Source: an uncultured Eubacteriales bacterium (GTDB lineage Bacteria > Bacillota > Clostridia > Oscillospirales > Ruminococcaceae). From it: a stretch of DNA of 64,000 nucleotides. The notes beneath the pieces are model-generated. The model ran no database searches. It had not been told where the DNA came from and worked only from the letters and a program-made list of their open reading frames with translations. The position numbers were made by a program, and so were the translations under genes. Positions 1 to 64,000 of the stretch are shown piece after piece (position 1 is the stretch's first letter; every line of letters begins with the position of its first letter). Location of the stretch: NCBI GenBank assembly GCA_900319075.1, contig ONMZ01000008.1:1-64000 (forward strand), given 5' to 3'.

Positions 1-450
1 TGCGGTTGGCAGACTATTCCCGACCCCTTGAGGGGTAGTGTCCGTATTAAGCCCTTATAGGGCTTTCGCAAACCACCCGTTTAACGGGTGGTTTTGATTT
101 TATTATTTGTCTGCTCAGATAAAACAAAATTCAGTGTTCTATGCAAACTTTCAAAACCGGATAACAAACAGGTTTTTTGGTCAAGCTTTTTCTCGTAAAA
201 GAAAGCTACACTATCCTGCGGATAGCGTGCGGGTCGAGGGCGGCGCCCTCGTCGCTCTCCGCAGAGAGCGAAATACTCATACATCGTGCGCTCCGCAAGG
301 GACGTGAACAAGCGAACAGCAAGCTGCACGCTCCAAAACAGTCCGGTGGACTGTTTTGGAAGAGGGGACGCCCTGCAAGAGAGGGCGTGCCCCTCTGAAA
401 CACAATTCCACAATACTTCTATATTGACACTGCCGGTAAGATCGGGAGGG
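1..450. repeat. Palindrome-rich intergenic mosaic
   Basis: No credible gene is seen here. The stretch is a string of perfect or near-perfect inverted repeats: around 22-35, 50-66, 71-93, 233-249 (arms CGAGGGCG/CGCCCTCG), 256-273 (arms CGCTCTC/GAGAGCG), 333-359 (12-bp arms starting CCAAAACAG) and 362-395. The reverse complement of about 395-440 resembles the left arm of the repeat at 52.35 kb (shared CAGTG, ATATAGAAG and AATTGT blocks). Long open frames across it exist only because the palindromes lack stops. It looks like a decayed or composite member of the same dispersed repeat family. Confidence 0.6.
71..101. terminator. Hairpin with T-rich tail
   Basis: Ten-base arms AACCACCCGT and ACGGGTGGTT with a TTA loop are followed by a T-rich run. 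It may terminate a gene lying left of the window, or be one of the palindromes of the surrounding mosaic. Confidence 0.5.
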
Positions 451-478
451 CTTTTTTCATAAAATTCCTTCAAAGGAC

Positions 479-507
479 TTTACAAATTGTTACTTATGTG
501 TTATAAT
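479..507 (+). promoter_or_regulatory. Sigma-A promoter of prmA
   Basis: TTTACA and TATAAT separated by exactly 17 bases, about 55 bases before the prmA start. Confidence 0.6.
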
Positions 508-563
508 AATATGTATAATCTGTACAAATTATAATTTTTTATTATGAGATCGGGGTGACCGCT

Positions 564-1526
564 ATGGATTGGATCGAGGCGGATATAGCCACATCTACAA
601 TAGGTATCGAAGCTGTGACAGGACGGCTGTTGGAACTTGGTATAGATGGCTTTGTTATAAAAGATCCCAGGGATTTTCAAGCCTTTCTTGATGATAAAGA
701 GGGAAACTGGGACTATATCGACGACGATTTGATGGGACTGAAAGACTGTGAAACCACAGTTACAGTCTACATTGAAAATAATAGCAGCGCACCTGAAATG
801 ATAAGCGCTGTAAGATCGGAACTTGCTGTCCTTAGATCCATGAGTGATGATTTTGGAAGGCTGGAGCTGGAGCTTAAAAATATCCGTGAGCAGGACTGGG
901 CAAACAACTGGAAAAAGTATTTCAAGCCCCTTTGTGTTGGTGAAAAATTGCTTATAAAACCCAGTTGGGAAACTGTACCCGAGAACGAAAGGAGAAAGGT
1001 AGTTGAAATAGACCCTGCCGCATCTTTTGGCACCGGTCAGCATCATACTACACAGCTTTGTCTTGAACTTCTGGAAAAGAATATTCTGCCTGGTTGTTCG
1101 CTGCTTGACCTTGGCTGCGGAAGCGGCATACTTTCCATAGCTGCCATGACCTTGGGTGCGGGCAGAGCTGCTGCGGTGGATATTGATCCGAACTCTGTTA
1201 AAATTGCCGCAGAGAACGCAGAGAAAAACAGCGTACCAAGTGACAAGTATAAAACCTTTGCAGGTAATATTGTTGCTGATCCTGAGCTGGTTGAACGTAT
1301 CGGTACAAATTACGACGTGGTTTGTGCAAATATAGTTGCCGATGTGCTTGTGGCAATGAGCGGTCTATTTGGCGGTTTTCTGAAAAAAGGCGGTATGCTT
1401 GTGGTCTCCGGCATTATAGATCCCCGTAAAGATGAGGTGCTTGACAGCATCGTTTCACAAGGATTTGAACTTGTTGAGGAAAGAAAAAAGGATGACTGGA
1501 ACGCAGCGTCCTTTATATACAGATAA
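564..1526 (+). CDS. prmA: Ribosomal protein L11 methyltransferase
   Basis: SAM-dependent enzyme that methylates lysines and the N-terminus of ribosomal protein L11 in the cytoplasm. The 320-residue length fits the family. The SAM-binding motif DLGCGSG lies near residues 182-188 and is followed by an acidic VDID, with the family motif ASFGTGQHHTT just before it and the NNWKKYFKP motif near 115. The ATG at 564 follows GGGGTG at 552-557 with good spacing and gives the usual MDW start, so I prefer it to the upstream GTG at 555. The PII-like gene follows 20 bases later, probably in one transcript. Identification is firm. Confidence 0.93.
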   Translation: MDWIEADIATSTIGIEAVTGRLLELGIDGFVIKDPRDFQAFLDDKEGNWDYIDDDLMGLKDCETTVTVYIENNSSAPEMISAVRSELAVLRSMSDDFGRLELELKNIREQDWANNWKKYFKPLCVGEKLLIKPSWETVPENERRKVVEIDPAASFGTGQHHTTQLCLELLEKNILPGCSLLDLGCGSGILSIAAMTLGAGRAAAVDIDPNSVKIAAENAEKNSVPSDKYKTFAGNIVADPELVERIGTNYDVVCANIVADVLVAMSGLFGGFLKKGGMLVVSGIIDPRKDEVLDSIVSQGFELVEERKKDDWNAASFIYR

Positions 1527-1546
1527 AAAGGAAGGATGATATAAAA

Positions 1547-1885
1547 ATGCAGCTTTTGTTTTTAGTTATCAAAAGGGTAGAGCTTGTTGACGAAATAATG
1601 ATAGCCCTTGCCCAGGCAGGTGTCAGAGGCGGCACGAGTATAGACAGCGTTGGAATGGCAAAGTCCATAAGCGGCGCTAAAAATCTGGCAACTATCGGTC
1701 TGCTCAGCTCGATACTCAAAGGAGTAGACCCCGCTCAGAAAGGCAAAACAGTCTTTGTCGTGGTCGACGATGAGCAGGTACAGTCCGCTATCGCAGCCAT
1801 AAAAAGCGTTACAGGCGAGCTTTCACAGCCTAATGCAGGTGTGCTTTTTACCGTGCCGATAAGCTATGCAGAGGGTATAAATTAA
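1547..1885 (+). CDS. Small PII-like protein of unknown role
   Basis: A 112-residue soluble protein with a ribosome site AAGGAAGG just upstream. The alternating hydrophobic beta pattern at the N-terminus (QLLFLVIKRVE), the helix after it and a second VFVVVDDEQV strand-helix unit suggest a ferredoxin-like, PII/GlnB-type fold. The uridylylation-loop signature of true GlnB is not visible, so a nitrogen-signalling role cannot be assumed. It is co-transcribed with prmA and closed by the terminator at 1901. The function is unknown. Confidence 0.75.
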   Translation: MQLLFLVIKRVELVDEIMIALAQAGVRGGTSIDSVGMAKSISGAKNLATIGLLSSILKGVDPAQKGKTVFVVVDDEQVQSAIAAIKSVTGELSQPNAGVLFTVPISYAEGIN

Positions 1886-1900
1886 AAATCGGAAAAGTAA

Positions 1901-1931
1901 AGGCTGTTGCCAAAGCAACAGCCTTTTTTCT
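1901..1931 (+). terminator. Rho-independent terminator
   Basis: Arms AGGCTGTTGC and GCAACAGCCT with a CAAA loop and six following T residues, directly after the prmA-PII-like unit. Confidence 0.85.
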
Positions 1932-1944
1932 GTGCGTTATTGAT

Positions 1945-2592
1945 TTAGTTCTGAGCTGCGGTGGTCACCTTTGCAGTTTCAAAAAACTGATTCCATGCGT
2001 ATCCGGTAATGTTGTTGTATTTAATAAGATACCAGCCGTTTTCATCTTTGATAAGATCTACAACAGCACCGGTAGGTATGGTGCCTATGTCGCCGGATTT
2101 TGAGTTCGGCTTTGGGTGAACAAGTACGGCCGATATGCACTTTATACGCTGTATTGCAGCAGCCTCGCCGTTTTCACCGGTCGCTGTCTTGCTGTCTACG
2201 TTGTATCTTACCCTCTCTTTTGTGGTCTTTGCCTGATGCTCAATTCCTGTTGTGGTGGCAACGGTCGTTCCCGTGGGAAGGGTAACGGTTATGGTTCCCG
2301 TTTTAGCCGATACGTTTGCATCGTGAAGGAAAAGCACTTTTGCGAAAAACAGGATTACCAGCATTACCAGTGCAAGTGCCACAAGCATACCGATTATTCC
2401 CTTTGTGGTCTGGGAAAGCAAAGGAGACTTTTCAGCGTAATCAGCATCAGCCAGCGCCAGATCGTCGTGGAAATGTCTTCCCGCATCTCTTGCGTTTCTT
2501 CTGCGCTGAGCAAAATCACCTGCTCTGTCACTTGCAGGTGCAGAGCCGATGTTTTTATCTATATCCTTTTGATAATTCGGATTGTCTGACAT
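1945..2592 (-). CDS. Membrane-anchored bacterial SH3-domain protein
   Basis: A 215-residue protein with a charged cytoplasmic N-terminus (about 1-60), one membrane helix near 65-88 and an extracytoplasmic part. The C-terminal 60 residues (GTIPTGAVVDLIKDENGWYLI followed by GYAW) fit an SH3b fold, commonly used to bind cell wall or other envelope ligands. There is no catalytic domain, so a role as a wall-binding or scaffolding protein is inference. It is a single-gene unit read leftward, with its own promoter at 2634-2662, and ends convergently with the prmA terminator. Confidence 0.75.
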   Translation of the reverse strand: MSDNPNYQKDIDKNIGSAPASDRAGDFAQRRRNARDAGRHFHDDLALADADYAEKSPLLSQTTKGIIGMLVALALVMLVILFFAKVLFLHDANVSAKTGTITVTLPTGTTVATTTGIEHQAKTTKERVRYNVDSKTATGENGEAAAIQRIKCISAVLVHPKPNSKSGDIGTIPTGAVVDLIKDENGWYLIKYNNITGYAWNQFFETAKVTTAAQN

Positions 2593-2633
2593 TTTTTTCT
2601 TCCTCTCATAGAGTTTTGTTCATATACATAATT

Positions 2634-2662
2634 ATTATACTTTTTTCCGCACTCTTTGTCAA
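2634..2662 (-). promoter_or_regulatory. Sigma-A promoter of the SH3 protein
   Basis: On the minus strand TTGACA and TATAAT are separated by 17 bases, about 40 bases before the SH3-protein start. Confidence 0.75.
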
Positions 2663-2793
2663 GCCTAAAAATGGATATTTTATCCCCCGTTTCGTAGTCT
2701 TGACATTCAATTGTCAAGTTAGTCAATATATGGTGTGTAAAGGGGACATAAGTTGTATTTATCGCAGAAAAATAAAAAATAAAGCCGATGTGC

Positions 2794-2821
2794 TTGAAAA
2801 TTTATCTGTTTATGGTATAAT
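2794..2821 (+). promoter_or_regulatory. Sigma-A promoter of pfp
   Basis: TTGAAA and TATAAT with a 16-base spacer, about 50 bases upstream of the pfp start codon. Confidence 0.6.
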
Positions 2822-2869
2822 GAATAGGAAAGACTTGTAAAATGCGATAAAGGATAAAAGGTGAAGAAT

Positions 2870-4075
2870 ATGAATATTGCAGTTGCACAATCCGGCGGTC
2901 CGACCAGTGCAATAAACGCCTCCCTTGCAGGTGTGGTAAAAGAGGCGCTGAGACATCCGGAGATCGAAAATATCTATGGTTCACTCAACGGTATCGAAGG
3001 GGTCTTGTCCCAAAGAATGGTAGATCTTAAACAAGCTTTGGCTTCACCGGAGGATATGGAGCTGCTGAGAGTTACTCCTTCAACAGCGCTTGGTTCCTGC
3101 CGATATAAGCTCCCCGATGCAGACAGCGGCAGCGAAGTATATAAGAAAATAGAGGAATGTTTTGAAAAATACAGTATCGGTGCCTTTTTCTATATAGGCG
3201 GCAACGATTCTATGGATACCGCAGCAAAGCTTTCAGACTATTTCAAGTCAAAGGGCATAAAGATAAAGGTGGTTGGCGTTCCCAAAACGATCGACAATGA
3301 TCTACCCGGCACGGATCATACTCCGGGCTTTGGAAGTGCTGCTAAGTATGTTGCAGCCACAATGTCGGAGATAATCTGTGACAGTTCGGTGTATGCCCTT
3401 GAATCTGTAACCATCGTTGAGGTAATGGGCAGACACGCCGGTTGGCTCACCGCATCTTGCTGTGTTCTCAGAGCGGCAGGAGAGTGTGCGCCGCATCTTA
3501 TCTATCTTCCTGAGTGTAGGTTTTCCGCACGGGACTTTATTGAGGATATAAAACAGCAGCAGAAAAAGCATAAAGCCGTTATCGTAGCTGTTTCCGAAGG
3601 GGTACGTCTTGAGGACAGCAACTGCCTTCGCAACGATAAACTTGACGTTTTCGGTCATCAGCAGCTTTCGGGAATAGGAAAGATCCTTGAGGATCTTGTG
3701 CGTGAGGAGATCGGCTGTAAAGTCCGTTCTATCGAGCTTAATGTAATGCAAAGATGCTCTGCACACATCTGTTCAAAAACGGATATTGATGAATCGGAAG
3801 CTATCGGAATGGAGGCTGTAAAAGCTGCCGTTATGGGCAACAGCGGTATAATGATGGTATTTAAGAGAGTTTCCGATGATCCGTACACGATCGAAATAGG
3901 CTGCGTTGATGCACACGAAACCGCTAACAAAGAACAGTTTTTCCCGGAAAAATGGATCAATGAAAGCCGCAATAACGTTACCGACGATGCAATCGGATAT
4001 TTTCTTCCACTTATTCAGGGAGAAATACCTGTTCCTATGAAAAACGGTATGCCGGTGCATTTTAAGATCAGATAA
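2870..4075 (+). CDS. pfp: PPi-type 6-phosphofructokinase
   Basis: Phosphorylates fructose 6-phosphate to the 1,6-bisphosphate, probably with pyrophosphate and thus reversibly. The 401-residue protein has the N-terminal AQSGGPT loop, GGNDS near residues 110-114 and PKTIDNDL near 138-145. The Asp/Asn after GG (rather than the GGDGS of ATP enzymes) and the Lys of PKT are marks of the PPi-dependent class. MGRHAGW at 186-192 binds substrate. The ATG at 2870 follows AGGTGA with 5-base spacing and is preferred over GTG 2861. It is monocistronic with its own promoter and terminator. Confidence 0.88.
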   Translation: MNIAVAQSGGPTSAINASLAGVVKEALRHPEIENIYGSLNGIEGVLSQRMVDLKQALASPEDMELLRVTPSTALGSCRYKLPDADSGSEVYKKIEECFEKYSIGAFFYIGGNDSMDTAAKLSDYFKSKGIKIKVVGVPKTIDNDLPGTDHTPGFGSAAKYVAATMSEIICDSSVYALESVTIVEVMGRHAGWLTASCCVLRAAGECAPHLIYLPECRFSARDFIEDIKQQQKKHKAVIVAVSEGVRLEDSNCLRNDKLDVFGHQQLSGIGKILEDLVREEIGCKVRSIELNVMQRCSAHICSKTDIDESEAIGMEAVKAAVMGNSGIMMVFKRVSDDPYTIEIGCVDAHETANKEQFFPEKWINESRNNVTDDAIGYFLPLIQGEIPVPMKNGMPVHFKIR

Positions 4076-4081
4076 GTAAAA

Positions 4082-4122
4082 AAGGCTTACTGTACAATAA
4101 AACGTACAGCAAGCCTTATTTT
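4082..4122 (+). terminator. Terminator after pfp
   Basis: Imperfect hairpin with arms AAGGCTT-A-CTGTAC and GTACAG-CA-AGCCTT followed by ATTTT. It overlaps the leader of the next gene. Confidence 0.6.
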
Positions 4123-4135
4123 GAGAGGACTAATT

Positions 4136-4930
4136 ATGAAGCAAAAACTTGTTTTTCTTGACATTGACGGAACGCTTGTTGATAAGCTTGAAACGATACA
4201 CCCATCAACGGTAAAAGCTCTGGAGCTTGCCCGGGAAAACGGACACAGGCTGTTTATAAGTTCCGGCAGATACAAAGGCATCGTGCCTAAATGCCTTGCT
4301 CCGCTTCACCTTGATGACGGAGTTTTTGCCGCAGGTGCCAATGTCTTTTGTGACGGCAAGGTGATCTTTGAAAGTAATTTCGAGCCGCATATCTACGACA
4401 GGATAATCGCTTCGCTGAAAGAGCATAAGGCTTTGATAGTCGCTGAGACCCTGGAAAGTGAAATGCTCCTGGGTGAAAACTGGCGCAGTGAGTTTGAGGG
4501 AACGAAAAGGTGGATACTCAGCCTTGGCGGAAGTTTTGTACAGCAGGCGCCCAAAAGCCTTTCCACAGTCGGAAAGTTTGTCTATAAGTCAGCCGACTGT
4601 ACAAACCGGCAGCTGCAAAGTGAGCTTGGGGACATCTGTAACGTCGTCACCCTCACTTATCCCGATTCGTCCGCAGGCGGCGAAATAATGCAGCTTGGGG
4701 TAAATAAGTCCCTTGGCATAAAAAAGGTTCTTGAATATTTCGGAGGGGATATTGCAGATACCATTGCGATAGGCGACGGCTGCAACGATATTGAAATGCT
4801 TGACCTGTGTGCAACCGGCGTGGCTATGGGCAACGCATCGGAAATTGTAAAAGCGCACGCAGACATTATCACCGACAGGATAGACAACGACGGACTGTAT
4901 AAAGCATTTGAAACACTGGGACTTATATGA
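4136..4930 (+). CDS. Cof-type HAD phosphatase
   Basis: A 264-residue haloacid-dehalogenase hydrolase of the Cof/IIB type. DIDGT at residues 9-13 carries the nucleophile and acid-base aspartates, SSGR is motif II, and the C-terminal GDGCNDIEML contains the Mg-binding aspartates. The cap domain between about 85 and 190 is of the Cof size. Substrates of such enzymes are usually sugar phosphates or flavin phosphates, but nothing here fixes one. The start at ATG 4136 follows AGAGGA. It is convergent with the cotJ operon, with a shared hairpin at 4934. Confidence 0.85.
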   Translation: MKQKLVFLDIDGTLVDKLETIHPSTVKALELARENGHRLFISSGRYKGIVPKCLAPLHLDDGVFAAGANVFCDGKVIFESNFEPHIYDRIIASLKEHKALIVAETLESEMLLGENWRSEFEGTKRWILSLGGSFVQQAPKSLSTVGKFVYKSADCTNRQLQSELGDICNVVTLTYPDSSAGGEIMQLGVNKSLGIKKVLEYFGGDIADTIAIGDGCNDIEMLDLCATGVAMGNASEIVKAHADIITDRIDNDGLYKAFETLGLI

Positions 4931-4933
4931 ATT

Positions 4934-4975
4934 ATCGGGGGAGCCCTTAAAGCAAGGACTTCCCCCGATTTTTTA
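4934..4975. terminator. Bidirectional terminator between the HAD gene and cotJC
   Basis: Arms ATCGGGGGA and TCCCCCGAT, with CCTT/AAGG extending the stem inward, followed by TTTTTT. It lies between two convergent genes. Confidence 0.75.
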
Positions 4976-4985
4976 TTTAACAAGA

Positions 4986-5582
4986 TTATTTGTCAAAGCT
5001 TGGGTTGAAAGCGTAGAAATTCTTTGAGTCAAGCATATCTTGCACCATGCGCTGTGCCTCTCCGAAGCGCTGGAAGTGGACTATCTCCCTTGCACGCAGG
5101 AACTTTATCGGGTCACGTACATCGGGGTCGTCTGCAAGGCGAAGAATGTTGTCGTAGGTCAATCTTGCCTTCTGCTCAGCGGCAAGATCCTCGCTGAGGT
5201 CTGCAAGTGCGTCGCCTGTGCTCTGGAAGGTCGCCGCCGTGAACGGTACGCCCGATGCAGCGATAGGATAAACGCCTGTGGTGTGGTCAACAAAGTACAC
5301 GTCAAAGCCGCTTTCTTTTATCTCTTTCATGGAGAGATTTCTTGTCAGCTGATAAAGGATAGTGCCTATCATCTCCATGTGGGAAAGCTCCTCCGTGCCG
5401 ATGTCCGAAAGCACCGCCTGCACCTCACGGCATGGCGCAGCGTATCTCTGGTTGAGGTATCTAAGCGCCGCTCCCAGCTCACCGTCAGGACCGCCGAGCT
5501 GGCTCACGATGACCTTTGCCAGGGCAGGATTCGGGTTCTTGATGTTTACAGGGTACTGTAATTTCTTTTCATATTGCCACAT
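4986..5582 (-). CDS. cotJC: Spore coat manganese-catalase protein CotJC
   Basis: A 198-residue protein of the manganese catalase family found in the inner spore coat. The four-helix di-manganese core is visible: Glu in GPDGELGAALRY, then EELSHME, Glu in DLAAEQKAR and REIVHFQRFGE supply Glu/His ligands. It is the last gene of the cotJA-B-C operon and overlaps cotJB by one base. Expression in the mother cell under sigma-E is expected from the family; the promoter upstream of cotJA is not clear in this sequence. It presumably removes peroxide during sporulation or coats the spore. Confidence 0.92.
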   Translation of the reverse strand: MWQYEKKLQYPVNIKNPNPALAKVIVSQLGGPDGELGAALRYLNQRYAAPCREVQAVLSDIGTEELSHMEMIGTILYQLTRNLSMKEIKESGFDVYFVDHTTGVYPIAASGVPFTAATFQSTGDALADLSEDLAAEQKARLTYDNILRLADDPDVRDPIKFLRAREIVHFQRFGEAQRMVQDMLDSKNFYAFNPSFDK

Positions 5583-5845
5583 CAGCTCTCACCCCTTTCC
5601 CATGGGAACGGGGTAGTTACCCAGCCCCACTTTTTCTCGGTGCTTGACTGTCCGACTTTGATAGGACCGTACTTCTCTGCGTATTTTTCCATAAGCTCGT
5701 CATACTCTTTCTTGTGCTGTTCAAAATATTTCAGACCCATAGGGCAGGTGGGGTGGCTGTCAAGGTAAAGATTTGCCTCCACAAGGGCAAAAGATTCCTG
5801 CTGGATCTTACGCATAAGCTGCTGCTTTTCATTTAAGATCGGCAT
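5582..5845 (-). CDS. cotJB: Spore coat protein CotJB
   Basis: An 87-residue CotJB-family protein with the typical helical start (NEKQQLMRKIQQESFAL), LYLDSHPT and the C-terminal tryptophan-rich WGWVTTPFPWE. Its start overlaps the end of cotJA by 17 bases and its stop overlaps the cotJC start, indicating translational coupling. It acts with CotJA in assembling CotJC into the coat. Confidence 0.9.
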   Translation of the reverse strand: MPILNEKQQLMRKIQQESFALVEANLYLDSHPTCPMGLKYFEQHKKEYDELMEKYAEKYGPIKVGQSSTEKKWGWVTTPFPWERGES

Positions 5846-6080
5846 TTTTCACAGCCTCCTCTCCTATAAACGGCTTGTCGAGCGACTTAAATATCGTCCC
5901 TCGCTGTAAAGCTACGTCCTGCTCGTAGGGCGTTTCCCAGACCTGATAGGGTACATATGCCATAGCAAGCGGTGTATCCGCCGGAAAAGCCCCAACGGGC
6001 ATGGGGCAGGCTTTAACGCCGCAGTCTTTATCAGGATTTTTGCCGAAAAGTTCAAAGAAAACTTCTTGTTCGTTTGCCAA
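5829..6080 (-). CDS. cotJA: Spore coat-associated protein CotJA
   Basis: An 83-residue CotJA-family protein, recognised by PLAMAYVPYQ and ALQRGTIFKSLDKPF. I place the start at a TTG (6080) because a perfect AAGGAGG ends seven bases before it. The longer ATG frame starting at 6110 has no convincing ribosome site and would contain that AAGGAGG inside the gene. It is the first gene of the cotJ operon. A CATAGGAT box lies near 6120 on the minus strand and could be a weak sigma-E -10, but its -35 is poor. Confidence 0.88.
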   Translation of the reverse strand: MANEQEVFFELFGKNPDKDCGVKACPMPVGAFPADTPLAMAYVPYQVWETPYEQDVALQRGTIFKSLDKPFIGEEAVKNADLK

Positions 6081-6268
6081 ACTGATTCCTCCTTGTTGGT
6101 ATAAAGCCATAGGCTTTGTCTTATCCTATGCAGCACCCGGGCAAGATGTCACCCTAAAGACCCTAAGGGGGAGTCAGTTGACATATGTTAACTTTGCACA
6201 AAAACAACGTTTTATTTTTGTCAAATACGTAAAAATGCAAGAAATTATTAAAAATATGCTACAAAAAC

Positions 6269-6297
6269 TTGAAATTCTTTGTCGAAAATGCTATAAT
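6269..6297 (+). promoter_or_regulatory. Sigma-A promoter abutting an ATG
   Basis: TTGAAA and TATAAT with a 17-base spacer. The expected transcription start (about 6304) coincides with the ATG at 6303, so a transcript would be leaderless or start inside the gene. Confidence 0.65.
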
Positions 6298-6302
6298 ATA
6301 CA

Positions 6303-6737
6303 ATGTATAAGCAGCAGCACCAAGCAGACTGTATGGAGATCTACAGCCAAATGTTTGATCTTTACCGCTCTAACTCTGACTTAAAGATGCTGAAACAATT
6401 TGCGGTCGCCGATAAGTTCAAGCTCAACAATTGTATGGCGGACAGCCTTGATAAAAGTGTTGTTATCTCTCCAGACGGGAAGCTGCACCGCTGCGAGCAT
6501 CTTCCCGGCAACGACAAGTCCTGGGGAAATATCCGTGACGGCGTGACCGATCAAGCCTTGCTGGATCAGATGATGCAGCCTGCACAGGTTAATGAAAAGT
6601 GCCGCAGCTGCGCCTATTTGTCCATATGCACACCGCTTTATAAGTCCTATTGTCCCGGCTGCTTTGATAATTGCGCTCAGTTTCAGCAGATGAAAACCAT
6701 GTATTACCTCAAAAAGCTGATACAAGCCGAAAATTAA
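6303..6737 (+). pseudogene. Orphan SPASM-type C-terminal fragment
   Basis: A 144-residue frame that looks like the C-terminal auxiliary-cluster (SPASM) domain of a radical SAM peptide-maturation enzyme. Cysteines lie at about 44, 64, 100, 103, 109, 117, 120 and 124 in the CxxCxxxxxC and CxxCxxxC spacing used to hold Fe-S clusters. The radical SAM barrel with its CxxxCxxC motif is missing and is not found upstream. A good promoter abuts its ATG and no ribosome site is present. It may be a remnant or a free-standing cluster protein; I favour a remnant. It follows the divergent cotJ operon and precedes livJ. Confidence 0.55.
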
Positions 6738-6850
6738 GCCGAGTAATACACTTTACCCACCATTGTTTAAAGATATAACACTATAAAGCTTTAATGTGTA
6801 AAATAACCAATTATTGCTTGGCTATGTATGTAAGTTTGTTCTTTTTGACC

Positions 6851-6880
6851 TTGACAAAGTCCGTAAATAGGTGTTATATT
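6851..6880 (+). promoter_or_regulatory. Sigma-A promoter of livJ
   Basis: TTGACA and TATATT with an 18-base spacer, about 55 bases before the livJ start. A short GACC...GGTC inverted repeat lies just downstream and could be an operator. Confidence 0.6.
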
Positions 6881-6934
6881 AGTAATGACCAGTAGTAACC
6901 GGTCTTTTTAAGTATATGAAGGAGTGAATTGAAA

Positions 6935-8125
6935 ATGAAATTGGCTAAGAAGATCATGGCACTTTCACTTGCAGCTGTTATGGCTGGTTCCTGCCTGACT
7001 GCCTGCGGCGATTCAAGTAAAGCTGACGGCAAGGGCGGCGACGAGAATACTCTTGTTATCGGCGGAAGCGGACCACTCACAGGCGATGCTGCACAGTACG
7101 GCGTCGGCGTAAAGAACGCTGCACAGCTTGCAGTTGATGAGATCAACGATGCAGGCGGAGTAAACGGTGTGAAATTTAAGCTCGTTTTTGAAGATGATGA
7201 GGCTGATAAGGGCGATAAGGCTGTAAATGCGTACAACGCACTTAAAGATAAGGGTATGCAGGTAATGCTTGGTACTGTTACCACCGGTTCCTGCCTTGCT
7301 GTTATCGACAAGACAAAGCAGGATAACGTTTTCCAGATTACACCTTCTGCATCCGCTCAGGACGTTATCAAAAACGATAATACATTCCAGATCTGTTTCA
7401 CAGACCCTAACCAGGGTAAAGCATCTGCTGACTATATTGCCCAGAACAATATAGCAAAGAAGATCGCTGTTATCTATGACAGCTCTGACGCTTATTCTTC
7501 CGGTATTTTCAATACCTTTAAGAGCGAGGCTTCCGAAAAGGGCCTTGAGATCGTTGCAGAGCAGTCCTTCACAAGTGATTCAAAGACTGACTTCTCCGCA
7601 CAGATCACAGCTGCAAAGAACGCAGATGCAGAGCTTTTGTTCCTGCCTATCTATTATCAGCAGGCATCTCTTATCCTTGCACAGTGCAAGTCCGCAGGTT
7701 TTGCTCCTAAGTTCTTCGGCTGCGATGGACTGGACGGAATACTTGACGTTGACAACTTTGATAAATCTCTTGCAGAGGGCGTAATGCTTCTTACTCCGTT
7801 TGCAGCTGACGCTTCCGATGATGCTACACAGAAGTTTGTAAAGGCATATAAGGAAAAGTATAATAACGAAACTCCAAACCAGTTTGCAGCTGATGCTTAT
7901 GACGGCATCAAGATCATCGCAAAGCTGGTGGAGAAGGAAGGCATCAAGGGCAACATGAGCACAAGCGATATCTGCGATAAGCTCAAAAAAGCTATCAGCA
8001 GCGATGACTTCAGCTACGACGGTCTTACCGGTGTAAACATGAAGTGGGGCGCAGATGGCGCAGTTTCCAAAAATCCAAAGGCTGTTGTTATAAAGGATGG
8101 CGCATACAGCGCACTTGATAAATAA
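6935..8125 (+). CDS. livJ: Branched-chain amino-acid ABC transporter substrate-binding lipoprotein
   Basis: A 396-residue lipoprotein with a lysine-rich signal peptide and the lipobox LTAC (Cys 24), so it is anchored outside the membrane. The mature part is a type I periplasmic-binding fold of the Leu/Ile/Val family (IGGSGPLTGDAAQYG, then DDEADKGDKAVNAY). It delivers leucine, isoleucine, valine or related ligands to LivHMGF encoded downstream. The start at ATG 6935 follows AAGGAGTGA with ideal spacing. A terminator at 8143 separates it from livH, which has its own promoter, allowing the binding protein to be made in excess. Confidence 0.92.
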   Translation: MKLAKKIMALSLAAVMAGSCLTACGDSSKADGKGGDENTLVIGGSGPLTGDAAQYGVGVKNAAQLAVDEINDAGGVNGVKFKLVFEDDEADKGDKAVNAYNALKDKGMQVMLGTVTTGSCLAVIDKTKQDNVFQITPSASAQDVIKNDNTFQICFTDPNQGKASADYIAQNNIAKKIAVIYDSSDAYSSGIFNTFKSEASEKGLEIVAEQSFTSDSKTDFSAQITAAKNADAELLFLPIYYQQASLILAQCKSAGFAPKFFGCDGLDGILDVDNFDKSLAEGVMLLTPFAADASDDATQKFVKAYKEKYNNETPNQFAADAYDGIKIIAKLVEKEGIKGNMSTSDICDKLKKAISSDDFSYDGLTGVNMKWGADGAVSKNPKAVVIKDGAYSALDK

Positions 8126-8142
8126 CATAAGTCAATAATACG

Positions 8143-8175
8143 GACCGACAGTTTTGCTGCTGTCGGTCTTTTTTA
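8143..8175 (+). terminator. Terminator between livJ and livH
   Basis: Nine-base arms GACCGACAG and CTGTCGGTC followed by TTTTTTA. It probably attenuates read-through from livJ into livHMGF. Confidence 0.8.
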
Positions 8176-8206
8176 TGTAAAAAAAACCTTTTTTTAGGTT
8201 TTTGTG

Positions 8207-8235
8207 TTGCAAATGGGATCGAGATGTGATATAAT
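8207..8235 (+). promoter_or_regulatory. Sigma-A promoter of livHMGF
   Basis: TTGCAA and TATAAT with a 17-base spacer, about 70 bases before the livH ATG. Confidence 0.65.
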
Positions 8236-8308
8236 AAATAAAGATTGCGCCATGTTATATGTTGATCTGAGTGCAATGATCCAAAAATTATGGAAGGAAG
8301 TTTGTTCT

Positions 8309-9190
8309 ATGGCTTTTCTTGAGACTCTGATAAACGGAATAAGTCTTGGAAGTATTTATGCAGTTATCGCTTTGGGTTATACTCTTGTTTACGGAATTGC
8401 AAAAATGCTGAATTTTGCCCACGGAGATGTAATAATGGTCGGAGGATATGCTGTGTTTACCGCCATGGTAACATGGAACTGGTCACCCTGGCTGGCAATG
8501 CTTTTTGCGATCGTTGTTTGTACTTTGCTTGGTATAACGATAGAAAAGGTGGCTTATAAACCTCTCAGAAAAGCCAGCAGCCTGTCTGTGCTTATCACAG
8601 CCATAGGCGTAAGCTATTTTCTGCAGAATATGGCTTTGCTTATTTTCAAAGAGAAGCCAAAGGTGTTTACTTCCGTTGTCAATATCCCAAAGATCAGCCT
8701 TTTCGACGGAAAGGTTGTCATCAAGGGCGAAACAACAGCTGCTATAATTACATCTGTTGTTATTGTTGTGGCACTTTCCATTTTTATCAACCATACGCAA
8801 AAGGGAAGAGCAATGCTTGCGGTCTCTGAAGATAAAGATGCAGCACAGCTTATGGGTATCAATGTTAACAGTACTATATCCCTGACCTTTGCTATCGGTT
8901 CCGGACTTGCCGCAGTGGCAGGTATGCTCCTTTGCTCCTCTTACCCAACCCTTACAAATACCACAGGCGCAATGCCGGGTATAAAGGCTTTTGTTGCAGC
9001 CGTTTTCGGAGGCATAGGATCTATCCCCGGCGCAATGATCGGCGGTATCCTTATCGGTGTTATCGAGATACTCGGCAGAGCCTATATATCTCCTCAGCTT
9101 GCAGATGCCATTGTTTTTGCGGTGCTGATTTTGGTGCTTATGATAAAGCCTACCGGTATTCTGGGTAAGAAAATAAACGAAAAGGTCTGA
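8309..9190 (+). CDS. livH: Branched-chain amino-acid ABC permease LivH
   Basis: A 293-residue multi-helix permease of the LivH type, which pairs with LivM to form the membrane channel. The N-terminus LINGISLGSIYAVIALGYTL and the inner motif GMLNFAHGD-like KMLNFAHGD are family hallmarks; the EAA-like cytoplasmic loop (AVSEDKDAAQLMGIN) contacts the ATPases. The frame is open further upstream, but the ATG at 8309 follows GGAAGGAAG with eight-base spacing and matches the family start. It is the first gene of livHMGF. Confidence 0.92.
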   Translation: MAFLETLINGISLGSIYAVIALGYTLVYGIAKMLNFAHGDVIMVGGYAVFTAMVTWNWSPWLAMLFAIVVCTLLGITIEKVAYKPLRKASSLSVLITAIGVSYFLQNMALLIFKEKPKVFTSVVNIPKISLFDGKVVIKGETTAAIITSVVIVVALSIFINHTQKGRAMLAVSEDKDAAQLMGINVNSTISLTFAIGSGLAAVAGMLLCSSYPTLTNTTGAMPGIKAFVAAVFGGIGSIPGAMIGGILIGVIEILGRAYISPQLADAIVFAVLILVLMIKPTGILGKKINEKV

Positions 9191-9232
9191 TAGAACTATA
9201 CAGCCTGAATTTATGGAAAGGATCGATCAAGT

Positions 9233-10318
9233 GTGAAGAAAAAGATCAAACCGATGACTAAAAAAAGCTTTATTACATACGGCTTGGTGCTCATCGCTTT
9301 TGTGGCTGTGGAGATTCTTATCTCAACAGGTAATATATCAAGTATGCTCAAGGGTCTGCTTGTTCCCATATGTGTTTATTCTATCCTTGCTGTGTCCCTT
9401 AACCTTACGGTTGGTATCCTTGGAGAGCTCAGCCTCGGACAGGCAGGTTTTATGTGCATAGGTGCATATTCAAGTGCTATCTTTTCAAATATGGTAAAGG
9501 AGACCATCACCGAGCCGATGATAAGATTCCCCCTGGCTATATTGGTGGGCGGCATATTTGCAGCACTTTTTGGTATTATCATCGGAATACCGGTGCTCAG
9601 GCTCCGTGGTGACTACCTGGCTATCGTTACACTTGCCTTTGGCGAGATAATCAAAAATGTGTTTGCAGCCCTTTATATCGGCTACGACAGCGCCGGACTG
9701 CATATCTCCTTGAAAAGCCAGGGCGATTTGGGACTTGCGCCCGATGGAAAAATGATAATAAACGGTGCGCTGGGTATAAGCGGCACCCCGAACGATTCAA
9801 CCTTTGAGATAGCCGCCGTAATTTTGTTTATTACTCTTATAATAGCATATAATTTTGTTAATTCCCGCACCGGAAGAGCAGTAATGTCTATAAGAGATAA
9901 CCGTATTGCTGCCGAGTCCGTAGGACTTAATATTACCAAGTACAAGCTTATGACTTTTGCCCTTACAGCCTTTTTGGCAGGCGTTGCGGGCGTGCTTTAT
10001 TCTCATAATTTCTACTCTCTGCAAGCGTCTAAGTTTGATTATAACCTTTCTATTCTTGTGCTGGTGTTCGTTGTGCTTGGAGGCATCGGAAATATACGTG
10101 GAAGCGTTATTGCCGCAATAATCCTTACAATGCTCCCGGAACTCCTCAGAAGCATAAACAACTACCGTATGCTTATGTATGCTATCGTTCTTATTGTAAT
10201 GATGATATGCACTTCAAACGAAACCATAAGGTCCTTCTTTGTTCGTAATATAGAAAAGTTCAAAGGGCTTTTCAAAAAGAATAAAGCACAGTCTGATGTG
10301 GTAAAGGAGGGTGAATAA
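9233..10318 (+). CDS. livM: Branched-chain amino-acid ABC permease LivM
   Basis: A 361-residue membrane protein, partner of LivH. It shows the LivM core (SLNLTVGILGELSLGQAGF), the GIPVLRLRGDYLAIVTLAFGE segment and the coupling loop AVMSIRDNRIAAESVG. The start is GTG 9233, ten bases after AAAGGA; a later ATG would remove conserved residues. It overlaps nothing and ends two bases before the livG ATG. Confidence 0.92.
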   Translation: MKKKIKPMTKKSFITYGLVLIAFVAVEILISTGNISSMLKGLLVPICVYSILAVSLNLTVGILGELSLGQAGFMCIGAYSSAIFSNMVKETITEPMIRFPLAILVGGIFAALFGIIIGIPVLRLRGDYLAIVTLAFGEIIKNVFAALYIGYDSAGLHISLKSQGDLGLAPDGKMIINGALGISGTPNDSTFEIAAVILFITLIIAYNFVNSRTGRAVMSIRDNRIAAESVGLNITKYKLMTFALTAFLAGVAGVLYSHNFYSLQASKFDYNLSILVLVFVVLGGIGNIRGSVIAAIILTMLPELLRSINNYRMLMYAIVLIVMMICTSNETIRSFFVRNIEKFKGLFKKNKAQSDVVKEGE

Positions 10319-10319
10319 T

Positions 10320-11078
10320 ATGGCTCTTCTTGATGTTAAAAAGCTGGGCATATCCTTTGGCGGTCTGCGTGCAGTTGATGAGTTTTCTATTAAGATCGAA
10401 AAAGGCGAGCTTTACGGACTTATCGGACCCAACGGTGCAGGTAAAACCACCGTGTTCAACCTTCTGACCGGTGTTTATAAGCCCACCGATGGATCTATTG
10501 TCCTTGACGGCGTGGATATTACCGGGAAAAACACAATACAGATAAACCATGCAGGTATTGCAAGAACCTTCCAGAATATCAGACTTTTCAATAACCTGAG
10601 CGTTATTGACAACGTCAAGGTGGGATTGCATAATAAATATAAGTATTCAGCTGCAACAGGCGTATTTCGTCTGCCAAAGTTTTTCAGGACCGAAAGGAAA
10701 ATGGATAAAAAAGCCCTTGAGCTCCTAAAGGTCTTTGACCTTGAAAATGAGGCGTATCTTCCCGCTTCGGGACTGCCATACGGCAAACAAAGAAAGCTGG
10801 AGATCGCAAGGGCACTGGCTACCGACCCAAAGCTTCTGCTTCTGGACGAGCCAGCTGCCGGTATGAATCCAAACGAAACAGCTGAACTTATGAATACTAT
10901 TAAGGCGGTAAGAGACGAGTTTGATATGACTGTGCTGCTTATCGAGCATGATATGAGCCTTGTTTCAGGCATCTGCGAAAAACTGTCGGTGCTTAACTTC
11001 GGACAGCTCCTTTGTCAGGGCAAAACCGGCGAGGTGCTTTCAAACCCCGAGGTCATTACCGCATATCTTGGAGAATAA
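10320..11078 (+). CDS. livG: Branched-chain amino-acid ABC ATPase LivG
   Basis: A 252-residue cytoplasmic ATPase. Walker A is GPNGAGKTT, the signature region reads LPYGKQRKLEIARALA, Walker B is LLLLDEPAAGMN and the switch histidine follows in LIEHDMSL. It pairs with LivF to power the importer. ATG 10320 follows AAAGGAGG that lies within the last codons of livM, showing tight coupling. Confidence 0.93.
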   Translation: MALLDVKKLGISFGGLRAVDEFSIKIEKGELYGLIGPNGAGKTTVFNLLTGVYKPTDGSIVLDGVDITGKNTIQINHAGIARTFQNIRLFNNLSVIDNVKVGLHNKYKYSAATGVFRLPKFFRTERKMDKKALELLKVFDLENEAYLPASGLPYGKQRKLEIARALATDPKLLLLDEPAAGMNPNETAELMNTIKAVRDEFDMTVLLIEHDMSLVSGICEKLSVLNFGQLLCQGKTGEVLSNPEVITAYLGE

Positions 11079-11091
11079 GGAGGGCGATAAA

Positions 11092-11802
11092 ATGGCAATG
11101 CTTGAGATAAAAGATCTTTGTGTCAATTACGGCGTTATCAAAGCCCTCAAGGGTATAACGTTTGAGGTCAATGAAGGGGAGGTCATCGCCCTTATCGGTG
11201 CAAACGGTGCAGGAAAAACCACAACGCTGCATACAATAACCGGACTTCTCAATGCCAGGTCCGGCTCTATTGTCCTTGACGGGAAGGATATAACAAAAAC
11301 CCCTGCCCATAAGATAGTGAAAATGGGTATTGCCCATGTTCCCGAGGGCAGGCGTATATTTCAAAACCTTACCGTGCTTGATAATATCCGCCTTGGAGCA
11401 TTTACAAGAAAAGATAAAGACGGTATAGCACAGGATGTTGAAAAAGTATATAAGCTTTTCCCAAGACTTGAAGAGAGAAAAAATCAGGTCGCCGGCACCC
11501 TTTCCGGTGGCGAGCAGCAGATGCTTGCAATGGGCAGAGCGCTGATGTCAAAACCAAGGATCGTGGTAATGGATGAGCCCTCAATGGGTCTTTCCCCGAT
11601 ACTTGTAAGCGAGATATTTGATATAATACAGTCCATAAGACAGCAGGGAACGACCGTGCTGCTTGTGGAACAGAACGCTAAAAAAGCCCTGTCTATCGCT
11701 GATAGAGCGTATGTTCTTGAAACAGGAAAGATAGTGCTTTCCGGCAAGGCTTCGGATCTTATAAATGATGAGTCTGTCAAAAAGGCTTATCTTGGAGAGT
11801 AG
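11092..11802 (+). CDS. livF: Branched-chain amino-acid ABC ATPase LivF
   Basis: A 236-residue ATPase with Walker A GANGAGKTT, signature LSGGEQQMLAMGRAL, Walker B IVVMDEPSMGLSP and LVEQNAKKAL, typical of LivF. The start at ATG 11092 follows AAGGAGG. The next gene begins ten bases downstream, so the kinase-like gene is likely in the same transcript. Confidence 0.93.
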   Translation: MAMLEIKDLCVNYGVIKALKGITFEVNEGEVIALIGANGAGKTTTLHTITGLLNARSGSIVLDGKDITKTPAHKIVKMGIAHVPEGRRIFQNLTVLDNIRLGAFTRKDKDGIAQDVEKVYKLFPRLEERKNQVAGTLSGGEQQMLAMGRALMSKPRIVVMDEPSMGLSPILVSEIFDIIQSIRQQGTTVLLVEQNAKKALSIADRAYVLETGKIVLSGKASDLINDESVKKAYLGE

Positions 11803-11812
11803 GAGGATACCT

Positions 11813-12424
11813 ATGGCAAGGATAATAACTATTGCAAGAGGAATGGGAAGCGGAGGAAGGACCATCGGCAAAATGCTTTCCGAACAGCTTGGAATGAAGT
11901 ATTATGATAAAGAGCTTATAAGGCTTGCAAGTGAGGACAGCGGAATTAACGAAGCCTTTTTCGGAAGAGTAGATGAAAAGCTGAAATCTTCGTTTATTCT
12001 CAAAAACGGAGTTTACAAAGGCGGTCTTATCGACCCTTCAAGCAAAGACTTCACAAGCGATACAAACCTGTTCAACTTCCAAGCGAAGATAATTAAAGAG
12101 CTTGCCGAAAAAGAGCCGGCTGTGATAGTCGGCAGATGTGCCGATTTCGTGCTTGCGGATAAGAAAGATGTTATCAAGCTTTTTATCTATTGCGATATGC
12201 AGACCGCTGTGCATAATGTTATCGAGGCCTACGGCGGAAGCGAAAAGGACGCAAAAAAGCTTATCGAAAAGACAAATAAGGATAGAAGCGCCTATTATAA
12301 GCATTATACAGGAAGAGACTGGCAGGATGCAAGGAACTATAATATATGCCTTGATACCAGCCATATGGATTATCAGACCTGTGTGGATGTTATAAAAGGG
12401 TATATTGATATAGTCACCGGGTAA
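11813..12424 (+). CDS. Cytidylate kinase-like P-loop protein
   Basis: A 203-residue protein of the cytidylate-kinase-like family common in Clostridia. The degenerate P-loop region ARGMGSGGRTIGKMLSEQLG, KYYDKELI and the VGRCADFVL strand match that family. True CMP kinase activity is doubtful because the family differs from Cmk at the nucleotide site. It is attached to the liv operon (ten-base gap, AGGAGG before ATG 11813), but no functional link to amino-acid uptake is known to me. Confidence 0.78.
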   Translation: MARIITIARGMGSGGRTIGKMLSEQLGMKYYDKELIRLASEDSGINEAFFGRVDEKLKSSFILKNGVYKGGLIDPSSKDFTSDTNLFNFQAKIIKELAEKEPAVIVGRCADFVLADKKDVIKLFIYCDMQTAVHNVIEAYGGSEKDAKKLIEKTNKDRSAYYKHYTGRDWQDARNYNICLDTSHMDYQTCVDVIKGYIDIVTG

Positions 12425-12459
12425 TTGTTGCGGCGATCATAAAAAGGGAGGATAAGGTC

Positions 12460-13167
12460 ATGACTTTACAGGAAATGATAAACGATTCAAAAAGTATTGT
12501 CTTTTTCGGAGGCGCAGGTGTATCCACCGAAAGCGGAATACCTGATTTTCGTTCCGTAGACGGACTTTATAACCAAAAATATGATTATCCCCCTGAACAG
12601 ATTCTGTCACATACTTTCTTTGTAAGCAATACAAAAGAGTTCTATGACTTTTATCGTGATAAAATGATATGCCTTGACGCCAAGCCTAACAAAGCACACC
12701 TGAAACTTGCAGAGCTTGAAAAGAAAGGTAAGCTTACAGCCGTTGTCACACAGAACATCGACGGTCTGCATACCCTTGCAGGCAATAAAAAAGTATATGA
12801 GCTCCACGGAAGTGTTCACCGTAACTACTGTACAAAATGCGGAAAGTTTTATGGCATAGAGGCTATAACCGATTCCACAGGTGTGCCCATCTGTGAGTGC
12901 GGCGGCGTTATAAAACCGGATGTGGTGCTTTATGAGGAAGGGCTTGATAACGATACTGTTGAGGGTGCTGTCAAAGCCATAGCAAGCTGCGATATGCTTA
13001 TTATCGCAGGGACCTCCATGACAGTTTATCCCGCTGCGGGTCTTGTGCGTTATTTCCGAGGTAAATACCTTGTGGAGATAAACCGTGATGCTACCGCAAT
13101 AGATGACCAGTGTGATTTGGTGATCCACGGCAAAGTCGGGGAAACACTTGATAAGATCGAGGTCTGA
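12460..13167 (+). CDS. cobB: Sir2-family NAD-dependent protein deacylase
   Basis: A 235-residue sirtuin that removes acyl groups from lysines using NAD. Visible motifs are GAGVSTESGIPDFRS, TQNIDGLH, the catalytic His in ELHGSVH, and the structural zinc site CTKC...CECGG. It thus appears complete and active. The start follows GGGAGG. It leads a four-gene run with the C39-like, sulfatase and small membrane genes; the next frame starts eight bases after its stop. Confidence 0.93.
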   Translation: MTLQEMINDSKSIVFFGGAGVSTESGIPDFRSVDGLYNQKYDYPPEQILSHTFFVSNTKEFYDFYRDKMICLDAKPNKAHLKLAELEKKGKLTAVVTQNIDGLHTLAGNKKVYELHGSVHRNYCTKCGKFYGIEAITDSTGVPICECGGVIKPDVVLYEEGLDNDTVEGAVKAIASCDMLIIAGTSMTVYPAAGLVRYFRGKYLVEINRDATAIDDQCDLVIHGKVGETLDKIEV

Positions 13168-13174
13168 AATAATC

Positions 13175-13543
13175 TTGGATATTAAGTATATACATGAGCC
13201 CACCGATCTCCAGTGCGGTCAGGCTGTGCTGGCAATGGTGCTGGGCAGGACTGTGGAGGAGATAGTCCGGTGCCTTGACAATGACAAAGAAACTACGCTG
13301 AAACAAATGCGCCTTTGCTTTGAAAGCGGCGGTTTCAGACTTTCTGACAAGCGTATGCAGGCACAGGATAAAACCGAATTGCCCCGGCTGTGCCTGTTGA
13401 GCCTTGAAACTCCCCGGTGCTGGCATTGGTCTCTTTTCTATCAAGGCACATTCTACGACCCGGAACATGGAGTAATGACCGATTTCCCTGAATGTAAACG
13501 CAAATACTATTGGGAGATAACACATATATGGAGTGAAACATAA
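13175..13543 (+). CDS. C39-like cysteine-peptidase-fold protein
   Basis: A protein of about 122 residues resembling the papain-like C39 fold. It has Gln/Cys in DLQCGQAVLAMV, His in CWHWSLF and Asp in FYDPEHG, the Cys-His-Asp order of the family. The protein is short, has no membrane or ATPase part and may be a housekeeping peptidase or an inactive relative. The start is uncertain: TTG 13175 avoids overlap with cobB, TTG 13148 is also open, and no strong ribosome site marks either. It overlaps the next gene by a TAATG. Confidence 0.6.
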   Translation: MDIKYIHEPTDLQCGQAVLAMVLGRTVEEIVRCLDNDKETTLKQMRLCFESGGFRLSDKRMQAQDKTELPRLCLLSLETPRCWHWSLFYQGTFYDPEHGVMTDFPECKRKYYWEITHIWSET

Positions 13544-15624
13544 TGAAACTGTTTGATTTTCTCACGACCCAATTGCCAAAACCTAAAAAACTTGGGATCG
13601 TCATAGGCAGCGTCATTATGTTTTTGTTTTCTGCCGCATCGGTCTGCCTGTCTTATTCCTTTGAACTTCCCCTTGCAGCAGTCCTTGTATTTTTAGCAGG
13701 CTTTGGATTTGTCTTTTACAAATCTAAGCTTTATATGCTGTATTTTCGTCTGCCGCCAATTTTTCATATTATAGCCCTGCTTGTGACGTCGTATATATCA
13801 TTTATGTCATATAAGAGCTATGACAGCAGTACCACCTGGAAGATCCTGACCGCTGTATCCTGGGGGGTATTTATACTCACACTTGCCGGTATAATTCTTG
13901 CACTTGTCCTTAGTCCCCTTTGCGGCAAAAAAACTGTGCACAAAGGCTTTGTCAAAGCACTTGCAGCGTTCTTTCCGCTATTTTTCACAGTTTTTGCATA
14001 CCTTCCGTCGGAGCTGTTTATAAATAACCCCAAAGACTTTTTTATAAGCTATCTGGATATTGCACCTTATTATTTCATTAAAACTATAGTATTCACTTTG
14101 CTTTCCTCTTTAGCTGTCTGTGCGCTCAAGGAAAAAGTACACCGTGTTGTTTGCGCCCTTTCGGTGGGGCTGACCCTGGGATGCTATTGCCAGTATGTCT
14201 TTATGAACGATGTGCTCCCGCAGACCCTTGGAGATCCTGTTGACTGGGATTCCATGGCGGCAAGAAAGATCATAAATGCAGTTATCTGGGTAGTTGTTAT
14301 TGCCCTTCCCACAGTGTATGTTGCTGTTTGCAGCAAAGTCAAAGCAATGGGCAAATACACTGCTGTCAAAAACGGCCATCTTATTCTTAACGCATTTGTG
14401 GGAGGAGTACAGGCCCTTTCCCTTGCGATCCTGATGATCTCATCAGGTAATTCCCTTATCTCCCATGAGAAATATATCCTTGACAATTCTCAGCAGTTTA
14501 CTGTTTCATCAAAGAAAAATGTGATAACATTTATACTTGATGCATCTGACAGACATTATTTTGATAAAGCATATGAACAGTCACCTGAAAAATTTGATTT
14601 TTTAAAGGATTTTACATACTACACTAATGCCTGTATGATGTATGATTCAACATATCTTTCAATACCACAGATGCTCAGCGGAACGACTGAGCTTCCAAAG
14701 TCCACAATAAGCGGCTGGATCAGTGAAACATGGTCCTCAGAATCCTGTGAGGCGTTCTATTCCAGATTGCACGATGAGAACTATCAGGTCAATATCTATG
14801 GCGATTTCTGTTACGGCAATGAGTATGCGCCTTTTGTGGGAAAGGTCGATAACTGTGTTAAAATGAAAGATGATGATATGAAGATCTATAAACAGGATCT
14901 TTATGATAACTTCAATTCCTTATCTGCATACAGATATATGCCTCTTTTATTTAAAAGCAATTATGAGATCAACTCAAAAGATCTTAACAGCTCTGTGGAT
15001 GTCCAAAATTCCTGCATTATGGATAATAACGAGTATCTTTCAAATCTTGAATTGAAAAGCTCGGAATCGGATAAGAATTATTTTATTGTAGAGCACCTGA
15101 ACGGGACACATCTTCAGGCAGGTAAGGTATCTGATAGCGTCTCAGTATGTCTGGAGATCCTTAAAAGCTATATTTCACAGCTTAAACAAATGGGCGTTTA
15201 TGACGACAGCGTAATAATTGTTACCGGAGACCATGGCGCTCACGGCAAGGCTGACAATATGCCTATTTGGTATATTAAAACAGCAGGAGCAAAGCATGAT
15301 AAAATGCAGTATTCATCTGCTCCCATACATCATATGGATTATGTTGCCACCTGTGTTGATGCCGCCGGTATCAAAAAGGACGGGGACGAAAAGCTTTTTG
15401 GAAGGTCTATCTTCCAGATCGGTGAAAACGAAAAAAGACAGCGCCTTGTGTTCCAAAGATCGGAGTTTGAGTATGTGGGACCGGTAGATTGGAAAAAATA
15501 TTCAGATAACTCTCATCGGTGTGCGGCGTTTGGCTATTATTTCACAGGGGACCGTGAAGATCTTGTAAACCACGAAAAAAATGATCCTCCTGATATCCTG
15601 CTGGAACTTGATGAATACTACTAA
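13543..15624 (+). CDS. Membrane sulfatase/phosphotransferase-fold protein
   Basis: A 693-residue protein with about nine membrane helices in residues 15-300 and an extracytoplasmic alkaline-phosphatase-superfamily domain after about 320. The metal Asp lies in FILDASDRHY, the likely nucleophile Thr in STYLSIPQML, and the C-terminal metal residues in VTGDHGAHG and PIHHMDY. The layout is that of lipoteichoic-acid synthase or phosphoethanolamine-transferase relatives, which modify or build surface polymers. The donor and acceptor cannot be deduced. It is translationally coupled to the C39-like gene and followed by a small VDPAT membrane protein. Confidence 0.8.
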   Translation: MKLFDFLTTQLPKPKKLGIVIGSVIMFLFSAASVCLSYSFELPLAAVLVFLAGFGFVFYKSKLYMLYFRLPPIFHIIALLVTSYISFMSYKSYDSSTTWKILTAVSWGVFILTLAGIILALVLSPLCGKKTVHKGFVKALAAFFPLFFTVFAYLPSELFINNPKDFFISYLDIAPYYFIKTIVFTLLSSLAVCALKEKVHRVVCALSVGLTLGCYCQYVFMNDVLPQTLGDPVDWDSMAARKIINAVIWVVVIALPTVYVAVCSKVKAMGKYTAVKNGHLILNAFVGGVQALSLAILMISSGNSLISHEKYILDNSQQFTVSSKKNVITFILDASDRHYFDKAYEQSPEKFDFLKDFTYYTNACMMYDSTYLSIPQMLSGTTELPKSTISGWISETWSSESCEAFYSRLHDENYQVNIYGDFCYGNEYAPFVGKVDNCVKMKDDDMKIYKQDLYDNFNSLSAYRYMPLLFKSNYEINSKDLNSSVDVQNSCIMDNNEYLSNLELKSSESDKNYFIVEHLNGTHLQAGKVSDSVSVCLEILKSYISQLKQMGVYDDSVIIVTGDHGAHGKADNMPIWYIKTAGAKHDKMQYSSAPIHHMDYVATCVDAAGIKKDGDEKLFGRSIFQIGENEKRQRLVFQRSEFEYVGPVDWKKYSDNSHRCAAFGYYFTGDREDLVNHEKNDPPDILLELDEYY

Positions 15625-15628
15625 GCTC

Positions 15629-15657
15629 TTGACACAACTCTTTTCAGGTGATATAAT
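15629..15657 (+). promoter_or_regulatory. Sigma-A promoter of the VDPAT membrane protein
   Basis: TTGACA and TATAAT with a 17-base spacer, just after the sulfatase stop codon and 45 bases before the next ATG. Confidence 0.75.
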
Positions 15658-15701
15658 GATTTGCATATAGCTGTAATTTGTATGTTAAAGAAGGTATTTC
15701 A

Positions 15702-16028
15702 ATGAAAAAATTTCTCCCAAAGGCAGCAAGGTTTGTGTTTTACTTGGCAGGCTCAGCTACTTTGCTTACTCCAACAGTCCATGCATACGTTGACCCGGCT
15801 ACCACAAGCTATGTGGTGCAGATAGTTGCCGGTATAGTTATCGCCTGCGGTACGGGTATAGGTATCTTCTGGAACCGCATGAGAAGAAAGATGAAAAAGA
15901 AAAAAGAGGATGATCCGCAGCAGATCGTTGATAACGCAGAAAGAAAAACTCAGGGCGGTGTCCTTACCGCATCGGATCTTCTTGATGACGAGCCTGATAA
16001 TAACGAGCCTGAAAATAAAGATGAGTAA
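15702..16028 (+). CDS. Small VDPAT-type membrane protein
   Basis: A 108-residue protein with a signal-like helix (residues about 8-28), the conserved AYVDPATTSYVVQIVAG motif, a second helix near 40-60, a basic RRKMKKKK stretch and an acidic tail. This small family is often seen beside sulfatase-type and polysaccharide genes in Clostridia, which fits its place here. Its role is unknown; a partner of the upstream enzyme is plausible. ATG 15702 follows AAAGAAGG. It has its own promoter and a strong terminator. Confidence 0.75.
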   Translation: MKKFLPKAARFVFYLAGSATLLTPTVHAYVDPATTSYVVQIVAGIVIACGTGIGIFWNRMRRKMKKKKEDDPQQIVDNAERKTQGGVLTASDLLDDEPDNNEPENKDE

Positions 16029-16030
16029 AT

Positions 16031-16067
16031 AAAAAACCGTACTGTATCGATTACAGTACGGTTTTTT
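16031..16067. terminator. Bidirectional terminator
   Basis: Sixteen-base arms AAAAAACCGTACTGTA and TACAGTACGGTTTTTT around TCGAT, between two convergent genes. Confidence 0.88.
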
Positions 16068-16080
16068 TATGCTTATTATA

Positions 16081-17454
16081 TCAGCTGTACGCTTTAGCAG
16101 GTCCATGCTGTTTTATCTTTGCTGATCTCATGCCAAGCTTTTTGTGGGTGATATAGAAATATGCACAAACATTCATAGTAAGAGCACCTGTCCAGGCAGC
16201 GATCTCTGCAAATGAGGTCGCCATAAAGCCTGCACGTTTTATGAATATAATTATCACACCAACTCTCATTACCATTTCTACTATGCCTGAAAGCATTGGT
16301 ATAAGAGGTCTGCCCAAGCCCTGAACGCAGCTTCTGAAAACAAACAGGAAGTCAACGGTGAAAAGTGCAGCACCGCAAAGTCTGAAATAACCCGCAGCTA
16401 TATTTATAGGCTCATCACCGTCCAGCAGAATGTTGCCCAGGAACTGAGGAGCAAATACCATTATTGAGCCAAGGATAAAGTAGGAAACGCTGGCAATGAT
16501 GATGCATACGCACATTCCTTCCTTGATACGGTTGTATTTTTTTGCTCCGTAATTCTGGCTGGCAAAGGCGGACATCGTGTAACCTGCTGTGCAGGCAGGC
16601 TGCATGAACATATTGATAAATCTGCTGCAAGCGGAGAATGCAGAGGTGTAAGCAACACCAAGACCGTTTACGAAATACTGTACGGTCATGCATCCGATAG
16701 CTGTGATGGAGTTCATAAGTGCCATAGGTATGCCGTTTTTCAAAAGCAAACCGTCAAGCCTGAGAGAGAAGCCGAAGTCTGAACGGCTGAGTCTGAGAAA
16801 TTCGATCTTTCTGAGCTTGTAAAAACAAACTGCCGATGAAAGCACCTGTGACATTATCGTTGCAGCGGCAGCTCCCCATACTCCTGTTTTGAATACGAAG
16901 ATAAAACAGCTGTCCAGCAGTATATTTACAATAGTGGATATAATTATTGCGATAAGGGGAGTCTTGCTGTCTCCAAGGGCACGCAGTATACCGGAACACA
17001 TATTGTAAAGCAGTGCCGTTGAAAGACCTGAGAATATCACAAGACCGTATGAAAGACTGTCGTCCATAATGCTTTCGTCAGTCTGTAAAAGCACCAGTAC
17101 ATCTTTAAGGAAAAATACGCTGAGTGCTGTAAGGGCAGCAGCGATAAATATACAAAGCCTTATAGCTGCACCCAGGTATCTGCGAAGCTGTTTGTAATCG
17201 CTTGCGCCGAAGCTTTGCGCCGTAAGTACGTTAAAACCGTTGGAAAGCCCCATAGAAAATCCGATAATAAGGAATGTGAGCGATGAAATGTTGCCCACAG
17301 CCGCAAGTGCGTTGTCGCCAAGTCCTTTTCCCACAATGGCAGTATCCGCTATGGAATAGACCTGCTGAAGCATATTTGTAAGCAGCATGGGAAAGAAGAA
17401 ACTTATTATAAGCTTTGAAGATTTCCCTTTCGTAAGATCATAAGTCTTTGTCAT
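16081..17454 (-). CDS. MATE family multidrug efflux transporter
   Basis: A 457-residue polytopic protein of the MATE/NorM family with two six-helix halves. The start TKGKSSKLIISFFFPMLLTNMLQQVYSIADTAIVGKGLGDNALAAVG is diagnostic of the family (quoted in part: LLTNMLQQVYSIADTAIVG). It exports drugs or metabolites in exchange for Na+ or H+. It is divergent from the AraC regulator at 17670, which makes that regulator a possible controller. A strong AAAGGAGGG lies 40 bases before its ATG, further than useful, with GGGG closer in. Confidence 0.9.
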   Translation of the reverse strand: MTKTYDLTKGKSSKLIISFFFPMLLTNMLQQVYSIADTAIVGKGLGDNALAAVGNISSLTFLIIGFSMGLSNGFNVLTAQSFGASDYKQLRRYLGAAIRLCIFIAAALTALSVFFLKDVLVLLQTDESIMDDSLSYGLVIFSGLSTALLYNMCSGILRALGDSKTPLIAIIISTIVNILLDSCFIFVFKTGVWGAAAATIMSQVLSSAVCFYKLRKIEFLRLSRSDFGFSLRLDGLLLKNGIPMALMNSITAIGCMTVQYFVNGLGVAYTSAFSACSRFINMFMQPACTAGYTMSAFASQNYGAKKYNRIKEGMCVCIIIASVSYFILGSIMVFAPQFLGNILLDGDEPINIAAGYFRLCGAALFTVDFLFVFRSCVQGLGRPLIPMLSGIVEMVMRVGVIIIFIKRAGFMATSFAEIAAWTGALTMNVCAYFYITHKKLGMRSAKIKQHGPAKAYS

Positions 17455-17593
17455 TGTGTCCGTCCCCCGATCTTTTATCGCAGGGACTTTCCCTCCTTTC
17501 TGTTTAAGTTGATCTTTAATTCATTTTACTTTTCTTACTCATCTCTTACTGCCTTCATTATATTTCATTCAGAATATTTTTTTATCAAAACTA

Positions 17594-17622
17594 TTGTTTT
17601 TTTATCAAAAATATGATATAAT
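17594..17622 (+). promoter_or_regulatory. Sigma-A promoter of the AraC/two-component operon
   Basis: TTGTTT and TATAAT with a 17-base spacer, about 48 bases before the AraC-type ATG. Confidence 0.6.
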
Positions 17623-17669
17623 ATCAAAAAGTTTTGCAACAAAACCCCTGTTTATCGAAGGAGTGTGCC

Positions 17670-18401
17670 ATGAATACTAACCGTGACCTTAATTACCGCC
17701 TGTTTATACAGAAAGAGACCGGCTTTATCCGCACTGATATAAACAGTGAGTTCGCCAGGTACAATAATATAGTAGAAGGTGACCTTAATGCCCTCCGTGA
17801 GCATTTCAAGCGTCCCCGTTCAGAGTTTTACGATGGAAAAGGTCAGCTCTCCGACGACCCTCTTCGCAACGTTATCTATCATCATGTGGTATGTGTTGGG
17901 GTGGTGGCAAGGCTTTGCGTCGATGCCGGAATGGATATGAACGTTGCCTATACTCTCAGCGACATCTATATAAGAAAAGCCGATGTTGCCAGAACGCCCG
18001 ATGAGGTCCTTGATATTATGGAAGAGTTCCAGATGGACTTTGCCATGCGAATGCGTGATATTAAAAAGGGCGGAGCGGTAAGTCTGCACGTAAAACGCTG
18101 TGCGGATTATATCTACGATCACCTTCATGAAAGCCTTACCCTTGAAATGCTTGCCCGAAAAGAGGGCCTTAACCCAAGCTACCTCTCCAAGCTTTTTGCA
18201 AGAGAAATGGGCATGGGTGTAAAGGACTATATTATAAATGCAAAAATAAATACTGCAAAAAATATCCTGCGTTATTCCCAGTTTCCTATACTTGATATAT
18301 CCATCTCTCTTGGGTATTCATCTCAAAGTGCATTTACCGCAGCTTTCCGCAAGGCAACAGGAATGACACCTAAAAAATACCGTGACGTTATGTCCGAGTG
18401 A
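17670..18401 (+). CDS. AraC-family regulator with non-cupin N-domain
   Basis: A 243-residue transcription factor. The last 100 residues form the two helix-turn-helix AraC domain (LARKEGLNPSYLSKLFARE, then SISLGYSSQSAFTAAFRK with MTPKKYRD). The N-terminal 140 residues are all-helical in appearance, with HHVVCVGVVARLCVDAGMD and AYTLSDIYI motifs rather than the sugar-binding cupin of AraC. The gene at 31013 is a clear paralogue with the same layout. It precedes the response regulator by 25 bases and is divergent from the MATE gene, so it could regulate either. The ligand is unknown. ATG 17670 follows AAGGAG. Confidence 0.85.
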   Translation: MNTNRDLNYRLFIQKETGFIRTDINSEFARYNNIVEGDLNALREHFKRPRSEFYDGKGQLSDDPLRNVIYHHVVCVGVVARLCVDAGMDMNVAYTLSDIYIRKADVARTPDEVLDIMEEFQMDFAMRMRDIKKGGAVSLHVKRCADYIYDHLHESLTLEMLARKEGLNPSYLSKLFAREMGMGVKDYIINAKINTAKNILRYSQFPILDISISLGYSSQSAFTAAFRKATGMTPKKYRDVMSE

Positions 18402-18426
18402 TAATATAATTGACCGGAGGGGTAAT

Positions 18427-19134
18427 ATGGCTAACAGATCAGATCTGAGAGCAAGAATACTTATTGTTGACGACGACAAAGAGCTTTCCTTTATAATAAA
18501 GAAAATGCTTGAAAATTATTCCTACAACGTTACCGTGACCCATACCTGCGGCGATGCCTTTGAAATGCTGGGCTGTTCCAGCTTTGATCTTGTGCTGCTT
18601 GACATCAATCTTCCCGACGGGACAGGCTTTGAGGTCTGCAAACAGCTCAGAGATGCCTGCAACGTACCGGTAATATTCGCCAGCGCAAGATGCAGCGAGG
18701 ACGACAGGGTCACGGGTTTTGATATCGGCGGTGATGACTACCTTCCAAAGCCCTACTCCATGCGTGAGCTGCTGTCAAGGGTAAACGCACTTATAAGGCG
18801 GACCTTTAAAAATACACCGGATGAAAAGACGGTCTGCTTTGGGGATATAAAAGTTAATATATCCGCTCGCTGTGTTGAAAAGGCGGGCAGAGCTGTACAG
18901 CTATCACTTAGAGAATTTGATCTGCTGGCGTTTTTGTGTGAAAATATAAATACGGCTGTAAGCAAGGAAAATATATTGAACCGTGTCTGGGGAGCCTTTT
19001 CACAGGTCGAGCCGGCCACACTTGCGGTACATATCCGCTGGCTTCGTGAAAAACTGGAAAAAGACCCCGCCGCTCCTGAATATATAAAGACCGTCCGCAA
19101 GATCGGTTATATGCTGGAGGTGAAGGATAATTGA
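18427..19134 (+). CDS. OmpR/PhoB-type response regulator
   Basis: A 235-residue two-domain regulator. The receiver has IVDDDKE, the phosphorylated Asp in LVLLDINLPDG and the Lys in YLPKPYS; the C-terminal winged helix ends with TVRKIGYML. It is controlled by the histidine kinase that follows with a 4-base overlap and most likely acts on the ABC genes downstream, whose promoter has CTTAA direct repeats. ATG 18427 follows GGAGGGG. Confidence 0.92.
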   Translation: MANRSDLRARILIVDDDKELSFIIKKMLENYSYNVTVTHTCGDAFEMLGCSSFDLVLLDINLPDGTGFEVCKQLRDACNVPVIFASARCSEDDRVTGFDIGGDDYLPKPYSMRELLSRVNALIRRTFKNTPDEKTVCFGDIKVNISARCVEKAGRAVQLSLREFDLLAFLCENINTAVSKENILNRVWGAFSQVEPATLAVHIRWLREKLEKDPAAPEYIKTVRKIGYMLEVKDN

Positions 19135-20273
19135 AATATAAGCCCTTTATAATAGGAATGCTTTTATCTATTACCCTGATCGTAACGGCGCTGCTGTCTT
19201 ATACCGGCAACGATAAGTATGAGCCGGACCGGCAGGCAGCTGTTGCTGTGGGCGCTAATGAGGTCTATAATCTTATAAACAAAGGTGACATCAAAGCCGC
19301 CTCTGAAAGAGCAAAACTGCTAAGTGCCGAGGCAGCCCCAAATGATAATGTAAAACAAACCGACTCAAAAATATGGCTGTGGGTAGTATGCGGCGTTGGC
19401 ATTGTCTGCGTAAACACAGTGATAGCTTACGTTTGGTTAAGTATAATAAAGCCCTTTCATAAGCTTGAACGCTATGCACAGGACATTGCAGCAGGAAATT
19501 TTGAAAACGCCCTTGATTTTGAGCGCAGCAACTATTTCGGCAGGTTCACCTGGGCGTTTGACAGTATGCGCAGGGAAATTATAAAAGCACGAAGCTGCGA
19601 AAGGGAAGCAATTGAAAACAATAAAACGGTCATAGCCTCCCTTTCCCACGACCTGAAAACTCCTGTGGCATCTATAAGCGCCTATTCCGAGGCGCTTGTG
19701 AACGGGTTATATTCAGATACCGAGGAGATGTATTCCTATCTTGATGTTATAAGCAAAAAGTGCGGTGAGATATCAAAAATTACCGGGGATATGCTTGTTC
19801 ACGCTGTAAGTGAGCTTGACGCTCTTAAAATGGTACCCCAGCCTCTGGAGCTTTCAGCCCTTATGGAAACCACAGTAAAAGAAACAGGCGCAAAAGATAC
19901 CATTTGTTTTGAAAAACCAATGTTTCCAGTTAACGTGTGCGTGGACAAGAATAGATTTTCCCAGCTTATCGGAAATATTATAGGCAATGCACAAAAATAT
20001 GCAGACGGAAAAATGACCATAAGCGTAACCAAAGAGAAAGGGTATTACGCCCTTCATTTCCGTGACATGGGAAAGGGCATTGCCGATGAGGATATGCCTT
20101 TTGTGTTTGAAAAGTTTTATCGTGGCGGAAATGCCGGGGACAAAAGCGGCTCCGGGCTTGGGCTTTATATAGTAAAGTATATCGCTGAGCAATCCGGGGG
20201 AGATGTATTTGCTGAAAATAAAGATCCGGGACTTGAAATCACGGTAACTGTGCCCGAATGTAAAATAACATAA
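19131..20273 (+). CDS. Sensor histidine kinase
   Basis: A 380-residue membrane kinase. Helices near 5-24 and 82-105 flank an extracytoplasmic loop of about 55 residues, followed by HAMP (IIKPFHKLERYAQDI), the dimerisation/phosphoacceptor site SLSHDLKTP and an HATPase domain with GNIIGNAQKYA and GSGLGLYIV. The sensing loop is short but not absent, unlike BceS-type kinases that sense through their transporter. The start is TTG, after GGTGAAGGA, overlapping the regulator gene by four bases. Confidence 0.9.
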   Translation: MKYKPFIIGMLLSITLIVTALLSYTGNDKYEPDRQAAVAVGANEVYNLINKGDIKAASERAKLLSAEAAPNDNVKQTDSKIWLWVVCGVGIVCVNTVIAYVWLSIIKPFHKLERYAQDIAAGNFENALDFERSNYFGRFTWAFDSMRREIIKARSCEREAIENNKTVIASLSHDLKTPVASISAYSEALVNGLYSDTEEMYSYLDVISKKCGEISKITGDMLVHAVSELDALKMVPQPLELSALMETTVKETGAKDTICFEKPMFPVNVCVDKNRFSQLIGNIIGNAQKYADGKMTISVTKEKGYYALHFRDMGKGIADEDMPFVFEKFYRGGNAGDKSGSGLGLYIVKYIAEQSGGDVFAENKDPGLEITVTVPECKIT

Positions 20274-20288
20274 AAGCAATTTTGAAGC

Positions 20289-20322
20289 CTTAAAGATTTC
20301 TTAATGTTTCCTGTGCTACACT
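20289..20322 (+). promoter_or_regulatory. Candidate response-regulator site and promoter of the ABC genes
   Basis: Two CTTAA boxes at 20289 and 20300 are spaced 11 bases apart, the one-turn direct repeat favoured by OmpR-type regulators. They lie where a -35 would be for the TACACT -10 at 20317-20322, which has no good -35 of its own. This is the arrangement of an activator-dependent promoter. Confidence 0.5.
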
Positions 20323-20370
20323 GTACTCACAGCAGAAAACTTGTGTGAATAAAAGAAAGGAAACGACGCT

Positions 20371-21132
20371 ATGAAAGAAACTGTGCTTTGTGCAAAAAAA
20401 CTATGTAAATCCTTTGCCGCAAACGGGGTCCAGAACCATGTTCTTACTGGGATAGATCTTAACGTATATAAAGGGGATCTTACCGTTGTGATGGGTGCGT
20501 CCGGTTCCGGCAAATCCACCCTTTTGTATGCCCTCAGCGGAATGGACAAAGCAACCTCAGGTGAAGTTATCTACAACAATAAAGACCTTGTAAAGCTCAG
20601 CGAAAAGGAGCTTACCCTGCTTCGCCGCAAGGATTTTGGATTTGTCTTTCAGAAAATGCACCTTGTAAGCAATATGACCATGTTTGAAAATGTGGTTGTG
20701 CCTGCATACCTTGATAAAAGAGTACCGTCCGATGAGACGGACAAAAAAGCAAATGAGCTTTTTGAAACTATGGGGATTTCCCAGGTAAAGGATCATCTTC
20801 CCTCCCAGTGTTCGGGAGGAGAGCAGCAAAGATGTGCGATCATACGTGCTGTTATAAGCCAGCCGTCCGTCCTTTTTGCCGATGAACCTACCGGTGCCCT
20901 TAACAGGCGAAATACTATCGAAGTCCTTGATCTTATCACAAGGCTTAACCAGAACGGACAGTCTGTCTTTATGGTCACCCATGACATAAGAGCAGCCGTT
21001 AGAGCTACCAGACTTATTTATATCGAGGATGGAAGCATAAGCGGTGAGATGACCATGCCGCCCTTTGAGACTGAAAAAGAAAAGAGCCGTGAGGCCCAGG
21101 TCAATTCATGGCTCAGCTCAATGCAGTGGTAA
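20371..21132 (+). CDS. MacB/LolD-type ABC transporter ATPase
   Basis: A 253-residue ATPase with Walker A GASGSGKST, signature CSGGEQQRCAIIRA, Walker B VLFADEPTGALN and MVTHDIRAA. The sequence type is that of ATPases that energise FtsX-fold permeases in peptide resistance, bacteriocin export or lipoprotein/envelope handling. It is followed 15 bases later by its permease and preceded by a two-component system, a set typical of cell-envelope-stress detoxification modules. Confidence 0.92.
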   Translation: MKETVLCAKKLCKSFAANGVQNHVLTGIDLNVYKGDLTVVMGASGSGKSTLLYALSGMDKATSGEVIYNNKDLVKLSEKELTLLRRKDFGFVFQKMHLVSNMTMFENVVVPAYLDKRVPSDETDKKANELFETMGISQVKDHLPSQCSGGEQQRCAIIRAVISQPSVLFADEPTGALNRRNTIEVLDLITRLNQNGQSVFMVTHDIRAAVRATRLIYIEDGSISGEMTMPPFETEKEKSREAQVNSWLSSMQW

Positions 21133-21147
21133 GAGGGGGGCTAACAT

Positions 21148-23499
21148 ATGAAGTCTGTATTATATCTTGTAAAAAACAATATAAGATTTAAAACAGGAGC
21201 TTTCCGAAGCGTTATTATCCTTATGGCGATAATCGTATTTTCATACTCCTGCTCGGTCAGCAACTCAAAGAATCTGAACAGATCTCTTAATCAGTCCCTT
21301 GATCATTATAACGTAGGCGACCTAGTAATGACTTTTAAAGGCAGCGAGATACCTGCCAGAGTTATCGACGGACTTGATGAAAACGAAAATGTAAGCTCTT
21401 ACCGCACCGATGATATGCTTTTTGTTGCCATGGACTGCTATGCAGACGGCAAGGCTCAGGATATGGAAACAAGGCTTGTAAAGCAAAAAAGTGAGCTGAA
21501 GGTCTTTAAAGACGATCTGGATTCCTTTTATGACCAGCCGCCAAAGCTTGACGAGGGCGAGGTGTATATTTCTTTTTGTTTTTACAAGCTGTATGGTCTT
21601 GATAAGGGCAAAAAGCTTGAGATCCAGACCTCCCCGACAACACGGGAAACGTTCACCATCAAAGGCTTTATTGAAGACCCTGTCTACGGCACCAGCCTTG
21701 TGGCATACGAAAATTTCTTTATAAATGAAAACGATTGGGAGCGAATCGCAAAAGGTGTACAGCAGGGAACTGTCAATGCAAACTATATCTATCCCACCAA
21801 AATGCTCCACATCTTCAAAAGTACGGATATAAAAGATTTCAAGCTCGTAAAGCAGCTCAATGACCAGTGCGGTCTTGTAGACGAGTCGATGCTGTACGTG
21901 ACCAAAAGCGAGCTTGTCAGCTACACCGAGATATATGCCGATGTGGGAACAAGCCTGCTTTACGCCTTTGTGGGACTGCTTGCGGTCGTGGTGGGACTGA
22001 TGATGCTCAACAGCATAAATTCCACCGTTGAGATGCAGTATGTTGATCTTGGTATTTTAAAGTCGCAAGGGTTCACCGTCTGGCAGATAAGACTTTCTTA
22101 TATTATACAGTACGTCTTTGCGCTGTTTTGCGGAACAGTCATAGGATTGCTGGTGTCTGTGCCGGTGCTGTCTGTAATGGGAAAGCTTTTTATGACCGTG
22201 ACCGGAATATGGACCGACTGTTCCATAGATTTTTTGAGCAACTTCATAATTGCCCTGGTGATAATAGGGGTATTTGTCCTTTTCATTCTTTTTTCCACAC
22301 GCAAGCTGAAAAAAATATCCCCTGTAAATGCCCTTAATAATGCACATAAGGACGTACACTTTACCGGCAGGCTCAATATGCCCATGAAACAGCGCAGTAT
22401 GCCTGTCTCCATGTCGCTCCGTGCGCTTACCTCGGGACTTCGCCACTATATTTTCGTCTTTCTTATAACCGTTTTGCTGATGTTCTTTATGGTGACTATC
22501 TTCAACCTCACCAACGGTATAAACTTTGAAGAAATGTTTGGTTACAACTGGTCTAATGTTTCCGCAAAGCTTTTCAACGAGTTTGAAGAAAAGGATATGC
22601 AGCGTGTGCGTGAGCATATCACTAAGATAGACTCCAAAGCCGAGGCGGATTTTGTAGCCTATACCGATAATATCCTTGCGGATGATATTCTGTTTGGCTC
22701 TGATGCCACCGATAACCTTGAACGCTACGTTAAGCCCATCAAGGGCAAGCTTGCCGAGTATGACAACGAGGTTGTCGTTACCAAGATAGTCGCAGACGAG
22801 CTTGAAAAGGGAATAGGGGATAAAATGACCGTTTCCAATAGCGGTAAAAAAGCGGATTATACCATAGTCGGCATAGTTCAGTCCACCGCCCAGTCAGGCA
22901 GAATATTCTATATGACCCTTGACGGCGCAAAAAAAATCGGCATAAAGCCGTTTCTGACAAACATCTTCCTTGATGATGAGGACAAAGCTGACGAAATAAC
23001 CAAGATGCTAAATAAGGACTTTTCCGACAGGCTGTTTGCAAAGTCCGCCGAAAAAACATCCGCCTATGAAAGCACCGAAGATTTTGTAAATATGTTCCTT
23101 GTTCTGATCGTTGTGATCTTTGTGGGGATCTCGACAATATTCCTGCTTGTTGCAGTAAGCCTTATCTGTAAGGTTACCTTCCTGCGTGAGCGCACCGATA
23201 TAGGTATCTTTAAAGCGACCGGCTTTACGACAGGCAACCTGCGTGCCCAGTTCTCGGTCAGGTTCCTTATCATCGGCGTACTTGGCTGTATCGTCGGTAC
23301 GGTGATAGCTGTGTTTGCAACAAATCCGCTGCTGTCGACACTTATGAGGATCGTTGGCATGACAGATTTTATGCACTCCCTTACTTTCACAGAAATAATG
23401 ATCCCTGCGGCAGTTATATGTCTTTGCTTTACAGCGTTTTCTTATTTATCGTCAAAGCGTATCAAAACTGTGCAGACCACCGAGCTTATATGTGAGTAA
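21148..23499 (+). CDS. FtsX-fold ABC permease with two extracellular domains
   Basis: A 783-residue permease. One helix near residues 17-37 is followed by an extracytoplasmic domain to about 270, three helices of a first FtsX domain (about 275-385), a fourth helix near 420-440, a second outside domain (about 450-640) and a second three-helix FtsX domain to the end. This two-FtsX plan differs from BceB (ten helices, one large loop) and is closer to envelope or peptide exporters of the YknZ/MacB kind. The substrate is unknown; regulation by the adjacent kinase suggests a membrane-active compound. Confidence 0.88.
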   Translation: MKSVLYLVKNNIRFKTGAFRSVIILMAIIVFSYSCSVSNSKNLNRSLNQSLDHYNVGDLVMTFKGSEIPARVIDGLDENENVSSYRTDDMLFVAMDCYADGKAQDMETRLVKQKSELKVFKDDLDSFYDQPPKLDEGEVYISFCFYKLYGLDKGKKLEIQTSPTTRETFTIKGFIEDPVYGTSLVAYENFFINENDWERIAKGVQQGTVNANYIYPTKMLHIFKSTDIKDFKLVKQLNDQCGLVDESMLYVTKSELVSYTEIYADVGTSLLYAFVGLLAVVVGLMMLNSINSTVEMQYVDLGILKSQGFTVWQIRLSYIIQYVFALFCGTVIGLLVSVPVLSVMGKLFMTVTGIWTDCSIDFLSNFIIALVIIGVFVLFILFSTRKLKKISPVNALNNAHKDVHFTGRLNMPMKQRSMPVSMSLRALTSGLRHYIFVFLITVLLMFFMVTIFNLTNGINFEEMFGYNWSNVSAKLFNEFEEKDMQRVREHITKIDSKAEADFVAYTDNILADDILFGSDATDNLERYVKPIKGKLAEYDNEVVVTKIVADELEKGIGDKMTVSNSGKKADYTIVGIVQSTAQSGRIFYMTLDGAKKIGIKPFLTNIFLDDEDKADEITKMLNKDFSDRLFAKSAEKTSAYESTEDFVNMFLVLIVVIFVGISTIFLLVAVSLICKVTFLRERTDIGIFKATGFTTGNLRAQFSVRFLIIGVLGCIVGTVIAVFATNPLLSTLMRIVGMTDFMHSLTFTEIMIPAAVICLCFTAFSYLSSKRIKTVQTTELICE

Positions 23500-23502
23500 A
23501 CT

Positions 23503-23717
23503 AAAAAAAGCACCTTTTAAGGTAGGTACCTATATAGAAAATTTATAAAACGTTTTGCGGAACATCTTTTATTGCGAAGGACTGTTTCCTAACTGCATTT
23601 CTTGACCATAACTATTAGGAAAGGGGTTTGGGGAATAACCCTTTTGCAAAAGGGTTTTCCCCAAAAAGCGTTTATAATACTTCTGTATGAGTACCATACT
23701 TAAAAGGTGCTTTTTTT
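23503..23717. repeat. Dispersed repeat nested in a terminator, copy 1
   Basis: Outer 19-bp perfect arms (AAAAAAAGCACC... at 23503-23521 and its complement at 23699-23717) form a bidirectional terminator between convergent genes. Its loop is replaced by a 177-base element whose ends are imperfect inverted repeats (GGTACCTATATAGAA against the complement of TTCTGTATGAGTACC). The interior (GGAACATCTTTTATTGCG to GGGGTTTGGGGAATAACCC) is shared with the repeat at 52.35-52.57 kb. This copy has an extra small palindrome CCCTTTTGCAAAAGGG. No protein is encoded; it resembles a MITE. Confidence 0.8.
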
Positions 23718-23730
23718 CAGAACATAAATT

Positions 23731-24831
23731 TTATTTTGCACTTTGTGCGATAATGGACTCAACAAGTTCTCTTTTTTCGTACAGCACACAGCCGCCCTGG
23801 TGATCGTCGAGAAGCAGATCGCCGCTTTGCAGTGCCATAAACAGCGGAGAGTGCATTGCCTCTCGCAAAGAGCTGGTTTTTATGTTCACATCGGAATAGG
23901 GCGAAAACGGACAAGGTTCTGCGCCTCCATTGGAATTGATATGGAAAAATCCTCGTCCGGCAGCCACACAGCCGCCCGAGCTTTTCTCATCTCCGGGAAA
24001 TGCTATGTAGACCATTTCGCTGTGCTCTTCACGCAGCCGGAGGATCTGAGCCATAAGATATTCCCGCTGTTCGTCCGACGGTGCAAGCTCCGTGCTTTCG
24101 TCTGTCACCGGTACGTATTCCACAAATATAACTGCCTTGCAGCCTTTGTCCGAAAGGCTTTTCAAAAATTCGTCCGAGGTCACTTCCTTATAATTCTGCG
24201 TGGTAACTGTTACGGAAGCACCGAAAATAAGCCCTCTTTTCTTGAATTCCTCCATATTAGCCATAAGCTTATCGTAAATGCCTTTTCCACGTCTGTTATC
24301 GGTGATCTCCCTGTTGCCTTCGATACTCATTATGGGAACAAGATTGCGGCACTTGTCGAAAAGTGCGAAATATTTTTCATCAATAAAAGTACCGTTTGTG
24401 AATATGGGGAACAGTATGTTCTTCTTTTCTCCTGCCGCCTGTATAACATCACGTCTGAGCATTGGCTCACCGCCTGCAAGGAGGATAAAGCTTATACCAA
24501 GTTCATCTGCTTCGTCAAAGATCTTCAGCCATTGTTCACCTGTAAGCTGGCACACAGGCTCCGAATCGGTGGTAGCATGATTACAGCGTGAATAGCAGCC
24601 TGCACAATGCAGATTGCATTTGCTTGTTATGCTTGCAATGAGAAATGGCGGGATATGCTCTCCCTTGTCCTCGGCAGCACGGCGCTTTTTTGAAGCGGCA
24701 CGCGTAGCTTTGGCAAATTTCAGCATAAAAGCACTTTCCTTCGGATTTTTAAACGTGGCCTTCAGCGCATCCTTGACAACACCCTCAACGCCCTCTATAA
24801 GGTAGTTTTGCAAATCAAAATCCTTGTTCAT
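23731..24831 (-). CDS. Radical SAM protein
   Basis: A 366-residue radical SAM enzyme. CNLHCAGC at residues 72-79 binds the [4Fe-4S]-SAM cluster; LAGGEPMLR and the TNGTFI strand continue the barrel. C-terminal cysteines (GGCVAAGRG, EPCPFSP, GGCVLYEKRE) may hold an additional cluster, as in SPASM-like proteins. The product and substrate are unknown. It is the last gene of an OhrR-led operon and its ATGA start overlaps the stop of a 29-codon glutathione-peroxidase remnant, so translation probably depends on that short frame. Confidence 0.87.
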   Translation of the reverse strand: MNKDFDLQNYLIEGVEGVVKDALKATFKNPKESAFMLKFAKATRAASKKRRAAEDKGEHIPPFLIASITSKCNLHCAGCYSRCNHATTDSEPVCQLTGEQWLKIFDEADELGISFILLAGGEPMLRRDVIQAAGEKKNILFPIFTNGTFIDEKYFALFDKCRNLVPIMSIEGNREITDNRRGKGIYDKLMANMEEFKKRGLIFGASVTVTTQNYKEVTSDEFLKSLSDKGCKAVIFVEYVPVTDESTELAPSDEQREYLMAQILRLREEHSEMVYIAFPGDEKSSGGCVAAGRGFFHINSNGGAEPCPFSPYSDVNIKTSSLREAMHSPLFMALQSGDLLLDDHQGGCVLYEKRELVESIIAQSAK

Positions 24832-24917
24832 TTATTATCACCTGTGACCTTTCCCTTGAAGTCCGAAAGATCTAATGTTTCTCCCTTGCCGGTGGTTATC
24901 TTATGATCGTAGATCAT
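24828..24917 (-). pseudogene. N-terminal remnant of glutathione peroxidase
   Basis: A 29-residue frame starting MIYDHKITTGKG with LDLSDFKGKV matches the first 24 or so residues of bacterial glutathione peroxidases. It then runs into TGDNK and a stop, so the redox-active Cys, Gln and Trp are all gone. Both ends overlap neighbours by ATGA (OhrR-type gene upstream, radical SAM downstream). It may survive as a translational coupler. The identification rests on a short but characteristic match. Confidence 0.65.
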
Positions 24918-25366
24918 TTTGCTTCCTCCATTCTTATAAGTGCCTTATCAAGAAGATGCTTTAACTGTATCAGTTCATCTTTATCAAGATCAATACATCC
25001 CTGCATTGCCCGGGGCACATTTATAGCCTTGTCTTTAAGCTTTTCGCCCTGCTCTGTCAGAGTTATAAGCAGCTTTCTCTCGTTATCGTCCGGACGTGTA
25101 CGGTTCACAAGCCCCTGCTTTTCAAGACGCTTCAGCAGCGGAGCAAGAGTCCCCGAGTCAAGATGTACCAGCTTTCCCAGTTCACCCTCGGACATTCCGC
25201 CGTGCTCCCACAGCACCATCATCACAATATACTGTGTATAAGTAAGCCCCAGTTCTTCAAGAGGCTTGCGGTACAGCCGCACGATCTCTTTAGCGCAGGC
25301 ATACAAGGGAAAACAGAGCTGATTTTCAAGCCTTATGCAGTCGTATATATTCTTTGCCTTTTCCAT
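24914..25366 (-). CDS. ohrR: OhrR-like MarR-family redox repressor
   Basis: A 150-residue winged-helix regulator. LENQLCFPLYA places a Cys at residue 18, the position of the peroxide-sensing Cys of OhrR (Cys15 in Bacillus), and the DNA-recognition region (DSGTLAPLLKRLEKQGLV) and wing (RPDDNERKLLITLT) follow the family. It should repress until the Cys is oxidised by organic peroxide. A perfect palindrome lies at the start of the operon (25838), suggesting autoregulation. The usual target, ohr or a peroxidase, is reduced to a remnant here. Confidence 0.85.
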   Translation of the reverse strand: MEKAKNIYDCIRLENQLCFPLYACAKEIVRLYRKPLEELGLTYTQYIVMMVLWEHGGMSEGELGKLVHLDSGTLAPLLKRLEKQGLVNRTRPDDNERKLLITLTEQGEKLKDKAINVPRAMQGCIDLDKDELIQLKHLLDKALIRMEEAK

Positions 25367-25411
25367 AGCGATACCCTCTCTTTATCGTGCAGCGCCGTGT
25401 GCACTCATTCA

Positions 25412-25594
25412 TCACTTTTTAGCAGGCTCCCATTTGCATCTTACGGGAGATACGATGGAACCGTCCTTTTTCATTGCAGCCATAGCCTTGTCAACTGCCT
25501 TGCGGTCAAGCCCGGTAATTTCGGCGATCTTGCCTGCGTTCAAAGGCTCACCTGCTTTTTTCATAGCTTCAAGTATCATATCTTTTTCGTTCAT
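25412..25594 (-). CDS. Small winged-helix protein
   Basis: A 60-residue protein preceded by AGGAGG. ILEAMKKAGEPLNAGKIAEITGLDRKAVDKAM reads as a helix-turn-helix and KKDGSIVSPVRCKWEP as a wing, so it is probably a compact DNA-binding protein. It lies in the OhrR operon, 45 bases before ohrR. A single Cys in the wing could be redox-sensitive, but this is speculation. Confidence 0.7.
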   Translation of the reverse strand: MNEKDMILEAMKKAGEPLNAGKIAEITGLDRKAVDKAMAAMKKDGSIVSPVRCKWEPAKK

Positions 25595-25608
25595 GTTATT
25601 TATCCTCC

Positions 25609-25738
25609 TTATAAACCATTTGCAAATTCACGGATCTGTGAAAACTTTGCCTCAGAGCCATTTTCTTCACCTGCTGCGGTGAAAATGCCGGCGTCTTCTA
25701 TCTGAGTGTAAGCAACGATTAAGAATTGCGATCTTCAT
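25609..25738 (-). pseudogene. Degenerate gene with deletion and frameshift
   Basis: A good ribosome site (AAGGAGG) leads to ATG 25738 and MKIAILN, the common start of small flavodoxin-type oxidoreductases. The frame then turns to arginine-rich nonsense and stops at 25667. Another frame continues as IEDAGIFTAAGEENG...FSQIREFANGL to a stop at 25609, which reads like a genuine C-terminus. The two ends look joined by an internal deletion. The original product is uncertain. Confidence 0.5.
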
Positions 25739-25751
25739 ACAGAATTCCTCC

Positions 25752-25796
25752 TTACCAGCCCTTTGCCAGTTCCTGTAAAAATTCAACCTTTGTCAT
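25752..25796 (-). CDS. 14-codon leader or remnant frame
   Basis: The frame MTKVEFLQELAKGW follows GGAGG with eight-base spacing and is the first frame of the OhrR operon transcript. It may be a leader peptide or the start of another decayed gene. Its stop is immediately followed by the ribosome site of the next remnant. Confidence 0.4.
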   Translation of the reverse strand: MTKVEFLQELAKGW

Positions 25797-25837
25797 AGTT
25801 AGTACCTCCAATATTATTTTTTGTTGCGCACCGTTAT

Positions 25838-25849
25838 ATTGTGCACAAT
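25838..25849. promoter_or_regulatory. Candidate OhrR operator
   Basis: A perfect 12-bp palindrome ATTGTGCACAAT lies just downstream of the -10 of the operon promoter, at about +4 to +15. Its ATTGT...ACAAT arms resemble the arms of OhrR boxes (TACAATT-AATTGTA) in other Firmicutes. A weaker GTGCGCAAC repeat lies next to it. Confidence 0.55.
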
Positions 25850-25859
25850 CTTTATTATG

Positions 25860-25888
25860 ATTATATCCTATTATATTCTTTTTTTCAA
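25860..25888 (-). promoter_or_regulatory. Sigma-A promoter of the OhrR operon
   Basis: On the minus strand TTGAAA and TATAAT are separated by 17 bases, about 65 bases before the first frame of the operon. Confidence 0.7.
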
Positions 25889-25943
25889 TACAGGAAAAAG
25901 AGTAAATATATAAAAATGAGAGAAATATTATAATTCCTCTCAT

Positions 25944-26492
25944 TTAAAGCAGGTATTTACGCAGAGGTCCGGGAAGGGAGCTTTTATATATCTCTGCGAT
26001 CTTTTCGGGTGATACATCATATTTTCCAAGCAGCCATTCACAAGTCAGGCTTACCGTACCAAGACAGTAGACCCGCACATACATCTCCTCCTGTGGTGAT
26101 AGCGTGCTTTTGCCTGTGGTTTCAAGTATATGCTTTTTCAGTGCATCAAAGTTTATATCCGCCATATATCGTATAAAAGATTCATGCCCCGAAGTATGCT
26201 TTAACAGATTGACAAGATAGCCCTGTTCTTTTTTGAACCATTTTGCTCCGTCGGTCAGGGATTTTTCCCATGTGTGGCCGTCTTTGCCGATCTTTCCCAT
26301 GATGTTGGATACACCTTTTGTATGATCCCAGGCGATCATATCATATTTATCCTTGAAATGCCTGTAAAATGTAGCAGGGGAGTACCCACAGTTATCGGTG
26401 ATATCCTGAATTGTGATCTTATCTATGCTTTTTGTCTGTGCCAGTTCCCGAAAGGACTCAGCGAGGATCTCTTTTGTTGTTTTTCTTTTCAT
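25944..26492 (-). CDS. TetR-family transcriptional regulator
   Basis: A 182-residue regulator. The N-terminal helix-turn-helix is clear (KSIDKITIQDITDNCGYSPATFYRHFKDKYDMI, quoted in part: NCGYSPATFYRHF). The C-terminal domain is of the TetR_C dimerisation type seen in DhaS-like proteins (EWLLGKYDVSPEKIAEI). The ligand is unknown. It is transcribed alone toward the OhrR operon; its promoter overlaps palindromes that may be its own operators. Confidence 0.85.
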   Translation of the reverse strand: MKRKTTKEILAESFRELAQTKSIDKITIQDITDNCGYSPATFYRHFKDKYDMIAWDHTKGVSNIMGKIGKDGHTWEKSLTDGAKWFKKEQGYLVNLLKHTSGHESFIRYMADINFDALKKHILETTGKSTLSPQEEMYVRVYCLGTVSLTCEWLLGKYDVSPEKIAEIYKSSLPGPLRKYLL

Positions 26493-26534
26493 ATATTCCC
26501 CTTTTTGAGCTTTTTAAATTGATTTATTGTCTGC

Positions 26535-26610
26535 ATGATATCATAAACCCGGACACTTGTCAAGTAAAATTCGGTTTAGATCAAATAAAAATACCGAGCA
26601 CTCAGTGAGT
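26535..26610 (-). promoter_or_regulatory. tetR promoter with palindromic operators
   Basis: TTGACA (26563-26558) and TATCAT (26540-26535) are 17 bases apart on the minus strand. Three palindromes surround them: ATGATATCAT over the -10, ACTTGTCAAGT over the -35 and ACTCAGTGAGT at 26600-26610. These suit autoregulation by a TetR dimer. Confidence 0.5.
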
Positions 26611-26685
26611 CAAGTGGTTTTGCTTACCTTATTATTTCATATACTATCTCCTGCGCTAAAATAATACACATAACACAAATAAAGA

Positions 26686-26728
26686 AAATCGCCTATCTGC
26701 GTTATATAACGCAAACAAGCGATCTTTG
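26686..26728 (-). terminator. Terminator of the tRNA cluster
   Basis: A long stem with inner arms GCGTTATATAACGC and outer AAATCGC/GCGATCTTT-like arms lies just after the tRNA-His gene in the direction of transcription. Confidence 0.6.
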
Positions 26729-26733
26729 AAAAA

Positions 26734-26810
26734 GGGTGAGTAGAGAGATTTGAACTCTCGGTCTTCAGAGCCACAATCTGACGCGTTAGGCCAGCTACGC
26801 TATACCCACC
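26734..26810 (-). tRNA. tRNA-His (GTG)
   Basis: A 77-base cloverleaf on the minus strand. The anticodon stem TCAGA/TCTGA encloses TTGTGGC (anticodon GTG), the T-loop is TTCAAAT, and an extra 5' G opposite a C is the tRNA-His identity feature. Confidence 0.95.
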
Positions 26811-26842
26811 ATAAAAATAATACCTGAACAAGTCAGGCAAAA

Positions 26843-26916
<74 letters not shown>

Positions 26917-26973
26917 ATACATCAGCATAAAAAATGCACTGCGGAGTAACCGGAAGTGCAAGCTTTTGCTTAA

Positions 26974-27044
26974 AGCGGGTGATGAGAATCGAACTCACAT
27001 GACCAGCTTGGAAGGCTGGGGTTCTACCACTGAACTACACCCGC
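26974..27044 (-). tRNA. tRNA-Gly (TCC)
   Basis: A 71-base cloverleaf. GCGGGTG pairs with CACCCGC, and the anticodon loop CTTCCAA gives TCC. It is the first tRNA of the three-gene cluster. Confidence 0.95.
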
Positions 27045-27086
27045 AAAAAGATCGTATTTCAGGCATTGCCTCAATCGACGCTATTT

Positions 27087-27115
27087 ATTATAGCACACAC
27101 GCCTTTATTTGTCAA
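27087..27115 (-). promoter_or_regulatory. Sigma-A promoter of the tRNA cluster
   Basis: On the minus strand TTGACA and TATAAT are exactly 17 bases apart, about 43 bases before tRNA-Gly. Confidence 0.85.
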
Positions 27116-27148
27116 GCACTTTTTACCTATTTTCAACTATTAACAAAA

Positions 27149-27184
27149 AGTTCATCATAACCGGGGGATAAGTTGTGATGAACT
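27149..27184. terminator. Terminator of the DUF5685-DnaJ operon
   Basis: Nine-base arms AGTTCATCA and TGATGAACT, with T runs on both sides, lie directly at the stop codon of the membrane-protein gene. Confidence 0.75.
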
Positions 27185-27185
27185 C

Positions 27186-27740
27186 TTATTTTTTCCTAAG
27201 TATCTTTTTTCTGAACCAGTTGACATAAAGATCTATCATCTGGGTCAGGGCGATCTCATACAGCATAAAAAAGAAGTTTGCCGCCAGCCAGAGAACAAGT
27301 ATGGCATATTTCCCGAACTTCTCCATTCCGTCCATCATATCCTGTGATACAAAGATCTTTGTGAAGAGAATAAAGAATAATAACATGGCCACGTTGAACA
27401 CCAGGAATTTGATCAGCCAGCGTGTGAATTTGCTTAACCTGCTGTTGTCAAGTCCGAATTTGAGTATCGGATAGTATCCCATAAATATTATGAACAGCGC
27501 CGAAGCTTGTATATTCGGGGTGATGAGAGGACAAAGCAAAGCCACGGCCACATACGTTGCGATCGCCCAGTTCCGGTCCACCTCAACTATCATGACCACC
27601 ATCAGAAAGCCCGCAAAGGTGGGGATAGCGTAGTCCAGCATGGGCAGAAATCCCGAAAAGAACATTGAAAGCAGACAAACTGCACTGATAATTCCTCCCA
27701 GAGCCACCTTGAAGCTTATCTTTTTTTTCTTTTTTTCCAT
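27186..27740 (-). CDS. Polytopic membrane protein, ECF S-component-like
   Basis: A 184-residue protein with about five hydrophobic helices (KVALGGIISAVCLLSMFFSGF, FAGFLMVVMIVEV, ASALFIIFMGYYPILKFGLD and two later ones). The ALGGIISAVCL start resembles small substrate-binding components of ECF importers, but no ligand signature is evident. It is the third gene of the DUF5685-DnaJ operon. The function is unknown. Confidence 0.65.
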   Translation of the reverse strand: MEKKKKKISFKVALGGIISAVCLLSMFFSGFLPMLDYAIPTFAGFLMVVMIVEVDRNWAIATYVAVALLCPLITPNIQASALFIIFMGYYPILKFGLDNSRLSKFTRWLIKFLVFNVAMLLFFILFTKIFVSQDMMDGMEKFGKYAILVLWLAANFFFMLYEIALTQMIDLYVNWFRKKILRKK

Positions 27741-27798
27741 TTATGATTATCTCCGTTGATAATGTCCGTGTGAAGTGTTTTTTATCTGCAAAACTTCA

Positions 27799-28410
27799 TC
27801 AGCAGCAGGGGATAAGGTCGCCGCCCATACATTCACAGCAGGAATCAAGGCATATAAGGTCACAGCAGCAGTTCATTGCATCTGCGTTTTTGTTGCGGTA
27901 TGCACCGCCCATAGGATCCCCGGCCATGGAGCCTGTGCGCTGTGAATTGAGCTGGTTGAGCGCAGCGGTATATTCTGCATTTCCCGGATTGATGGAGGCT
28001 GCACGGCTGAAATTTTCATAAGCCTCGTTGAACCATCCACGTTTGTAGCAAACCGACCCCTTGAGGAAGTACCATTCCGCATCACGCATGGTCGGATCAA
28101 CTGCCGACAGCATATTATCTGCCTGTGTAATATTGCCCGACTGGATAAGATATCTGATCTGCTGGCTGTCAAAATGTGTGCTTGCAGAATATCTGCTGGA
28201 AGCCTCGCTGTTTCTGATGTTATTGATTATCTCATCGTAAGCCTGATTGACCTCGGACATTTTTTCGGCGGCAACGTCCTTCAGGGGGTTGTTTTCATAT
28301 TGGTCAGGATGATATTTTTTTACAAGCTCCTTGTAAGCCGCCTTGACCTCTTCTTCTGTGGCGCTTCTTTGAACGCCAAGTACAACGTATGGGTCTTTTC
28401 CGTTTGTCAT
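27799..28410 (-). CDS. J-domain protein with TPR-like and cysteine-rich parts
   Basis: A 203-residue protein. Residues 5-65 are a J domain with the HPD motif (KKYHPDQYENN), which stimulates DnaK ATPase. Residues about 85-155 contain helical repeats of TPR type (AEWYFLKGSVCYKRGWFNEAYENFSRA). The tail is very cysteine-rich (MNCCCDLICLDSCCECMGG), suggesting metal binding. It overlaps the DUF5685 gene by ATGA, a pairing seen in several Clostridia. It is not the general DnaJ, since zinc-finger and C-terminal domains are absent. Confidence 0.85.
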   Translation of the reverse strand: MTNGKDPYVVLGVQRSATEEEVKAAYKELVKKYHPDQYENNPLKDVAAEKMSEVNQAYDEIINNIRNSEASSRYSASTHFDSQQIRYLIQSGNITQADNMLSAVDPTMRDAEWYFLKGSVCYKRGWFNEAYENFSRAASINPGNAEYTAALNQLNSQRTGSMAGDPMGGAYRNKNADAMNCCCDLICLDSCCECMGGDLIPCC

Positions 28411-29321
28411 ATAACTGCCTTTCCTTTCTTAGGTTTATTTCTTTTGTTGAATTTCTCTTCTTTAACAAGACTATATGTGTTTTTAAGTCCGAGATAAATT
28501 ATATTGTCAAGAATATCTCTGAACCGTTTAAGCCCAAGAGCATAGTAGCTTTCCGCCAGAACTCCCAAAGACATATTGACCGTCCAGTCGCAAAACTGTT
28601 TCACCTCACCGGGTACCTTTCCCTTGTCTGTGAGCCCGATGCCCCTTTGCTGCATATAGATCCTCAGTGGGTTGTAGTTATCCTGCTGAATATCGTCTTT
28701 AAGGTCGTCAAGAGCATCGGTAACATAAATGTACCGCCCAAGACAGTAACCAAACCGCCTCAGCAGCTCTCTTTCTCTGCTGTTTCTTCCAATGCCCTCA
28801 AAAACCGCCTGCATCATAAGCGCAGTAGGCTCGCAGGCTGCATCTATCCCGGCAGTCTTTTCCTTTTCGATCTTGTTTTGCAGCTTCATAGCCTGGGCAA
28901 TTTTTTTGCTTATTTCACAGTGTGCAGCACAGGCTTTTTTGTACGGCTTTTTGAAAAAGGGCAACGCAAGAGCTGATAACAGCTTTTTTCCAAAACCTTT
29001 GTCGGAAAAGTCGTCCCTGAGTTTGTGGTATGTAAGCAGAACCGATATGTCGGAGGCATAAGAAAGATCGTTCTCACAGCCTGCACACATGGTTTTTTTC
29101 CAGGGGTGAGCGATGCATCTTTCGCTTTTTTCAATAAGCTTTCTTCCGTGTACGGAAAGGTCCATCAGCGCCAGAAACGCTGCATCATAGGATAAGGTGA
29201 AGCGGGTAAAAAAACCGAAGCGCCGGTGCATATCCTTGCATATCCCGCAATATATGCTGCGGTATATCTCAAATTCGTACACACGCATATAAGGCTTGTA
29301 CCCACGGATATACCCGAACAT
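28407..29321 (-). CDS. DUF5685-family protein
   Basis: A 304-residue protein matching the family I know as DUF5685: start MFGYIRGYKPYMRVYEFE, cysteine pairs in YCGICKDM and CAGCEND, and an aspartate-rich helix YVTDALDDLKDD near residue 205 reminiscent of prenyl-synthase-like helical folds. No activity is established. The frame opens further upstream at 29345, but GGGGGGTGGAGG immediately precedes ATG 29321. It leads the operon with DnaJ-like and membrane genes. Confidence 0.8.
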   Translation of the reverse strand: MFGYIRGYKPYMRVYEFEIYRSIYCGICKDMHRRFGFFTRFTLSYDAAFLALMDLSVHGRKLIEKSERCIAHPWKKTMCAGCENDLSYASDISVLLTYHKLRDDFSDKGFGKKLLSALALPFFKKPYKKACAAHCEISKKIAQAMKLQNKIEKEKTAGIDAACEPTALMMQAVFEGIGRNSRERELLRRFGYCLGRYIYVTDALDDLKDDIQQDNYNPLRIYMQQRGIGLTDKGKVPGEVKQFCDWTVNMSLGVLAESYYALGLKRFRDILDNIIYLGLKNTYSLVKEEKFNKRNKPKKGKAVI

Positions 29322-29359
29322 ATCCTCCACCCCCCTTGTACACATTCAAACACCTTTAT

Positions 29360-29389
29360 ATTATACAACGTTTACATATCTTTTGTCAA
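29360..29389 (-). promoter_or_regulatory. Sigma-A promoter of the DUF5685 operon
   Basis: TTGACA and TATAAT on the minus strand with an 18-base spacer, about 40 bases before the start codon. Confidence 0.7.
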
Positions 29390-29395
29390 CACCTG

Positions 29396-29430
29396 AAAAA
29401 GTCCCTGCAAAGCTGTTTTTGCAGGGACCT
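29396..29430 (-). terminator. Terminator of the GH16 gene
   Basis: Arms GTCCCTGCAA and TTGCAGGGAC with a T run on the minus-strand side, 30 bases after the stop codon. Confidence 0.8.
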
Positions 29431-29461
29431 GATGGGATATTTCTTTTTTTAGCCGGCTCTC

Positions 29462-30862
29462 TTACTTTATTTCCTCGACCCTCACATTTGAGATGTGGAT
29501 AGTTGCCGTTGAACCGCACTTGCCCATGTTGAACTCAAGTCTTCCGTTAGGATCGGTCTTTGAGTTCATATCAAACTCATATGTGAACTTCTGTTTTTCC
29601 TTTGTAAGCTTCAGCTTTGTGTCTTTAAGGTATCTTACCCAGCCGGCTGTTGGAGCAGATACGCAAACGATCATATCTCTTGGCTCATCTGCATATGCCT
29701 CAAAGGTCGCCCGGTACTTCTTGCCCTTTATCATAGGCAGTTCGGGCTGTACAAGCTGTACAGAATACTCCTCTGTGCCTTCCTTGCTGGATGTGATAAC
29801 GATCTCGTTGTTCTCGATCTTTGCGGCACCCTCACCGCCGTTGAAAAGCAGGAACTTCCAGTTTTTATCGTCGGTGAGATCCTCAGCTTCCGCAAAGTTG
29901 CCGTTATAGATGTAATTTCCGTCCTCAAGAGCCTTTCGCATAACGACTTCCGGCTTCTTTACATTTTTATCGTAGTTTGGCTTCTGATATACTCTGACGT
30001 AGTCTATCTCAAATTCTGCTTTATCAAAGTTTGTGTCTGCATCCGGGTTGCCCGGCCAGTCTCCGCCCACCGCAAGGTTCATCTGAACGAAGAAAGGCTG
30101 ATCGAATGGAGCAGGATAAGGCTTGTCGTCCTCACCCTCAACTGCGGTGAACCAGTCGTTTACCTTGAGGTATTCGTGACCGTCAATATACCATCTTATC
30201 TCGCCCGGTTCCCATTCAACAGAAAACTCGTGGAACTCTTTTTCAAAATCGCTTTCGATAAGCTTGTATGTCTGCTGCTGTTCGGAATGAGGCTCTCCGT
30301 AATGGATTGTGCCGTATGCGGTCGAAACATCGTTGCCCAGCACCTCCATAATATCTATCTCTCCGCATTTAGGCCACTGACCATAGTGCTGTTCGTCCTT
30401 TGGCATCATCCAAAGTGCAGGCCATAAACCCTTTCCGAAGGGTACCTTTGCGCTGATGGATACCTTGCCGTATGTAAAGTCTTTCTTGTTTTGTGACTTT
30501 ATCTTTCCTGAGGTGTAGTAGTCCTTGCCGTCTTTTTGTGACTTGATCGCTTTGAGAATGACCTTGCCGTCCTTTACAAAAACATTGTCTGTGGACGTGG
30601 TGTATTCCTGAAGTTCGTTGTTTGTCCAGCCCGGCTCGTGGGGATCGTAGCTCCAGATGTCCTCGTTGAGCTTGTCTCCGTCAAATTCGTCGCTCCACAA
30701 GATCTCGTATCCGTCAAGCTTTGGTGTCTCGGTCTTGTTTTGTGATGAGCTGGATGAACCGGACGAAGAGCTGTCGCCGTCAGAGCTTGAGCTGCCGCAT
30801 GAAGCCATTGAAAGAGCCATTGTGCACGCAACGATCAGGGAAAGCAGTTTTTTGCTTTTCAT
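29462..30862 (-). CDS. GH16 beta-glucanase lipoprotein with CBM
   Basis: A 466-residue surface lipoprotein: signal peptide, lipobox ending at Cys 22, a Ser/Gly-rich linker to about residue 43, and a GH16 domain of about 250 residues. The catalytic motif EIDIME lies at residues 168-173 (nucleophile Glu 168, acid/base Glu 173); LWPALWMMP and WYIDG are also typical. The C-terminal 140 residues look like a CBM4/9-type carbohydrate-binding module. It most likely cleaves beta-1,3 or mixed-linkage glucans at the cell surface. It is transcribed alone, divergent from an AraC gene that could regulate it. Confidence 0.92.
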   Translation of the reverse strand: MKSKKLLSLIVACTMALSMASCGSSSSDGDSSSSGSSSSSQNKTETPKLDGYEILWSDEFDGDKLNEDIWSYDPHEPGWTNNELQEYTTSTDNVFVKDGKVILKAIKSQKDGKDYYTSGKIKSQNKKDFTYGKVSISAKVPFGKGLWPALWMMPKDEQHYGQWPKCGEIDIMEVLGNDVSTAYGTIHYGEPHSEQQQTYKLIESDFEKEFHEFSVEWEPGEIRWYIDGHEYLKVNDWFTAVEGEDDKPYPAPFDQPFFVQMNLAVGGDWPGNPDADTNFDKAEFEIDYVRVYQKPNYDKNVKKPEVVMRKALEDGNYIYNGNFAEAEDLTDDKNWKFLLFNGGEGAAKIENNEIVITSSKEGTEEYSVQLVQPELPMIKGKKYRATFEAYADEPRDMIVCVSAPTAGWVRYLKDTKLKLTKEKQKFTYEFDMNSKTDPNGRLEFNMGKCGSTATIHISNVRVEEIK

Positions 30863-30949
30863 ATCTTATAACCTCCATGTCAATACTGTTTCAACTTTTT
30901 TCTTTAGTGTTATTGTATTATATGCATAAAAATAATTATATAAAAATCG

Positions 30950-30978
30950 TTGCTTTTTTATAATAATTATGCTATAAT
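30950..30978 (+). promoter_or_regulatory. Sigma-A promoter of the second AraC gene
   Basis: TTGCTT and TATAAT with a 17-base spacer, about 35 bases before ATG 31013. Confidence 0.6.
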
Positions 30979-31012
30979 ACCGGGTGTAAACTATATAAAC
31001 GGAGGGATAAAA

Positions 31013-31774
31013 ATGGCTTTGAATATAGATAAGGAACTTACCGTGCGTGAATATGCTCTTAGGGAAAACTCTGACTACCATGCGCCTTATATCCCCGAGT
31101 TTGACTTTTACTATGCTGTAAAAAACGGCGAAGTTGAAAAGGTCTCAAAGCTTTGTGCAGAAGACTTTGATAAAAAAGGGGGCTTTGGAAAGCTTTGTGA
31201 GGACAAGCTCCAGAACCTTAAATATCACTTTGCCATAACCGCCGCTATGGTCGCAAGGTACTGTATAGAGGCAGGTATGGAACACGAAACTGCATACAGT
31301 CTCAGCGACCTTTATATTCAAAGCTGTGACCGGTGCACCACACCTCGTGAGATATCCGGTCTGCACCGTAATATGTGCATGGATTATACCAAGCGTATGA
31401 ATGATCTGCGTAAGGATAGGGTATATTCAAAACAGATAGTTTTGTGTATCAACTATATATATAATAACCTGCATAAAAAAGTAAGCACCGCTGAGCTTGC
31501 ACAGCATACCGGTCTGAGCCGAAGCTATCTATCACGGCTATTTAAGAAAGAAACAGGGGAGAGCATAACCGATTATATCATAAGGCGCAAGATAGGAGCC
31601 GCAAAGAATATGTTAAAATACTCCTCCTATTCTCTGTCACAGATATCCGAGACCCTGGCGTTTTCCTGCCAGAGCTATTTTACAAAGATCTTTAAAGACT
31701 GCGAGGGTGTAACACCCAAAAAATACAGAGATATGTTTTCGTTTAATACGGAAATATCCCACAAAAGCAGATAA
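31013..31774 (+). CDS. AraC-family regulator, paralogue of the 17.7-kb gene
   Basis: A 253-residue regulator with a C-terminal AraC DNA-binding domain (LAQHTGLSRSYLSRLFKKE and ETLAFSCQSYFTKIFKD, then TPKKYRDM) and the same helical N-domain as the gene at 17670 (HFAITAAMVARYCIEAGME, AYSLSDLYIQ). It is divergent from the GH16 glucanase gene, so control of glucan use is a reasonable guess. ATG 31013 follows GGAGGG. The longer upstream frame runs through the promoter and is rejected. Confidence 0.85.
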   Translation: MALNIDKELTVREYALRENSDYHAPYIPEFDFYYAVKNGEVEKVSKLCAEDFDKKGGFGKLCEDKLQNLKYHFAITAAMVARYCIEAGMEHETAYSLSDLYIQSCDRCTTPREISGLHRNMCMDYTKRMNDLRKDRVYSKQIVLCINYIYNNLHKKVSTAELAQHTGLSRSYLSRLFKKETGESITDYIIRRKIGAAKNMLKYSSYSLSQISETLAFSCQSYFTKIFKDCEGVTPKKYRDMFSFNTEISHKSR

Positions 31775-31798
31775 TAAATAATGTAAGAGGTCGATATT

Positions 31799-32500
31799 AT
31801 GGAAGAAAGATTTGAACGCCTGCAAATGCTTTATTCCCGGCAGGGAATAGAAAAACTGAAAAATGCTAAGATCGCTGTGTTCGGCGTAGGGGGCGTAGGG
31901 GGATATGTTGTGGAAGCCCTGGCAAGGAGCGCCGTAGGCAGAATAGATATATTTGACAATGATACAGTGGCACCGTCAAATCTCAACAGACAGATAATAG
32001 CTGTCACAGAGACTATCGGTATGAAAAAAACAGATGCAGCTGCGCTGCGTGTGAAAAGTATCGCACCTGACTGTGACGTGCGTGGCTTTGATCTGTTTTA
32101 TGCCCCGGACAATGCTGACAGCGTTGATCTTTCACAGTATGATTATGTGGTCGATGCTGTGGACTTTGTCCCTGCAAAGATCGAGCTTGCTGTAAGGTGC
32201 GAAAAACTCGGTGTGCCGCATATTTCTGCTATGGGCGCAGGGAATAAGCTTTTTCCTCAGCTGCTTGAAGTGGCTGATATATATAAAACTTCTGTCTGCC
32301 CCCTGGCAAGGGTCATGAGAAGAGAATTGAAAAAACGTGGAGTTAAAAAGCTCCTTTGCGTTTATTCCAAAGAGGAGCCTGTAAAAACAGCCCCCAAGGA
32401 TGGGGAAAAGCTCTGTCCCGGAAGCAATGCCTTCGTCCCTCCCACAGCAGGTCTTATCATCGCCTCTCAGGTCGTTAATTTTATAACAAAGGGCATTTAA
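31799..32500 (+). CDS. tcdA: tRNA threonylcarbamoyladenosine dehydratase
   Basis: A 233-residue E1-like (ThiF fold) enzyme that uses ATP to cyclise N6-threonylcarbamoyladenosine at position 37 of tRNAs. VFGVGGVGGYVVEALARS is the nucleotide-binding loop, DNDTVAPSNLNRQ the adenylation signature and VDAVDFVPAK the following strand. Length and end match TcdA. It follows the AraC gene by 24 bases and may be co-transcribed. Confidence 0.9.
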   Translation: MEERFERLQMLYSRQGIEKLKNAKIAVFGVGGVGGYVVEALARSAVGRIDIFDNDTVAPSNLNRQIIAVTETIGMKKTDAAALRVKSIAPDCDVRGFDLFYAPDNADSVDLSQYDYVVDAVDFVPAKIELAVRCEKLGVPHISAMGAGNKLFPQLLEVADIYKTSVCPLARVMRRELKKRGVKKLLCVYSKEEPVKTAPKDGEKLCPGSNAFVPPTAGLIIASQVVNFITKGI

Positions 32501-32520
32501 GGGCAATTTTCATAAAATAC

Positions 32521-32549
32521 TTGACAAAACTTAGTGCATAGTGTATAAT
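32521..32549 (+). promoter_or_regulatory. Sigma-A promoter of the NlpC/P60 gene
   Basis: Perfect TTGACA and TATAAT hexamers with a 17-base spacer. Confidence 0.88.
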
Positions 32550-32552
32550 AGG

Positions 32553-32579
32553 GTTACAAATGAGTTACAAAGTGTTACA
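32553..32579 (-). promoter_or_regulatory. WalR-like box at the NlpC/P60 transcription start
   Basis: Three TGTAAC hexamers on the minus strand lie at 32553-58, 32564-69 and 32574-79. The first two are separated by five bases, fitting the WalR consensus TGTWAH-N5-TGTWAH. The site overlaps the expected transcription start, a position that would repress. Confidence 0.55.
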
Positions 32580-32615
32580 ATTTGAATAATGTATTAACAG
32601 TTTGGAGAGTATTTT

Positions 32616-33965
32616 ATGCGAAAGTTACGATTTTTTAAAAGAGTTGTTGCGGCAGTAGCTGCTGTGGCAATATCTGTAACTGCTATCGGTTCTTATAACG
32701 ACAGCTTTGCGGATAAAGAATCTCTTATGACAGAGATGAGCAGCATCCAAAGCGAGCAGGCATCCGTTAATTCTAAGATATCCTCTGCCGACAGTGAACT
32801 TTCAAAAGAAAAGGATAACCTGGCAAGTATAAATAAGGACTACGCCCAGATCCGTGAAAAGGTTGAAAAGGTCCAGGGCGAGGCAAGCGAGCTTGAGAAG
32901 AAAATAGCAGATCTTGACGAGAAAATGCGTGATAATGAGCGTTCTATCGAAAGCAAGACACAGCAGATAAAGATCGAAACGGACGAGTTCATGAAGCGCA
33001 TAAGAGCAATGTATGTTGCAGGCGGTTCGGATACATATATGAACGTTCTTGCCGGCTCCGATGATTTTTACGATATCCTTATGAGACTTGAGCTTATGAA
33101 GAGAGTTGCTGCTCACGATAACGATCAGCTCGATAAGCTTATCGAGCAGAAAAAAGAGCTTGAGACACTTAAAAAACAGTACAGCGACCAGAGAAAAGAG
33201 CTGGATACTACCATGGTCAGCTACGGCGATAAGCTTAAAGAGCTTTCCGAGCAGGAAAAGAAGCTTGCTGATCTTCAGGCAGCGTCGGGAAATACTATAA
33301 ATAAGTTAGAGTCTGAAAAACAGAACCTTGTCTCAAAGGCAAATGATCTGGAGCAGAAGTATTCTCAGGTAAGTTCACAGCTTCTTACCACCACCACAAC
33401 AACCACTACTTCAGCAACTACAAAGCAGACTACTACCGCAAAGCCTCAGGCAACGACCACAAAGAAATCTACCGTTAAGACACAGGCTGCTCCCGCAACC
33501 CAGAGAACACAGGCTGTGACACAAAAGACACAGGCTACACAAAAGACCACCAAAAAAACACAGGCAACACAGCCTTCAACTCCCGCTTCAAGCAATGAAA
33601 AGATCAATAAGGTGATCTCTTATGCAAAGAGCAATGTTGGCGGCGCTTATGTCTGGGGAGGAGCGAGATACCGTGCAACTGACTGTTCCGGTCTTACCAT
33701 GCTGTCCTATGCACAGGTAGGTATAAGCCTTCCTCACTATGCACAGTCACAGGCTGCCTGCGGAAGAGCAGTAAGCTATAACCAGATGCAGCCGGGCGAT
33801 CTTATCACCTTTGGCAGTGCCTATAATGTATACCATGTGGCAATGTATATCGGAAACGGACTTATGGTCCATGCCGAGAATTCCAACACAGGAATAGTTA
33901 TCTCAAATGTATCATCATTCTCAAGATACAACCCGATCTACAATATAAGAAGAATAATCGGCTGA
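32616..33965 (+). CDS. Secreted NlpC/P60 peptidoglycan hydrolase with coiled coil
   Basis: A 449-residue secreted protein. A signal peptide (about 1-32) leads to a long coiled coil (about 35-255), a Thr/Lys/Gln linker (about 258-325) and a C-terminal NlpC/P60 domain with Cys 356 (TDCSGL), His 406 and His 418 as the catalytic set. This is the CwlO/PcsB plan: the coiled coil keeps the enzyme inactive until released, for example by FtsEX. It cuts D-Glu-diamino-acid bonds in wall peptides. It has a strong promoter, a WalR-like site and its own terminator. Confidence 0.9.
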   Translation: MRKLRFFKRVVAAVAAVAISVTAIGSYNDSFADKESLMTEMSSIQSEQASVNSKISSADSELSKEKDNLASINKDYAQIREKVEKVQGEASELEKKIADLDEKMRDNERSIESKTQQIKIETDEFMKRIRAMYVAGGSDTYMNVLAGSDDFYDILMRLELMKRVAAHDNDQLDKLIEQKKELETLKKQYSDQRKELDTTMVSYGDKLKELSEQEKKLADLQAASGNTINKLESEKQNLVSKANDLEQKYSQVSSQLLTTTTTTTTSATTKQTTTAKPQATTTKKSTVKTQAAPATQRTQAVTQKTQATQKTTKKTQATQPSTPASSNEKINKVISYAKSNVGGAYVWGGARYRATDCSGLTMLSYAQVGISLPHYAQSQAACGRAVSYNQMQPGDLITFGSAYNVYHVAMYIGNGLMVHAENSNTGIVISNVSSFSRYNPIYNIRRIIG

Positions 33966-33975
33966 TAATATTTTT

Positions 33976-34008
33976 AAGCTGCGGATACATTCTGCAGCTT
34001 ATTTTTTT
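33976..34008 (+). terminator. Terminator after the NlpC/P60 gene
   Basis: Arms AAGCTGC and GCAGCTT around an 11-base loop, followed by ATTTTTTT. Confidence 0.75.
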
Positions 34009-34013
34009 GCAAA

Positions 34014-34046
34014 TTGTATACCAAACAAGCTCACAGGGGTTGACAA
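34014..34046. promoter_or_regulatory. BirA-type biotin operator
   Basis: TTGTATACC and GGTTGACAA are separated by exactly 15 bases. The BirA consensus is TTGTTAACC-N15-GGTTAACAA, so the halves match 7/9 and 8/9. The right half overlaps the -35 of the bioY promoter. Confidence 0.78.
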
Positions 34047-34068
34047 TTTTAAAAGAGTGTGATACAAT
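34040..34068 (+). promoter_or_regulatory. Sigma-A promoter of bioY
   Basis: TTGACA and TACAAT with a 17-base spacer, overlapped by the BirA-type operator. Confidence 0.75.
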
Positions 34069-34091
34069 TGATCTGGAAGGAATGAGGAAAA

Positions 34092-34673
34092 ATGAATAAT
34101 AACAAAAAATTTACCACTCGAAATATTGTTTTTATGGGACTTTTTGCAGCAATAACAGCGGTCCTGTCACAGATATCCCTGCCGCTGCCGTCAAATGTTC
34201 CCCTGACTTTGCAGACCTTTGCCGTGGCGCTTGCCGGTTATTTTCTCGGCTGGTTCAAAGGCTGTATCTCGGTGGTGGTCTATGTACTTATCGGAGCTGT
34301 GGGCGCACCGGTCTTTGCCGGCTTCAAAGGTGGGCTTGGAGTTATTTCCGGACCCACAGGCGGATTTATAATCGGTTTTATTGTAATGGCACTGCTTTGC
34401 GGGCTTGGAAGCGATCTTTTCAGTAAAAAAAGAAATATTGTTTCCATAGCCTCCGGTATCCTTTTGGGGCTTGCCGGACTTGCCGTTTGCCATGTTTTCG
34501 GATTTGTCCGCTATGCAAATATTTCCGGACAGAGCCTTTGGAAGGCATTTCTTGTTGTATCGCTTCCGTACCTTGTAAAAGACGTTATATCTGTCGCTGC
34601 TGCTTATTTTATATGCCGTGAGCTCAGACACAGGCTTTTAGGATCAGGTGCTCTGGTAAAAAAGAACGCCTGA
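34092..34673 (+). CDS. bioY: Biotin ECF transporter S component BioY
   Basis: A 193-residue membrane protein that binds biotin and delivers it through the shared ECF module. The BioY pattern is clear: PLPSNVPLTLQTFAVALAGYFLG, YVLIGAVGAPVFAGFKGG and GPTGGFIIGF. About six helices span the length. It is preceded by a BirA-type operator, so it should be repressed when biotin is plentiful. It is monocistronic; no biotin synthesis genes are in the window, which suggests uptake matters. Confidence 0.93.
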   Translation: MNNNKKFTTRNIVFMGLFAAITAVLSQISLPLPSNVPLTLQTFAVALAGYFLGWFKGCISVVVYVLIGAVGAPVFAGFKGGLGVISGPTGGFIIGFIVMALLCGLGSDLFSKKRNIVSIASGILLGLAGLAVCHVFGFVRYANISGQSLWKAFLVVSLPYLVKDVISVAAAYFICRELRHRLLGSGALVKKNA

Positions 34674-34735
34674 TGGGGATAAAACACTTGTTATCTCCTT
34701 TGGTGAGCGATTTTTGAAAAAAAGCATAATACCCC

Positions 34736-34764
34736 TTGACAATGAATGATTTATAGTGTATAAT
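34736..34764 (+). promoter_or_regulatory. Sigma-A promoter of tRNA-Thr
   Basis: TTGACA and TATAAT with a 17-base spacer, 28 bases before the tRNA. Confidence 0.85.
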
Positions 34765-34792
34765 ATATAACTGTTGCAGATACTTTCTGCTT

Positions 34793-34865
34793 GCTGTTAT
34801 AGCTCAGTTGGTAGAGCACATCCTTGGTAAGGATGAGGTCACCGGTTCAAATCCGGTTAACAGCT
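34793..34865 (+). tRNA. tRNA-Thr (GGT), integration site
   Basis: A 73-base cloverleaf with GCTGTTA/TAACAGC acceptor and anticodon loop TTGGTAA (GGT). Its 3' half, from the anticodon loop on, is repeated at 40219-40261, so the incoming element restored the intact tRNA at its left end. The native terminator now lies beyond the right end (40267). Confidence 0.95.
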
Positions 34866-34866
34866 T
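34824..34866 (+). repeat. attL core of the integrated element
   Basis: The left copy of a perfect 43-bp direct repeat that spans the anticodon loop to the 3' end of tRNA-Thr. Confidence 0.92.
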
Positions 34867-34946
34867 ATTATTTTTATTCAAGAAAAGTCCGATTTTACGC
34901 ATTTTGCGTGATGTCGGATATTTTTGTATAATTATGTAAATTCAAA

Positions 34947-34969
34947 TTTTGTCCTTTATTTGTCCTTTA
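34947..34969 (+). repeat. Left arm-type integrase repeat
   Basis: A 23-bp sequence made of two TTTGTCCTTTA units in tandem, 81 bases inside attL. It is identical to 40079-40101 and in the same orientation, so probably bound by the integrase N-terminal arm domain. Confidence 0.7.
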
Positions 34970-35022
34970 TTGAGTAAAAAACAGCATATTTTCGCACAGA
35001 ATACAAAGAAAGCAGGCTGATC

Positions 35023-36243
35023 TTATGCCTGCTTTTTTTCTTTGTTTGATGTCGATGTTATGAGCATATCCTGCAAGATGTTAGCACTTTCTTCATCAGC
35101 TTCAGCAATATAATGCAGATACTTGTTTGTTGTGGATATATCACCGTGTCCAAGCCTGCCTTGAACCTGTCGGAGACTTGCACCGCCATATAACAAGAGT
35201 GTAGCCGATGTGTGCCTGAGACTGTGAAACTTTCTGTGCTTCAAGCCGTTCCTGTCAAGAAAGTCACTAAACCACTTTGTAGGCGTTATCGGGTGCATAA
35301 TAGATCCGTCAACTTTCGTGAATAACCATTCGTCACCATTCCAAGCCGTTCCTGCACGTTCCTTTTCCTTTTCTTTCTCTTTCTCTAATTCTTGTATAAG
35401 TTCTATGCAGTAAGGGGAGACGGTAACGGATCTTATTTCGAAGTCTTTGGGAGGTTTAGTGCTTATAGGCTGCCCTTTTAGCTGCATAGCTGATCGTTCT
35501 ATTCTGATCCTGTGCGTGTTATAGTCTATATCGCTAAACTTTAAAGCTACCAATTCTCCACGCCGTGCACCTGTCATTATAGCGAGGTTGATAAGTACTT
35601 GATACTGTAACGGCTCTTTTTCAAGGCATTGGAGCATTTGTGCGGCTTCCTGCTTTGTGAAGATCTCAACGGACGGCTTTGTTGCTTTTGGTATTATGAG
35701 CTTTGATGATTGTGCAGGGCTTTCGGGAATGACTTGTAATTTGACCGCCATATTGAGCACAGATTTAACAATATTGAGGTATCTACGCACAGATGAGGGA
35801 GAAAGGGTAGTTTCTATATGCTTGCATTTGCCGTTCTTAAATCCGTATTCTATCGGCTTTTCTGAAAGCGTTTTGATAAAAGATTGAATGTGCAAAGGTT
35901 TTATCTCAGAAAGCTTCAGATGTCCAAGCTCAGGAATGATATATTTCTTTAGTAGCCGTTCGTAATACTGGTATGTCTGAGGGGAAAGGGAAGGTTTGAC
36001 TAAATCAAGGTATTGAGGTACAAACTCAGCAAAGGTCAGGCGTGGGTTGTTGCTCATAAGACCGTTTTTGCACCGTTCCTCAAATTCAACAATGACCTTG
36101 TTAAGTTCCTTTTCTGTCTGTTTTGCAGTCATCGGCTTATCGGGCTTCCAAGTCATCGAGTGCGTGATCTGTTTACCGTTTACATCATATCCGCCGCTGA
36201 CACGAATGTTGTAAGTGTTTCCTCTTTTACGTATAGTAGCCAT
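35023..36243 (-). CDS. int: Tyrosine recombinase integrase
   Basis: A 406-residue site-specific recombinase of the Tn916/ICE-phage type. The N-terminal arm-binding region (RKRGNTYNIRVSGGYDVNGKQ) is followed by the SAM-like core-binding domain (FAEFVPQYLDLVKPSLSPQTYQYYERLL, quoted in part: LSPQTYQYYE) and the catalytic domain with Arg in TGARRGELVAL, HSLRHTSA, LGHGDISTT and the nucleophile in NKYLHY. It should integrate and, with the Xis-like protein, excise the element. Its start follows the xre stop directly (TAAATG). Confidence 0.93.
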   Translation of the reverse strand: MATIRKRGNTYNIRVSGGYDVNGKQITHSMTWKPDKPMTAKQTEKELNKVIVEFEERCKNGLMSNNPRLTFAEFVPQYLDLVKPSLSPQTYQYYERLLKKYIIPELGHLKLSEIKPLHIQSFIKTLSEKPIEYGFKNGKCKHIETTLSPSSVRRYLNIVKSVLNMAVKLQVIPESPAQSSKLIIPKATKPSVEIFTKQEAAQMLQCLEKEPLQYQVLINLAIMTGARRGELVALKFSDIDYNTHRIRIERSAMQLKGQPISTKPPKDFEIRSVTVSPYCIELIQELEKEKEKEKERAGTAWNGDEWLFTKVDGSIMHPITPTKWFSDFLDRNGLKHRKFHSLRHTSATLLLYGGASLRQVQGRLGHGDISTTNKYLHYIAEADEESANILQDMLITSTSNKEKKQA

Positions 36244-36954
36244 TTAATCACCTTCTTTTGTGTATCCGTTGTATTTGTCCTTTATCGTATCAAAGATTTC
36301 TTTTAATTCAGACTCATATTTCAATTTCATTGCAAGGTATTCTTTTTTATGCACAACACGTTCATCATATTCATTGATTATATTAATTAAAGCTTCCATA
36401 AGTCTGACTTTATCAACATCACAGATATTATTTAAGCTTTGAAATGAATGACGGTCAAATCTATGTTTATCGTCGCTATCACCATTATTATTTATAAGAG
36501 AACAGCTATTTAGCGAAAGGTCTGTAACTGATTTTGCAATTTCCTGAATAAATTCATTTTCAATCAAAGCACTTAAATACAGATAACTTCCGCCTAAATG
36601 TCTCCCGTCGAGATAAATGATATCCTGGTGTGTGAGGTAAAAATCATGTAACTTTTCAAGAGCTTTTTCGCTCAGTCCTGTGTATTCACTCATTTTTGAA
36701 AGTTCAACATCTTTTACAGTTGTGTGCCCAGTTAGATAGTCAAGCGAACAATGAAAGTGCTCTTGATAAAGATTGATTTGTGCAATAGTTGGGGGAGTTA
36801 TCTCATTTTCTATTTTAGAGATTGACGAAAATGACATAGGAATTGTTTTTTGAAACTCTCTTACCGATTTTCCTTCACTTTCTCTTAGCTTTCGCCAATT
36901 ATCACCATATACACCTTCAACAAACTTTAATCGTTCCTGCACTCTATTTGCCAT
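36244..36954 (-). CDS. XRE-family repressor of the element
   Basis: A 236-residue protein with an N-terminal helix-turn-helix (WRKLRESEGKSVREFQK, SFSSISKIENEITPP) and DYLTGH motif typical of phage-type repressors. The long C-terminal part (about 150 residues, helical) is of unknown fold and could be an oligomerisation or sensor domain, as in satellite Stl repressors. It is divergent from the Cro-like gene across a 190-base control region with repeated GAAACA boxes, and co-transcribed with int. Confidence 0.85.
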   Translation of the reverse strand: MANRVQERLKFVEGVYGDNWRKLRESEGKSVREFQKTIPMSFSSISKIENEITPPTIAQINLYQEHFHCSLDYLTGHTTVKDVELSKMSEYTGLSEKALEKLHDFYLTHQDIIYLDGRHLGGSYLYLSALIENEFIQEIAKSVTDLSLNSCSLINNNGDSDDKHRFDRHSFQSLNNICDVDKVRLMEALINIINEYDERVVHKKEYLAMKLKYESELKEIFDTIKDKYNGYTKEGD

Positions 36955-36971
36955 ATCTACACCCCTTTTTT

Positions 36972-37084
36972 AGAAACAACTTGAAGAAAATAATAGCTTT
37001 GTTTATTTATTGGAAACACTATTGACTTTGTTTCTGATATATGATATTCTAACAAAAGAAACAACACCAACAAATGTTTCTAAT
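36972..37084. promoter_or_regulatory. Control region with repeated operator half-sites
   Basis: GAAACA or its complement occurs five times: about 36973, 37013, 37029, 37059 and 37075. Two of these form an inverted pair, TTGTTTCT at 37029 and AGAAACAA at 37058. A rightward promoter, TTGACT-N17-TATTCT at 37022-37050, is embedded among them. The layout fits a lysogeny-type switch controlled by the XRE protein. Confidence 0.6.
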
Positions 37085-37144
37085 ACCAATATACCACTAT
37101 TTGTTGATGTTGTCAAGCACTATTTCGAGAAAGGGGGTGCAGAT

Positions 37145-37324
37145 ATGCAGGGCTTTGAGATCAAAGAGTTTATTCACCGTAACGGCGTTAAGCTGTGGCA
37201 GGTCGCTGATGCTTTGAGTATGACGGACGGGAATTTCAGCCGCCGACTGCGAAAGCCGTTCAGCAAAGCAGAATTCAGGCGAATTGAAGAAATCGTTGAA
37301 AAAATACTTGCTGAACAGGAATGA
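37145..37324 (+). CDS. Small Cro-like helix-turn-helix protein
   Basis: A 59-residue protein. GVKLWQVADALSMTDGNFSRRLRKPFSKAEF reads as a helix-turn-helix (quoted in part: WQVADALSMTDGNFSRRL). ATG 37145 follows AAAGGGGG; the longer frame from 37010 overlaps the promoter. As the first rightward gene it is a candidate anti-repressor or early regulator. Confidence 0.7.
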   Translation: MQGFEIKEFIHRNGVKLWQVADALSMTDGNFSRRLRKPFSKAEFRRIEEIVEKILAEQE

Positions 37325-37466
37325 ACAAAAAAACCGCCTGAGCGTTGCAGCGTTCAAGCGGTGTGCAGGGGTAAGCCCTGCGAGTATACGGCGAAAAACA
37401 CGATAAATGCTTTTCAAGCTCATTCTATCATAGATAAGCGAGCCTGTCAAGCGGAAAGGGAACAAA

Positions 37467-37646
37467 ATGAAAACTATGTTGACGATTAAAGAGGCGGCTG
37501 AAAAATACGGGCTTCCTGTCTTTTGGGTGCGGTGTGCAGTCAAGCAGCACAAAGTCCCATTCATCACTTTAGGTCGAAAAATCTTAATCAATGGCGAGAT
37601 TTTTGAGGCATTCTTGAAAGGCGGTGCACCTGATGAGCAGGCTTGA
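37467..37646 (+). CDS. Excisionase-like DNA-binding protein
   Basis: A 59-residue protein with the excisionase/MerR-type winged helix: LTIKEAAEKYGLPVFWVRCAV, followed by VPFITLGRKILINGEIFEAFL. Such proteins bend DNA to favour excision by a tyrosine integrase. It is preceded by GGAAAGGG and overlaps the next gene. The short frame is easy to miss. Confidence 0.75.
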   Translation: MKTMLTIKEAAEKYGLPVFWVRCAVKQHKVPFITLGRKILINGEIFEAFLKGGAPDEQA

Positions 37647-37914
37647 TAAGCAGATACTCAGTTTGCTTCCAACGGGTGCAGATGATCCAATTACCGCAGC
37701 CGAGCTGAAAAACCTGTGCGGCGTAACACGGGTGCGTGACATTACTTTTGCAATTCATCTGCTCAGGAAGCAAGGACAGGTCATACTCAGCAACGGACAG
37801 GGCTATTTTAAGCCTGCCGATAAGCAAGAGATCAGATCATTCGTAAGAACGATGAGATCGAGACAACGTGAGATCGCTGAAGCTACACGCTCAGCAGTTA
37901 AAGCTTTGAAATGA
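37633..37914 (+). CDS. Winged-helix protein of the element
   Basis: A 93-residue protein. The order LDKQILSLLP, ITAAELKNLCGVTRVRDITFAIHLLRKQG and VILSNGQGYFKPA is that of a winged helix-turn-helix. Similar small proteins are found in early regions of Firmicute phages and islands. ATG 37633 follows AAAGGCGG with seven-base spacing; the GTG at 37624 lacks one. It overlaps the Xis-like gene by 14 bases. Confidence 0.7.
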   Translation: MSRLDKQILSLLPTGADDPITAAELKNLCGVTRVRDITFAIHLLRKQGQVILSNGQGYFKPADKQEIRSFVRTMRSRQREIAEATRSAVKALK

Positions 37915-37924
37915 GGGATAAATA

Positions 37925-38327
37925 ATGGACAATATCGATAGCACAATAAAGACACCGCCGGGATTTTACCTTTACCAACTCCCACAAAACTTACTCAAAA
38001 GCTGCACCGATGAAGAAGCAGGACAGATAATCAAGGCAGCTATTCAGTTCTTTGAGAGCGGTGAGATAACAAATAATCTTGACCGTTTGCCCGATATGGT
38101 GTATCAAATCATTATTTCTGATATTGCTGTCGGCAAAGACAAATATCTGAAACGGTGTGAGCAAAACAGAAAAAATCGAAACAGCAAAACGAATAGTGAC
38201 GAATAAAACTATTCGTCACTTACCGTTACCATTTGTCACTAATACTAATACCAACTCTAAGTCTAAACCTAACTCTATTATTAACTCCAATGAAAAGACA
38301 AATGATAAGCACAATGCTAAGTTGTAA
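37925..38327 (+). pseudogene. DUF6291-type phage protein, probably frameshifted
   Basis: The first frame (93 codons, stop at 38206) matches the short family DUF6291 found in phage replication regions: YLYQLPQNLLKSCTDEEAGQIIKAAIQFF and CEQNRKNRNSK. Members commonly continue into an Asn/Thr-rich tail. Just such a tail (TNTNTNSKSKPN) lies in another frame from about 38208 to the stop at 38327. A single indel near 38190-38210, beside an 11-bp inverted repeat, would join them. Alternatively the short form is functional. Confidence 0.6.
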
Positions 38328-38363
38328 GACAAATAGTAGAATGGTTCTTAAAGGAGAAATAAA

Positions 38364-38690
38364 ATGTTCGATGCAACTATATTTTCAAGAAATCTGTGGA
38401 AAGCATATTGTTCAAAACAGAGAAAAATGGAATTTATCGAAATACTTGATATTATTCTGTTCTTTCTGACATCTTATGAGCGATATATGGGAGAGGTACA
38501 TCCTAATGTCAAGACTAAACAGCTTGAAAGGATCGTTTCTGTAATTGATGAACAAGACATTGAACCGGAAGCTTATGATGTACTTATTACATCATACTTT
38601 GAAAACACAGCTTTACAGACAGATTTCAATATCAATCATTTTTTTACTGAGGGCATTATCAATAACAGGTTCTACGAGAAATTATACTAA
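38364..38690 (+). CDS. Hypothetical protein of the element
   Basis: A 108-residue acidic, helical protein with AAAGGAG before its ATG. MEFIEILDIILFFLTSYERYMGE is a hydrophobic helix pair but not clearly membrane-spanning. I recognise no family. It lies between the DUF6291-type and the 78-residue genes. Confidence 0.65.
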   Translation: MFDATIFSRNLWKAYCSKQRKMEFIEILDIILFFLTSYERYMGEVHPNVKTKQLERIVSVIDEQDIEPEAYDVLITSYFENTALQTDFNINHFFTEGIINNRFYEKLY

Positions 38691-38700
38691 GGGGGATTTT

Positions 38701-38937
38701 ATGAGAATAGCCAATTATAAGCTAACACCTGAAGATCGTGAAACACTTATAAACATCGTTAAGGACAATAACGGTGGAGAGGTTGCTGTCGTTGAAACCA
38801 CTGAGAGCAAGGTTTACAATAAGCTGATGAAACGAGGCTGGAGCTTGACCGATGAGGTGCGAAACATTCAGGGCGGTTTGCTATCGGCTACATTCAAAGC
38901 ACCTGCAAAGTGTGTCAGCTTCAGATCTATGCACTAA
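38701..38937 (+). CDS. Small hypothetical protein of the element
   Basis: A 78-residue protein starting 10 bases after its neighbour, with AAGGGGG at the correct distance. LTPEDRETLINIVKDNNGGEVAVVETTESKVYNKLMKRGW suggests a helix-strand-helix fold. No family is recognised; a 137-base AT-rich gap without visible features follows. Confidence 0.65.
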   Translation: MRIANYKLTPEDRETLINIVKDNNGGEVAVVETTESKVYNKLMKRGWSLTDEVRNIQGGLLSATFKAPAKCVSFRSMH

Positions 38938-39074
38938 ATGCAGTTTTAGACACGGCTTTGTATGGTGGTATGTTTATACTTACAATACATTTGCTATGTC
39001 AAAAACTGCGAGTGCTCAAAGATTTTAGGTACAAATCAAGCATTATTTTTCACAAATAGGGAGGGGGGAGATGA

Positions 39075-39476
39075 ATGGCAAAGAAATATACCGATGAAAG
39101 ATTGGCGGAGCTTTTAATGATACACGGCTCTGTATCGGCTGTTGCTTCCGCAACACGCTTAACACGGTCAACGCTGTATCAGAGGCTTAAAAGTCCGCAG
39201 TTTCGGAAAGTCTTTGAGGGTTACACACATTCGGCTTTGAATGCTGCGAGCTGTGAGCTGTCCTGTGCCTGCGGTACGGCGATACAAACGCTTGTATCGG
39301 TATGTAACGACGGAGAAATCAACGCACAAACACGTGTGCAAGCTGCACAAACGATACTGACAAACGCTGTTAAACTTGCAGATATAGCACGGGAGCAGCG
39401 TGAGCAGGACGAAAGAGACGAAAAAATTGAGGCTCTAACACAAAGCATTTTATCAAGAATGCACAACGAAGAATGA
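39075..39476 (+). CDS. TerS-like helix-turn-helix protein
   Basis: A 133-residue protein. Residues 5-45 form a homeodomain-like helix-turn-helix (LLMIHGSVSAVASATRLTRSTLYQRLKSPQF). The rest is helical and includes GEINAQTRVQAAQTILTNAVKLAD, a pattern found in small phage/island DNA-binding proteins related to the small terminase subunit. Satellites use such proteins to redirect helper packaging. No large terminase is present. The functional assignment is tentative; it could be a simple DNA-binding protein. Confidence 0.6.
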   Translation: MAKKYTDERLAELLMIHGSVSAVASATRLTRSTLYQRLKSPQFRKVFEGYTHSALNAASCELSCACGTAIQTLVSVCNDGEINAQTRVQAAQTILTNAVKLADIAREQREQDERDEKIEALTQSILSRMHNEE

Positions 39477-39491
39477 AAGGAACGAGAGAAA

Positions 39492-40052
39492 ATGACAAAA
39501 TCTGATTTTTACTGGGACATCAAAGCGACTGTTGATGAGGCAATCGCAGATATCGGGGAGCTTGAAGCCGAAAAGAAGAAACTTGAAAACGAGATGAAAA
39601 GCTCAAAATTTCAGCAGTCTTATATAAAAAAAGAAATGTTACCGATGATCGAGGGCAAAAAAAGGGATATTGAGGCAAGAAAGGCGGCGGCAAACAAGCA
39701 GATCAAAGCTCTTGCTGATAGCTATATAAGCGAGCTGAACGAGGCAAACGAGCTGCGAGGCGAGGCTCTAACGGACGATGTAAAATTGCTGACAGCAGGC
39801 GTTAATCTCACGGGGAATGAGCTTGAAAAGATATTTGACCGCTATGGAGACAATCCGACAATGCAGCAGATTGTGTATAGATACGCCGATGAACACGATA
39901 TCAAGCTTAACCGTGTGCTTACATTCAAAAATGCTCCGCTGATCGAGGCTGTATCTTGTACGCCTAAAATGTGCGAAACGGTGATTAAATGGGCGGGCGT
40001 TGACAACGTATACGATCAAGTGATGCCACGACTTGAATGCTTCAAGGAATGA
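39492..40052 (+). CDS. Coiled-coil protein at the right end of the element
   Basis: A 186-residue protein with a long charged coiled coil (residues about 12-85: ELEAEKKKLENEMK, KRDIEARKAAANKQI) and a C-terminal globular part of about 90 residues. AAAGGAACGAGAG precedes the ATG and a terminator follows its stop. No family is recognised; a capsid-scaffold or size-redirecting protein is one speculative option. Confidence 0.6.
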   Translation: MTKSDFYWDIKATVDEAIADIGELEAEKKKLENEMKSSKFQQSYIKKEMLPMIEGKKRDIEARKAAANKQIKALADSYISELNEANELRGEALTDDVKLLTAGVNLTGNELEKIFDRYGDNPTMQQIVYRYADEHDIKLNRVLTFKNAPLIEAVSCTPKMCETVIKWAGVDNVYDQVMPRLECFKE

Positions 40053-40057
40053 ACGAG

Positions 40058-40083
40058 AGACAGCCAAATGGCTGTCTTTTTTG
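40058..40083 (+). terminator. Terminator of the element's rightward operon
   Basis: Arms AGACAGCC and GGCTGTCT followed by six T residues, directly after the coiled-coil gene. Confidence 0.82.
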
Positions 40084-40101
40084 TCCTTTATTTGTCCTTT
40101 A
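40079..40101 (+). repeat. Right arm-type integrase repeat
   Basis: Identical to the 23-bp left arm repeat at 34947, same orientation, about 118 bases inside attR. Confidence 0.7.
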
Positions 40102-40218
40102 CTTTTTCTGAATACCTATAAAATGAAATTGACATCTATAAACACATAATGCGAGAATTATGCGTAAATACGAATAATTATAAATTGTTCTAAAAGGATA
40201 TGAAAGGCAAAAGTGACA

Positions 40219-40261
40219 TTGGTAAGGATGAGGTCACCGGTTCAAATCCGGTTAACAGCTT
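40219..40261 (+). repeat. attR core of the integrated element
   Basis: The right copy of the 43-bp tRNA-Thr 3' half. It lacks the 5' half, so it is not a tRNA gene. Confidence 0.92.
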
Positions 40262-40266
40262 TTTAC

Positions 40267-40292
40267 GCTCCCGTAAAGTGGGAGCTTTTTTA
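40267..40292 (+). terminator. Original tRNA-Thr terminator
   Basis: Arms GCTCCC and GGGAGC followed by TTTTTT, just beyond attR. It was separated from the tRNA by the insertion. Confidence 0.65.
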
Positions 40293-40307
40293 TTTTAGTT
40301 CGTTTTT

Positions 40308-40342
40308 TGTGCAAAAAATAAAGGACAGTTTCAAGCTGTCCT
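40308..40342 (-). terminator. Terminator of lysC
   Basis: Arms around AAGGACAG and CTGTCCTT, with T-rich sequence on the minus-strand exit side, 30 bases after the lysC stop. Confidence 0.65.
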
Positions 40343-40371
40343 TTTGTTTTTATACCCTTTGTACCCGCAGA

Positions 40372-41697
40372 TCAGCTTTCAAGCTGTGTGTCAACAAAGA
40401 TGCTGTAAATTGCCTGTACAGCCTTTTCAAAGTCATTCTCGCTGACACCGATTATGATGTTAAGCTCGCTTGAACCCTGGTCGATCATCTTTACATTGAC
40501 CCTTGCGTGGGCAAGTGCAGAGAATATCCTTCCGGCAGTACCTCTGTTTGACTTCATTGCTCTGCCCACAACAGCGATCAGCGCAAGATCTGTTTCAATA
40601 TCTATCACATCAGGTTTGCAGTTTCTGTGTATACCTGCAAGTATCTCCTGCTCCTTGGGAGCAAATTCCTGCTGGTGAACTACAATTGACATTGTATCTA
40701 TGCCCGACGGCATATGTTCAAAGCAAATACCGTTTTTCTCAAATACCTCAAGGACCCTTCTGCCAAAACCGATCTCGGCATTCATCATGTCCTTTTCAAT
40801 GTTGATAGCAGTAAATCCTTTCTTTCCGGCAATTCCCGTAATGGTGAACTCCGGCTTCTGGGATGTGGATTCAACAATAAATGTTCCGCTGTCCTCGGGA
40901 GAGTTGGTGTTTTTGATATTGATAGGGATACCTGCCTTTCTTACAGGGAAAATTGCGTCCTCATGAAGCACGGTAGCACCCATGTAAGAAAGCTCACGAA
41001 GCTCTTTGTAGGTTATGATCTTTATGGTCTGAGGATCCTTGATAACTCTTGGGTCTGCAAAAAGAAAACCCGATACGTCGGTCCAGTTTTCATAAAGATC
41101 TGCACCTACTGCCGCAGCAACGATAGAGCCGGTTATATCCGAGCCGCCTCTTGAAAATGTCTTGATGGTGTCGTTTGGCATAGAGCCGTAGAAGCCGGGG
41201 ATAACAGCGTGTTCAACACCTTCAAGTCTTGCTTTGAGAGCCTTGTTTGTCTTTTTGGAATCAAAGTGACCCTGCTCGTCAAAAAAGATTACATCTGCTG
41301 CGTCAATAAAGCTGTATCCAAGATAATTTGCAAGCACGATACCGTTAAGGTATTCACCTCTTGATGCTGCATAGTCCCGTCCTGCCTTGCCGATAAAGCA
41401 AGCGTTGATGATCTCAAACTCCTGATCCAGTGAAAGATCAAGACCGAGCTCTTTGATTATCCCATTGTATCTTTCCTTGATTTTATTAAAAGCGTCCTTG
41501 AAATCCTTGCCTTTTGCCGCAAGATCATAGCAGCCGTAAAGCATATCTGTTACTTTAGTATCCTTGCTGTTTCTCTTTCCCGGTGCGCTGGGGACAACGA
41601 ACCTTCTGGAGCTTTCAGCAGTGATGATAGCTTTTACTTTTTTGAACTGCTCTGCGCTGGCAAGAGAACTGCCGCCGAATTTTACAACCTTAGTCAT
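40372..41697 (-). CDS. lysC: Aspartate kinase
   Basis: A 441-residue aspartokinase, the first step to lysine, threonine and methionine. KFGGSSLA at the N-terminus, the KITSRGGSDITG-like FSRGGSDITGS, and two C-terminal ACT domains (FTAINIEKDMMN and ALIAVVGRAMKSNRGTAGRIFSAL) for feedback control are visible. It is a single unit with its own promoter and a hairpin in its leader; I see no lysine riboswitch. Confidence 0.93.
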   Translation of the reverse strand: MTKVVKFGGSSLASAEQFKKVKAIITAESSRRFVVPSAPGKRNSKDTKVTDMLYGCYDLAAKGKDFKDAFNKIKERYNGIIKELGLDLSLDQEFEIINACFIGKAGRDYAASRGEYLNGIVLANYLGYSFIDAADVIFFDEQGHFDSKKTNKALKARLEGVEHAVIPGFYGSMPNDTIKTFSRGGSDITGSIVAAAVGADLYENWTDVSGFLFADPRVIKDPQTIKIITYKELRELSYMGATVLHEDAIFPVRKAGIPINIKNTNSPEDSGTFIVESTSQKPEFTITGIAGKKGFTAINIEKDMMNAEIGFGRRVLEVFEKNGICFEHMPSGIDTMSIVVHQQEFAPKEQEILAGIHRNCKPDVIDIETDLALIAVVGRAMKSNRGTAGRIFSALAHARVNVKMIDQGSSELNIIIGVSENDFEKAVQAIYSIFVDTQLES

Positions 41698-41724
41698 ACC
41701 AAAACCTCATTTTCAATTTATATT

Positions 41725-41752
41725 AGGCGTTTATAGCGTACCTATAACGCCT
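41725..41752 (-). promoter_or_regulatory. Hairpin in the lysC leader
   Basis: GGCGTT(T)ATAG and CTATAACGCC arms lie between the lysC promoter and its start. The role is unclear; it is too small for a known riboswitch class. Confidence 0.35.
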
Positions 41753-41770
41753 TTTAACAGTACAATAAAC

Positions 41771-41799
41771 AGTATACAAAAATAATCCTTTTTAGTCAA
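41771..41799 (-). promoter_or_regulatory. Sigma-A promoter of lysC
   Basis: TTGACT and TATACT on the minus strand with a 17-base spacer, about 70 bases before the start. Confidence 0.65.
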
Positions 41800-41903
41800 T
41801 GTGTATTTTAACAAATATATATTAATTTTTATCTGTTCGTTTGTGAAATACGCTTGTTCACCCTGTGCAAACACAACGTGCGTGTGGGAAGTGCAGGTGT
41901 TTT

Positions 41904-42566
41904 TCAAAGCAAAACATCAAGCTTGTCACAAAAATCGGATAAGCTCGGAAAACAATGGTATAACAATGCTTTTGTGTCTTGATCCGGCTGTGAAAGATCG
42001 GGTATCATCACAGGCTTGCAGCCGGCACGGTATGCAGACAATATCCCGTTCGGTGAGTCCTCAAGGGCGATGCAGTCCGTACAATCAAGCCCAAGTGCCT
42101 TTGCCGCTGTCTGATATATGTCAGGAGCCGGCTTACCGTTTTGGATCATGTCCCCTGTAACTATCACATCAAAATAGTCTATTACCTCTGTTTGTCTGAG
42201 ATATTTTTCCGTCCGTTCCCTGTTTGTGGCGGTGGCGACGGCAAGCTTTATGCTGCGCTGTGAAAGCTCTTTCAAAAGATCATCCAGCCCCTGTTTTTTT
42301 TCAACTCCGTGTGCAGCGATATATTCGTCCATAAGCTCTCTGCGCTTTTCTCGTACAGCGTAGTAATCAAAACTGTCTCCAAGGATCTCTTTTAAGTTGG
42401 TACAAGCAAATTTTGCAGCCATAGAGCGTATCCCGAGAATATGCTCATCTGTCATTTCAAATCCGTAATACTCTGCCGCTTTCTTCCAAAAACGTGTGTA
42501 GAGCTTTTCGGTGTCAAGCATAAGCCCGTCCATGTCAAATATAACTCCCAGTATCCTGTCTTTCAT
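41904..42566 (-). CDS. HAD hydrolase, beta-phosphoglucomutase-like
   Basis: A 220-residue subfamily IA HAD protein. FDMDGLMLDTE holds the nucleophile, ATATNRER is motif II, NGKPAPDIY motif III and ALEDSPNGILSAYRAG motif IV. The helical cap is of the phosphoglycolate phosphatase/beta-phosphoglucomutase kind. The substrate is undefined. ATG 42566 follows AAGGAGG by eight bases, so the GTG at 42572 is rejected. Confidence 0.85.
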   Translation of the reverse strand: MKDRILGVIFDMDGLMLDTEKLYTRFWKKAAEYYGFEMTDEHILGIRSMAAKFACTNLKEILGDSFDYYAVREKRRELMDEYIAAHGVEKKQGLDDLLKELSQRSIKLAVATATNRERTEKYLRQTEVIDYFDVIVTGDMIQNGKPAPDIYQTAAKALGLDCTDCIALEDSPNGILSAYRAGCKPVMIPDLSQPDQDTKALLYHCFPSLSDFCDKLDVLL

Positions 42567-42633
42567 ATCCACCGCCTCCTTGCACTTTTTTATATTATAC
42601 TTTCTTTTGTGGGAAAAATCAATGGATAGTTCA

Positions 42634-42662
42634 TTGACAACAGGTGGAAAATGTGCTATTAT
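42634..42662 (+). promoter_or_regulatory. Sigma-A promoter of the PP2C gene
   Basis: TTGACA and TATTAT with a 17-base spacer, 27 bases before the GTG start. Confidence 0.72.
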
Positions 42663-42689
42663 TTAATCTATGGTAGGAGGTGTGTAACA

Positions 42690-44285
42690 GTGAACTATTA
42701 TATATATGGTCTGACCTCAAAGGGCAATGTCCGTGAGAATAATGAGGACAGGATCCTTGTTTATAAAGATGTTGTGTCCAAAGGCAGCTGTTCCACAACT
42801 CTTTCTGCACCTTTTATCGCAGCCGTATGCGACGGTGTAGGCGGCGAGAATGCCGGTGAGGTCGCTGCACAGCTTTGCCTTGAACAGCTCTCGAATATTG
42901 TTTACAGCGCAGACGTTGATCTGAAGCGTGAGGTGCTGAATATCCACCACGACATCAAACGAAGGGGAATAGGCGAAAGCCTTTCTGTTAATATGCAGAC
43001 CACCCTGTGTGCCCTTGCAGTCGATGAAAATGGTGAGGCTATTTGTGTGAATGTTGGCGACAGCCGTATGTATAGATTTGTAAACGCCGCAATAAGACAA
43101 ATATCCACCGACCAGTCTTACAGACAGTTCGTCTATGAGCATGGTGACGAGGGTGCCGTTTCAAAGATCGCTCCTAATCTTGAAAATGCCATAGTATCTT
43201 CGGTGGGAAGTGTAACAAACGACCCGGAGGTAGAGCTTATCCCGCTTGTTACAAGCTTTGGTAAAGAGCCTGATGACACTATCCTTATTGTTTCCGACGG
43301 CATTTCCGATTATGTTACCGAGCAGCAGCTTGAGATAGGCATGGGACTTGATCTTCCCCTTTCCCAAAGACTTGAGGCTATCGCACAGCTTGCGCTTGAT
43401 AACGGAAGCGTGGATAATCTTTCTATCCTTGGCATCAAACCTTATATAACAAAGAGAGAACTTGAAAATATAACCTCCGAAAACGTAGAAAAAACCGTTA
43501 ATATCCGTGACCTTATCAGAGAGACCGATGAGCTGGGGGAGATACTCACCCTTGATATAAACGAAATAATATCCCAGCCCTATGTAAGGATGGAACCTGA
43601 TCCTTTGCCTGATAAACCAAATAAAAAGGTCCAGGAGGCAGAGGAAACCATAATCCGTGAAAGTGCTGCTGAACAAAATACTGAAAATGAACCGCAGAGT
43701 CAAAATGAGCCTGATGAACAGATCACAGCCGAGAAAGAAACTGTGGAAGTCATAGACAGTGAAACGGCCGAAGAGGAAATAAATGTAGCAGAATTTCCGG
43801 AAGCCGCAGCTGAACAAGATACACCTGCTTTCGACGAAACACCTGAGGATGATCTTGTCCGGGCGCTTTTGAACGCCAAGGCCGTTAAGGACTCCCAGCA
43901 CCAGGAGCACAATGAACCGGACAAGCCTGATGTGGGACCGGCATCTGACAACACGGCTGATTCAGAAGATCTTGACCTTTACGCCATCGGTGAGCGTGCT
44001 TTGAGCGAGGTGGAATCCAATGCTGAAAACACTACCCAGACTATAAGGGAGATCGAAGTGCTGGGAAGCGCAATGCCCGGACACGTTAAAGGACCCGCCG
44101 AAATGGAAAGAGAGTTCCTTGAAAGAATGTCTAAGCTTTCTCTTGGCAATATCGATCTTGATGATGATATTGAAACTGAAAATAGCTCTGATAGTAAATC
44201 GGGACCGGAACTTAATACTGTTGAGCTTCTTCATCAGTCTGCATCAAGCCTTGCAAAGCTCGAAAATCTTTTTGGAAAGAAATAA
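42690..44285 (+). CDS. PP2C-family Ser/Thr phosphatase with long acidic tail
   Basis: A 531-residue protein. The first 245 residues are a PP2C domain (NVRENNEDRI, VCDGVGGENAGEVA, GDSRMYRF, VSDGISDYV) with the metal-binding aspartates, as in PrpC/Stp that oppose PASTA kinases. The remaining 285 residues are rich in Glu, Asp, Pro and Asn, low in hydrophobics, and probably disordered with short helices near the end. No kinase gene is adjacent, unlike the usual prpC-prkC pair. The start is GTG 42690 after TAGGAGG. Confidence 0.85.
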   Translation: MNYYIYGLTSKGNVRENNEDRILVYKDVVSKGSCSTTLSAPFIAAVCDGVGGENAGEVAAQLCLEQLSNIVYSADVDLKREVLNIHHDIKRRGIGESLSVNMQTTLCALAVDENGEAICVNVGDSRMYRFVNAAIRQISTDQSYRQFVYEHGDEGAVSKIAPNLENAIVSSVGSVTNDPEVELIPLVTSFGKEPDDTILIVSDGISDYVTEQQLEIGMGLDLPLSQRLEAIAQLALDNGSVDNLSILGIKPYITKRELENITSENVEKTVNIRDLIRETDELGEILTLDINEIISQPYVRMEPDPLPDKPNKKVQEAEETIIRESAAEQNTENEPQSQNEPDEQITAEKETVEVIDSETAEEEINVAEFPEAAAEQDTPAFDETPEDDLVRALLNAKAVKDSQHQEHNEPDKPDVGPASDNTADSEDLDLYAIGERALSEVESNAENTTQTIREIEVLGSAMPGHVKGPAEMEREFLERMSKLSLGNIDLDDDIETENSSDSKSGPELNTVELLHQSASSLAKLENLFGKK

Positions 44286-44289
44286 TTAC

Positions 44290-44327
44290 AGCACCGCAGA
44301 ATTTGTTATGTCCTGCGGTGCTTTTTT
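44290..44327 (+). terminator. Terminator after the PP2C gene
   Basis: Arms AGCACCGCAG and CTGCGGTGCT followed by a T run. Confidence 0.85.
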
Positions 44328-44340
44328 GTGGGTCAATTTG

Positions 44341-44369
44341 TTGACTTTGATGTTTATATGAGTTATAAT
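44341..44369 (+). promoter_or_regulatory. Sigma-A promoter of pyk
   Basis: TTGACT and TATAAT with a 17-base spacer, about 28 bases before the ATG. Confidence 0.75.
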
Positions 44370-44397
44370 ATTATTGTCAGATTTAGGAGGAAATACT

Positions 44398-45816
44398 ATG
44401 AAAAAAACAAAAATAGTATGTACTATCGGTCCGTCCACCGATAATGATGATATACTGCGTGAAATGATGAAAAGCGGAATGGATGTTGCAAGGTTCAATT
44501 TTTCACACTCTGAGCATAGTGTCCATGAAAAACGCTTTGAACAGGTGTGCAGACTCCGCAGCGAGCTTGGACTGAATATTGCAACTCTGCTTGATACAAA
44601 GGGACCAGAGGTAAGGCTGAAAACCTTTAAGGACGGAAGTGCCGTTCTTGCTGAGGGTGAAAACTTTACGCTTACCACCCGTGACGTACAGGGAGATAAC
44701 ACCATCTGCTCCATAAGCTTTGCAAATCTTCCGAAAGATGTTTCTCTGGGTACAAGTATACTTATAGATGACGGTGCGATAGAGCTTAAAGCCGAAAGTG
44801 TCAACAGCACCGATATAGTTTGCAGAGTTATCCGTGGAGGAAAGATCTCAGACAGAAAAGGTATAAATGTTCCTGATGTGAACCTTTCTATGCCGTATAT
44901 ATCCGATGCGGATATGAAGGATCTGGAATTTGGCGCAAAAATGGGATTTGATTATATTGCAGCCTCGTTTGTAAGGACCGGCGCAGATGTGATCTATCTG
45001 AGAAAATTCACCCAGTCCCTTGGCTGGTTCAACCCAAGGATCATTGCAAAAATAGAGAATGCACAGGGCGTTGAAAATATTGACGAGATCCTTGAAGCTG
45101 CCGATGGAATAATGGTAGCTCGTGGCGACATGGGTGTTGAGATACCGTTTGAAAGGATCCCTGCGATCCAAAAGGCACTTATAAGAAAAGCTTATAATGC
45201 CGGAAAAAATGTTATAACCGCAACCCAGATGCTTGAGTCGATGATCTCAAATGCCCGTCCTACAAGAGCCGAGATAACGGACGTTGCCAATGCTATCTAT
45301 GACGGCAGCTCTGCAATAATGCTCTCAGGAGAGACAGCAGCAGGAAAGTACCCTGTGGAAGCTGTAAAGACCATGTGCCGTATCGCAGAGACCACGGAGG
45401 GAGCCATAGATTATATCAGCCGCTTTAAAAAGCACGCTGACGAGCTTGACCCGACAATCACCGATGCGATCGCTCATGCAAGCGTTACAACTGCACACGA
45501 TCTGAATGCAGCCGCTATACTTACCGTAACAAAAAGCGGAGGGACCGCAAGGACGCTTTCTAAGTTCAGACCTAACTGTCCCATAATCGCCCTGACCACC
45601 GACAAAACAACCTGTCACCAGCTCAACCTCAGCTGGGGCGTCAAGCCGGGTCTTATGGACGAAAAGAACAATACCGATGAACTTATTGAGCACGCAATAA
45701 AGGTATCTCTTGAAAAAGGCTACCTGAAAAAAGGCGACCTTGTAGTTGTCACAGCAGGCGTTCCCCTTGGAATAAGCGGAACAACGAATCTTTTGAAGGT
45801 CGAAAGAATAGATTGA
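44398..45816 (+). CDS. pyk: Pyruvate kinase
   Basis: Converts phosphoenolpyruvate and ADP to pyruvate and ATP. The 472-residue protein has KIVCTIGPS at the start, RFNFSHSEH, the active-site IIAKIENAQGV Lys/Glu region, MVARGDMGVE and TATQMLESM. It lacks the extra PEP-utiliser C-terminal domain of some Bacillus enzymes. With pfp in the same window it suggests PPi-linked glycolysis. ATG 44398 follows AGGAGG. Confidence 0.94.
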   Translation: MKKTKIVCTIGPSTDNDDILREMMKSGMDVARFNFSHSEHSVHEKRFEQVCRLRSELGLNIATLLDTKGPEVRLKTFKDGSAVLAEGENFTLTTRDVQGDNTICSISFANLPKDVSLGTSILIDDGAIELKAESVNSTDIVCRVIRGGKISDRKGINVPDVNLSMPYISDADMKDLEFGAKMGFDYIAASFVRTGADVIYLRKFTQSLGWFNPRIIAKIENAQGVENIDEILEAADGIMVARGDMGVEIPFERIPAIQKALIRKAYNAGKNVITATQMLESMISNARPTRAEITDVANAIYDGSSAIMLSGETAAGKYPVEAVKTMCRIAETTEGAIDYISRFKKHADELDPTITDAIAHASVTTAHDLNAAAILTVTKSGGTARTLSKFRPNCPIIALTTDKTTCHQLNLSWGVKPGLMDEKNNTDELIEHAIKVSLEKGYLKKGDLVVVTAGVPLGISGTTNLLKVERID

Positions 45817-45907
45817 TAAACATCTGAATGTTCCAAAGAAAAAATAAACCGCCCCTTTTTAACGCATATCACTTTTTTGAGTATAATGCTTTAAAAGGGG
45901 TGATTTT

Positions 45908-46531
45908 ATGAGTGCGTTCAGAACATCAAAAAAATGCAGGATCTCATATATCGTTTTTTCTATCCTGCTGGCGTTCATTGTTTTGATAGGCTATTTCTGT
46001 TATCAGCTTTCTCTCCATCTTGACGAGGTGTGCCGATCGGAAAGCAAATTGCTGGCTGTTGAGATCATCAATACAGCTGTTAAGGAAACTTTGGATCAGA
46101 ATATGACAGGCGAACTGATAAGGGAAACTAAAGATGAAAAAGGCAATGTTACCGCCCTGTCACTGGATCCGGTCGTCACAAACAGAATAAATAATACCAT
46201 ATCTCAGGCGGTTACCGAAAAGATAAGAGAAAACGAAAATAAAGCATTTAAAGTCCCCATAGGGACCTTGAGCGGGATACCCTTTCTAAGTGGCAGAGGT
46301 TTTGATCTTGAATTGCGGCTGAACCAGATCGGTCTTGTTACCACAAGTTTACGATCAGAGTTTGAATCCTGCGGGATCAATCAGACCAGATATAAGGTCT
46401 TTGTTGAGATCAAAGTCGATCTTAACGCAATAATGTCGGTCAATAAAGCCAAAATTTCAGTTCAGCACCAGTATCTTATAGGTGAAAAGGTGATCGTCGG
46501 AGATGTGCCCCAGAGCTATTTTTCACTTTAA
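45908..46531 (+). CDS. yunB: Sporulation protein YunB
   Basis: A 207-residue protein with one N-terminal membrane helix (YIVFSILLAFIVLIGYFCY) and an outside domain with IINTAVKETL, VPIGTLSGIPFLSGRG and RSEFESCGINQTRYKVF, the YunB signature regions. YunB contributes to spore formation under sigma-E in Bacillus; a clear sigma-E promoter is not seen here, although GCATATC lies upstream. It stands alone between pyk and ligA. Confidence 0.87.
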   Translation: MSAFRTSKKCRISYIVFSILLAFIVLIGYFCYQLSLHLDEVCRSESKLLAVEIINTAVKETLDQNMTGELIRETKDEKGNVTALSLDPVVTNRINNTISQAVTEKIRENENKAFKVPIGTLSGIPFLSGRGFDLELRLNQIGLVTTSLRSEFESCGINQTRYKVFVEIKVDLNAIMSVNKAKISVQHQYLIGEKVIVGDVPQSYFSL

Positions 46532-48598
<2,067 letters not shown>

Positions 48599-48615
48599 TG
48601 AACGGAGCTTATCTT

Positions 48616-48882
48616 ATGGAATTTGATTTAAGAAAAACAGCAGCCCTTTCCAGGCTGGAACTCCCTTGTGATACTGACCTTTTGGAAAAACAGATGAACG
48701 ATATCATAGATATGATATCTGTTATTTCCCGGGCTCAAGACACGGGGACTGAAGATGATAATAAACGGGTTGTGCTAAGAGAAGATATAGCAGCACAGGA
48801 TCAAATGTCTCCGGGGGAGATCTTTGAAAATGCCCCTGAACATGAAAACGGGTACTTTTGTGTGCCGGCTATGGTAAAGTGA
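48616..48882 (+). CDS. gatC: Asp/Glu-tRNA amidotransferase subunit C
   Basis: An 88-residue GatC, the small stabilising subunit of the complex that turns Glu-tRNA(Gln) and Asp-tRNA(Asn) into the amides. FDLRKTAALSRLEL and the MNDIIDMISVI helix are typical. Two starts are possible: ATG 48598, overlapping the ligA stop, or ATG 48616 after GGAG; I chose the latter. It is followed by gatA and gatB. Confidence 0.88.
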   Translation: MEFDLRKTAALSRLELPCDTDLLEKQMNDIIDMISVISRAQDTGTEDDNKRVVLREDIAAQDQMSPGEIFENAPEHENGYFCVPAMVK

Positions 48883-48884
48883 TA

Positions 48885-50342
48885 ATGGAGATCTATAATT
48901 ACTATGCCTATGAATTAAACAGCCTTTTCAAAAGGGGAGAGCTTTGTGCATCTGAGATAACAAAAGCTTTTCTTGATCGTATAGATACAGTTGACAGCAA
49001 ACTGAACTCATTTATAAGCGTCTATAAAGATCATGCCCTTGCATCGGCACTAAGAATTGACGAGAAACGCTCAAAAGCACAGCCTTTGTCAGACCTTGCG
49101 GCAGTACCCATAGGTATTAAGGATAATATCGCCGTTAAGGGAATGAAAATGACCTGCGGCTCCAGAATGCTTGAAAATTATATCTCTCCCTATAATGCTT
49201 CTGTCATAGAGAAATTAAATAGTGCAGATTCGGTATTGATCGGCAAATTGAATATGGACGAGTTTGCCATGGGGTCATCCTCAGAGACTTCCTTTTTTGG
49301 CGCAGTGCGTAATCCTTACGACACAAATAGAGTAGCCGGAGGTTCGTCGGGTGGCTGTGCAGCCGGTGTAAGTGCTTGTGAGGTGCCTGTGGCTATTGGG
49401 TCGGATACAGGAGGCTCTATCAGACTTCCTGCTTCTTTTTGCGGAGCGGTAGGACTAAAGCCCACTTATTCGGCTGTTTCAAGATACGGACTTACAGCCT
49501 TTTCTTCATCGCTGGATCAGATAGGCCCTGTATGCAGATGCGTCAAGGATACCGCACTTACATATGACTATATAAGCGGCCATGACGATCGTGATTCGAC
49601 TTCCTGTTCTTTTAAAGGCACAAACTGCTTTGCCGATCTGCGGTGCGGGATAAAAGGGACGGTCGTTGGTGTGCCCTATGAACTCTTTTCCGGCAGGATC
49701 CACCCTTTTGTCGAGGAAAAATTCTGCTCCTTTTTAACAGCGATCGAAAAGCTCGGAGCCAAGATCACCCGGATCAAATTAAATACAAGCCCTTTTGCCC
49801 TGCCTGCATACTATGTTATCTCATCTGCGGAGGCATCCTCAAACCTTTCCCGTTTTGACGGGGTAAGATACGGATTCAGAGCAGATGATTATACCGATAT
49901 CAATGATATGTATATAAAAACACGCACACAGGGCTTTGGTGAAGAGGTCAAAAGACGAATAATGCTTGGCACTTTTGTGCTTAGCTCAGGCTATTATGAC
50001 CAATACTACATAAAAGCGGTCAATGCTGCAAGACAGATCAAAAGCGAGCTAAAAAGCATTATGGAGAAAATTGATGTTATTGCATTGCCTACTGCTCCCC
50101 AAACTGCCTTTAAAATAGGTCAGAAGCTTGATGATCCGGTTGAGATGTATCAAAATGATGTGTATACGGTCATCGCAAATCTGACAGGACTGCCGGCGAT
50201 AAGTTTTCCCTGCGGTAAAGATGAAAACGGTCTGCCAATCGGTGCCCAGCTTATTGCAGGTGCATTCAATGAGCAGCTGCTGCTTGATATGGCATATACG
50301 TACGAAACAGATGTGGGAGGATTTGCAAAGCCTGAACTATAA
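48885..50342 (+). CDS. gatA: Asp/Glu-tRNA amidotransferase subunit A
   Basis: A 485-residue amidase that frees ammonia from glutamine. The Ser-cisSer-Lys triad is seen as Lys in GIKDNIAVKG, Ser in GGSSGGCAAG and Ser in GSDTGGSIRLPASFCG. ATG 48885 starts two bases after the gatC stop. The frame is open further upstream inside gatC, but without a start of its own. Confidence 0.94.
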   Translation: MEIYNYYAYELNSLFKRGELCASEITKAFLDRIDTVDSKLNSFISVYKDHALASALRIDEKRSKAQPLSDLAAVPIGIKDNIAVKGMKMTCGSRMLENYISPYNASVIEKLNSADSVLIGKLNMDEFAMGSSSETSFFGAVRNPYDTNRVAGGSSGGCAAGVSACEVPVAIGSDTGGSIRLPASFCGAVGLKPTYSAVSRYGLTAFSSSLDQIGPVCRCVKDTALTYDYISGHDDRDSTSCSFKGTNCFADLRCGIKGTVVGVPYELFSGRIHPFVEEKFCSFLTAIEKLGAKITRIKLNTSPFALPAYYVISSAEASSNLSRFDGVRYGFRADDYTDINDMYIKTRTQGFGEEVKRRIMLGTFVLSSGYYDQYYIKAVNAARQIKSELKSIMEKIDVIALPTAPQTAFKIGQKLDDPVEMYQNDVYTVIANLTGLPAISFPCGKDENGLPIGAQLIAGAFNEQLLLDMAYTYETDVGGFAKPEL

Positions 50343-50361
50343 AAGGGGAGGAGCTATATAA

Positions 50362-51801
50362 ATGCATGAATATTTAACGGCGATCGGTCTTGAGACCCAT
50401 GCTGAATTATCCACCGATACCAAGATCTTTTGCAATTGTAAAAACAGATTCGGCGAATCGCCCAATACCAATGTGTGTCCGGTTTGTATGGGTCTTCCCG
50501 GCGCTTTGCCGACCGTTAACAGGACTGCTGTGGAATATGCCGTTGTTATGGGTCATGCACTTAACTGTAAAATAAACCTTGTCAGCAGGTTCGACAGAAA
50601 AAACTATCTTTATCCCGATCTTCCAAAGTCATATCAGATCTCACAGTCATATGTCCCGATCTGTGTTGACGGATGGGTGGATTTTTGGTATAATGGTGAA
50701 GTCAGACGTGTGCGTATCGAGCGTATACATATTGAGGAAGACGCCGGTAAGCTTATCCATAACGAGAATAGTGAGGAAATTACCTTTGTTGATCTTAACC
50801 GCTGCGGTGTTCCCCTTATAGAGATCGTTACAAAGCCGGATATAAGATCTCCCGGCGAGGCTGCGGCGTATCTTAAAACCATCAGGTCGATACTGACCTA
50901 CCTTGATATCTGCGATTGCAAAATGCAGGAAGGATCGTTGAGAAGCGATGTAAATGTATCATTGAATCTCCCCGGTGAGCCTTTGGGCGTGCGCTGTGAG
51001 ATGAAAAATATAAACAGCTTTTCAGCTGTCACAAGAGCAGCGGAATATGAGATAGACCGCCAAAGACAAATACTTGATTCAGGCGGCAAAATACACCAGC
51101 AGACAAGACGCTGGGATGACTTGAAAAGGTGCAGCTTTTTGATGCGTACAAAAGAAAACGCTGATGATTACAGATATTTTCCCGAGCCGGATATACCCCC
51201 TGTTGAGATCAGCATACAGCGCAGCGAAGAGCTTAAAAAAAGCTTCGGTGAACTTGCAAATGTAAAACTTATCCGGTATATTACCAAGTACCGCCTGAAC
51301 GAAAAAGATGCACAGTATATATGCAGTGATCCTGAGCTTGCCTCTTTTTTTGACAGATGTGTGCAAAGCGCCCGCTTTTCACCACTGGATTACAGCCGCA
51401 GGATAATGAGCGAGCTTGCAAAATATCTTAATGACACAAATAAGTCTTTTGAAGATACGAAACTCGATGTAAAGCGTTTTAACGAGCTTATGGAAGAGAT
51501 GGACAAGGGCAGTATATCTAATTCTGCTTTTAAAAAAGCCTTTATAGCCCTTGCCGAAACTGACTTGGATGTAAAAAAGATAATAAACGATCTTGGGCTT
51601 TTACAGCTTGCCGACGAAAATGAACTTGAAAGGATCGCAGAGCGAGTGCTCAAGGAAAATCCTAAGTCAGGCGATGATTACAAAAGAGGAAAAACAAATG
51701 CATTGGGATATTTAATGGGACAATGTATGAAAATTTCCAATGGAAAAGCTAACCCCGTCAGAATGAAAGAAATATTGCTTTCTCATCTGGCGAAGAAATA
51801 A
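50362..51801 (+). CDS. gatB: Asp/Glu-tRNA amidotransferase subunit B
   Basis: A 479-residue GatB with the start IGLETHAELSTDTKIFC and zinc-type cysteines (CNCKNRFG, CPVCMGLPGALP), SYQISQ, and the C-terminal YqeY-like helical tail. It phosphorylates and amidates the misacylated tRNA using ammonia from GatA. GGGGAGG precedes the ATG. Confidence 0.95.
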   Translation: MHEYLTAIGLETHAELSTDTKIFCNCKNRFGESPNTNVCPVCMGLPGALPTVNRTAVEYAVVMGHALNCKINLVSRFDRKNYLYPDLPKSYQISQSYVPICVDGWVDFWYNGEVRRVRIERIHIEEDAGKLIHNENSEEITFVDLNRCGVPLIEIVTKPDIRSPGEAAAYLKTIRSILTYLDICDCKMQEGSLRSDVNVSLNLPGEPLGVRCEMKNINSFSAVTRAAEYEIDRQRQILDSGGKIHQQTRRWDDLKRCSFLMRTKENADDYRYFPEPDIPPVEISIQRSEELKKSFGELANVKLIRYITKYRLNEKDAQYICSDPELASFFDRCVQSARFSPLDYSRRIMSELAKYLNDTNKSFEDTKLDVKRFNELMEEMDKGSISNSAFKKAFIALAETDLDVKKIINDLGLLQLADENELERIAERVLKENPKSGDDYKRGKTNALGYLMGQCMKISNGKANPVRMKEILLSHLAKK

Positions 51802-51827
51802 AACTAACAGAAAGAAGTGGTAAAAAT

Positions 51828-52337
51828 ATGGCATATTGTCATGTTTGCGGTGAACACGTTGCGGATAATGCACCCAATTGTCCAAGATGCGGAGCGCCGC
51901 TCAATCAGGGAAACTCTGCCAACGGCAGCAGCGCACAGCAAAACGTCAACGATTTTGTTAATAAGCTGAATAATACAGCTGATTATTCAAATCAGATGGA
52001 TCCTTCCGATGTGAATGATAATAAGGCGATGGCTGTGCTGGCATATCTTGGTTTGCTGGTATTCATACCTATCTTTGCGGCTCCCCAGTCCAAGTTTGCA
52101 AGATATCATTCGAGTCAGGGCCTTACGCTGTTTATATTTGAGGCCGTGTATTGGGTCTTAATGACTATCCTGAGCAAAACTATTGGTCTGATACCTGTTT
52201 TTGGCACTATAATAGTTTCGCTGTGTGGCTTAATAGGTATCGTATGGCTTGTGCTTATGATCTGCGGTATCGTTAATGCCGTAAACGGAAAAGCAAAAGA
52301 CCTGCCTGTTATAGGAGGCATCCGCTTTTTAAAATAA
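51828..52337 (+). CDS. Zinc-ribbon DUF4870 membrane protein
   Basis: A 169-residue protein. A short zinc ribbon (CHVCGEHV...CPRCGAPL, residues 4-24) and a low-complexity linker precede a DUF4870-type membrane domain (ALAYLGLLVFIPIFAA, then FARYHSSQGLTLFIFE and two further helices). The function is unknown. It is the last gene of the ligA-gat run. Its final 26 bases are repeated downstream of the Fic gene (54162). Confidence 0.82.
   Translation: MAYCHVCGEHVADNAPNCPRCGAPLNQGNSANGSSAQQNVNDFVNKLNNTADYSNQMDPSDVNDNKAMAVLAYLGLLVFIPIFAAPQSKFARYHSSQGLTLFIFEAVYWVLMTILSKTIGLIPVFGTIIVSLCGLIGIVWLVLMICGIVNAVNGKAKDLPVIGGIRFLK
52305..52330 (+). repeat. 26-bp end of the DUF4870 gene, copy 1
   Basis: Identical to 54162-54187. 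It marks one side of a duplication around the Fic gene. Confidence 0.85.
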
Positions 52338-52591
52338 AAAACACGCTGGCATTTTAAGGGCAGTGCTTATATAGAAGCCTTATGAATTGTTTTGAGGAAC
52401 ATCTTTTATTGCGAAGGACTGTTTCCTAACTGTATTTCTTGACCATAACTATTTTTACCCCCCGATGGTTTTATCCATCGGGGGGTAAAAATCATTAAGA
52501 GTTTTAGGAAAGGGGTTTGGGGAATAACCCTTAAAAATCGTTTATAATACTTCTATATGAGTACCATACTTATAGTGCCAGCGCTTTTTTT
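52336..52591. repeat. Dispersed repeat nested in a terminator, copy 2
   Basis: Outer arms (AAAAA, then CGCTGGCA at 52344-52351 and TGCCAGCG at 52576-52583, T run after) are those of a terminator. The loop holds an element homologous to the one at 23.5 kb, with inverted ends around ATATAGAAG / CTTCTATAT. Between ACCATAACTAT and TAGGAAAGG this copy carries an extra perfect 17-bp hairpin (52452-52491, arms ending CCCCCCGATGG) absent from copy 1. No protein is encoded. Confidence 0.8.
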
Positions 52592-52655
52592 ATGCTCTGT
52601 TTTTCTTATACCACCCAAGAAAACTTGTTATGTACTCCTCATGGGGGGTGATAAC
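52583..52655 (+). repeat. Partial duplicate of the tyrosine-phosphatase 3' end
   Basis: About 72 bases nearly identical to 54181-54252, with one substitution and one extra T. It encodes the last codons of the phosphatase on the minus strand without the rest, so it is a fragment. The following 250 bases to the Fic start contain only a promoter. Confidence 0.85.
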
Positions 52656-52715
52656 TTCAATTCCTGTTAGAGAAGCTTTGAGATATGAATGATTAAAATC
52701 ATATAGCTGAACCTG

Positions 52716-52744
52716 TTGTGTTTTTTTGTGATCTATGATATAAT
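52716..52744 (+). promoter_or_regulatory. Candidate promoter of the Fic gene
   Basis: TTGTGT and TATAAT with a 17-base spacer. The leader to the ATG is about 160 bases and AT-rich, with no clear structure. Confidence 0.5.
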
Positions 52745-52909
52745 TGAATTAGTATATATGAAAGGTGGCGTGCATACAAAATAAATAAATCCATATAGAA
52801 TTTGTTTTTTAAAATCGGTGCACACAATACCTGGCATTGCTGATGTAAAAGTATTATAGCTATATACTATTATGATTATGTTTTTTATAATGGATAAAGA
52901 GGTGACAAA

Positions 52910-53977
52910 ATGTCAAGCGAATACAACTGGCAATATGACCTTGAAGAATACATCAAACAGGGCGAGCCTGAGCGTGCTGAAAAAAGCTATGCCTGGCAGA
53001 CTGCTATCGGCTTGCAGGACGTTGACGGCTTAAAAACCTCTGATTATCTTCTCGATACTGCGAAAGAGCACATTGAGGGAAAGATTACAATTGAAGCTGC
53101 CAAGGCCAGGATACAGTCCTATTATGAGCAGCGTGACAAGCGTTCAGAGATTGAGAGCCCAAGCGAGGAAGCGGATAAGGTTTCTGTAAGAATAGCTGAG
53201 CTGCTTTCCGAGAAGACATTTCAGTTCTCTCCTGCAGAGCTTTGCTCGATCCACCGCAGACTTTTCGAGGGTATAATAAAGAAAGCGGGGCAGTTCCGCA
53301 CATATAACATTACAAAAAAAGAATGGGTGCTGAACGGAAATACGGTCTTTTATGCCTCATTTGACAGCATAAAGGAAACACTTGACTACGATTTTGAGCA
53401 GGAGAAGCAGTTTTCCTATCAAGGGATATCTGCCGAACAAGCGGTGAAGCATATCGCAAGATTCACCTCAGGGATATGGCAGATACACCCATTCTGCGAG
53501 GGCAACACAAGGACTACTGCGGTATTTGTCATTAAGTATCTGAAAACGTTTGGATATAATATCAGCAACGAGGTGTTTGCCGCAAATTCCTGGTATTTCA
53601 GGAACGCTCTTGTGCGTGCCAATTATAACGATCTGAAGAATAATATTCATTCCACCACACAATACCTTGATAGGTTTTTTGAAAACCTCATAATAAATGG
53701 AACGAATGAACTAAAGAACCGGCAGCTTCACATTGAATATGAAAAAGCTCAAAGTGCAAATCCTGAGATTTCAAAGTGCAAAAAGTGCACTTTGGAGGAA
53801 ATGGCTATCATTAGCATTATGAAAGATGAGCCAAGCGTCACCCAAAAGAGGATCGCTGAGCTAACAGGCAAGTCCGAGCGTTGGGTTAAGACAAGAACTG
53901 TCGAAATGCAGGAGAAAGGATTGATTTGCAGAGAGAACGGAAAACGAAACGGAAAATGGGTTGTGTTTATTGATTGA
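52910..53977 (+). CDS. Fic-domain AMP-transferase-type protein
   Basis: A 355-residue Fic protein. The core motif is HPFCEGNTRTT, with the catalytic His, the acidic residue and the phosphate-loop Arg present. Residues about 20-75 (SYAWQTAIGLQDVDG, then DTAKEHIEGKITIEAAKARIQ) resemble a VbhA-type antitoxin fused in cis. The C-terminal 75 residues are a winged helix (ISIMKDEPSVTQKRIAELTGKSERWVK). Fic enzymes modify targets with AMP or related groups. The gene lies between duplicated ends of both neighbours and appears to be an insertion. Confidence 0.88.
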   Translation: MSSEYNWQYDLEEYIKQGEPERAEKSYAWQTAIGLQDVDGLKTSDYLLDTAKEHIEGKITIEAAKARIQSYYEQRDKRSEIESPSEEADKVSVRIAELLSEKTFQFSPAELCSIHRRLFEGIIKKAGQFRTYNITKKEWVLNGNTVFYASFDSIKETLDYDFEQEKQFSYQGISAEQAVKHIARFTSGIWQIHPFCEGNTRTTAVFVIKYLKTFGYNISNEVFAANSWYFRNALVRANYNDLKNNIHSTTQYLDRFFENLIINGTNELKNRQLHIEYEKAQSANPEISKCKKCTLEEMAIISIMKDEPSVTQKRIAELTGKSERWVKTRTVEMQEKGLICRENGKRNGKWVVFID

Positions 53978-54161
53978 ATGGTTTTGTAATTGGATAATAA
54001 ATACACTTATCCGGAATACTTATGATTTTTAAACTATAAGATTTTAAATATGATAATAGACGACCCGTCTTTGGATCGGCTTTCAACTTTATTTTACTCA
54101 ATTGGTCTTAATATTTCCAACGCCATCTGCCCCCGATTCTAACTCCATTTACAAACTCCTT

Positions 54162-54252
54162 CCTGTTATAGGAGGCATCCGCTTTTTTATGCTCTGTTTT
54201 TCTTATACCACCCAAGAAAACTTGTTATGTACTCCTCATGGGGAGTGATAAC
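54162..54252 (+). repeat. Fused duplicate junction right of the Fic gene
   Basis: The 26-bp DUF4870 gene end (54162-54187) runs directly into the phosphatase 3' end (54181-54252) through a shared GCTTTTT. The terminator and repeat seen between these two segments on the left are missing. The preceding stretch from 53978 to 54161 holds nothing recognisable. Confidence 0.8.
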
Positions 54253-54765
54253 GTTAATATCCGCATTTATATTTGCTTTTACATGATCTGAAAGAAACTC
54301 TTTGAGCTCATCGGCAGATCTCATATAGTCCCTGACGATGTAATTATCGTCATACCCCAGCGTATAAAGCAGTATTGCGGAAACAACACCTGTTCTGTCC
54401 TTGCCTGCGTTGCAGAAGTATAATACATTTGAATATGAATAGACGATCTTGTCTATTATCTTTTCCATATTTTCATCACACATTTTTATATACGACGCCG
54501 TTACATCTTCCGGATTTGATGGTATCATATTTCCGCCGGTAACAGGCATAGTGAAATAATCAAAGCAGGGATCGTCCTTTAATATGCAGGGTTTGAGAGC
54601 CTGCTCGGATCGTTCACGCAGATCAATTATAGTAAACACGTTTTGATCTTTTAGCCATTGTATCTCGTTTTGGTCAAGAGCAGCAGGTACATCGCTTCTG
54701 ATAAATCTGTTGCTGTTTTCGATCAGTCTGCGAGTGCTTTTGGTGCTTGAAAATAAACTTGCCAT
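54187..54765 (-). CDS. Tyrosine-protein phosphatase
   Basis: A 192-residue phosphatase of the bacterial DSP/PTP type. The CX5R loop is CNAGKDRTG; the general acid region and IIDLRERSE fit lipid/tyrosine phosphatases of the LipA/YbR kind. It is the last gene of the leftward phoH-mutS2 run, five bases after mutS2. Its 3' 70 bases are duplicated at 52583. The substrate may be phosphotyrosine or phosphoinositide. Confidence 0.85.
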   Translation of the reverse strand: MASLFSSTKSTRRLIENSNRFIRSDVPAALDQNEIQWLKDQNVFTIIDLRERSEQALKPCILKDDPCFDYFTMPVTGGNMIPSNPEDVTASYIKMCDENMEKIIDKIVYSYSNVLYFCNAGKDRTGVVSAILLYTLGYDDNYIVRDYMRSADELKEFLSDHVKANINADINVITPHEEYITSFLGWYKKNRA

Positions 54766-54769
54766 ATAC

Positions 54770-57163
54770 TCACTTCAATTCTACTACCGTTACGCCGTCC
54801 TCGCCCTCTCCATAAAGTCCCTTTCTGGAAGACTTTACAGACGGGTGGTGCTTGAGGTGAGACCTTATTGCATTTTTTAAGATCCCCGTTCCCTTGCCGT
54901 GGATTATCGTAACGATGCCCACACCTGACATAACCGCATCGTCAATAAAGCTGTCCACAGCGTATATTCCGTCATCCGCAGCATATCCCCGTATATCCAG
55001 CTCGGTGGATATCTTTCGTGTCATCCTGCTTTCAACGCCCTTGGTGGAAACTGCACCCTGCTTGCTTTTACTTTTGTTTTTATTAGGCTGCTGTTTCTCG
55101 ACAAGTCTTAGCTTGCTTACATCCACCTTGGTTTTCATCACGCCTACCTGGACAAAGCATATACCCTTTGCATCCGGCGGTGTGATAACGATACCGTTTC
55201 TTTTGGCGTCCCAAACAAGCACCCTGTCGCCTTTAACAAGTGCCCGTGGCAGCACATATCCGTCGTCCTTTTCCTCAATAACGGGATTTGCCTGAAGATA
55301 TAATTTATTCATGGTGGACTTTTGCTTGTGCCTTGCGTCTATAGCCTTCTGAGCAAAGTCCTGTTTTTCTTTTTCTTTGCGTATAGCGTCAAGCTCATCT
55401 ACCAGTGCCTGGGATTCTCTTTGAACTCTGCGGACTATTTCCTGTGCCTCAAGCCTTGCTCTTTCAAGTATATCTTCCTTCTCTTTGGAAAACTTTTCTT
55501 TCTCCGCTTCAAGCTCGCCTCTGAGCCGCTGGGCTTCTTTTTTGTAAGAAAGCGCCTGCTCATTGTTCCTTTCAAGCTCTGTCTTGGTTTTTTCAAGGTC
55601 GTCGAGAATATTCTCGAACTTCTTGTTTTCGGAGGATATAAGCGAACTTGCCCGCTTGATTATATCTTCATCTATACCAAGGCTCCTTGAGATCTCAAAA
55701 GCGTTTGATTTGCCGGGAAAGCCGATAACAAGGTTATATGTTGGCCTTAATGTCTCGATGTCAAACTGACAGCTTGCATTTTGCACACCGTCTGTGTCAA
55801 TGGCATACATCTTTATTTCCTGATAGTGTGTAGTCGTAACAAGAGTTGCACCGAAAAGCTTTATCCTGTCAATAATAGATACCGCCAGGGCAGCACCCTC
55901 CACCGGATCTGTACCCGATCCAAGCTCGTCAAGCAGCACAAGGCTTTCGTCATCAGCCTGATCCAGAATAGTCTTTATGGTGCTTATATGTGAGGAGAAA
56001 GTTGAAAGATCGTTTTCGATAGACTGCTGGTCTCCTATGTCTACCAGTACCTTTTTATATATTGAGATCCTGCTTCCGTCTCCTGCCGGTATCATCAGTC
56101 CGCACATTGTCATAAGAGTAAGCAGACCCACGGTTTTAAGTACAACTGTCTTACCGCCTGTATTCGGACCGGTGATAACAAGGACCGTGTAATCCTCACC
56201 GATAGAAAAGTTCACAGGTACAACTTTTTTGGGGTCGATAAGCGGGTGCCTTGCTTTATTAAGTACAATAACGCCGTCGTCGCTTATTGAAGGCTCCATC
56301 GCCTTCATGTCAGCAGCAAGATTTGCCTTTGAAAAATAAAGATCAAGCTGACAGATCGCCTTGTAGCTTGAAATAATCTGCTCTTTGAGCTGAGCACATT
56401 CCATTGAAAATTCACTTATAATGCGGTGGATCTCATCCTGTTCCTGTCCTGCAAGTATGCGTATGTCGTTGTTTGCCTCAACAACGCTCATAGGCTCTAT
56501 GAACAAAGTAGATCCTGTTGAGGATATGTCGTGTACAAGGCCGCTGATATTCGATTTGAATTCACGCTTTACAGGAACAACAAATCTGCCGTCACGCATT
56601 GTGACGATGGATTCCTGCATATATTTTTTCCCTTCGCTTGATTTTATCATCTTGTCAAGGGACTCTCTTATGGAGAGCTGTGCCCGTGATATTTTTCTTC
56701 GTATGCTCCTAAGCTCCGGGCTTGCGTCGTCCGAAAGACTGTTTTCGTCTATAATGGCGGTGTTAAGTCTCTTTAAAAGGCTGCCTTGTGGGAACAGGCT
56801 CTCAAAAAGATAGCTAAGCTTCGTTTCTTTGTCCTGCAGCTGATCGAACCACTTGCAAAGCACATCGGTCTGAGCAAGCACACGTCTTATCTCAATAAGC
56901 TCTTTGATCGAAAGTGTGCCGCCCTGATCCGCCCTCATTACGATCGCACTTATATCCTGTACCTTGTAAAATCCCGGAGTACCATAGCGAACTGTAAGCT
57001 GAAAGGTCTGAGAAGTCTTTGCGATCTCTTCCTTTACGGTGTCGATATCTGTCTGCGGTTCTATCTCAAGGGCAAGCTCCCTTGACTTGGGCACTGTACA
57101 TTTTGCCGAGAGCATTTCCAGTATTTTATGTAATTCAAGTGCCTGGTAATTAGTGTTTTCCAT
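54770..57163 (-). CDS. mutS2: Endonuclease MutS2
   Basis: A 797-residue MutS2. It lacks the mismatch-recognition domain of MutS and has the clamp/lever helices, an ATPase with GPNTGGKT, LDELGSGTDP and TTTHYQEIK, a long coiled coil (about 510-620) and a C-terminal Smr nuclease domain (ELDIRGYAADD, HGKGTGIL). It suppresses recombination and rescues collided ribosomes in Firmicutes. It lies ten bases after recO. Confidence 0.94.
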   Translation of the reverse strand: MENTNYQALELHKILEMLSAKCTVPKSRELALEIEPQTDIDTVKEEIAKTSQTFQLTVRYGTPGFYKVQDISAIVMRADQGGTLSIKELIEIRRVLAQTDVLCKWFDQLQDKETKLSYLFESLFPQGSLLKRLNTAIIDENSLSDDASPELRSIRRKISRAQLSIRESLDKMIKSSEGKKYMQESIVTMRDGRFVVPVKREFKSNISGLVHDISSTGSTLFIEPMSVVEANNDIRILAGQEQDEIHRIISEFSMECAQLKEQIISSYKAICQLDLYFSKANLAADMKAMEPSISDDGVIVLNKARHPLIDPKKVVPVNFSIGEDYTVLVITGPNTGGKTVVLKTVGLLTLMTMCGLMIPAGDGSRISIYKKVLVDIGDQQSIENDLSTFSSHISTIKTILDQADDESLVLLDELGSGTDPVEGAALAVSIIDRIKLFGATLVTTTHYQEIKMYAIDTDGVQNASCQFDIETLRPTYNLVIGFPGKSNAFEISRSLGIDEDIIKRASSLISSENKKFENILDDLEKTKTELERNNEQALSYKKEAQRLRGELEAEKEKFSKEKEDILERARLEAQEIVRRVQRESQALVDELDAIRKEKEKQDFAQKAIDARHKQKSTMNKLYLQANPVIEEKDDGYVLPRALVKGDRVLVWDAKRNGIVITPPDAKGICFVQVGVMKTKVDVSKLRLVEKQQPNKNKSKSKQGAVSTKGVESRMTRKISTELDIRGYAADDGIYAVDSFIDDAVMSGVGIVTIIHGKGTGILKNAIRSHLKHHPSVKSSRKGLYGEGEDGVTVVELK

Positions 57164-57172
57164 TTTTAACTC

Positions 57173-57925
57173 CTAAATATTCTTATAATAGTCCAAAGAT
57201 GTAAATCTGTTTTTGAAAACATATGCCACAAATGATTCCGTGAAAGCAGTCAGCTTTTTAAGATAACGATCGCTGATCTTAAAATAAAAAAGCTTTTCAA
57301 ATTCACTAAGGGCAATAAATCTGATAATATATAAAAGGGTCTTATCCAAAATAGTATCGCTGGTATTGTCGTCGGAACAGTAGCAATCGTCGCAGTAAAG
57401 CTTGTTTGATATAAAATCAAAATGCATCCTGTCATCCTCGTATTTATAACAATTAGCGCATCCCACAAGATCCGGCCTAAGACCTATCTCGCAGGGGAGC
57501 CTTAATTCAAAAACGCATTTTAAAAGATCGTTGTCCATTTTTGAATTGTCAAGAAAATACAGCGTGTTCAGGGTCAGTCTTAAAACGTCATGATACCCCG
57601 ATTGTTCTGTGCGTGAATAAAGCAAAAGCTCGCTGAAATATGAGGCAAGCGCAGTCTTTTTTATGTCCAGTCTGATGTTATAGAACGAGCGCAAAAGCTC
57701 GCTGCTGTTAAGATAATACTGGGTCTGTCCTCCGGGATTTTTCTTTTCATCCAGACAAAGCGACGAGTAAGAAAAAAGCTGGGTGCTTGCAGAGTTTTTG
57801 ACACTTTTCTGTCCTCCCCGCACAAGAATATCTATAACGCCTTTTTCGGCAGTAAGCACACTTATAGACTTATTTATTTCCCCAACGTTTTTTTCTTTCA
57901 GTACAAGGCATTTCAGAGTCTGCAT
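57173..57925 (-). CDS. recO: DNA repair protein RecO
   Basis: A 250-residue RecO with an N-terminal OB fold (KCLVLKEKNVGEINKSISVLT, quoted in part) and a zinc site (GCANCYK...CDDCYC) in the helical C-terminal half. It helps load RecA on gaps. The start ATG lies inside the small YqzL-like frame upstream, and the gene order with era is conserved. Confidence 0.9.
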   Translation of the reverse strand: MQTLKCLVLKEKNVGEINKSISVLTAEKGVIDILVRGGQKSVKNSASTQLFSYSSLCLDEKKNPGGQTQYYLNSSELLRSFYNIRLDIKKTALASYFSELLLYSRTEQSGYHDVLRLTLNTLYFLDNSKMDNDLLKCVFELRLPCEIGLRPDLVGCANCYKYEDDRMHFDFISNKLYCDDCYCSDDNTSDTILDKTLLYIIRFIALSEFEKLFYFKISDRYLKKLTAFTESFVAYVFKNRFTSLDYYKNI

Positions 57926-58007
57926 TTTCTTTGCCTCTTTTCGATCTTGCGTAATTTATATAATCACAAATTTTTCCGCTTTCAAAAAACCTGTCCCATT
58001 CATCCAT
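57870..58007 (-). CDS. yqzL: YqzL-like small protein
   Basis: A 45-residue frame beginning MDEWDRFFESGKICDYINYARSKRG, with AAAGGCGG seven bases before its ATG. Position (between era and recO) and the pattern of W..F..SG...DY..Y match the tiny YqzL family. The last 18 codons overlap recO, so the tail may be non-conserved. Too short for most gene finders. Confidence 0.6.
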   Translation of the reverse strand: MDEWDRFFESGKICDYINYARSKRGKENADSEMPCTERKKRWGNK

Positions 58008-58092
58008 GCAAATACCGCCTTTCGTATTAGCTAAAACTATTATTTGCATCTGACAGATTTATTATAAGCGGAAATAATTAGTTTGATATTTC

Positions 58093-58995
58093 TTATTCAA
58101 GACCAAAGTTTCTGATTGCACCTTCACGGTTTCTCCAGCCTTCTTTGACCTTGACCCAGCATTGAAGATTGACCTTTATCATAAAAAAGTCTTCAAGATC
58201 CTTTCTTGCTTCGCTGCCGATCTTTTCTAACATAGAGCCCTTCTTTCCGATAAGGATACCCTTGTGAGATTCCTTTTCGCAATAGATAGTTGCCCTTACG
58301 TCCATTATAGGATCTCCCTGTTTCGATTCACGCTCGTTTACCGATTCGATGGTAACGGCAATACCGTGGGGGACTTCCTCGCTAAGGTCGTTAAGAGCCT
58401 TTTCACGAATCATCTCAGCCATAAGCACCCGCTCCGGCTGATCGGTAAATTTATCATCGGGGAAGTAGTGTGGACCCTCAGCAGCAAGCTTTGTCAGAGT
58501 ATCCATTAAAATGTCCAGCCCGTCATTTTCAAGTACACTGACCGGGATCACCTCGGTGAAATCATAAAGCTCCGTATACCGGGACAATTTTTCTATAAGA
58601 GCGTCCTTTTTGTCCAGAAGGTCGATCTTATTAAGTACAAGTATTACCTTGTCGTTCTTTTTGAAGTTTTTGATAAGATCCTTTTCGCTTTGAGATATCT
58701 CCTTGGAACAGTCGCAGACCATAAGCAGTATCTCCGCATCTGCTACACTTTCGCTTACGGTTTTAAGCATATGCTCGGAAAGCTTGTTCACAGCCTTGTG
58801 CATTCCCGGAGTATCTATAAATACAAACTGGGTCTCAGCCTTTGTGAGAACACCGGTTATTTTTGTCCTTGTAGTCTGCGGTTTATTGCTTACAGCAGCG
58901 ATCTTCTCTCCCACAAGTGCGTTGAGAAGAGATGACTTTCCGGCATTTGCTCTGCCTACGATAGTAATAAATGCGTTTTTACTTTTTTCACTCAT
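58093..58995 (-). CDS. era: GTPase Era
   Basis: A 300-residue GTPase that matures 16S rRNA and the small subunit. G1 is GRANAGKSSL, G3 DTPGMH, G4 NKIDLL, and the C-terminal KH domain has GILIGKKGSMLEKIG. Era overlaps the end of the dgkA gene by eight bases. Length and motifs are normal. Confidence 0.96.
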   Translation of the reverse strand: MSEKSKNAFITIVGRANAGKSSLLNALVGEKIAAVSNKPQTTRTKITGVLTKAETQFVFIDTPGMHKAVNKLSEHMLKTVSESVADAEILLMVCDCSKEISQSEKDLIKNFKKNDKVILVLNKIDLLDKKDALIEKLSRYTELYDFTEVIPVSVLENDGLDILMDTLTKLAAEGPHYFPDDKFTDQPERVLMAEMIREKALNDLSEEVPHGIAVTIESVNERESKQGDPIMDVRATIYCEKESHKGILIGKKGSMLEKIGSEARKDLEDFFMIKVNLQCWVKVKEGWRNREGAIRNFGLE

Positions 58996-59470
58996 TTTTC
59001 TTCTTACCCTTTGTTGATAAAATCCAGATCACCCATGCCACAAGTGACACTATAAGAAATATTAAAGAGATCACGTGGCTTGAATAGTAATCATATATCC
59101 TTGAAAAGACCGAGGTATCCCAGAATATCAAGATACCTGTGATAAATGCAGCGACAGACACAATAAGGACAGCAGCCGCCGCACAGTCCTTAGCTGTCTT
59201 TGCTCTGCTGTCTTTTTTGCCGCCGCAGGCCATATCGCACGCATTTTCGATGGCTGTGTTAAAAAGCTCTGCTGAAATGACCAAAGCTATACAAATAAAC
59301 ACAACTGCCTTTTGAGAGGCTCTTAGGTCGTAAAACCCATACATAAAGCATATAACGTAAATAGCCGCACCAATGTGGAAACGCATATTACGTTCTGTTC
59401 TTATGCATCCTATAAAACCTGAAAATGCGTATACAAAACCTTTAAAAAACTTTTTCAGATTATGTGTCAT
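58988..59470 (-). CDS. dgkA: Diacylglycerol/undecaprenol kinase
   Basis: A 160-residue integral membrane kinase. The motif AELFNTAIENACD (ExxNTAxE) is the active site; helices before and after it span the membrane, and a C-terminal pair of extra helices (residues about 100-150) extends beyond the usual 120-130. In Gram-positives it phosphorylates undecaprenol. The start ATG 59470 overlaps the ybeY end. The order ybeY-dgkA-era is standard. Confidence 0.9.
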   Translation of the reverse strand: MTHNLKKFFKGFVYAFSGFIGCIRTERNMRFHIGAAIYVICFMYGFYDLRASQKAVVFICIALVISAELFNTAIENACDMACGGKKDSRAKTAKDCAAAAVLIVSVAAFITGILIFWDTSVFSRIYDYYSSHVISLIFLIVSLVAWVIWILSTKGKKKNE

Positions 59471-59975
59471 TATGTTCGTGCTCGCCAATAAACGATGCAT
59501 CTCTGGATATACCCAGATTGCCGAGTATAGCCTCTTCTTTCTCACGCATGATACGCTCTTTAAGCGAGCTTTCTTCGTGATCGTACCCTATAAGATGCAG
59601 CATAGAATGTACTGTTAAAAATCCGATCTCTCTTTCAAGAGAATGATCGTAAATCTCTGCCTGACGGAATGCAGTTTCAAGACTTATCACAATATCTCCC
59701 AAAAGATATGCCCCTGTTTCACGGTCAAGGTCATACTTACCGTTTTCACCTAAAGGGAAGGAGAGAACGTCGGTTGATCTGTCGATCTTTCTGTGTTCAA
59801 GATTGAGCTTGTGTATCTGTTCATCGTCAACGAAAGAAACGGACACCTCATAGCTGTCTGTATACCCCTCATACTCCAAAACGGCATGGCAGCAGCGCCT
59901 TATAAGCATCCTGATGCCCACGGGGACTTTGATCTGAGTCTGATCGTTTGTTATTGAGACCTTTACCTTACTCAT
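59460..59975 (-). CDS. ybeY: Endoribonuclease YbeY
   Basis: A 171-residue metallo-endonuclease that processes the 3' end of 16S rRNA. HSMLHLIGYDHEE gives the three zinc-binding histidines, and STDVLSFPLGE precedes it. It overlaps phoH by eight bases. Confidence 0.94.
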   Translation of the reverse strand: MSKVKVSITNDQTQIKVPVGIRMLIRRCCHAVLEYEGYTDSYEVSVSFVDDEQIHKLNLEHRKIDRSTDVLSFPLGENGKYDLDRETGAYLLGDIVISLETAFRQAEIYDHSLEREIGFLTVHSMLHLIGYDHEESSLKERIMREKEEAILGNLGISRDASFIGEHEHNDT

Positions 59976-60939
59976 TACTGTTCACATTCCTTTTATTATA
60001 TTTTTCATATGCCATGATAATATCCTGCACCAGTTTGTGGCGTACAACATCATTCTGACCAAATCGGCATATTCCAATATCGTCAATATCTTTTAATATA
60101 TTCATCGCCTGGATAAGTCCCGATCTTTTGTTGTCCGGCAGGTCGATCTGGGTAATATCTCCGGTGATAACGATCCTTGAATTGAAGCCAAGCCGTGTAA
60201 GAAACATTTTCATTTGCTCCTGAGTGGTGTTTTGTGCCTCATCAAGTATTATAAACGAGTCATCAAGCGTTCGTCCACGCATATATGCCAAAGGAGCCAC
60301 CTCGATACACCCACGCTCCTGCTGCTTGACAAATGTATCCGGACCAAGCATCTCAAACAAAGCGTCGTACAAAGGTCTGAGGTATGGATCGACTTTGTTC
60401 TGGAGATCTCCCGGAAGAAATCCGAGCTTTTCACCTGCCTCAACAGCAGGCCTTGTAAGAATGATCTTTTCCACCTCGTGGCTTTTAAATGCCTTTACAG
60501 CCATCGCAACTGCAAGATAGGTCTTTCCCGTACCTGCCGGCCCCACACCCAGAACGATAGTCTTGTCTTTTATTGCCTGGATATATTTTTTCTGACCGAG
60601 AGTTTTTGGCTTTACCACCTTACCGGAAACAGTAACACATATACCCCCCTCGGACATTTTGCTCACTTCATAATTTCTTCCTTCACGAACAAGAGAGAAA
60701 ACGTAACGGATCGTTGTTTCGTTGAGAGTCTCGCCCTTTTCTATAAGACCGATAAGTGAGTTTATGGCTTCACAGGCATTGAATACACCCTTTTCTTCTC
60801 CGGAAACGGTGATCTTATCTCCACGGCCGAGGATCACAACAGAGTATTCTTTCTGTATAAGATTAACGTTTTCATCGTAGTTTCCGAACAGGCTTAGTAT
60901 AGTTTCGATTTTGTCTGCTTTAATCTCTTTTTGAATCAT
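59968..60939 (-). CDS. phoH: PhoH-family ATPase
   Basis: A 323-residue P-loop protein with an N-terminal KH-like region and the ATPase core: GPAGTGKTYLAVAMAV, ILTRPAVEAGEKLGFLPGD, and IILDEAQNTT. It is thought to act in RNA metabolism with YbeY. It has its own sigma-A promoter at 60989-61017 and leads the eight-gene leftward unit. Confidence 0.93.
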   Translation of the reverse strand: MIQKEIKADKIETILSLFGNYDENVNLIQKEYSVVILGRGDKITVSGEEKGVFNACEAINSLIGLIEKGETLNETTIRYVFSLVREGRNYEVSKMSEGGICVTVSGKVVKPKTLGQKKYIQAIKDKTIVLGVGPAGTGKTYLAVAMAVKAFKSHEVEKIILTRPAVEAGEKLGFLPGDLQNKVDPYLRPLYDALFEMLGPDTFVKQQERGCIEVAPLAYMRGRTLDDSFIILDEAQNTTQEQMKMFLTRLGFNSRIVITGDITQIDLPDNKRSGLIQAMNILKDIDDIGICRFGQNDVVRHKLVQDIIMAYEKYNKRNVNSNE

Positions 60940-60988
60940 TTGAAAATCCTTTTTTTACCAATTTAAGATTCTATTATAATCCTTAGAT

Positions 60989-61017
60989 ATTATATCACGT
61001 TTTTTTCACGATTGCAA
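60989..61017 (-). promoter_or_regulatory. Sigma-A promoter of the phoH operon
   Basis: TTGCAA and TATAAT on the minus strand with a 17-base spacer, 50 bases before phoH. Confidence 0.7.
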
Positions 61018-61045
61018 TAAAAAATGATATATTTTGCACATAATT

Positions 61046-62257
61046 TTACTGTTTTTTTATAAAAAAAGCTGCTTCCTCACATATGTTTCCATACAATTTG
61101 TAAATTACCTTTATTTTCACACTGTCTTTTTCAATTGTTTTTTCCTCTTTCTTTTCGAGTATCTTATATCCTTTCAGAAAATTGCTTTCATACTTTTTTA
61201 TTTTTTCCATAGTCAGCTCCTCTGCCTGCTTTGCCGAATACCTGACCGGTTTATGATCGTATTCTCTGAGCTCAAGGGTCTTTATCCCCACCGGTATTTC
61301 ATAACCGTTGATTTGGGGACAGGAAAGTGTTGTATCCGAATAATAGTTTCCGGTTTTATCTTTAAAGAACAAGGGGATATCTGCCGAGAAAAGATGTAAA
61401 TACCTTTGTTTTATTATTTTCCCCGTTTCTTTCTTTACAATGCCGTCCAGCTTTTGTTCAAAGCTTACCTCCCGGTGAAATGTCCCCTCAATGGTACCCA
61501 TTGACCTGGTGTATCTGGTTGTTATATCCTTTTCCCCTTTTTCGTTTGTTTTTCCGGGATTTTCAATGTCAATTTTGCCGCTGACGATTATATCGCCCTT
61601 CTTTACACCGTTTCCAACGCCTATCATAAGCTTTCCGTCAAGCACAAGCACCTTGTCTATTGTTGCGTTTTCAGATGCTATAAGGTTAGTGGGAAATCTG
61701 CTGTAGCTGCCTTCTGCCTTGGGGATCGTCTTTACAACATCGATCACAAGGCTGTTTCCTTTGCGTGTTATACCTGCCCAGCTTATGCCCTCGACCTTCT
61801 GTTTGAGCGATCTTTCCACCTCCACAAGAGTTATCCCCGGGATATATGTCCCTGCCTTTACCCCCTCTTCGTTTAAAACGTGTATTACCCTGCTTTTGAT
61901 CTGTTCATCATCTGTCATTACATCTATGCGGATTACGATATTTTTCAGATAGATCACAGCAAGACCGAAAATAATAAGTGAGATTATCAGCGCTGGTCTT
62001 TTTTTCAATCGCTTTGCCGCTCTGATAATATCTCCCTCGCACTTGGTCTCACATATGTATCCAAGATCGCTGCATATCTTTTTTATCTGTTTATCATAAA
62101 TTCCGGACAGCGTCAGATATACGGTGCCGTTTTTTTCCTGCATTTGTCTTGGATAGATCTTTTCCGACCGCAATGCCTTGTAAAAAACCTGAATGTTATC
62201 GCATTTTATCTCATAACTTCTGCACATGAAGGGAGTCTTATTACTGTGTCTTTTCAT
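61046..62257 (-). CDS. yqfD: Sporulation protein YqfD
   Basis: A 403-residue protein with a cytoplasmic N-terminus, one helix near residues 90-110 (ALIISLIIFGLAVIYLKNIV) and an extracytoplasmic domain containing GTYIPGITLVEVERSLKQ and WAGITRKGNSLVIDV. These match YqfD, needed in the mother cell for engulfment-stage spore formation. Its ATG overlaps the yqfC stop. Confidence 0.9.
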   Translation of the reverse strand: MKRHSNKTPFMCRSYEIKCDNIQVFYKALRSEKIYPRQMQEKNGTVYLTLSGIYDKQIKKICSDLGYICETKCEGDIIRAAKRLKKRPALIISLIIFGLAVIYLKNIVIRIDVMTDDEQIKSRVIHVLNEEGVKAGTYIPGITLVEVERSLKQKVEGISWAGITRKGNSLVIDVVKTIPKAEGSYSRFPTNLIASENATIDKVLVLDGKLMIGVGNGVKKGDIIVSGKIDIENPGKTNEKGEKDITTRYTRSMGTIEGTFHREVSFEQKLDGIVKKETGKIIKQRYLHLFSADIPLFFKDKTGNYYSDTTLSCPQINGYEIPVGIKTLELREYDHKPVRYSAKQAEELTMEKIKKYESNFLKGYKILEKKEEKTIEKDSVKIKVIYKLYGNICEEAAFFIKKQ

Positions 62258-62541
62258 TTTTGCTCCCGTCTGTTTATAAAACTTTTGTTTATCAGTTTTA
62301 CCGAGTCAACGACTCCTTCTATTATAACTGCATTTTCCGAATAGGTGGACATTTTCAGTCCGCAGCCCCATATTTCGATATAATAATCACCTGCTGACAC
62401 TTTTACATAGATATCGCTGCAATCAAATATCTGATTACAGTTTTCAACAGTAACGCTGTTATTGTTGTGTATCGAGACATATGACCCAAGATATGCAATA
62501 TCCTTTGCCTTACCCGCAAAGCTGAATTTTGTGTTTTTCAT
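62254..62541 (-). CDS. yqfC: Sporulation protein YqfC (YabP family)
   Basis: A 95-residue YabP/YqfC-family protein. VTVENCNQIFDCSDIYVKVSAGDYYIEIWG is the central beta-rich core and MSTYSENAVIIEGVVDSVKL the end. It is translationally coupled to yqfD. The two are sigma-E dependent in Bacillus; a candidate sigma-E promoter shared with the divergent ylbJ-like gene lies upstream. Confidence 0.88.
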   Translation of the reverse strand: MKNTKFSFAGKAKDIAYLGSYVSIHNNNSVTVENCNQIFDCSDIYVKVSAGDYYIEIWGCGLKMSTYSENAVIIEGVVDSVKLINKSFINRREQK

Positions 62542-62583
62542 TGTTGACCTCCGTATTTGTTGTTTTTAATGTCTGTCCGTTAA

Positions 62584-62613
62584 ATTATATTATCAACTTT
62601 TCAAACATATACT
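62584..62613. promoter_or_regulatory. Candidate bidirectional sigma-E promoter
   Basis: Rightward, TTATATT (62585-91) and CATATACT (62606-13) are separated by 14 bases, close to the sigma-E consensus KMATATT-N13-15-CATACAMT. Leftward, GTATATG and AATATAAT use the same two blocks with the same spacing. The two genes served, yqfC and the ylbJ-like gene, belong to sigma-E regulons in Bacillus. Confidence 0.45.
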
Positions 62614-62652
62614 TGAAACACAGAGATCATGAAGAATGACGGTGGTATTAAA

Positions 62653-63720
62653 ATGCTTTTACATAAGGTGAAAAACGCAATAATAATAATCGTTTTGGCG
62701 GTCTACGGGGTATGCCTTGTTGTTTTTGCAAAACAGGTAAGCTTTAATGTTACACGATCTTTGGAAAGGTGTATGAATGTTATTATACCATCGCTTTTCG
62801 CTTTTATCGTTTTTGCTGATGTAGCCGTAAAAAGCAATCTGTACCGTATTATGGCAAAACCCTTCGCTTTATTTTCAAAATATATTCTGGGGATGCCTGT
62901 TGAGCTTTTCGGTATTTTTCTTATCTCAAACACAGCAGGCTATCCCATAGGCGCCAAGCTCTTGTCTGAACTTGTTGCTTCCGGCAAAACAGACAGGTAT
63001 ACTGCCGGGAGGATGCTTTGCTTTTGTTATGGTGCCGGTCCTGCTTTTTTTGTGTCTGTGATCGGTTTGGGGGTCTTTGGAAATGCAAAGGCGGGAATGG
63101 TAATATTTTTATCCTGCTTTTGCACAAATATCTTGCTTGCCGGGATAATGTGCAGACTTTTTAAAATGAAAGCGTCCGATTCCCAAGCTGAGTTTGTTTT
63201 CGATGTAAAGATGCTTAACAACAGTGTTTTAAATGCAGGGAAGTCGCTGTTTGCACTTTGTGCTGTTATCATTTTCTTTTCAACTTTTATGGCGCTGATA
63301 GAAACGGCAGGCTTTTTTGATGCAGCAGGTAAGGTAATAAATGAGCCCGGTGGGAAATTTATCCTTTCATCTTTCTTTGAAATAACCCATATAACTCAGC
63401 TTCCAATGCCCGGGCGAAATATTCTGCCTGTTGCAGCAGCTTTGTGTTCCTTTGGAGGGATGTGTGTTATCATGCAGATCAAAGCAGTGCTTTCAGACGG
63501 TATCTCCCTTCTGCCTTTTTTGATAACAAGACCGATTTGCGGGATAATAAGTGCTCTTAACAGTATCTGGATCGGAAAAATTATACTTAACGATAGCTTA
63601 CCAGCTTTTTCTTATTCACAAAAGATTTTCGTTAAAGTGAACAATTTTATCCCCTCGGTTTGTCTAATATTGATGATTTTTATGCTTAAAACTAAAAAAG
63701 GGGTGGAAATTTCAAAATGA
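62653..63720 (+). CDS. ylbJ: YlbJ-like sporulation membrane protein
   Basis: A 355-residue polytopic protein of the nucleoside-recognition (Gate) family, closest in plan to sporulation protein YlbJ. IIPSLFAFIVFADV, SNTAGYPIGAKLLSELV and GAGPAFFVSVIGLGVFGN are first-half motifs; the second Gate half follows after about residue 190. Start choice: ATG 62653 follows GGTGG, while ATG 62629 lies too close to the predicted sigma-E start. The solute is unknown. Confidence 0.75.
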   Translation: MLLHKVKNAIIIIVLAVYGVCLVVFAKQVSFNVTRSLERCMNVIIPSLFAFIVFADVAVKSNLYRIMAKPFALFSKYILGMPVELFGIFLISNTAGYPIGAKLLSELVASGKTDRYTAGRMLCFCYGAGPAFFVSVIGLGVFGNAKAGMVIFLSCFCTNILLAGIMCRLFKMKASDSQAEFVFDVKMLNNSVLNAGKSLFALCAVIIFFSTFMALIETAGFFDAAGKVINEPGGKFILSSFFEITHITQLPMPGRNILPVAAALCSFGGMCVIMQIKAVLSDGISLLPFLITRPICGIISALNSIWIGKIILNDSLPAFSYSQKIFVKVNNFIPSVCLILMIFMLKTKKGVEISK

Positions 63721-63726
63721 CTGTGT

Positions 63727-63732
63727 TATAAT
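63727..63732 (+). promoter_or_regulatory. Possible -10 of the last gene
   Basis: TATAAT with a weak TGGAAA 17 bases upstream, overlapping the end region of the ylbJ-like gene. Confidence 0.35.
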
Positions 63733-63781
63733 CAATATGAACGAAAATTCATTACTTGATATAAAAGGAGTTGCGTTTAAA

Positions 63782-63994
63782 ATGGCTAAAAACAAGTATT
63801 TTGGAAACGGTATCGATCCCTCATGCTCATATTGCGTGTTTGGCAACCGTTCAAGAGAAGGAAATAAAGTTCTTTGCGAGAAACAGGGACTGGTTGATGC
63901 GGATTATGCCTGCAAAAAGTGGGTGTATGATCCTATAAAGCGTGTTCCGAAAAAGCAGCTCAACATACCTAATCAGGAAGATGATATTATCTGA
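63782..63994 (+). CDS. Small four-cysteine conserved protein
   Basis: A 70-residue protein: MAKNKYFGNGIDPSCSYC, VLCEKQGLV and DYACKKWVYDPIKRVP. The four cysteines suit a small metal site. Similar short proteins are widespread in Clostridia but of unknown function. ATG 63782 follows AAAGGAG at 11 bases; the ATG at 63737 lies at the likely transcription start and has no ribosome site. Confidence 0.72.
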   Translation: MAKNKYFGNGIDPSCSYCVFGNRSREGNKVLCEKQGLVDADYACKKWVYDPIKRVPKKQLNIPNQEDDII

Positions 63995-64000
63995 TCCTGC

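Follow-up and report, generated by a model that had tools for sequence, protein, structure and literature searches.

What kind of element occupies the tRNA-Thr gene in a 64,000-nucleotide stretch of DNA from an uncultured Eubacteriales bacterium (contig ONMZ01000008.1; hereafter the window), and can so small an island be a phage satellite? The original prediction wavered between an unusually small, primase-less phage satellite and a new class of integrative element. Our analysis makes it probable that the island is a minimal, primase-less, PICI-like phage satellite; the satellite half of the proposal gains from the relative of small terminases (TerS) that it encodes and the lack of a primase was confirmed among its 10 proteins, whereas the notion of a separate class has to be given up, the island being one member of a PICI-like family.

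The integration target is a tRNA-Thr(GGT) gene at 34793..34865 on the forward strand (ARAGORN; Rfam tRNA), whose 3' part recurs as exact 43-bp direct repeats, one on the integrase side (34824..34866, +) and one at the far end (40219..40261, +), enclosing an island of about 5.4 kb at 34824-40261; the repeat family comprises 47 nt with one mismatch, is exact over 43 bp and has a spacing of 5395. The site is empty in the relative G008, and since the joined flanks of the island align to it unbroken (83.5% over 2217 columns) the boundaries may be regarded as correct, and the tRNA-Thr island with its 43-bp att repeats stands as first proposed. With a repeat on either side and an unoccupied counterpart in G008, the locus can be rejected as the terminal part of some larger prophage or ICE. 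Just inside the boundaries lie two tandem pairs of the 11-bp motif TTTGTCCTTTA, at 34948..34969 (+), where they are probably integrase arm sites, and at the opposite end (40080..40101, +); five exact copies of the motif occur within the 64 kb, all of them inside the island. A terminator-like hairpin with a T-run was recognised by eye at about 40059-40084.

Open reading frames and family profiles agree with the predicted layout of int and xre leftward and of Cro-like and Xis-like genes rightward. The two largest frames, both on the reverse strand, encode a tyrosine integrase of 406 aa (int, 35023..36243; Phage_integrase E 7e-26) and an XRE-type repressor of 236 aa (xre, 36244..36954; HTH_3 E 1e-7), and on the forward strand follow a Cro-like protein of 59 aa (37145..37324; phrog_17740 E 1e-7, a PHROG of unknown function), whose homologues occupy the equivalent position in related elements, an excisionase of 59 aa (xis, 37467..37646; HTH_17 E 3e-8, TIGR01764 E 5e-7) and a small winged-helix-like protein (wHTH, 37633..37914; phrog_2113 E 4e-12), which served as the family marker.

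Next comes the putative replication module. A DUF6291 domain protein of 93 aa (37925..38206, +; DUF6291 E 9e-12), which also matched four phage records, is separated by a linker (38207..38363) from X1, a protein of 108 aa (38364..38690, +) similar to the C-terminal part of proteins whose N-terminal part is of the DnaD-like helicase-loader kind. The DUF6291-type gene had been read as frameshifted; this is not so, as a short DUF6291 frame followed by a separate X1 frame is seen again at five further loci (L007, L041, L042, L075 and L130), and from the resemblance of X1 to the C-terminal part of DnaD-like loaders it follows that the apparent frameshift is a conserved two-gene arrangement, in which the DUF6291 protein is probably the first half of a split initiator. 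X1 gave only chance-level matches against the PDB and none among phage records, while its profile found relatives in 3 of 38 IMG/VR stretches. By its position the linker is a candidate replication origin; the direct repeats of four homologous linkers were exceeded in 0 of 500 shuffles, and those of the island's own linker were not significant (34 of 500). Apart from DUF6291 and X1, no primase or helicase was recognised among the 10 proteins with Pfam, PHROGs and NCBIfam. Three proteins, starting at 38364, 38701 and 39492, had been singled out as unknown: for the first of these, X1, the loader resemblance can now be given, and the second, X2 (78 aa, 38701..38937, +), has no match in the same three libraries and is present also in L007, L041 and L042.

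The third of them, a coiled-coil protein of 186 aa (39492..40052, +; 84% identical in L007), is paired with the TerS-like protein of 133 aa at 39075..39476 (+; phrog_2538 E 1e-6, phrog_7344 E 1e-4). The coil found relatives in faecal scaffolds and none among phage records; a 32% match in another MAG (L008) lies inside a larger, unrelated-looking protein and was taken as chance. By sequence, the protein encoded at 39075 is related to TerS, with modest family scores: a PDB search by sequence gave a weak match to small terminases (E 0.022), six phage records and no plasmid yielded relatives, and one homologue lies directly before the large terminase gene (TerL) in bajarodcaudo virus 2. The protein thus shows TerS similarity, and its phage homologue the position next to terL typical of the small terminase family; the match to phrog_2538 and this neighbourhood bear out the initial TerS-like call. 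A leader at 38938..39074 (+), conserved upstream of terS and near-identical in L007, has a predicted fold with a z-score of -3.3 (0 of 200 shuffles) and is possibly a pac or control site. Three profile libraries recognised no capsid, portal, TerL, tail or lysis gene in the island, and the source genome's own TerL provides no evidence of a helper because the cassette around it matches the island no better than chance would allow.

The modest scores, together with the weak matches of the 39075 protein to HTH families, a fold common to many DNA-binding proteins, and a plan without cargo would also suit an integrative element that is never packed, with a DNA-binding regulator in place of TerS and with transfer by the integrase and conjugation or by chance transduction. 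We judge this quite improbable, given that no conjugation or mobilisation family appeared among the 10 proteins scanned, that the TerS homologue immediately precedes TerL, and that some sibling elements carry an undoubted TerS of the Terminase_2 type or a head-closure protein at a comparable place. It is likewise at odds with a related element, L015, which a faecal phage record (MT836843), probably derived from DNase-treated particles, shows in circular form, 8.39 kb long and continuous through attP; L015 is among the records matched by DUF6291 and has no recognised TerS.

The closest sibling, L007, supports the satellite reading from another direction. The proposed search for the same gene set at other sites succeeded here, in a tRNA-Leu gene of another Ruminococcus, with identical gene order over 5.0 kb and a TerS and coiled-coil cassette nearly unchanged between the two tRNA genes, which answers the objection, raised in the original prediction, that the element might never occur elsewhere; no repressor gene was recognised in L007. 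L007 bears on whether the island is instead what decay has left of a larger satellite or prophage, immobile by now and reduced to its ends and a handful of genes, as its small size, its lack of primase or helicase and the lack of relatives of its coil and TerS in IMG/VR might suggest, the more so as decay does occur in the family, a sibling (L041) having a truncated TerS frame. A remnant is nevertheless unlikely: both att repeats are exact, the paired 11-bp repeats persist at either end, the frames of int, xre, xis, TerS and the coil are open, L007 carries the same short gene set, and dN/dS against L007 is below 0.5 (0.45 for TerS and 0.35 for the coil).

In the genus, 8 of 29 genomes hold 10 strong related loci (five weak matches, E 6e-5 to 7e-4, were left out), and xis and int adjoin in all 10. 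Common to the siblings are int, xis and the small wHTH gene. What they exchange is the replication module, which may be DUF6291 (accompanied by X1 or not), DUF3987 or DnaD-like, and the packaging module, for which there are two types of TerS, a head-closure protein or nothing recognisable. One other occupant of a tRNA-Thr gene was met, the sibling L038, and the search for exact att repeats came up empty in L035, L037, L038, L042 and L130. Abi_2 and Fic genes occur in siblings of larger size, and interference is frequent among PICIs (PMC6092414), which could make the island mainly a phage-interference or defence island whose small proteins block incoming phage and whose mobility is secondary; we hold this to be extremely improbable, as no Abi_2, Fic or other defence family was recognised in its 10 proteins (Pfam, PHROGs, NCBIfam) and relatives occupy several tRNA genes, from which past movement can be deduced.

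Read as a PICI-like satellite, the island has its closest known counterparts in three systems. PICIs show phage-dependent induction, interference and packaging, use att sites never used by prophages and have certain exclusive genes (PMC6092414); like the island, PICIs and SaPIs have int and the repressor facing left, with xis and the replication genes facing right, an optional terS, an att site of their own and neither structural nor lysis genes. The same source gives a typical size of about 15 kb for Gram-positive PICIs, against 5.4 kb here, and a replication module of a primase homologue and an initiator followed by ori, whereas the island has no primase and an apparently split initiator. 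The PICMIs of Vibrionaceae are, like the island, very small, with few genes and no capsid-remodelling genes, and are packed as concatemers; PICMI115, at 6,110 bp, is by its authors' account the smallest satellite with characterised activity (PMC10803314). Their core of int, alpA and prim beside fis, without terS (PMC10803314), sets them apart from the island, which lacks a primase, carries terS and occupies a tRNA gene. Streptococcal satellite prophages (Javan set; PMC6813308) supplied four of the six phage records matched by TerS and 14 of the 18 matched by the wHTH, at about 26-36% identity only; the records examined have int leftward, as here, and measure 8.2-10.0 kb, and in several of them the annotation includes a primase, a helicase or a loader.

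Mechanistically, intact int, repressor and xis genes in a tRNA-Thr insertion would allow a helper phage to relieve repression by the XRE protein, and Int and Xis to excise the island as a circle. DUF6291 and X1 would act as a split initiator or helicase loader, with replication beginning near their linker and with helicase and primase borrowed from host or helper; TerS might then redirect the helper's TerL to satellite DNA, perhaps via the leader upstream of terS, with the coiled-coil protein aiding packaging. At 5.4 kb, packaging would call for either concatemers or an unusually small head, and concatemers, by analogy with PICMIs, are likely. More tentatively, and at somewhat less than even chances, we envisage that satellites of about 5-9 kb form a group that is widespread in Ruminococcus and the surrounding family but has escaped notice until now. 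The smallest of them would use the split loader with the origin between its halves and would encode neither primase nor helicase; the swappable packaging cassette (TerS with coiled coil, Terminase_2 TerS or head-closure protein) would set the helper phage, such that a change of cassette means a change of helper, and the coiled coil would be a new satellite factor for packaging or capsid assembly.

If the satellite reading is true, it places PICI-like satellites in Ruminococcus, of which we found no description in the open-access literature searched. It also narrows the needs of a minimal satellite to a single TerS cassette without primase or capsid genes, both the island and L007 being smaller than PICMI115, and it makes helper choice testable gene by gene in siblings with constant integration and exchanged packaging genes.

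Family-wide, X2 as a survey marker matched only the window's own genome among 297 genomes; G010 carries X2 yet went unmatched, presumably lying outside the draw. IMG/VR yielded no relative of the wHTH profile A4, the L015 wHTH or the L042 TerS. The family survey matched 85 of the 297 genomes, a count that includes many weak matches in frames of about 330 aa, which we take to be BirA-type repressors. Leaving these long frames out, 20 strong places were chosen and fetched (E 3e-10 or better), and by profile 11 of them have neither int nor xis, which suggests that the wHTH is not confined to satellites.

The island at 34824-40261 of the window is integrated in a tRNA-Thr(GGT) gene (34793-34865), whose last 42 bases plus the next base recur exactly at 40219-40261. 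Ten genes, read from the open reading frames and family profiles, lie between these repeats: int and xre leftward and, in order rightward, a Cro-like gene, xis, wHTH (37633-37914, the small winged-helix-like protein that marks the family), DUF6291, X1 (38364-38690), X2 (38701-38937), a TerS-like gene (39075-39476) and a coiled-coil gene (39492-40052). The flanks, joined by script, align with the relative G008 without a break over the junction (83.5%, 2217 columns), and G008 thus has the empty site of the island. The island is single-copy in its own draft genome, and tRNA-Thr lies within ~0.8 kb of an aspartokinase gene at 5 of the 27 aspartokinase loci scanned.

The original prediction had called for a search of related genomes for the same gene set in tRNA-Thr or other sites, and this recurrence was found. 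Among 120 genomes searched, the coiled-coil protein occurs in two, the window's own and the Ruminococcus MAG RUG13311 (G010); the latter carries a 5.0-kb island, L007, in tRNA-Leu(GAG), with a 75-nt end repeat at 91%. Both islands have xis, wHTH, DUF6291, X1, X2, TerS and coil in the same order, with protein identities of 45% for wHTH, 33% for DUF6291, 33% for X1, 42% for X2, 87% for TerS and 84% for the coil, the integrases being 31% identical. No repressor gene was recognised in L007; its integrase (1821-3185, minus strand) and that of the faecal scaffold L015 (3495-4892, minus strand) have an extra internal stretch, XRE-type helix-turn-helix-like by eye, which the window integrase lacks. 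At the DNA level 38935-40059 (the leader before terS, TerS and coil) is 89.5% identical, and the sole other match pairs the window int with a further integrase gene that lies past the L007 island, on its downstream side; the comparison points to a recent exchange of this cassette. The dN/dS is 0.45 for TerS and 0.35 for the coil. The second integrase and an xis-like frame (L007:6820-8739) lie directly past the L007 island and perhaps belong to another element in tandem.

With a seven-row wHTH profile, 12 of 29 genomes of the genus, draft MAGs among them, gave matches at E up to 1e-3; ten loci in 8 of the 29 genomes, at E 2e-16 or better, were kept and five weak matches left out. At each of the ten, xis neighbours wHTH and an integrase gene lies on the opposite strand. 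Repeats at both ends delimit the window island, L007, L036, L039, L040 and L041 (5.0-8.7 kb); they were looked for and not found in L035, L037, L038 and L042, of which L038 and L042 run to contig ends. Insertion is in tRNA-Thr for the window island and L038 (integrases 75% identical, 42 of the 43 att bases present), in tRNA-Leu for L007, L039, L040 and L041, and in tRNA-Met for L036. The sequence TTTGTCCTTTA has exactly five exact copies in the 64-kb window, all within the island: four form tandem pairs, one pair inside either end, and the fifth lies near the boundary of int and xre. At like positions L007 and L040 have different 11-bp repeats and L015 a longer shared run, while the compared ends of L041, L039 and L036 gave single shared words only and those of L038 9-mers only; TTTGTCCTTTA and the like end repeats look like candidate integrase arm sites.

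Modules are swapped at two places. The replication slot holds DUF6291 and X1 in the window island, L007, L041 and L042, DUF6291 in L035, L036 and L040, DUF3987 in L038 and L039, and a DnaD-like loader in L037. The packaging slot holds the window-type TerS in the window island, L007, L039 and L042 (in L041 a truncated 69-aa frame), a Terminase_2 TerS in L037 (E 9e-19) and a head-closure protein in L040 (2094-2441, minus strand; Phage_HCP, E 6e-18), where no TerS was recognised; no packaging gene was recognised in L035, L036 or L038. The lone head-closure protein is perhaps an alternative route for taking over the helper's particle. Larger siblings carry Abi_2 and Fic proteins as cargo (L035:4520-5419 and L036:4845-5588, both minus strand). 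At the family level wHTH matched 85 of 297 genomes, many weakly; 20 strong places, their genes read with our own profiles only, showed int and xis in 6, an integrase or fragment without xis in 3 and neither in 11. One of these six, L130, belongs to another genus and combines int, xis and wHTH with DUF6291, X1, TerS, a coil-like gene and a sigma factor. A sigma-70-like gene, absent in the window island and L007, lies downstream of the replication slot in L035, L036, L015, L123, L125, L128, L130, L132 and L136, and may drive late genes there.

X1 has three relatives in an IMG/VR scan, and six aligned sequences give twelve invariant columns. Since two of the relatives form the C-terminal portions of longer proteins (278 and 283 aa) that match phrog_6493, a DnaD-like helicase loader, in their N-terminal portions (E 3e-53 for one, 1e-49 for the other), and the third (L075) again follows a short DUF6291, DUF6291 and X1 look, from sequence, like a split initiator/loader. 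Direct repeats in the DUF6291-X1 linker of L007 (19 bp x 3), L041, L042 and L075 were reached by 0 of 500 shuffles; those of the window linker (38207-38363) are not significant (34 of 500 as good). X2 occurs, among the loci examined, in the window island, L007, L041 and L042 only, and gave no match in Pfam, PHROGs or NCBIfam.

The best PDB match of a seven-sequence TerS profile is the small terminase 7joq, a weak one (E 0.022). The leader (38938-39074) has a fold z of -3.3, with 0 of 200 shuffles as stable; apart from tRNA, an Rfam scan gave no family at gathering score. The coiled-coil gene follows TerS, which suggests a packaging role. A coil profile from the window and L007 scored 12.7 bits on the faecal scaffold L138 (best of 200 shuffles 5.1), 8.4 on the scaffold L010 (6.4) and 8.2 on L130 (7.4), and failed on the scaffold L139 (1.6, a score reached by 14 of 200 shuffles). 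The converse profile, from L010, L138 and L139, scored 13.1 on the window protein (best shuffle 6.5) and failed on L130 (79 shuffles as good).

These scaffolds have further features. L138 (MT836267.1, reverse complement, 1-11458) has termini that overlap by 124 bp, giving a circle of 11,334 bp, and encodes a TerS-like protein, TerL (Terminase_3, E 2e-34), a 148-aa protein, the coil-like protein, an integrase and an AAA_25/DnaB-like protein; no capsid or portal was recognised by eye (Pfam covered 5 of 14 listed frames), and it may be a satellite that has the small as well as the large terminase subunit. L010 (MT837364.1, 7.0 kb) has at 50-6736 a DnaB-like helicase, a sigma factor, TerS, the coil-like gene and, after it, a 717-aa tape-measure protein, with no TerL, portal or capsid in that stretch; it is a fragment, or a satellite with tail-length genes. 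L139 (MT837714.1, reverse complement, 1288-5303), with DUF6291 (E 3e-29), a sigma factor and the coil-like gene in one run, is likely another family member.

The TerS-like protein matched 6 of 50,697 phage records, four of them streptococcal satellites, and wHTH 18 (14 streptococcal satellites, three faecal scaffolds and one streptococcal phage); these are raw counts, not enrichment values. The TerS homologue of bajarodcaudo virus 2 precedes the large terminase, with one small gene and the point where the circular record starts lying between them. L015 (MT836843) encodes a full-length DUF6291 protein and a sigma factor besides int, xre, xis and wHTH, with no TerS recognised. Its ends overlap by 124 bp and it therefore closes to an 8,390-bp circle, in which the ends of the island in the genome G015 (~8.9 kb apart there; aligned pieces 92-98% identical) join at a tRNA-Leu att core; tandem insertion could also produce such a junction. 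The G015 copy may occupy a secondary site, because the tRNA portion of the core is missing from its left end. The record comes from human faecal samples from Mexico, and we infer that it derives from a Mexican study which describes 0.45 and 0.22 um filters, chloroform, DNase and assembly with k up to 125, a setting that would yield 124-bp overlaps (PMC8361208). In the window's own genome, a TerL (Terminase_3) stands in a same-strand run of about nine genes, head-gene-like by eye, between transporter and metabolic genes (contig C30, L086:4050-11056); its similarity to the island is not beyond chance.

Set against known systems, the island has the plan of PICIs but neither their primase module nor their usual size (PMC6092414), and is therefore PICI-like rather than filed as a PICI. 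PICMIs, packed as concatemers, are of similar size but carry alpA and prim, lack terS and use a site at fis (PMC10803314). One listing puts satellites at 7-20 kb, above the size of the island (PMC13376191). Those of streptococci have relatives of wHTH and TerS in common with it (PMC6813308).
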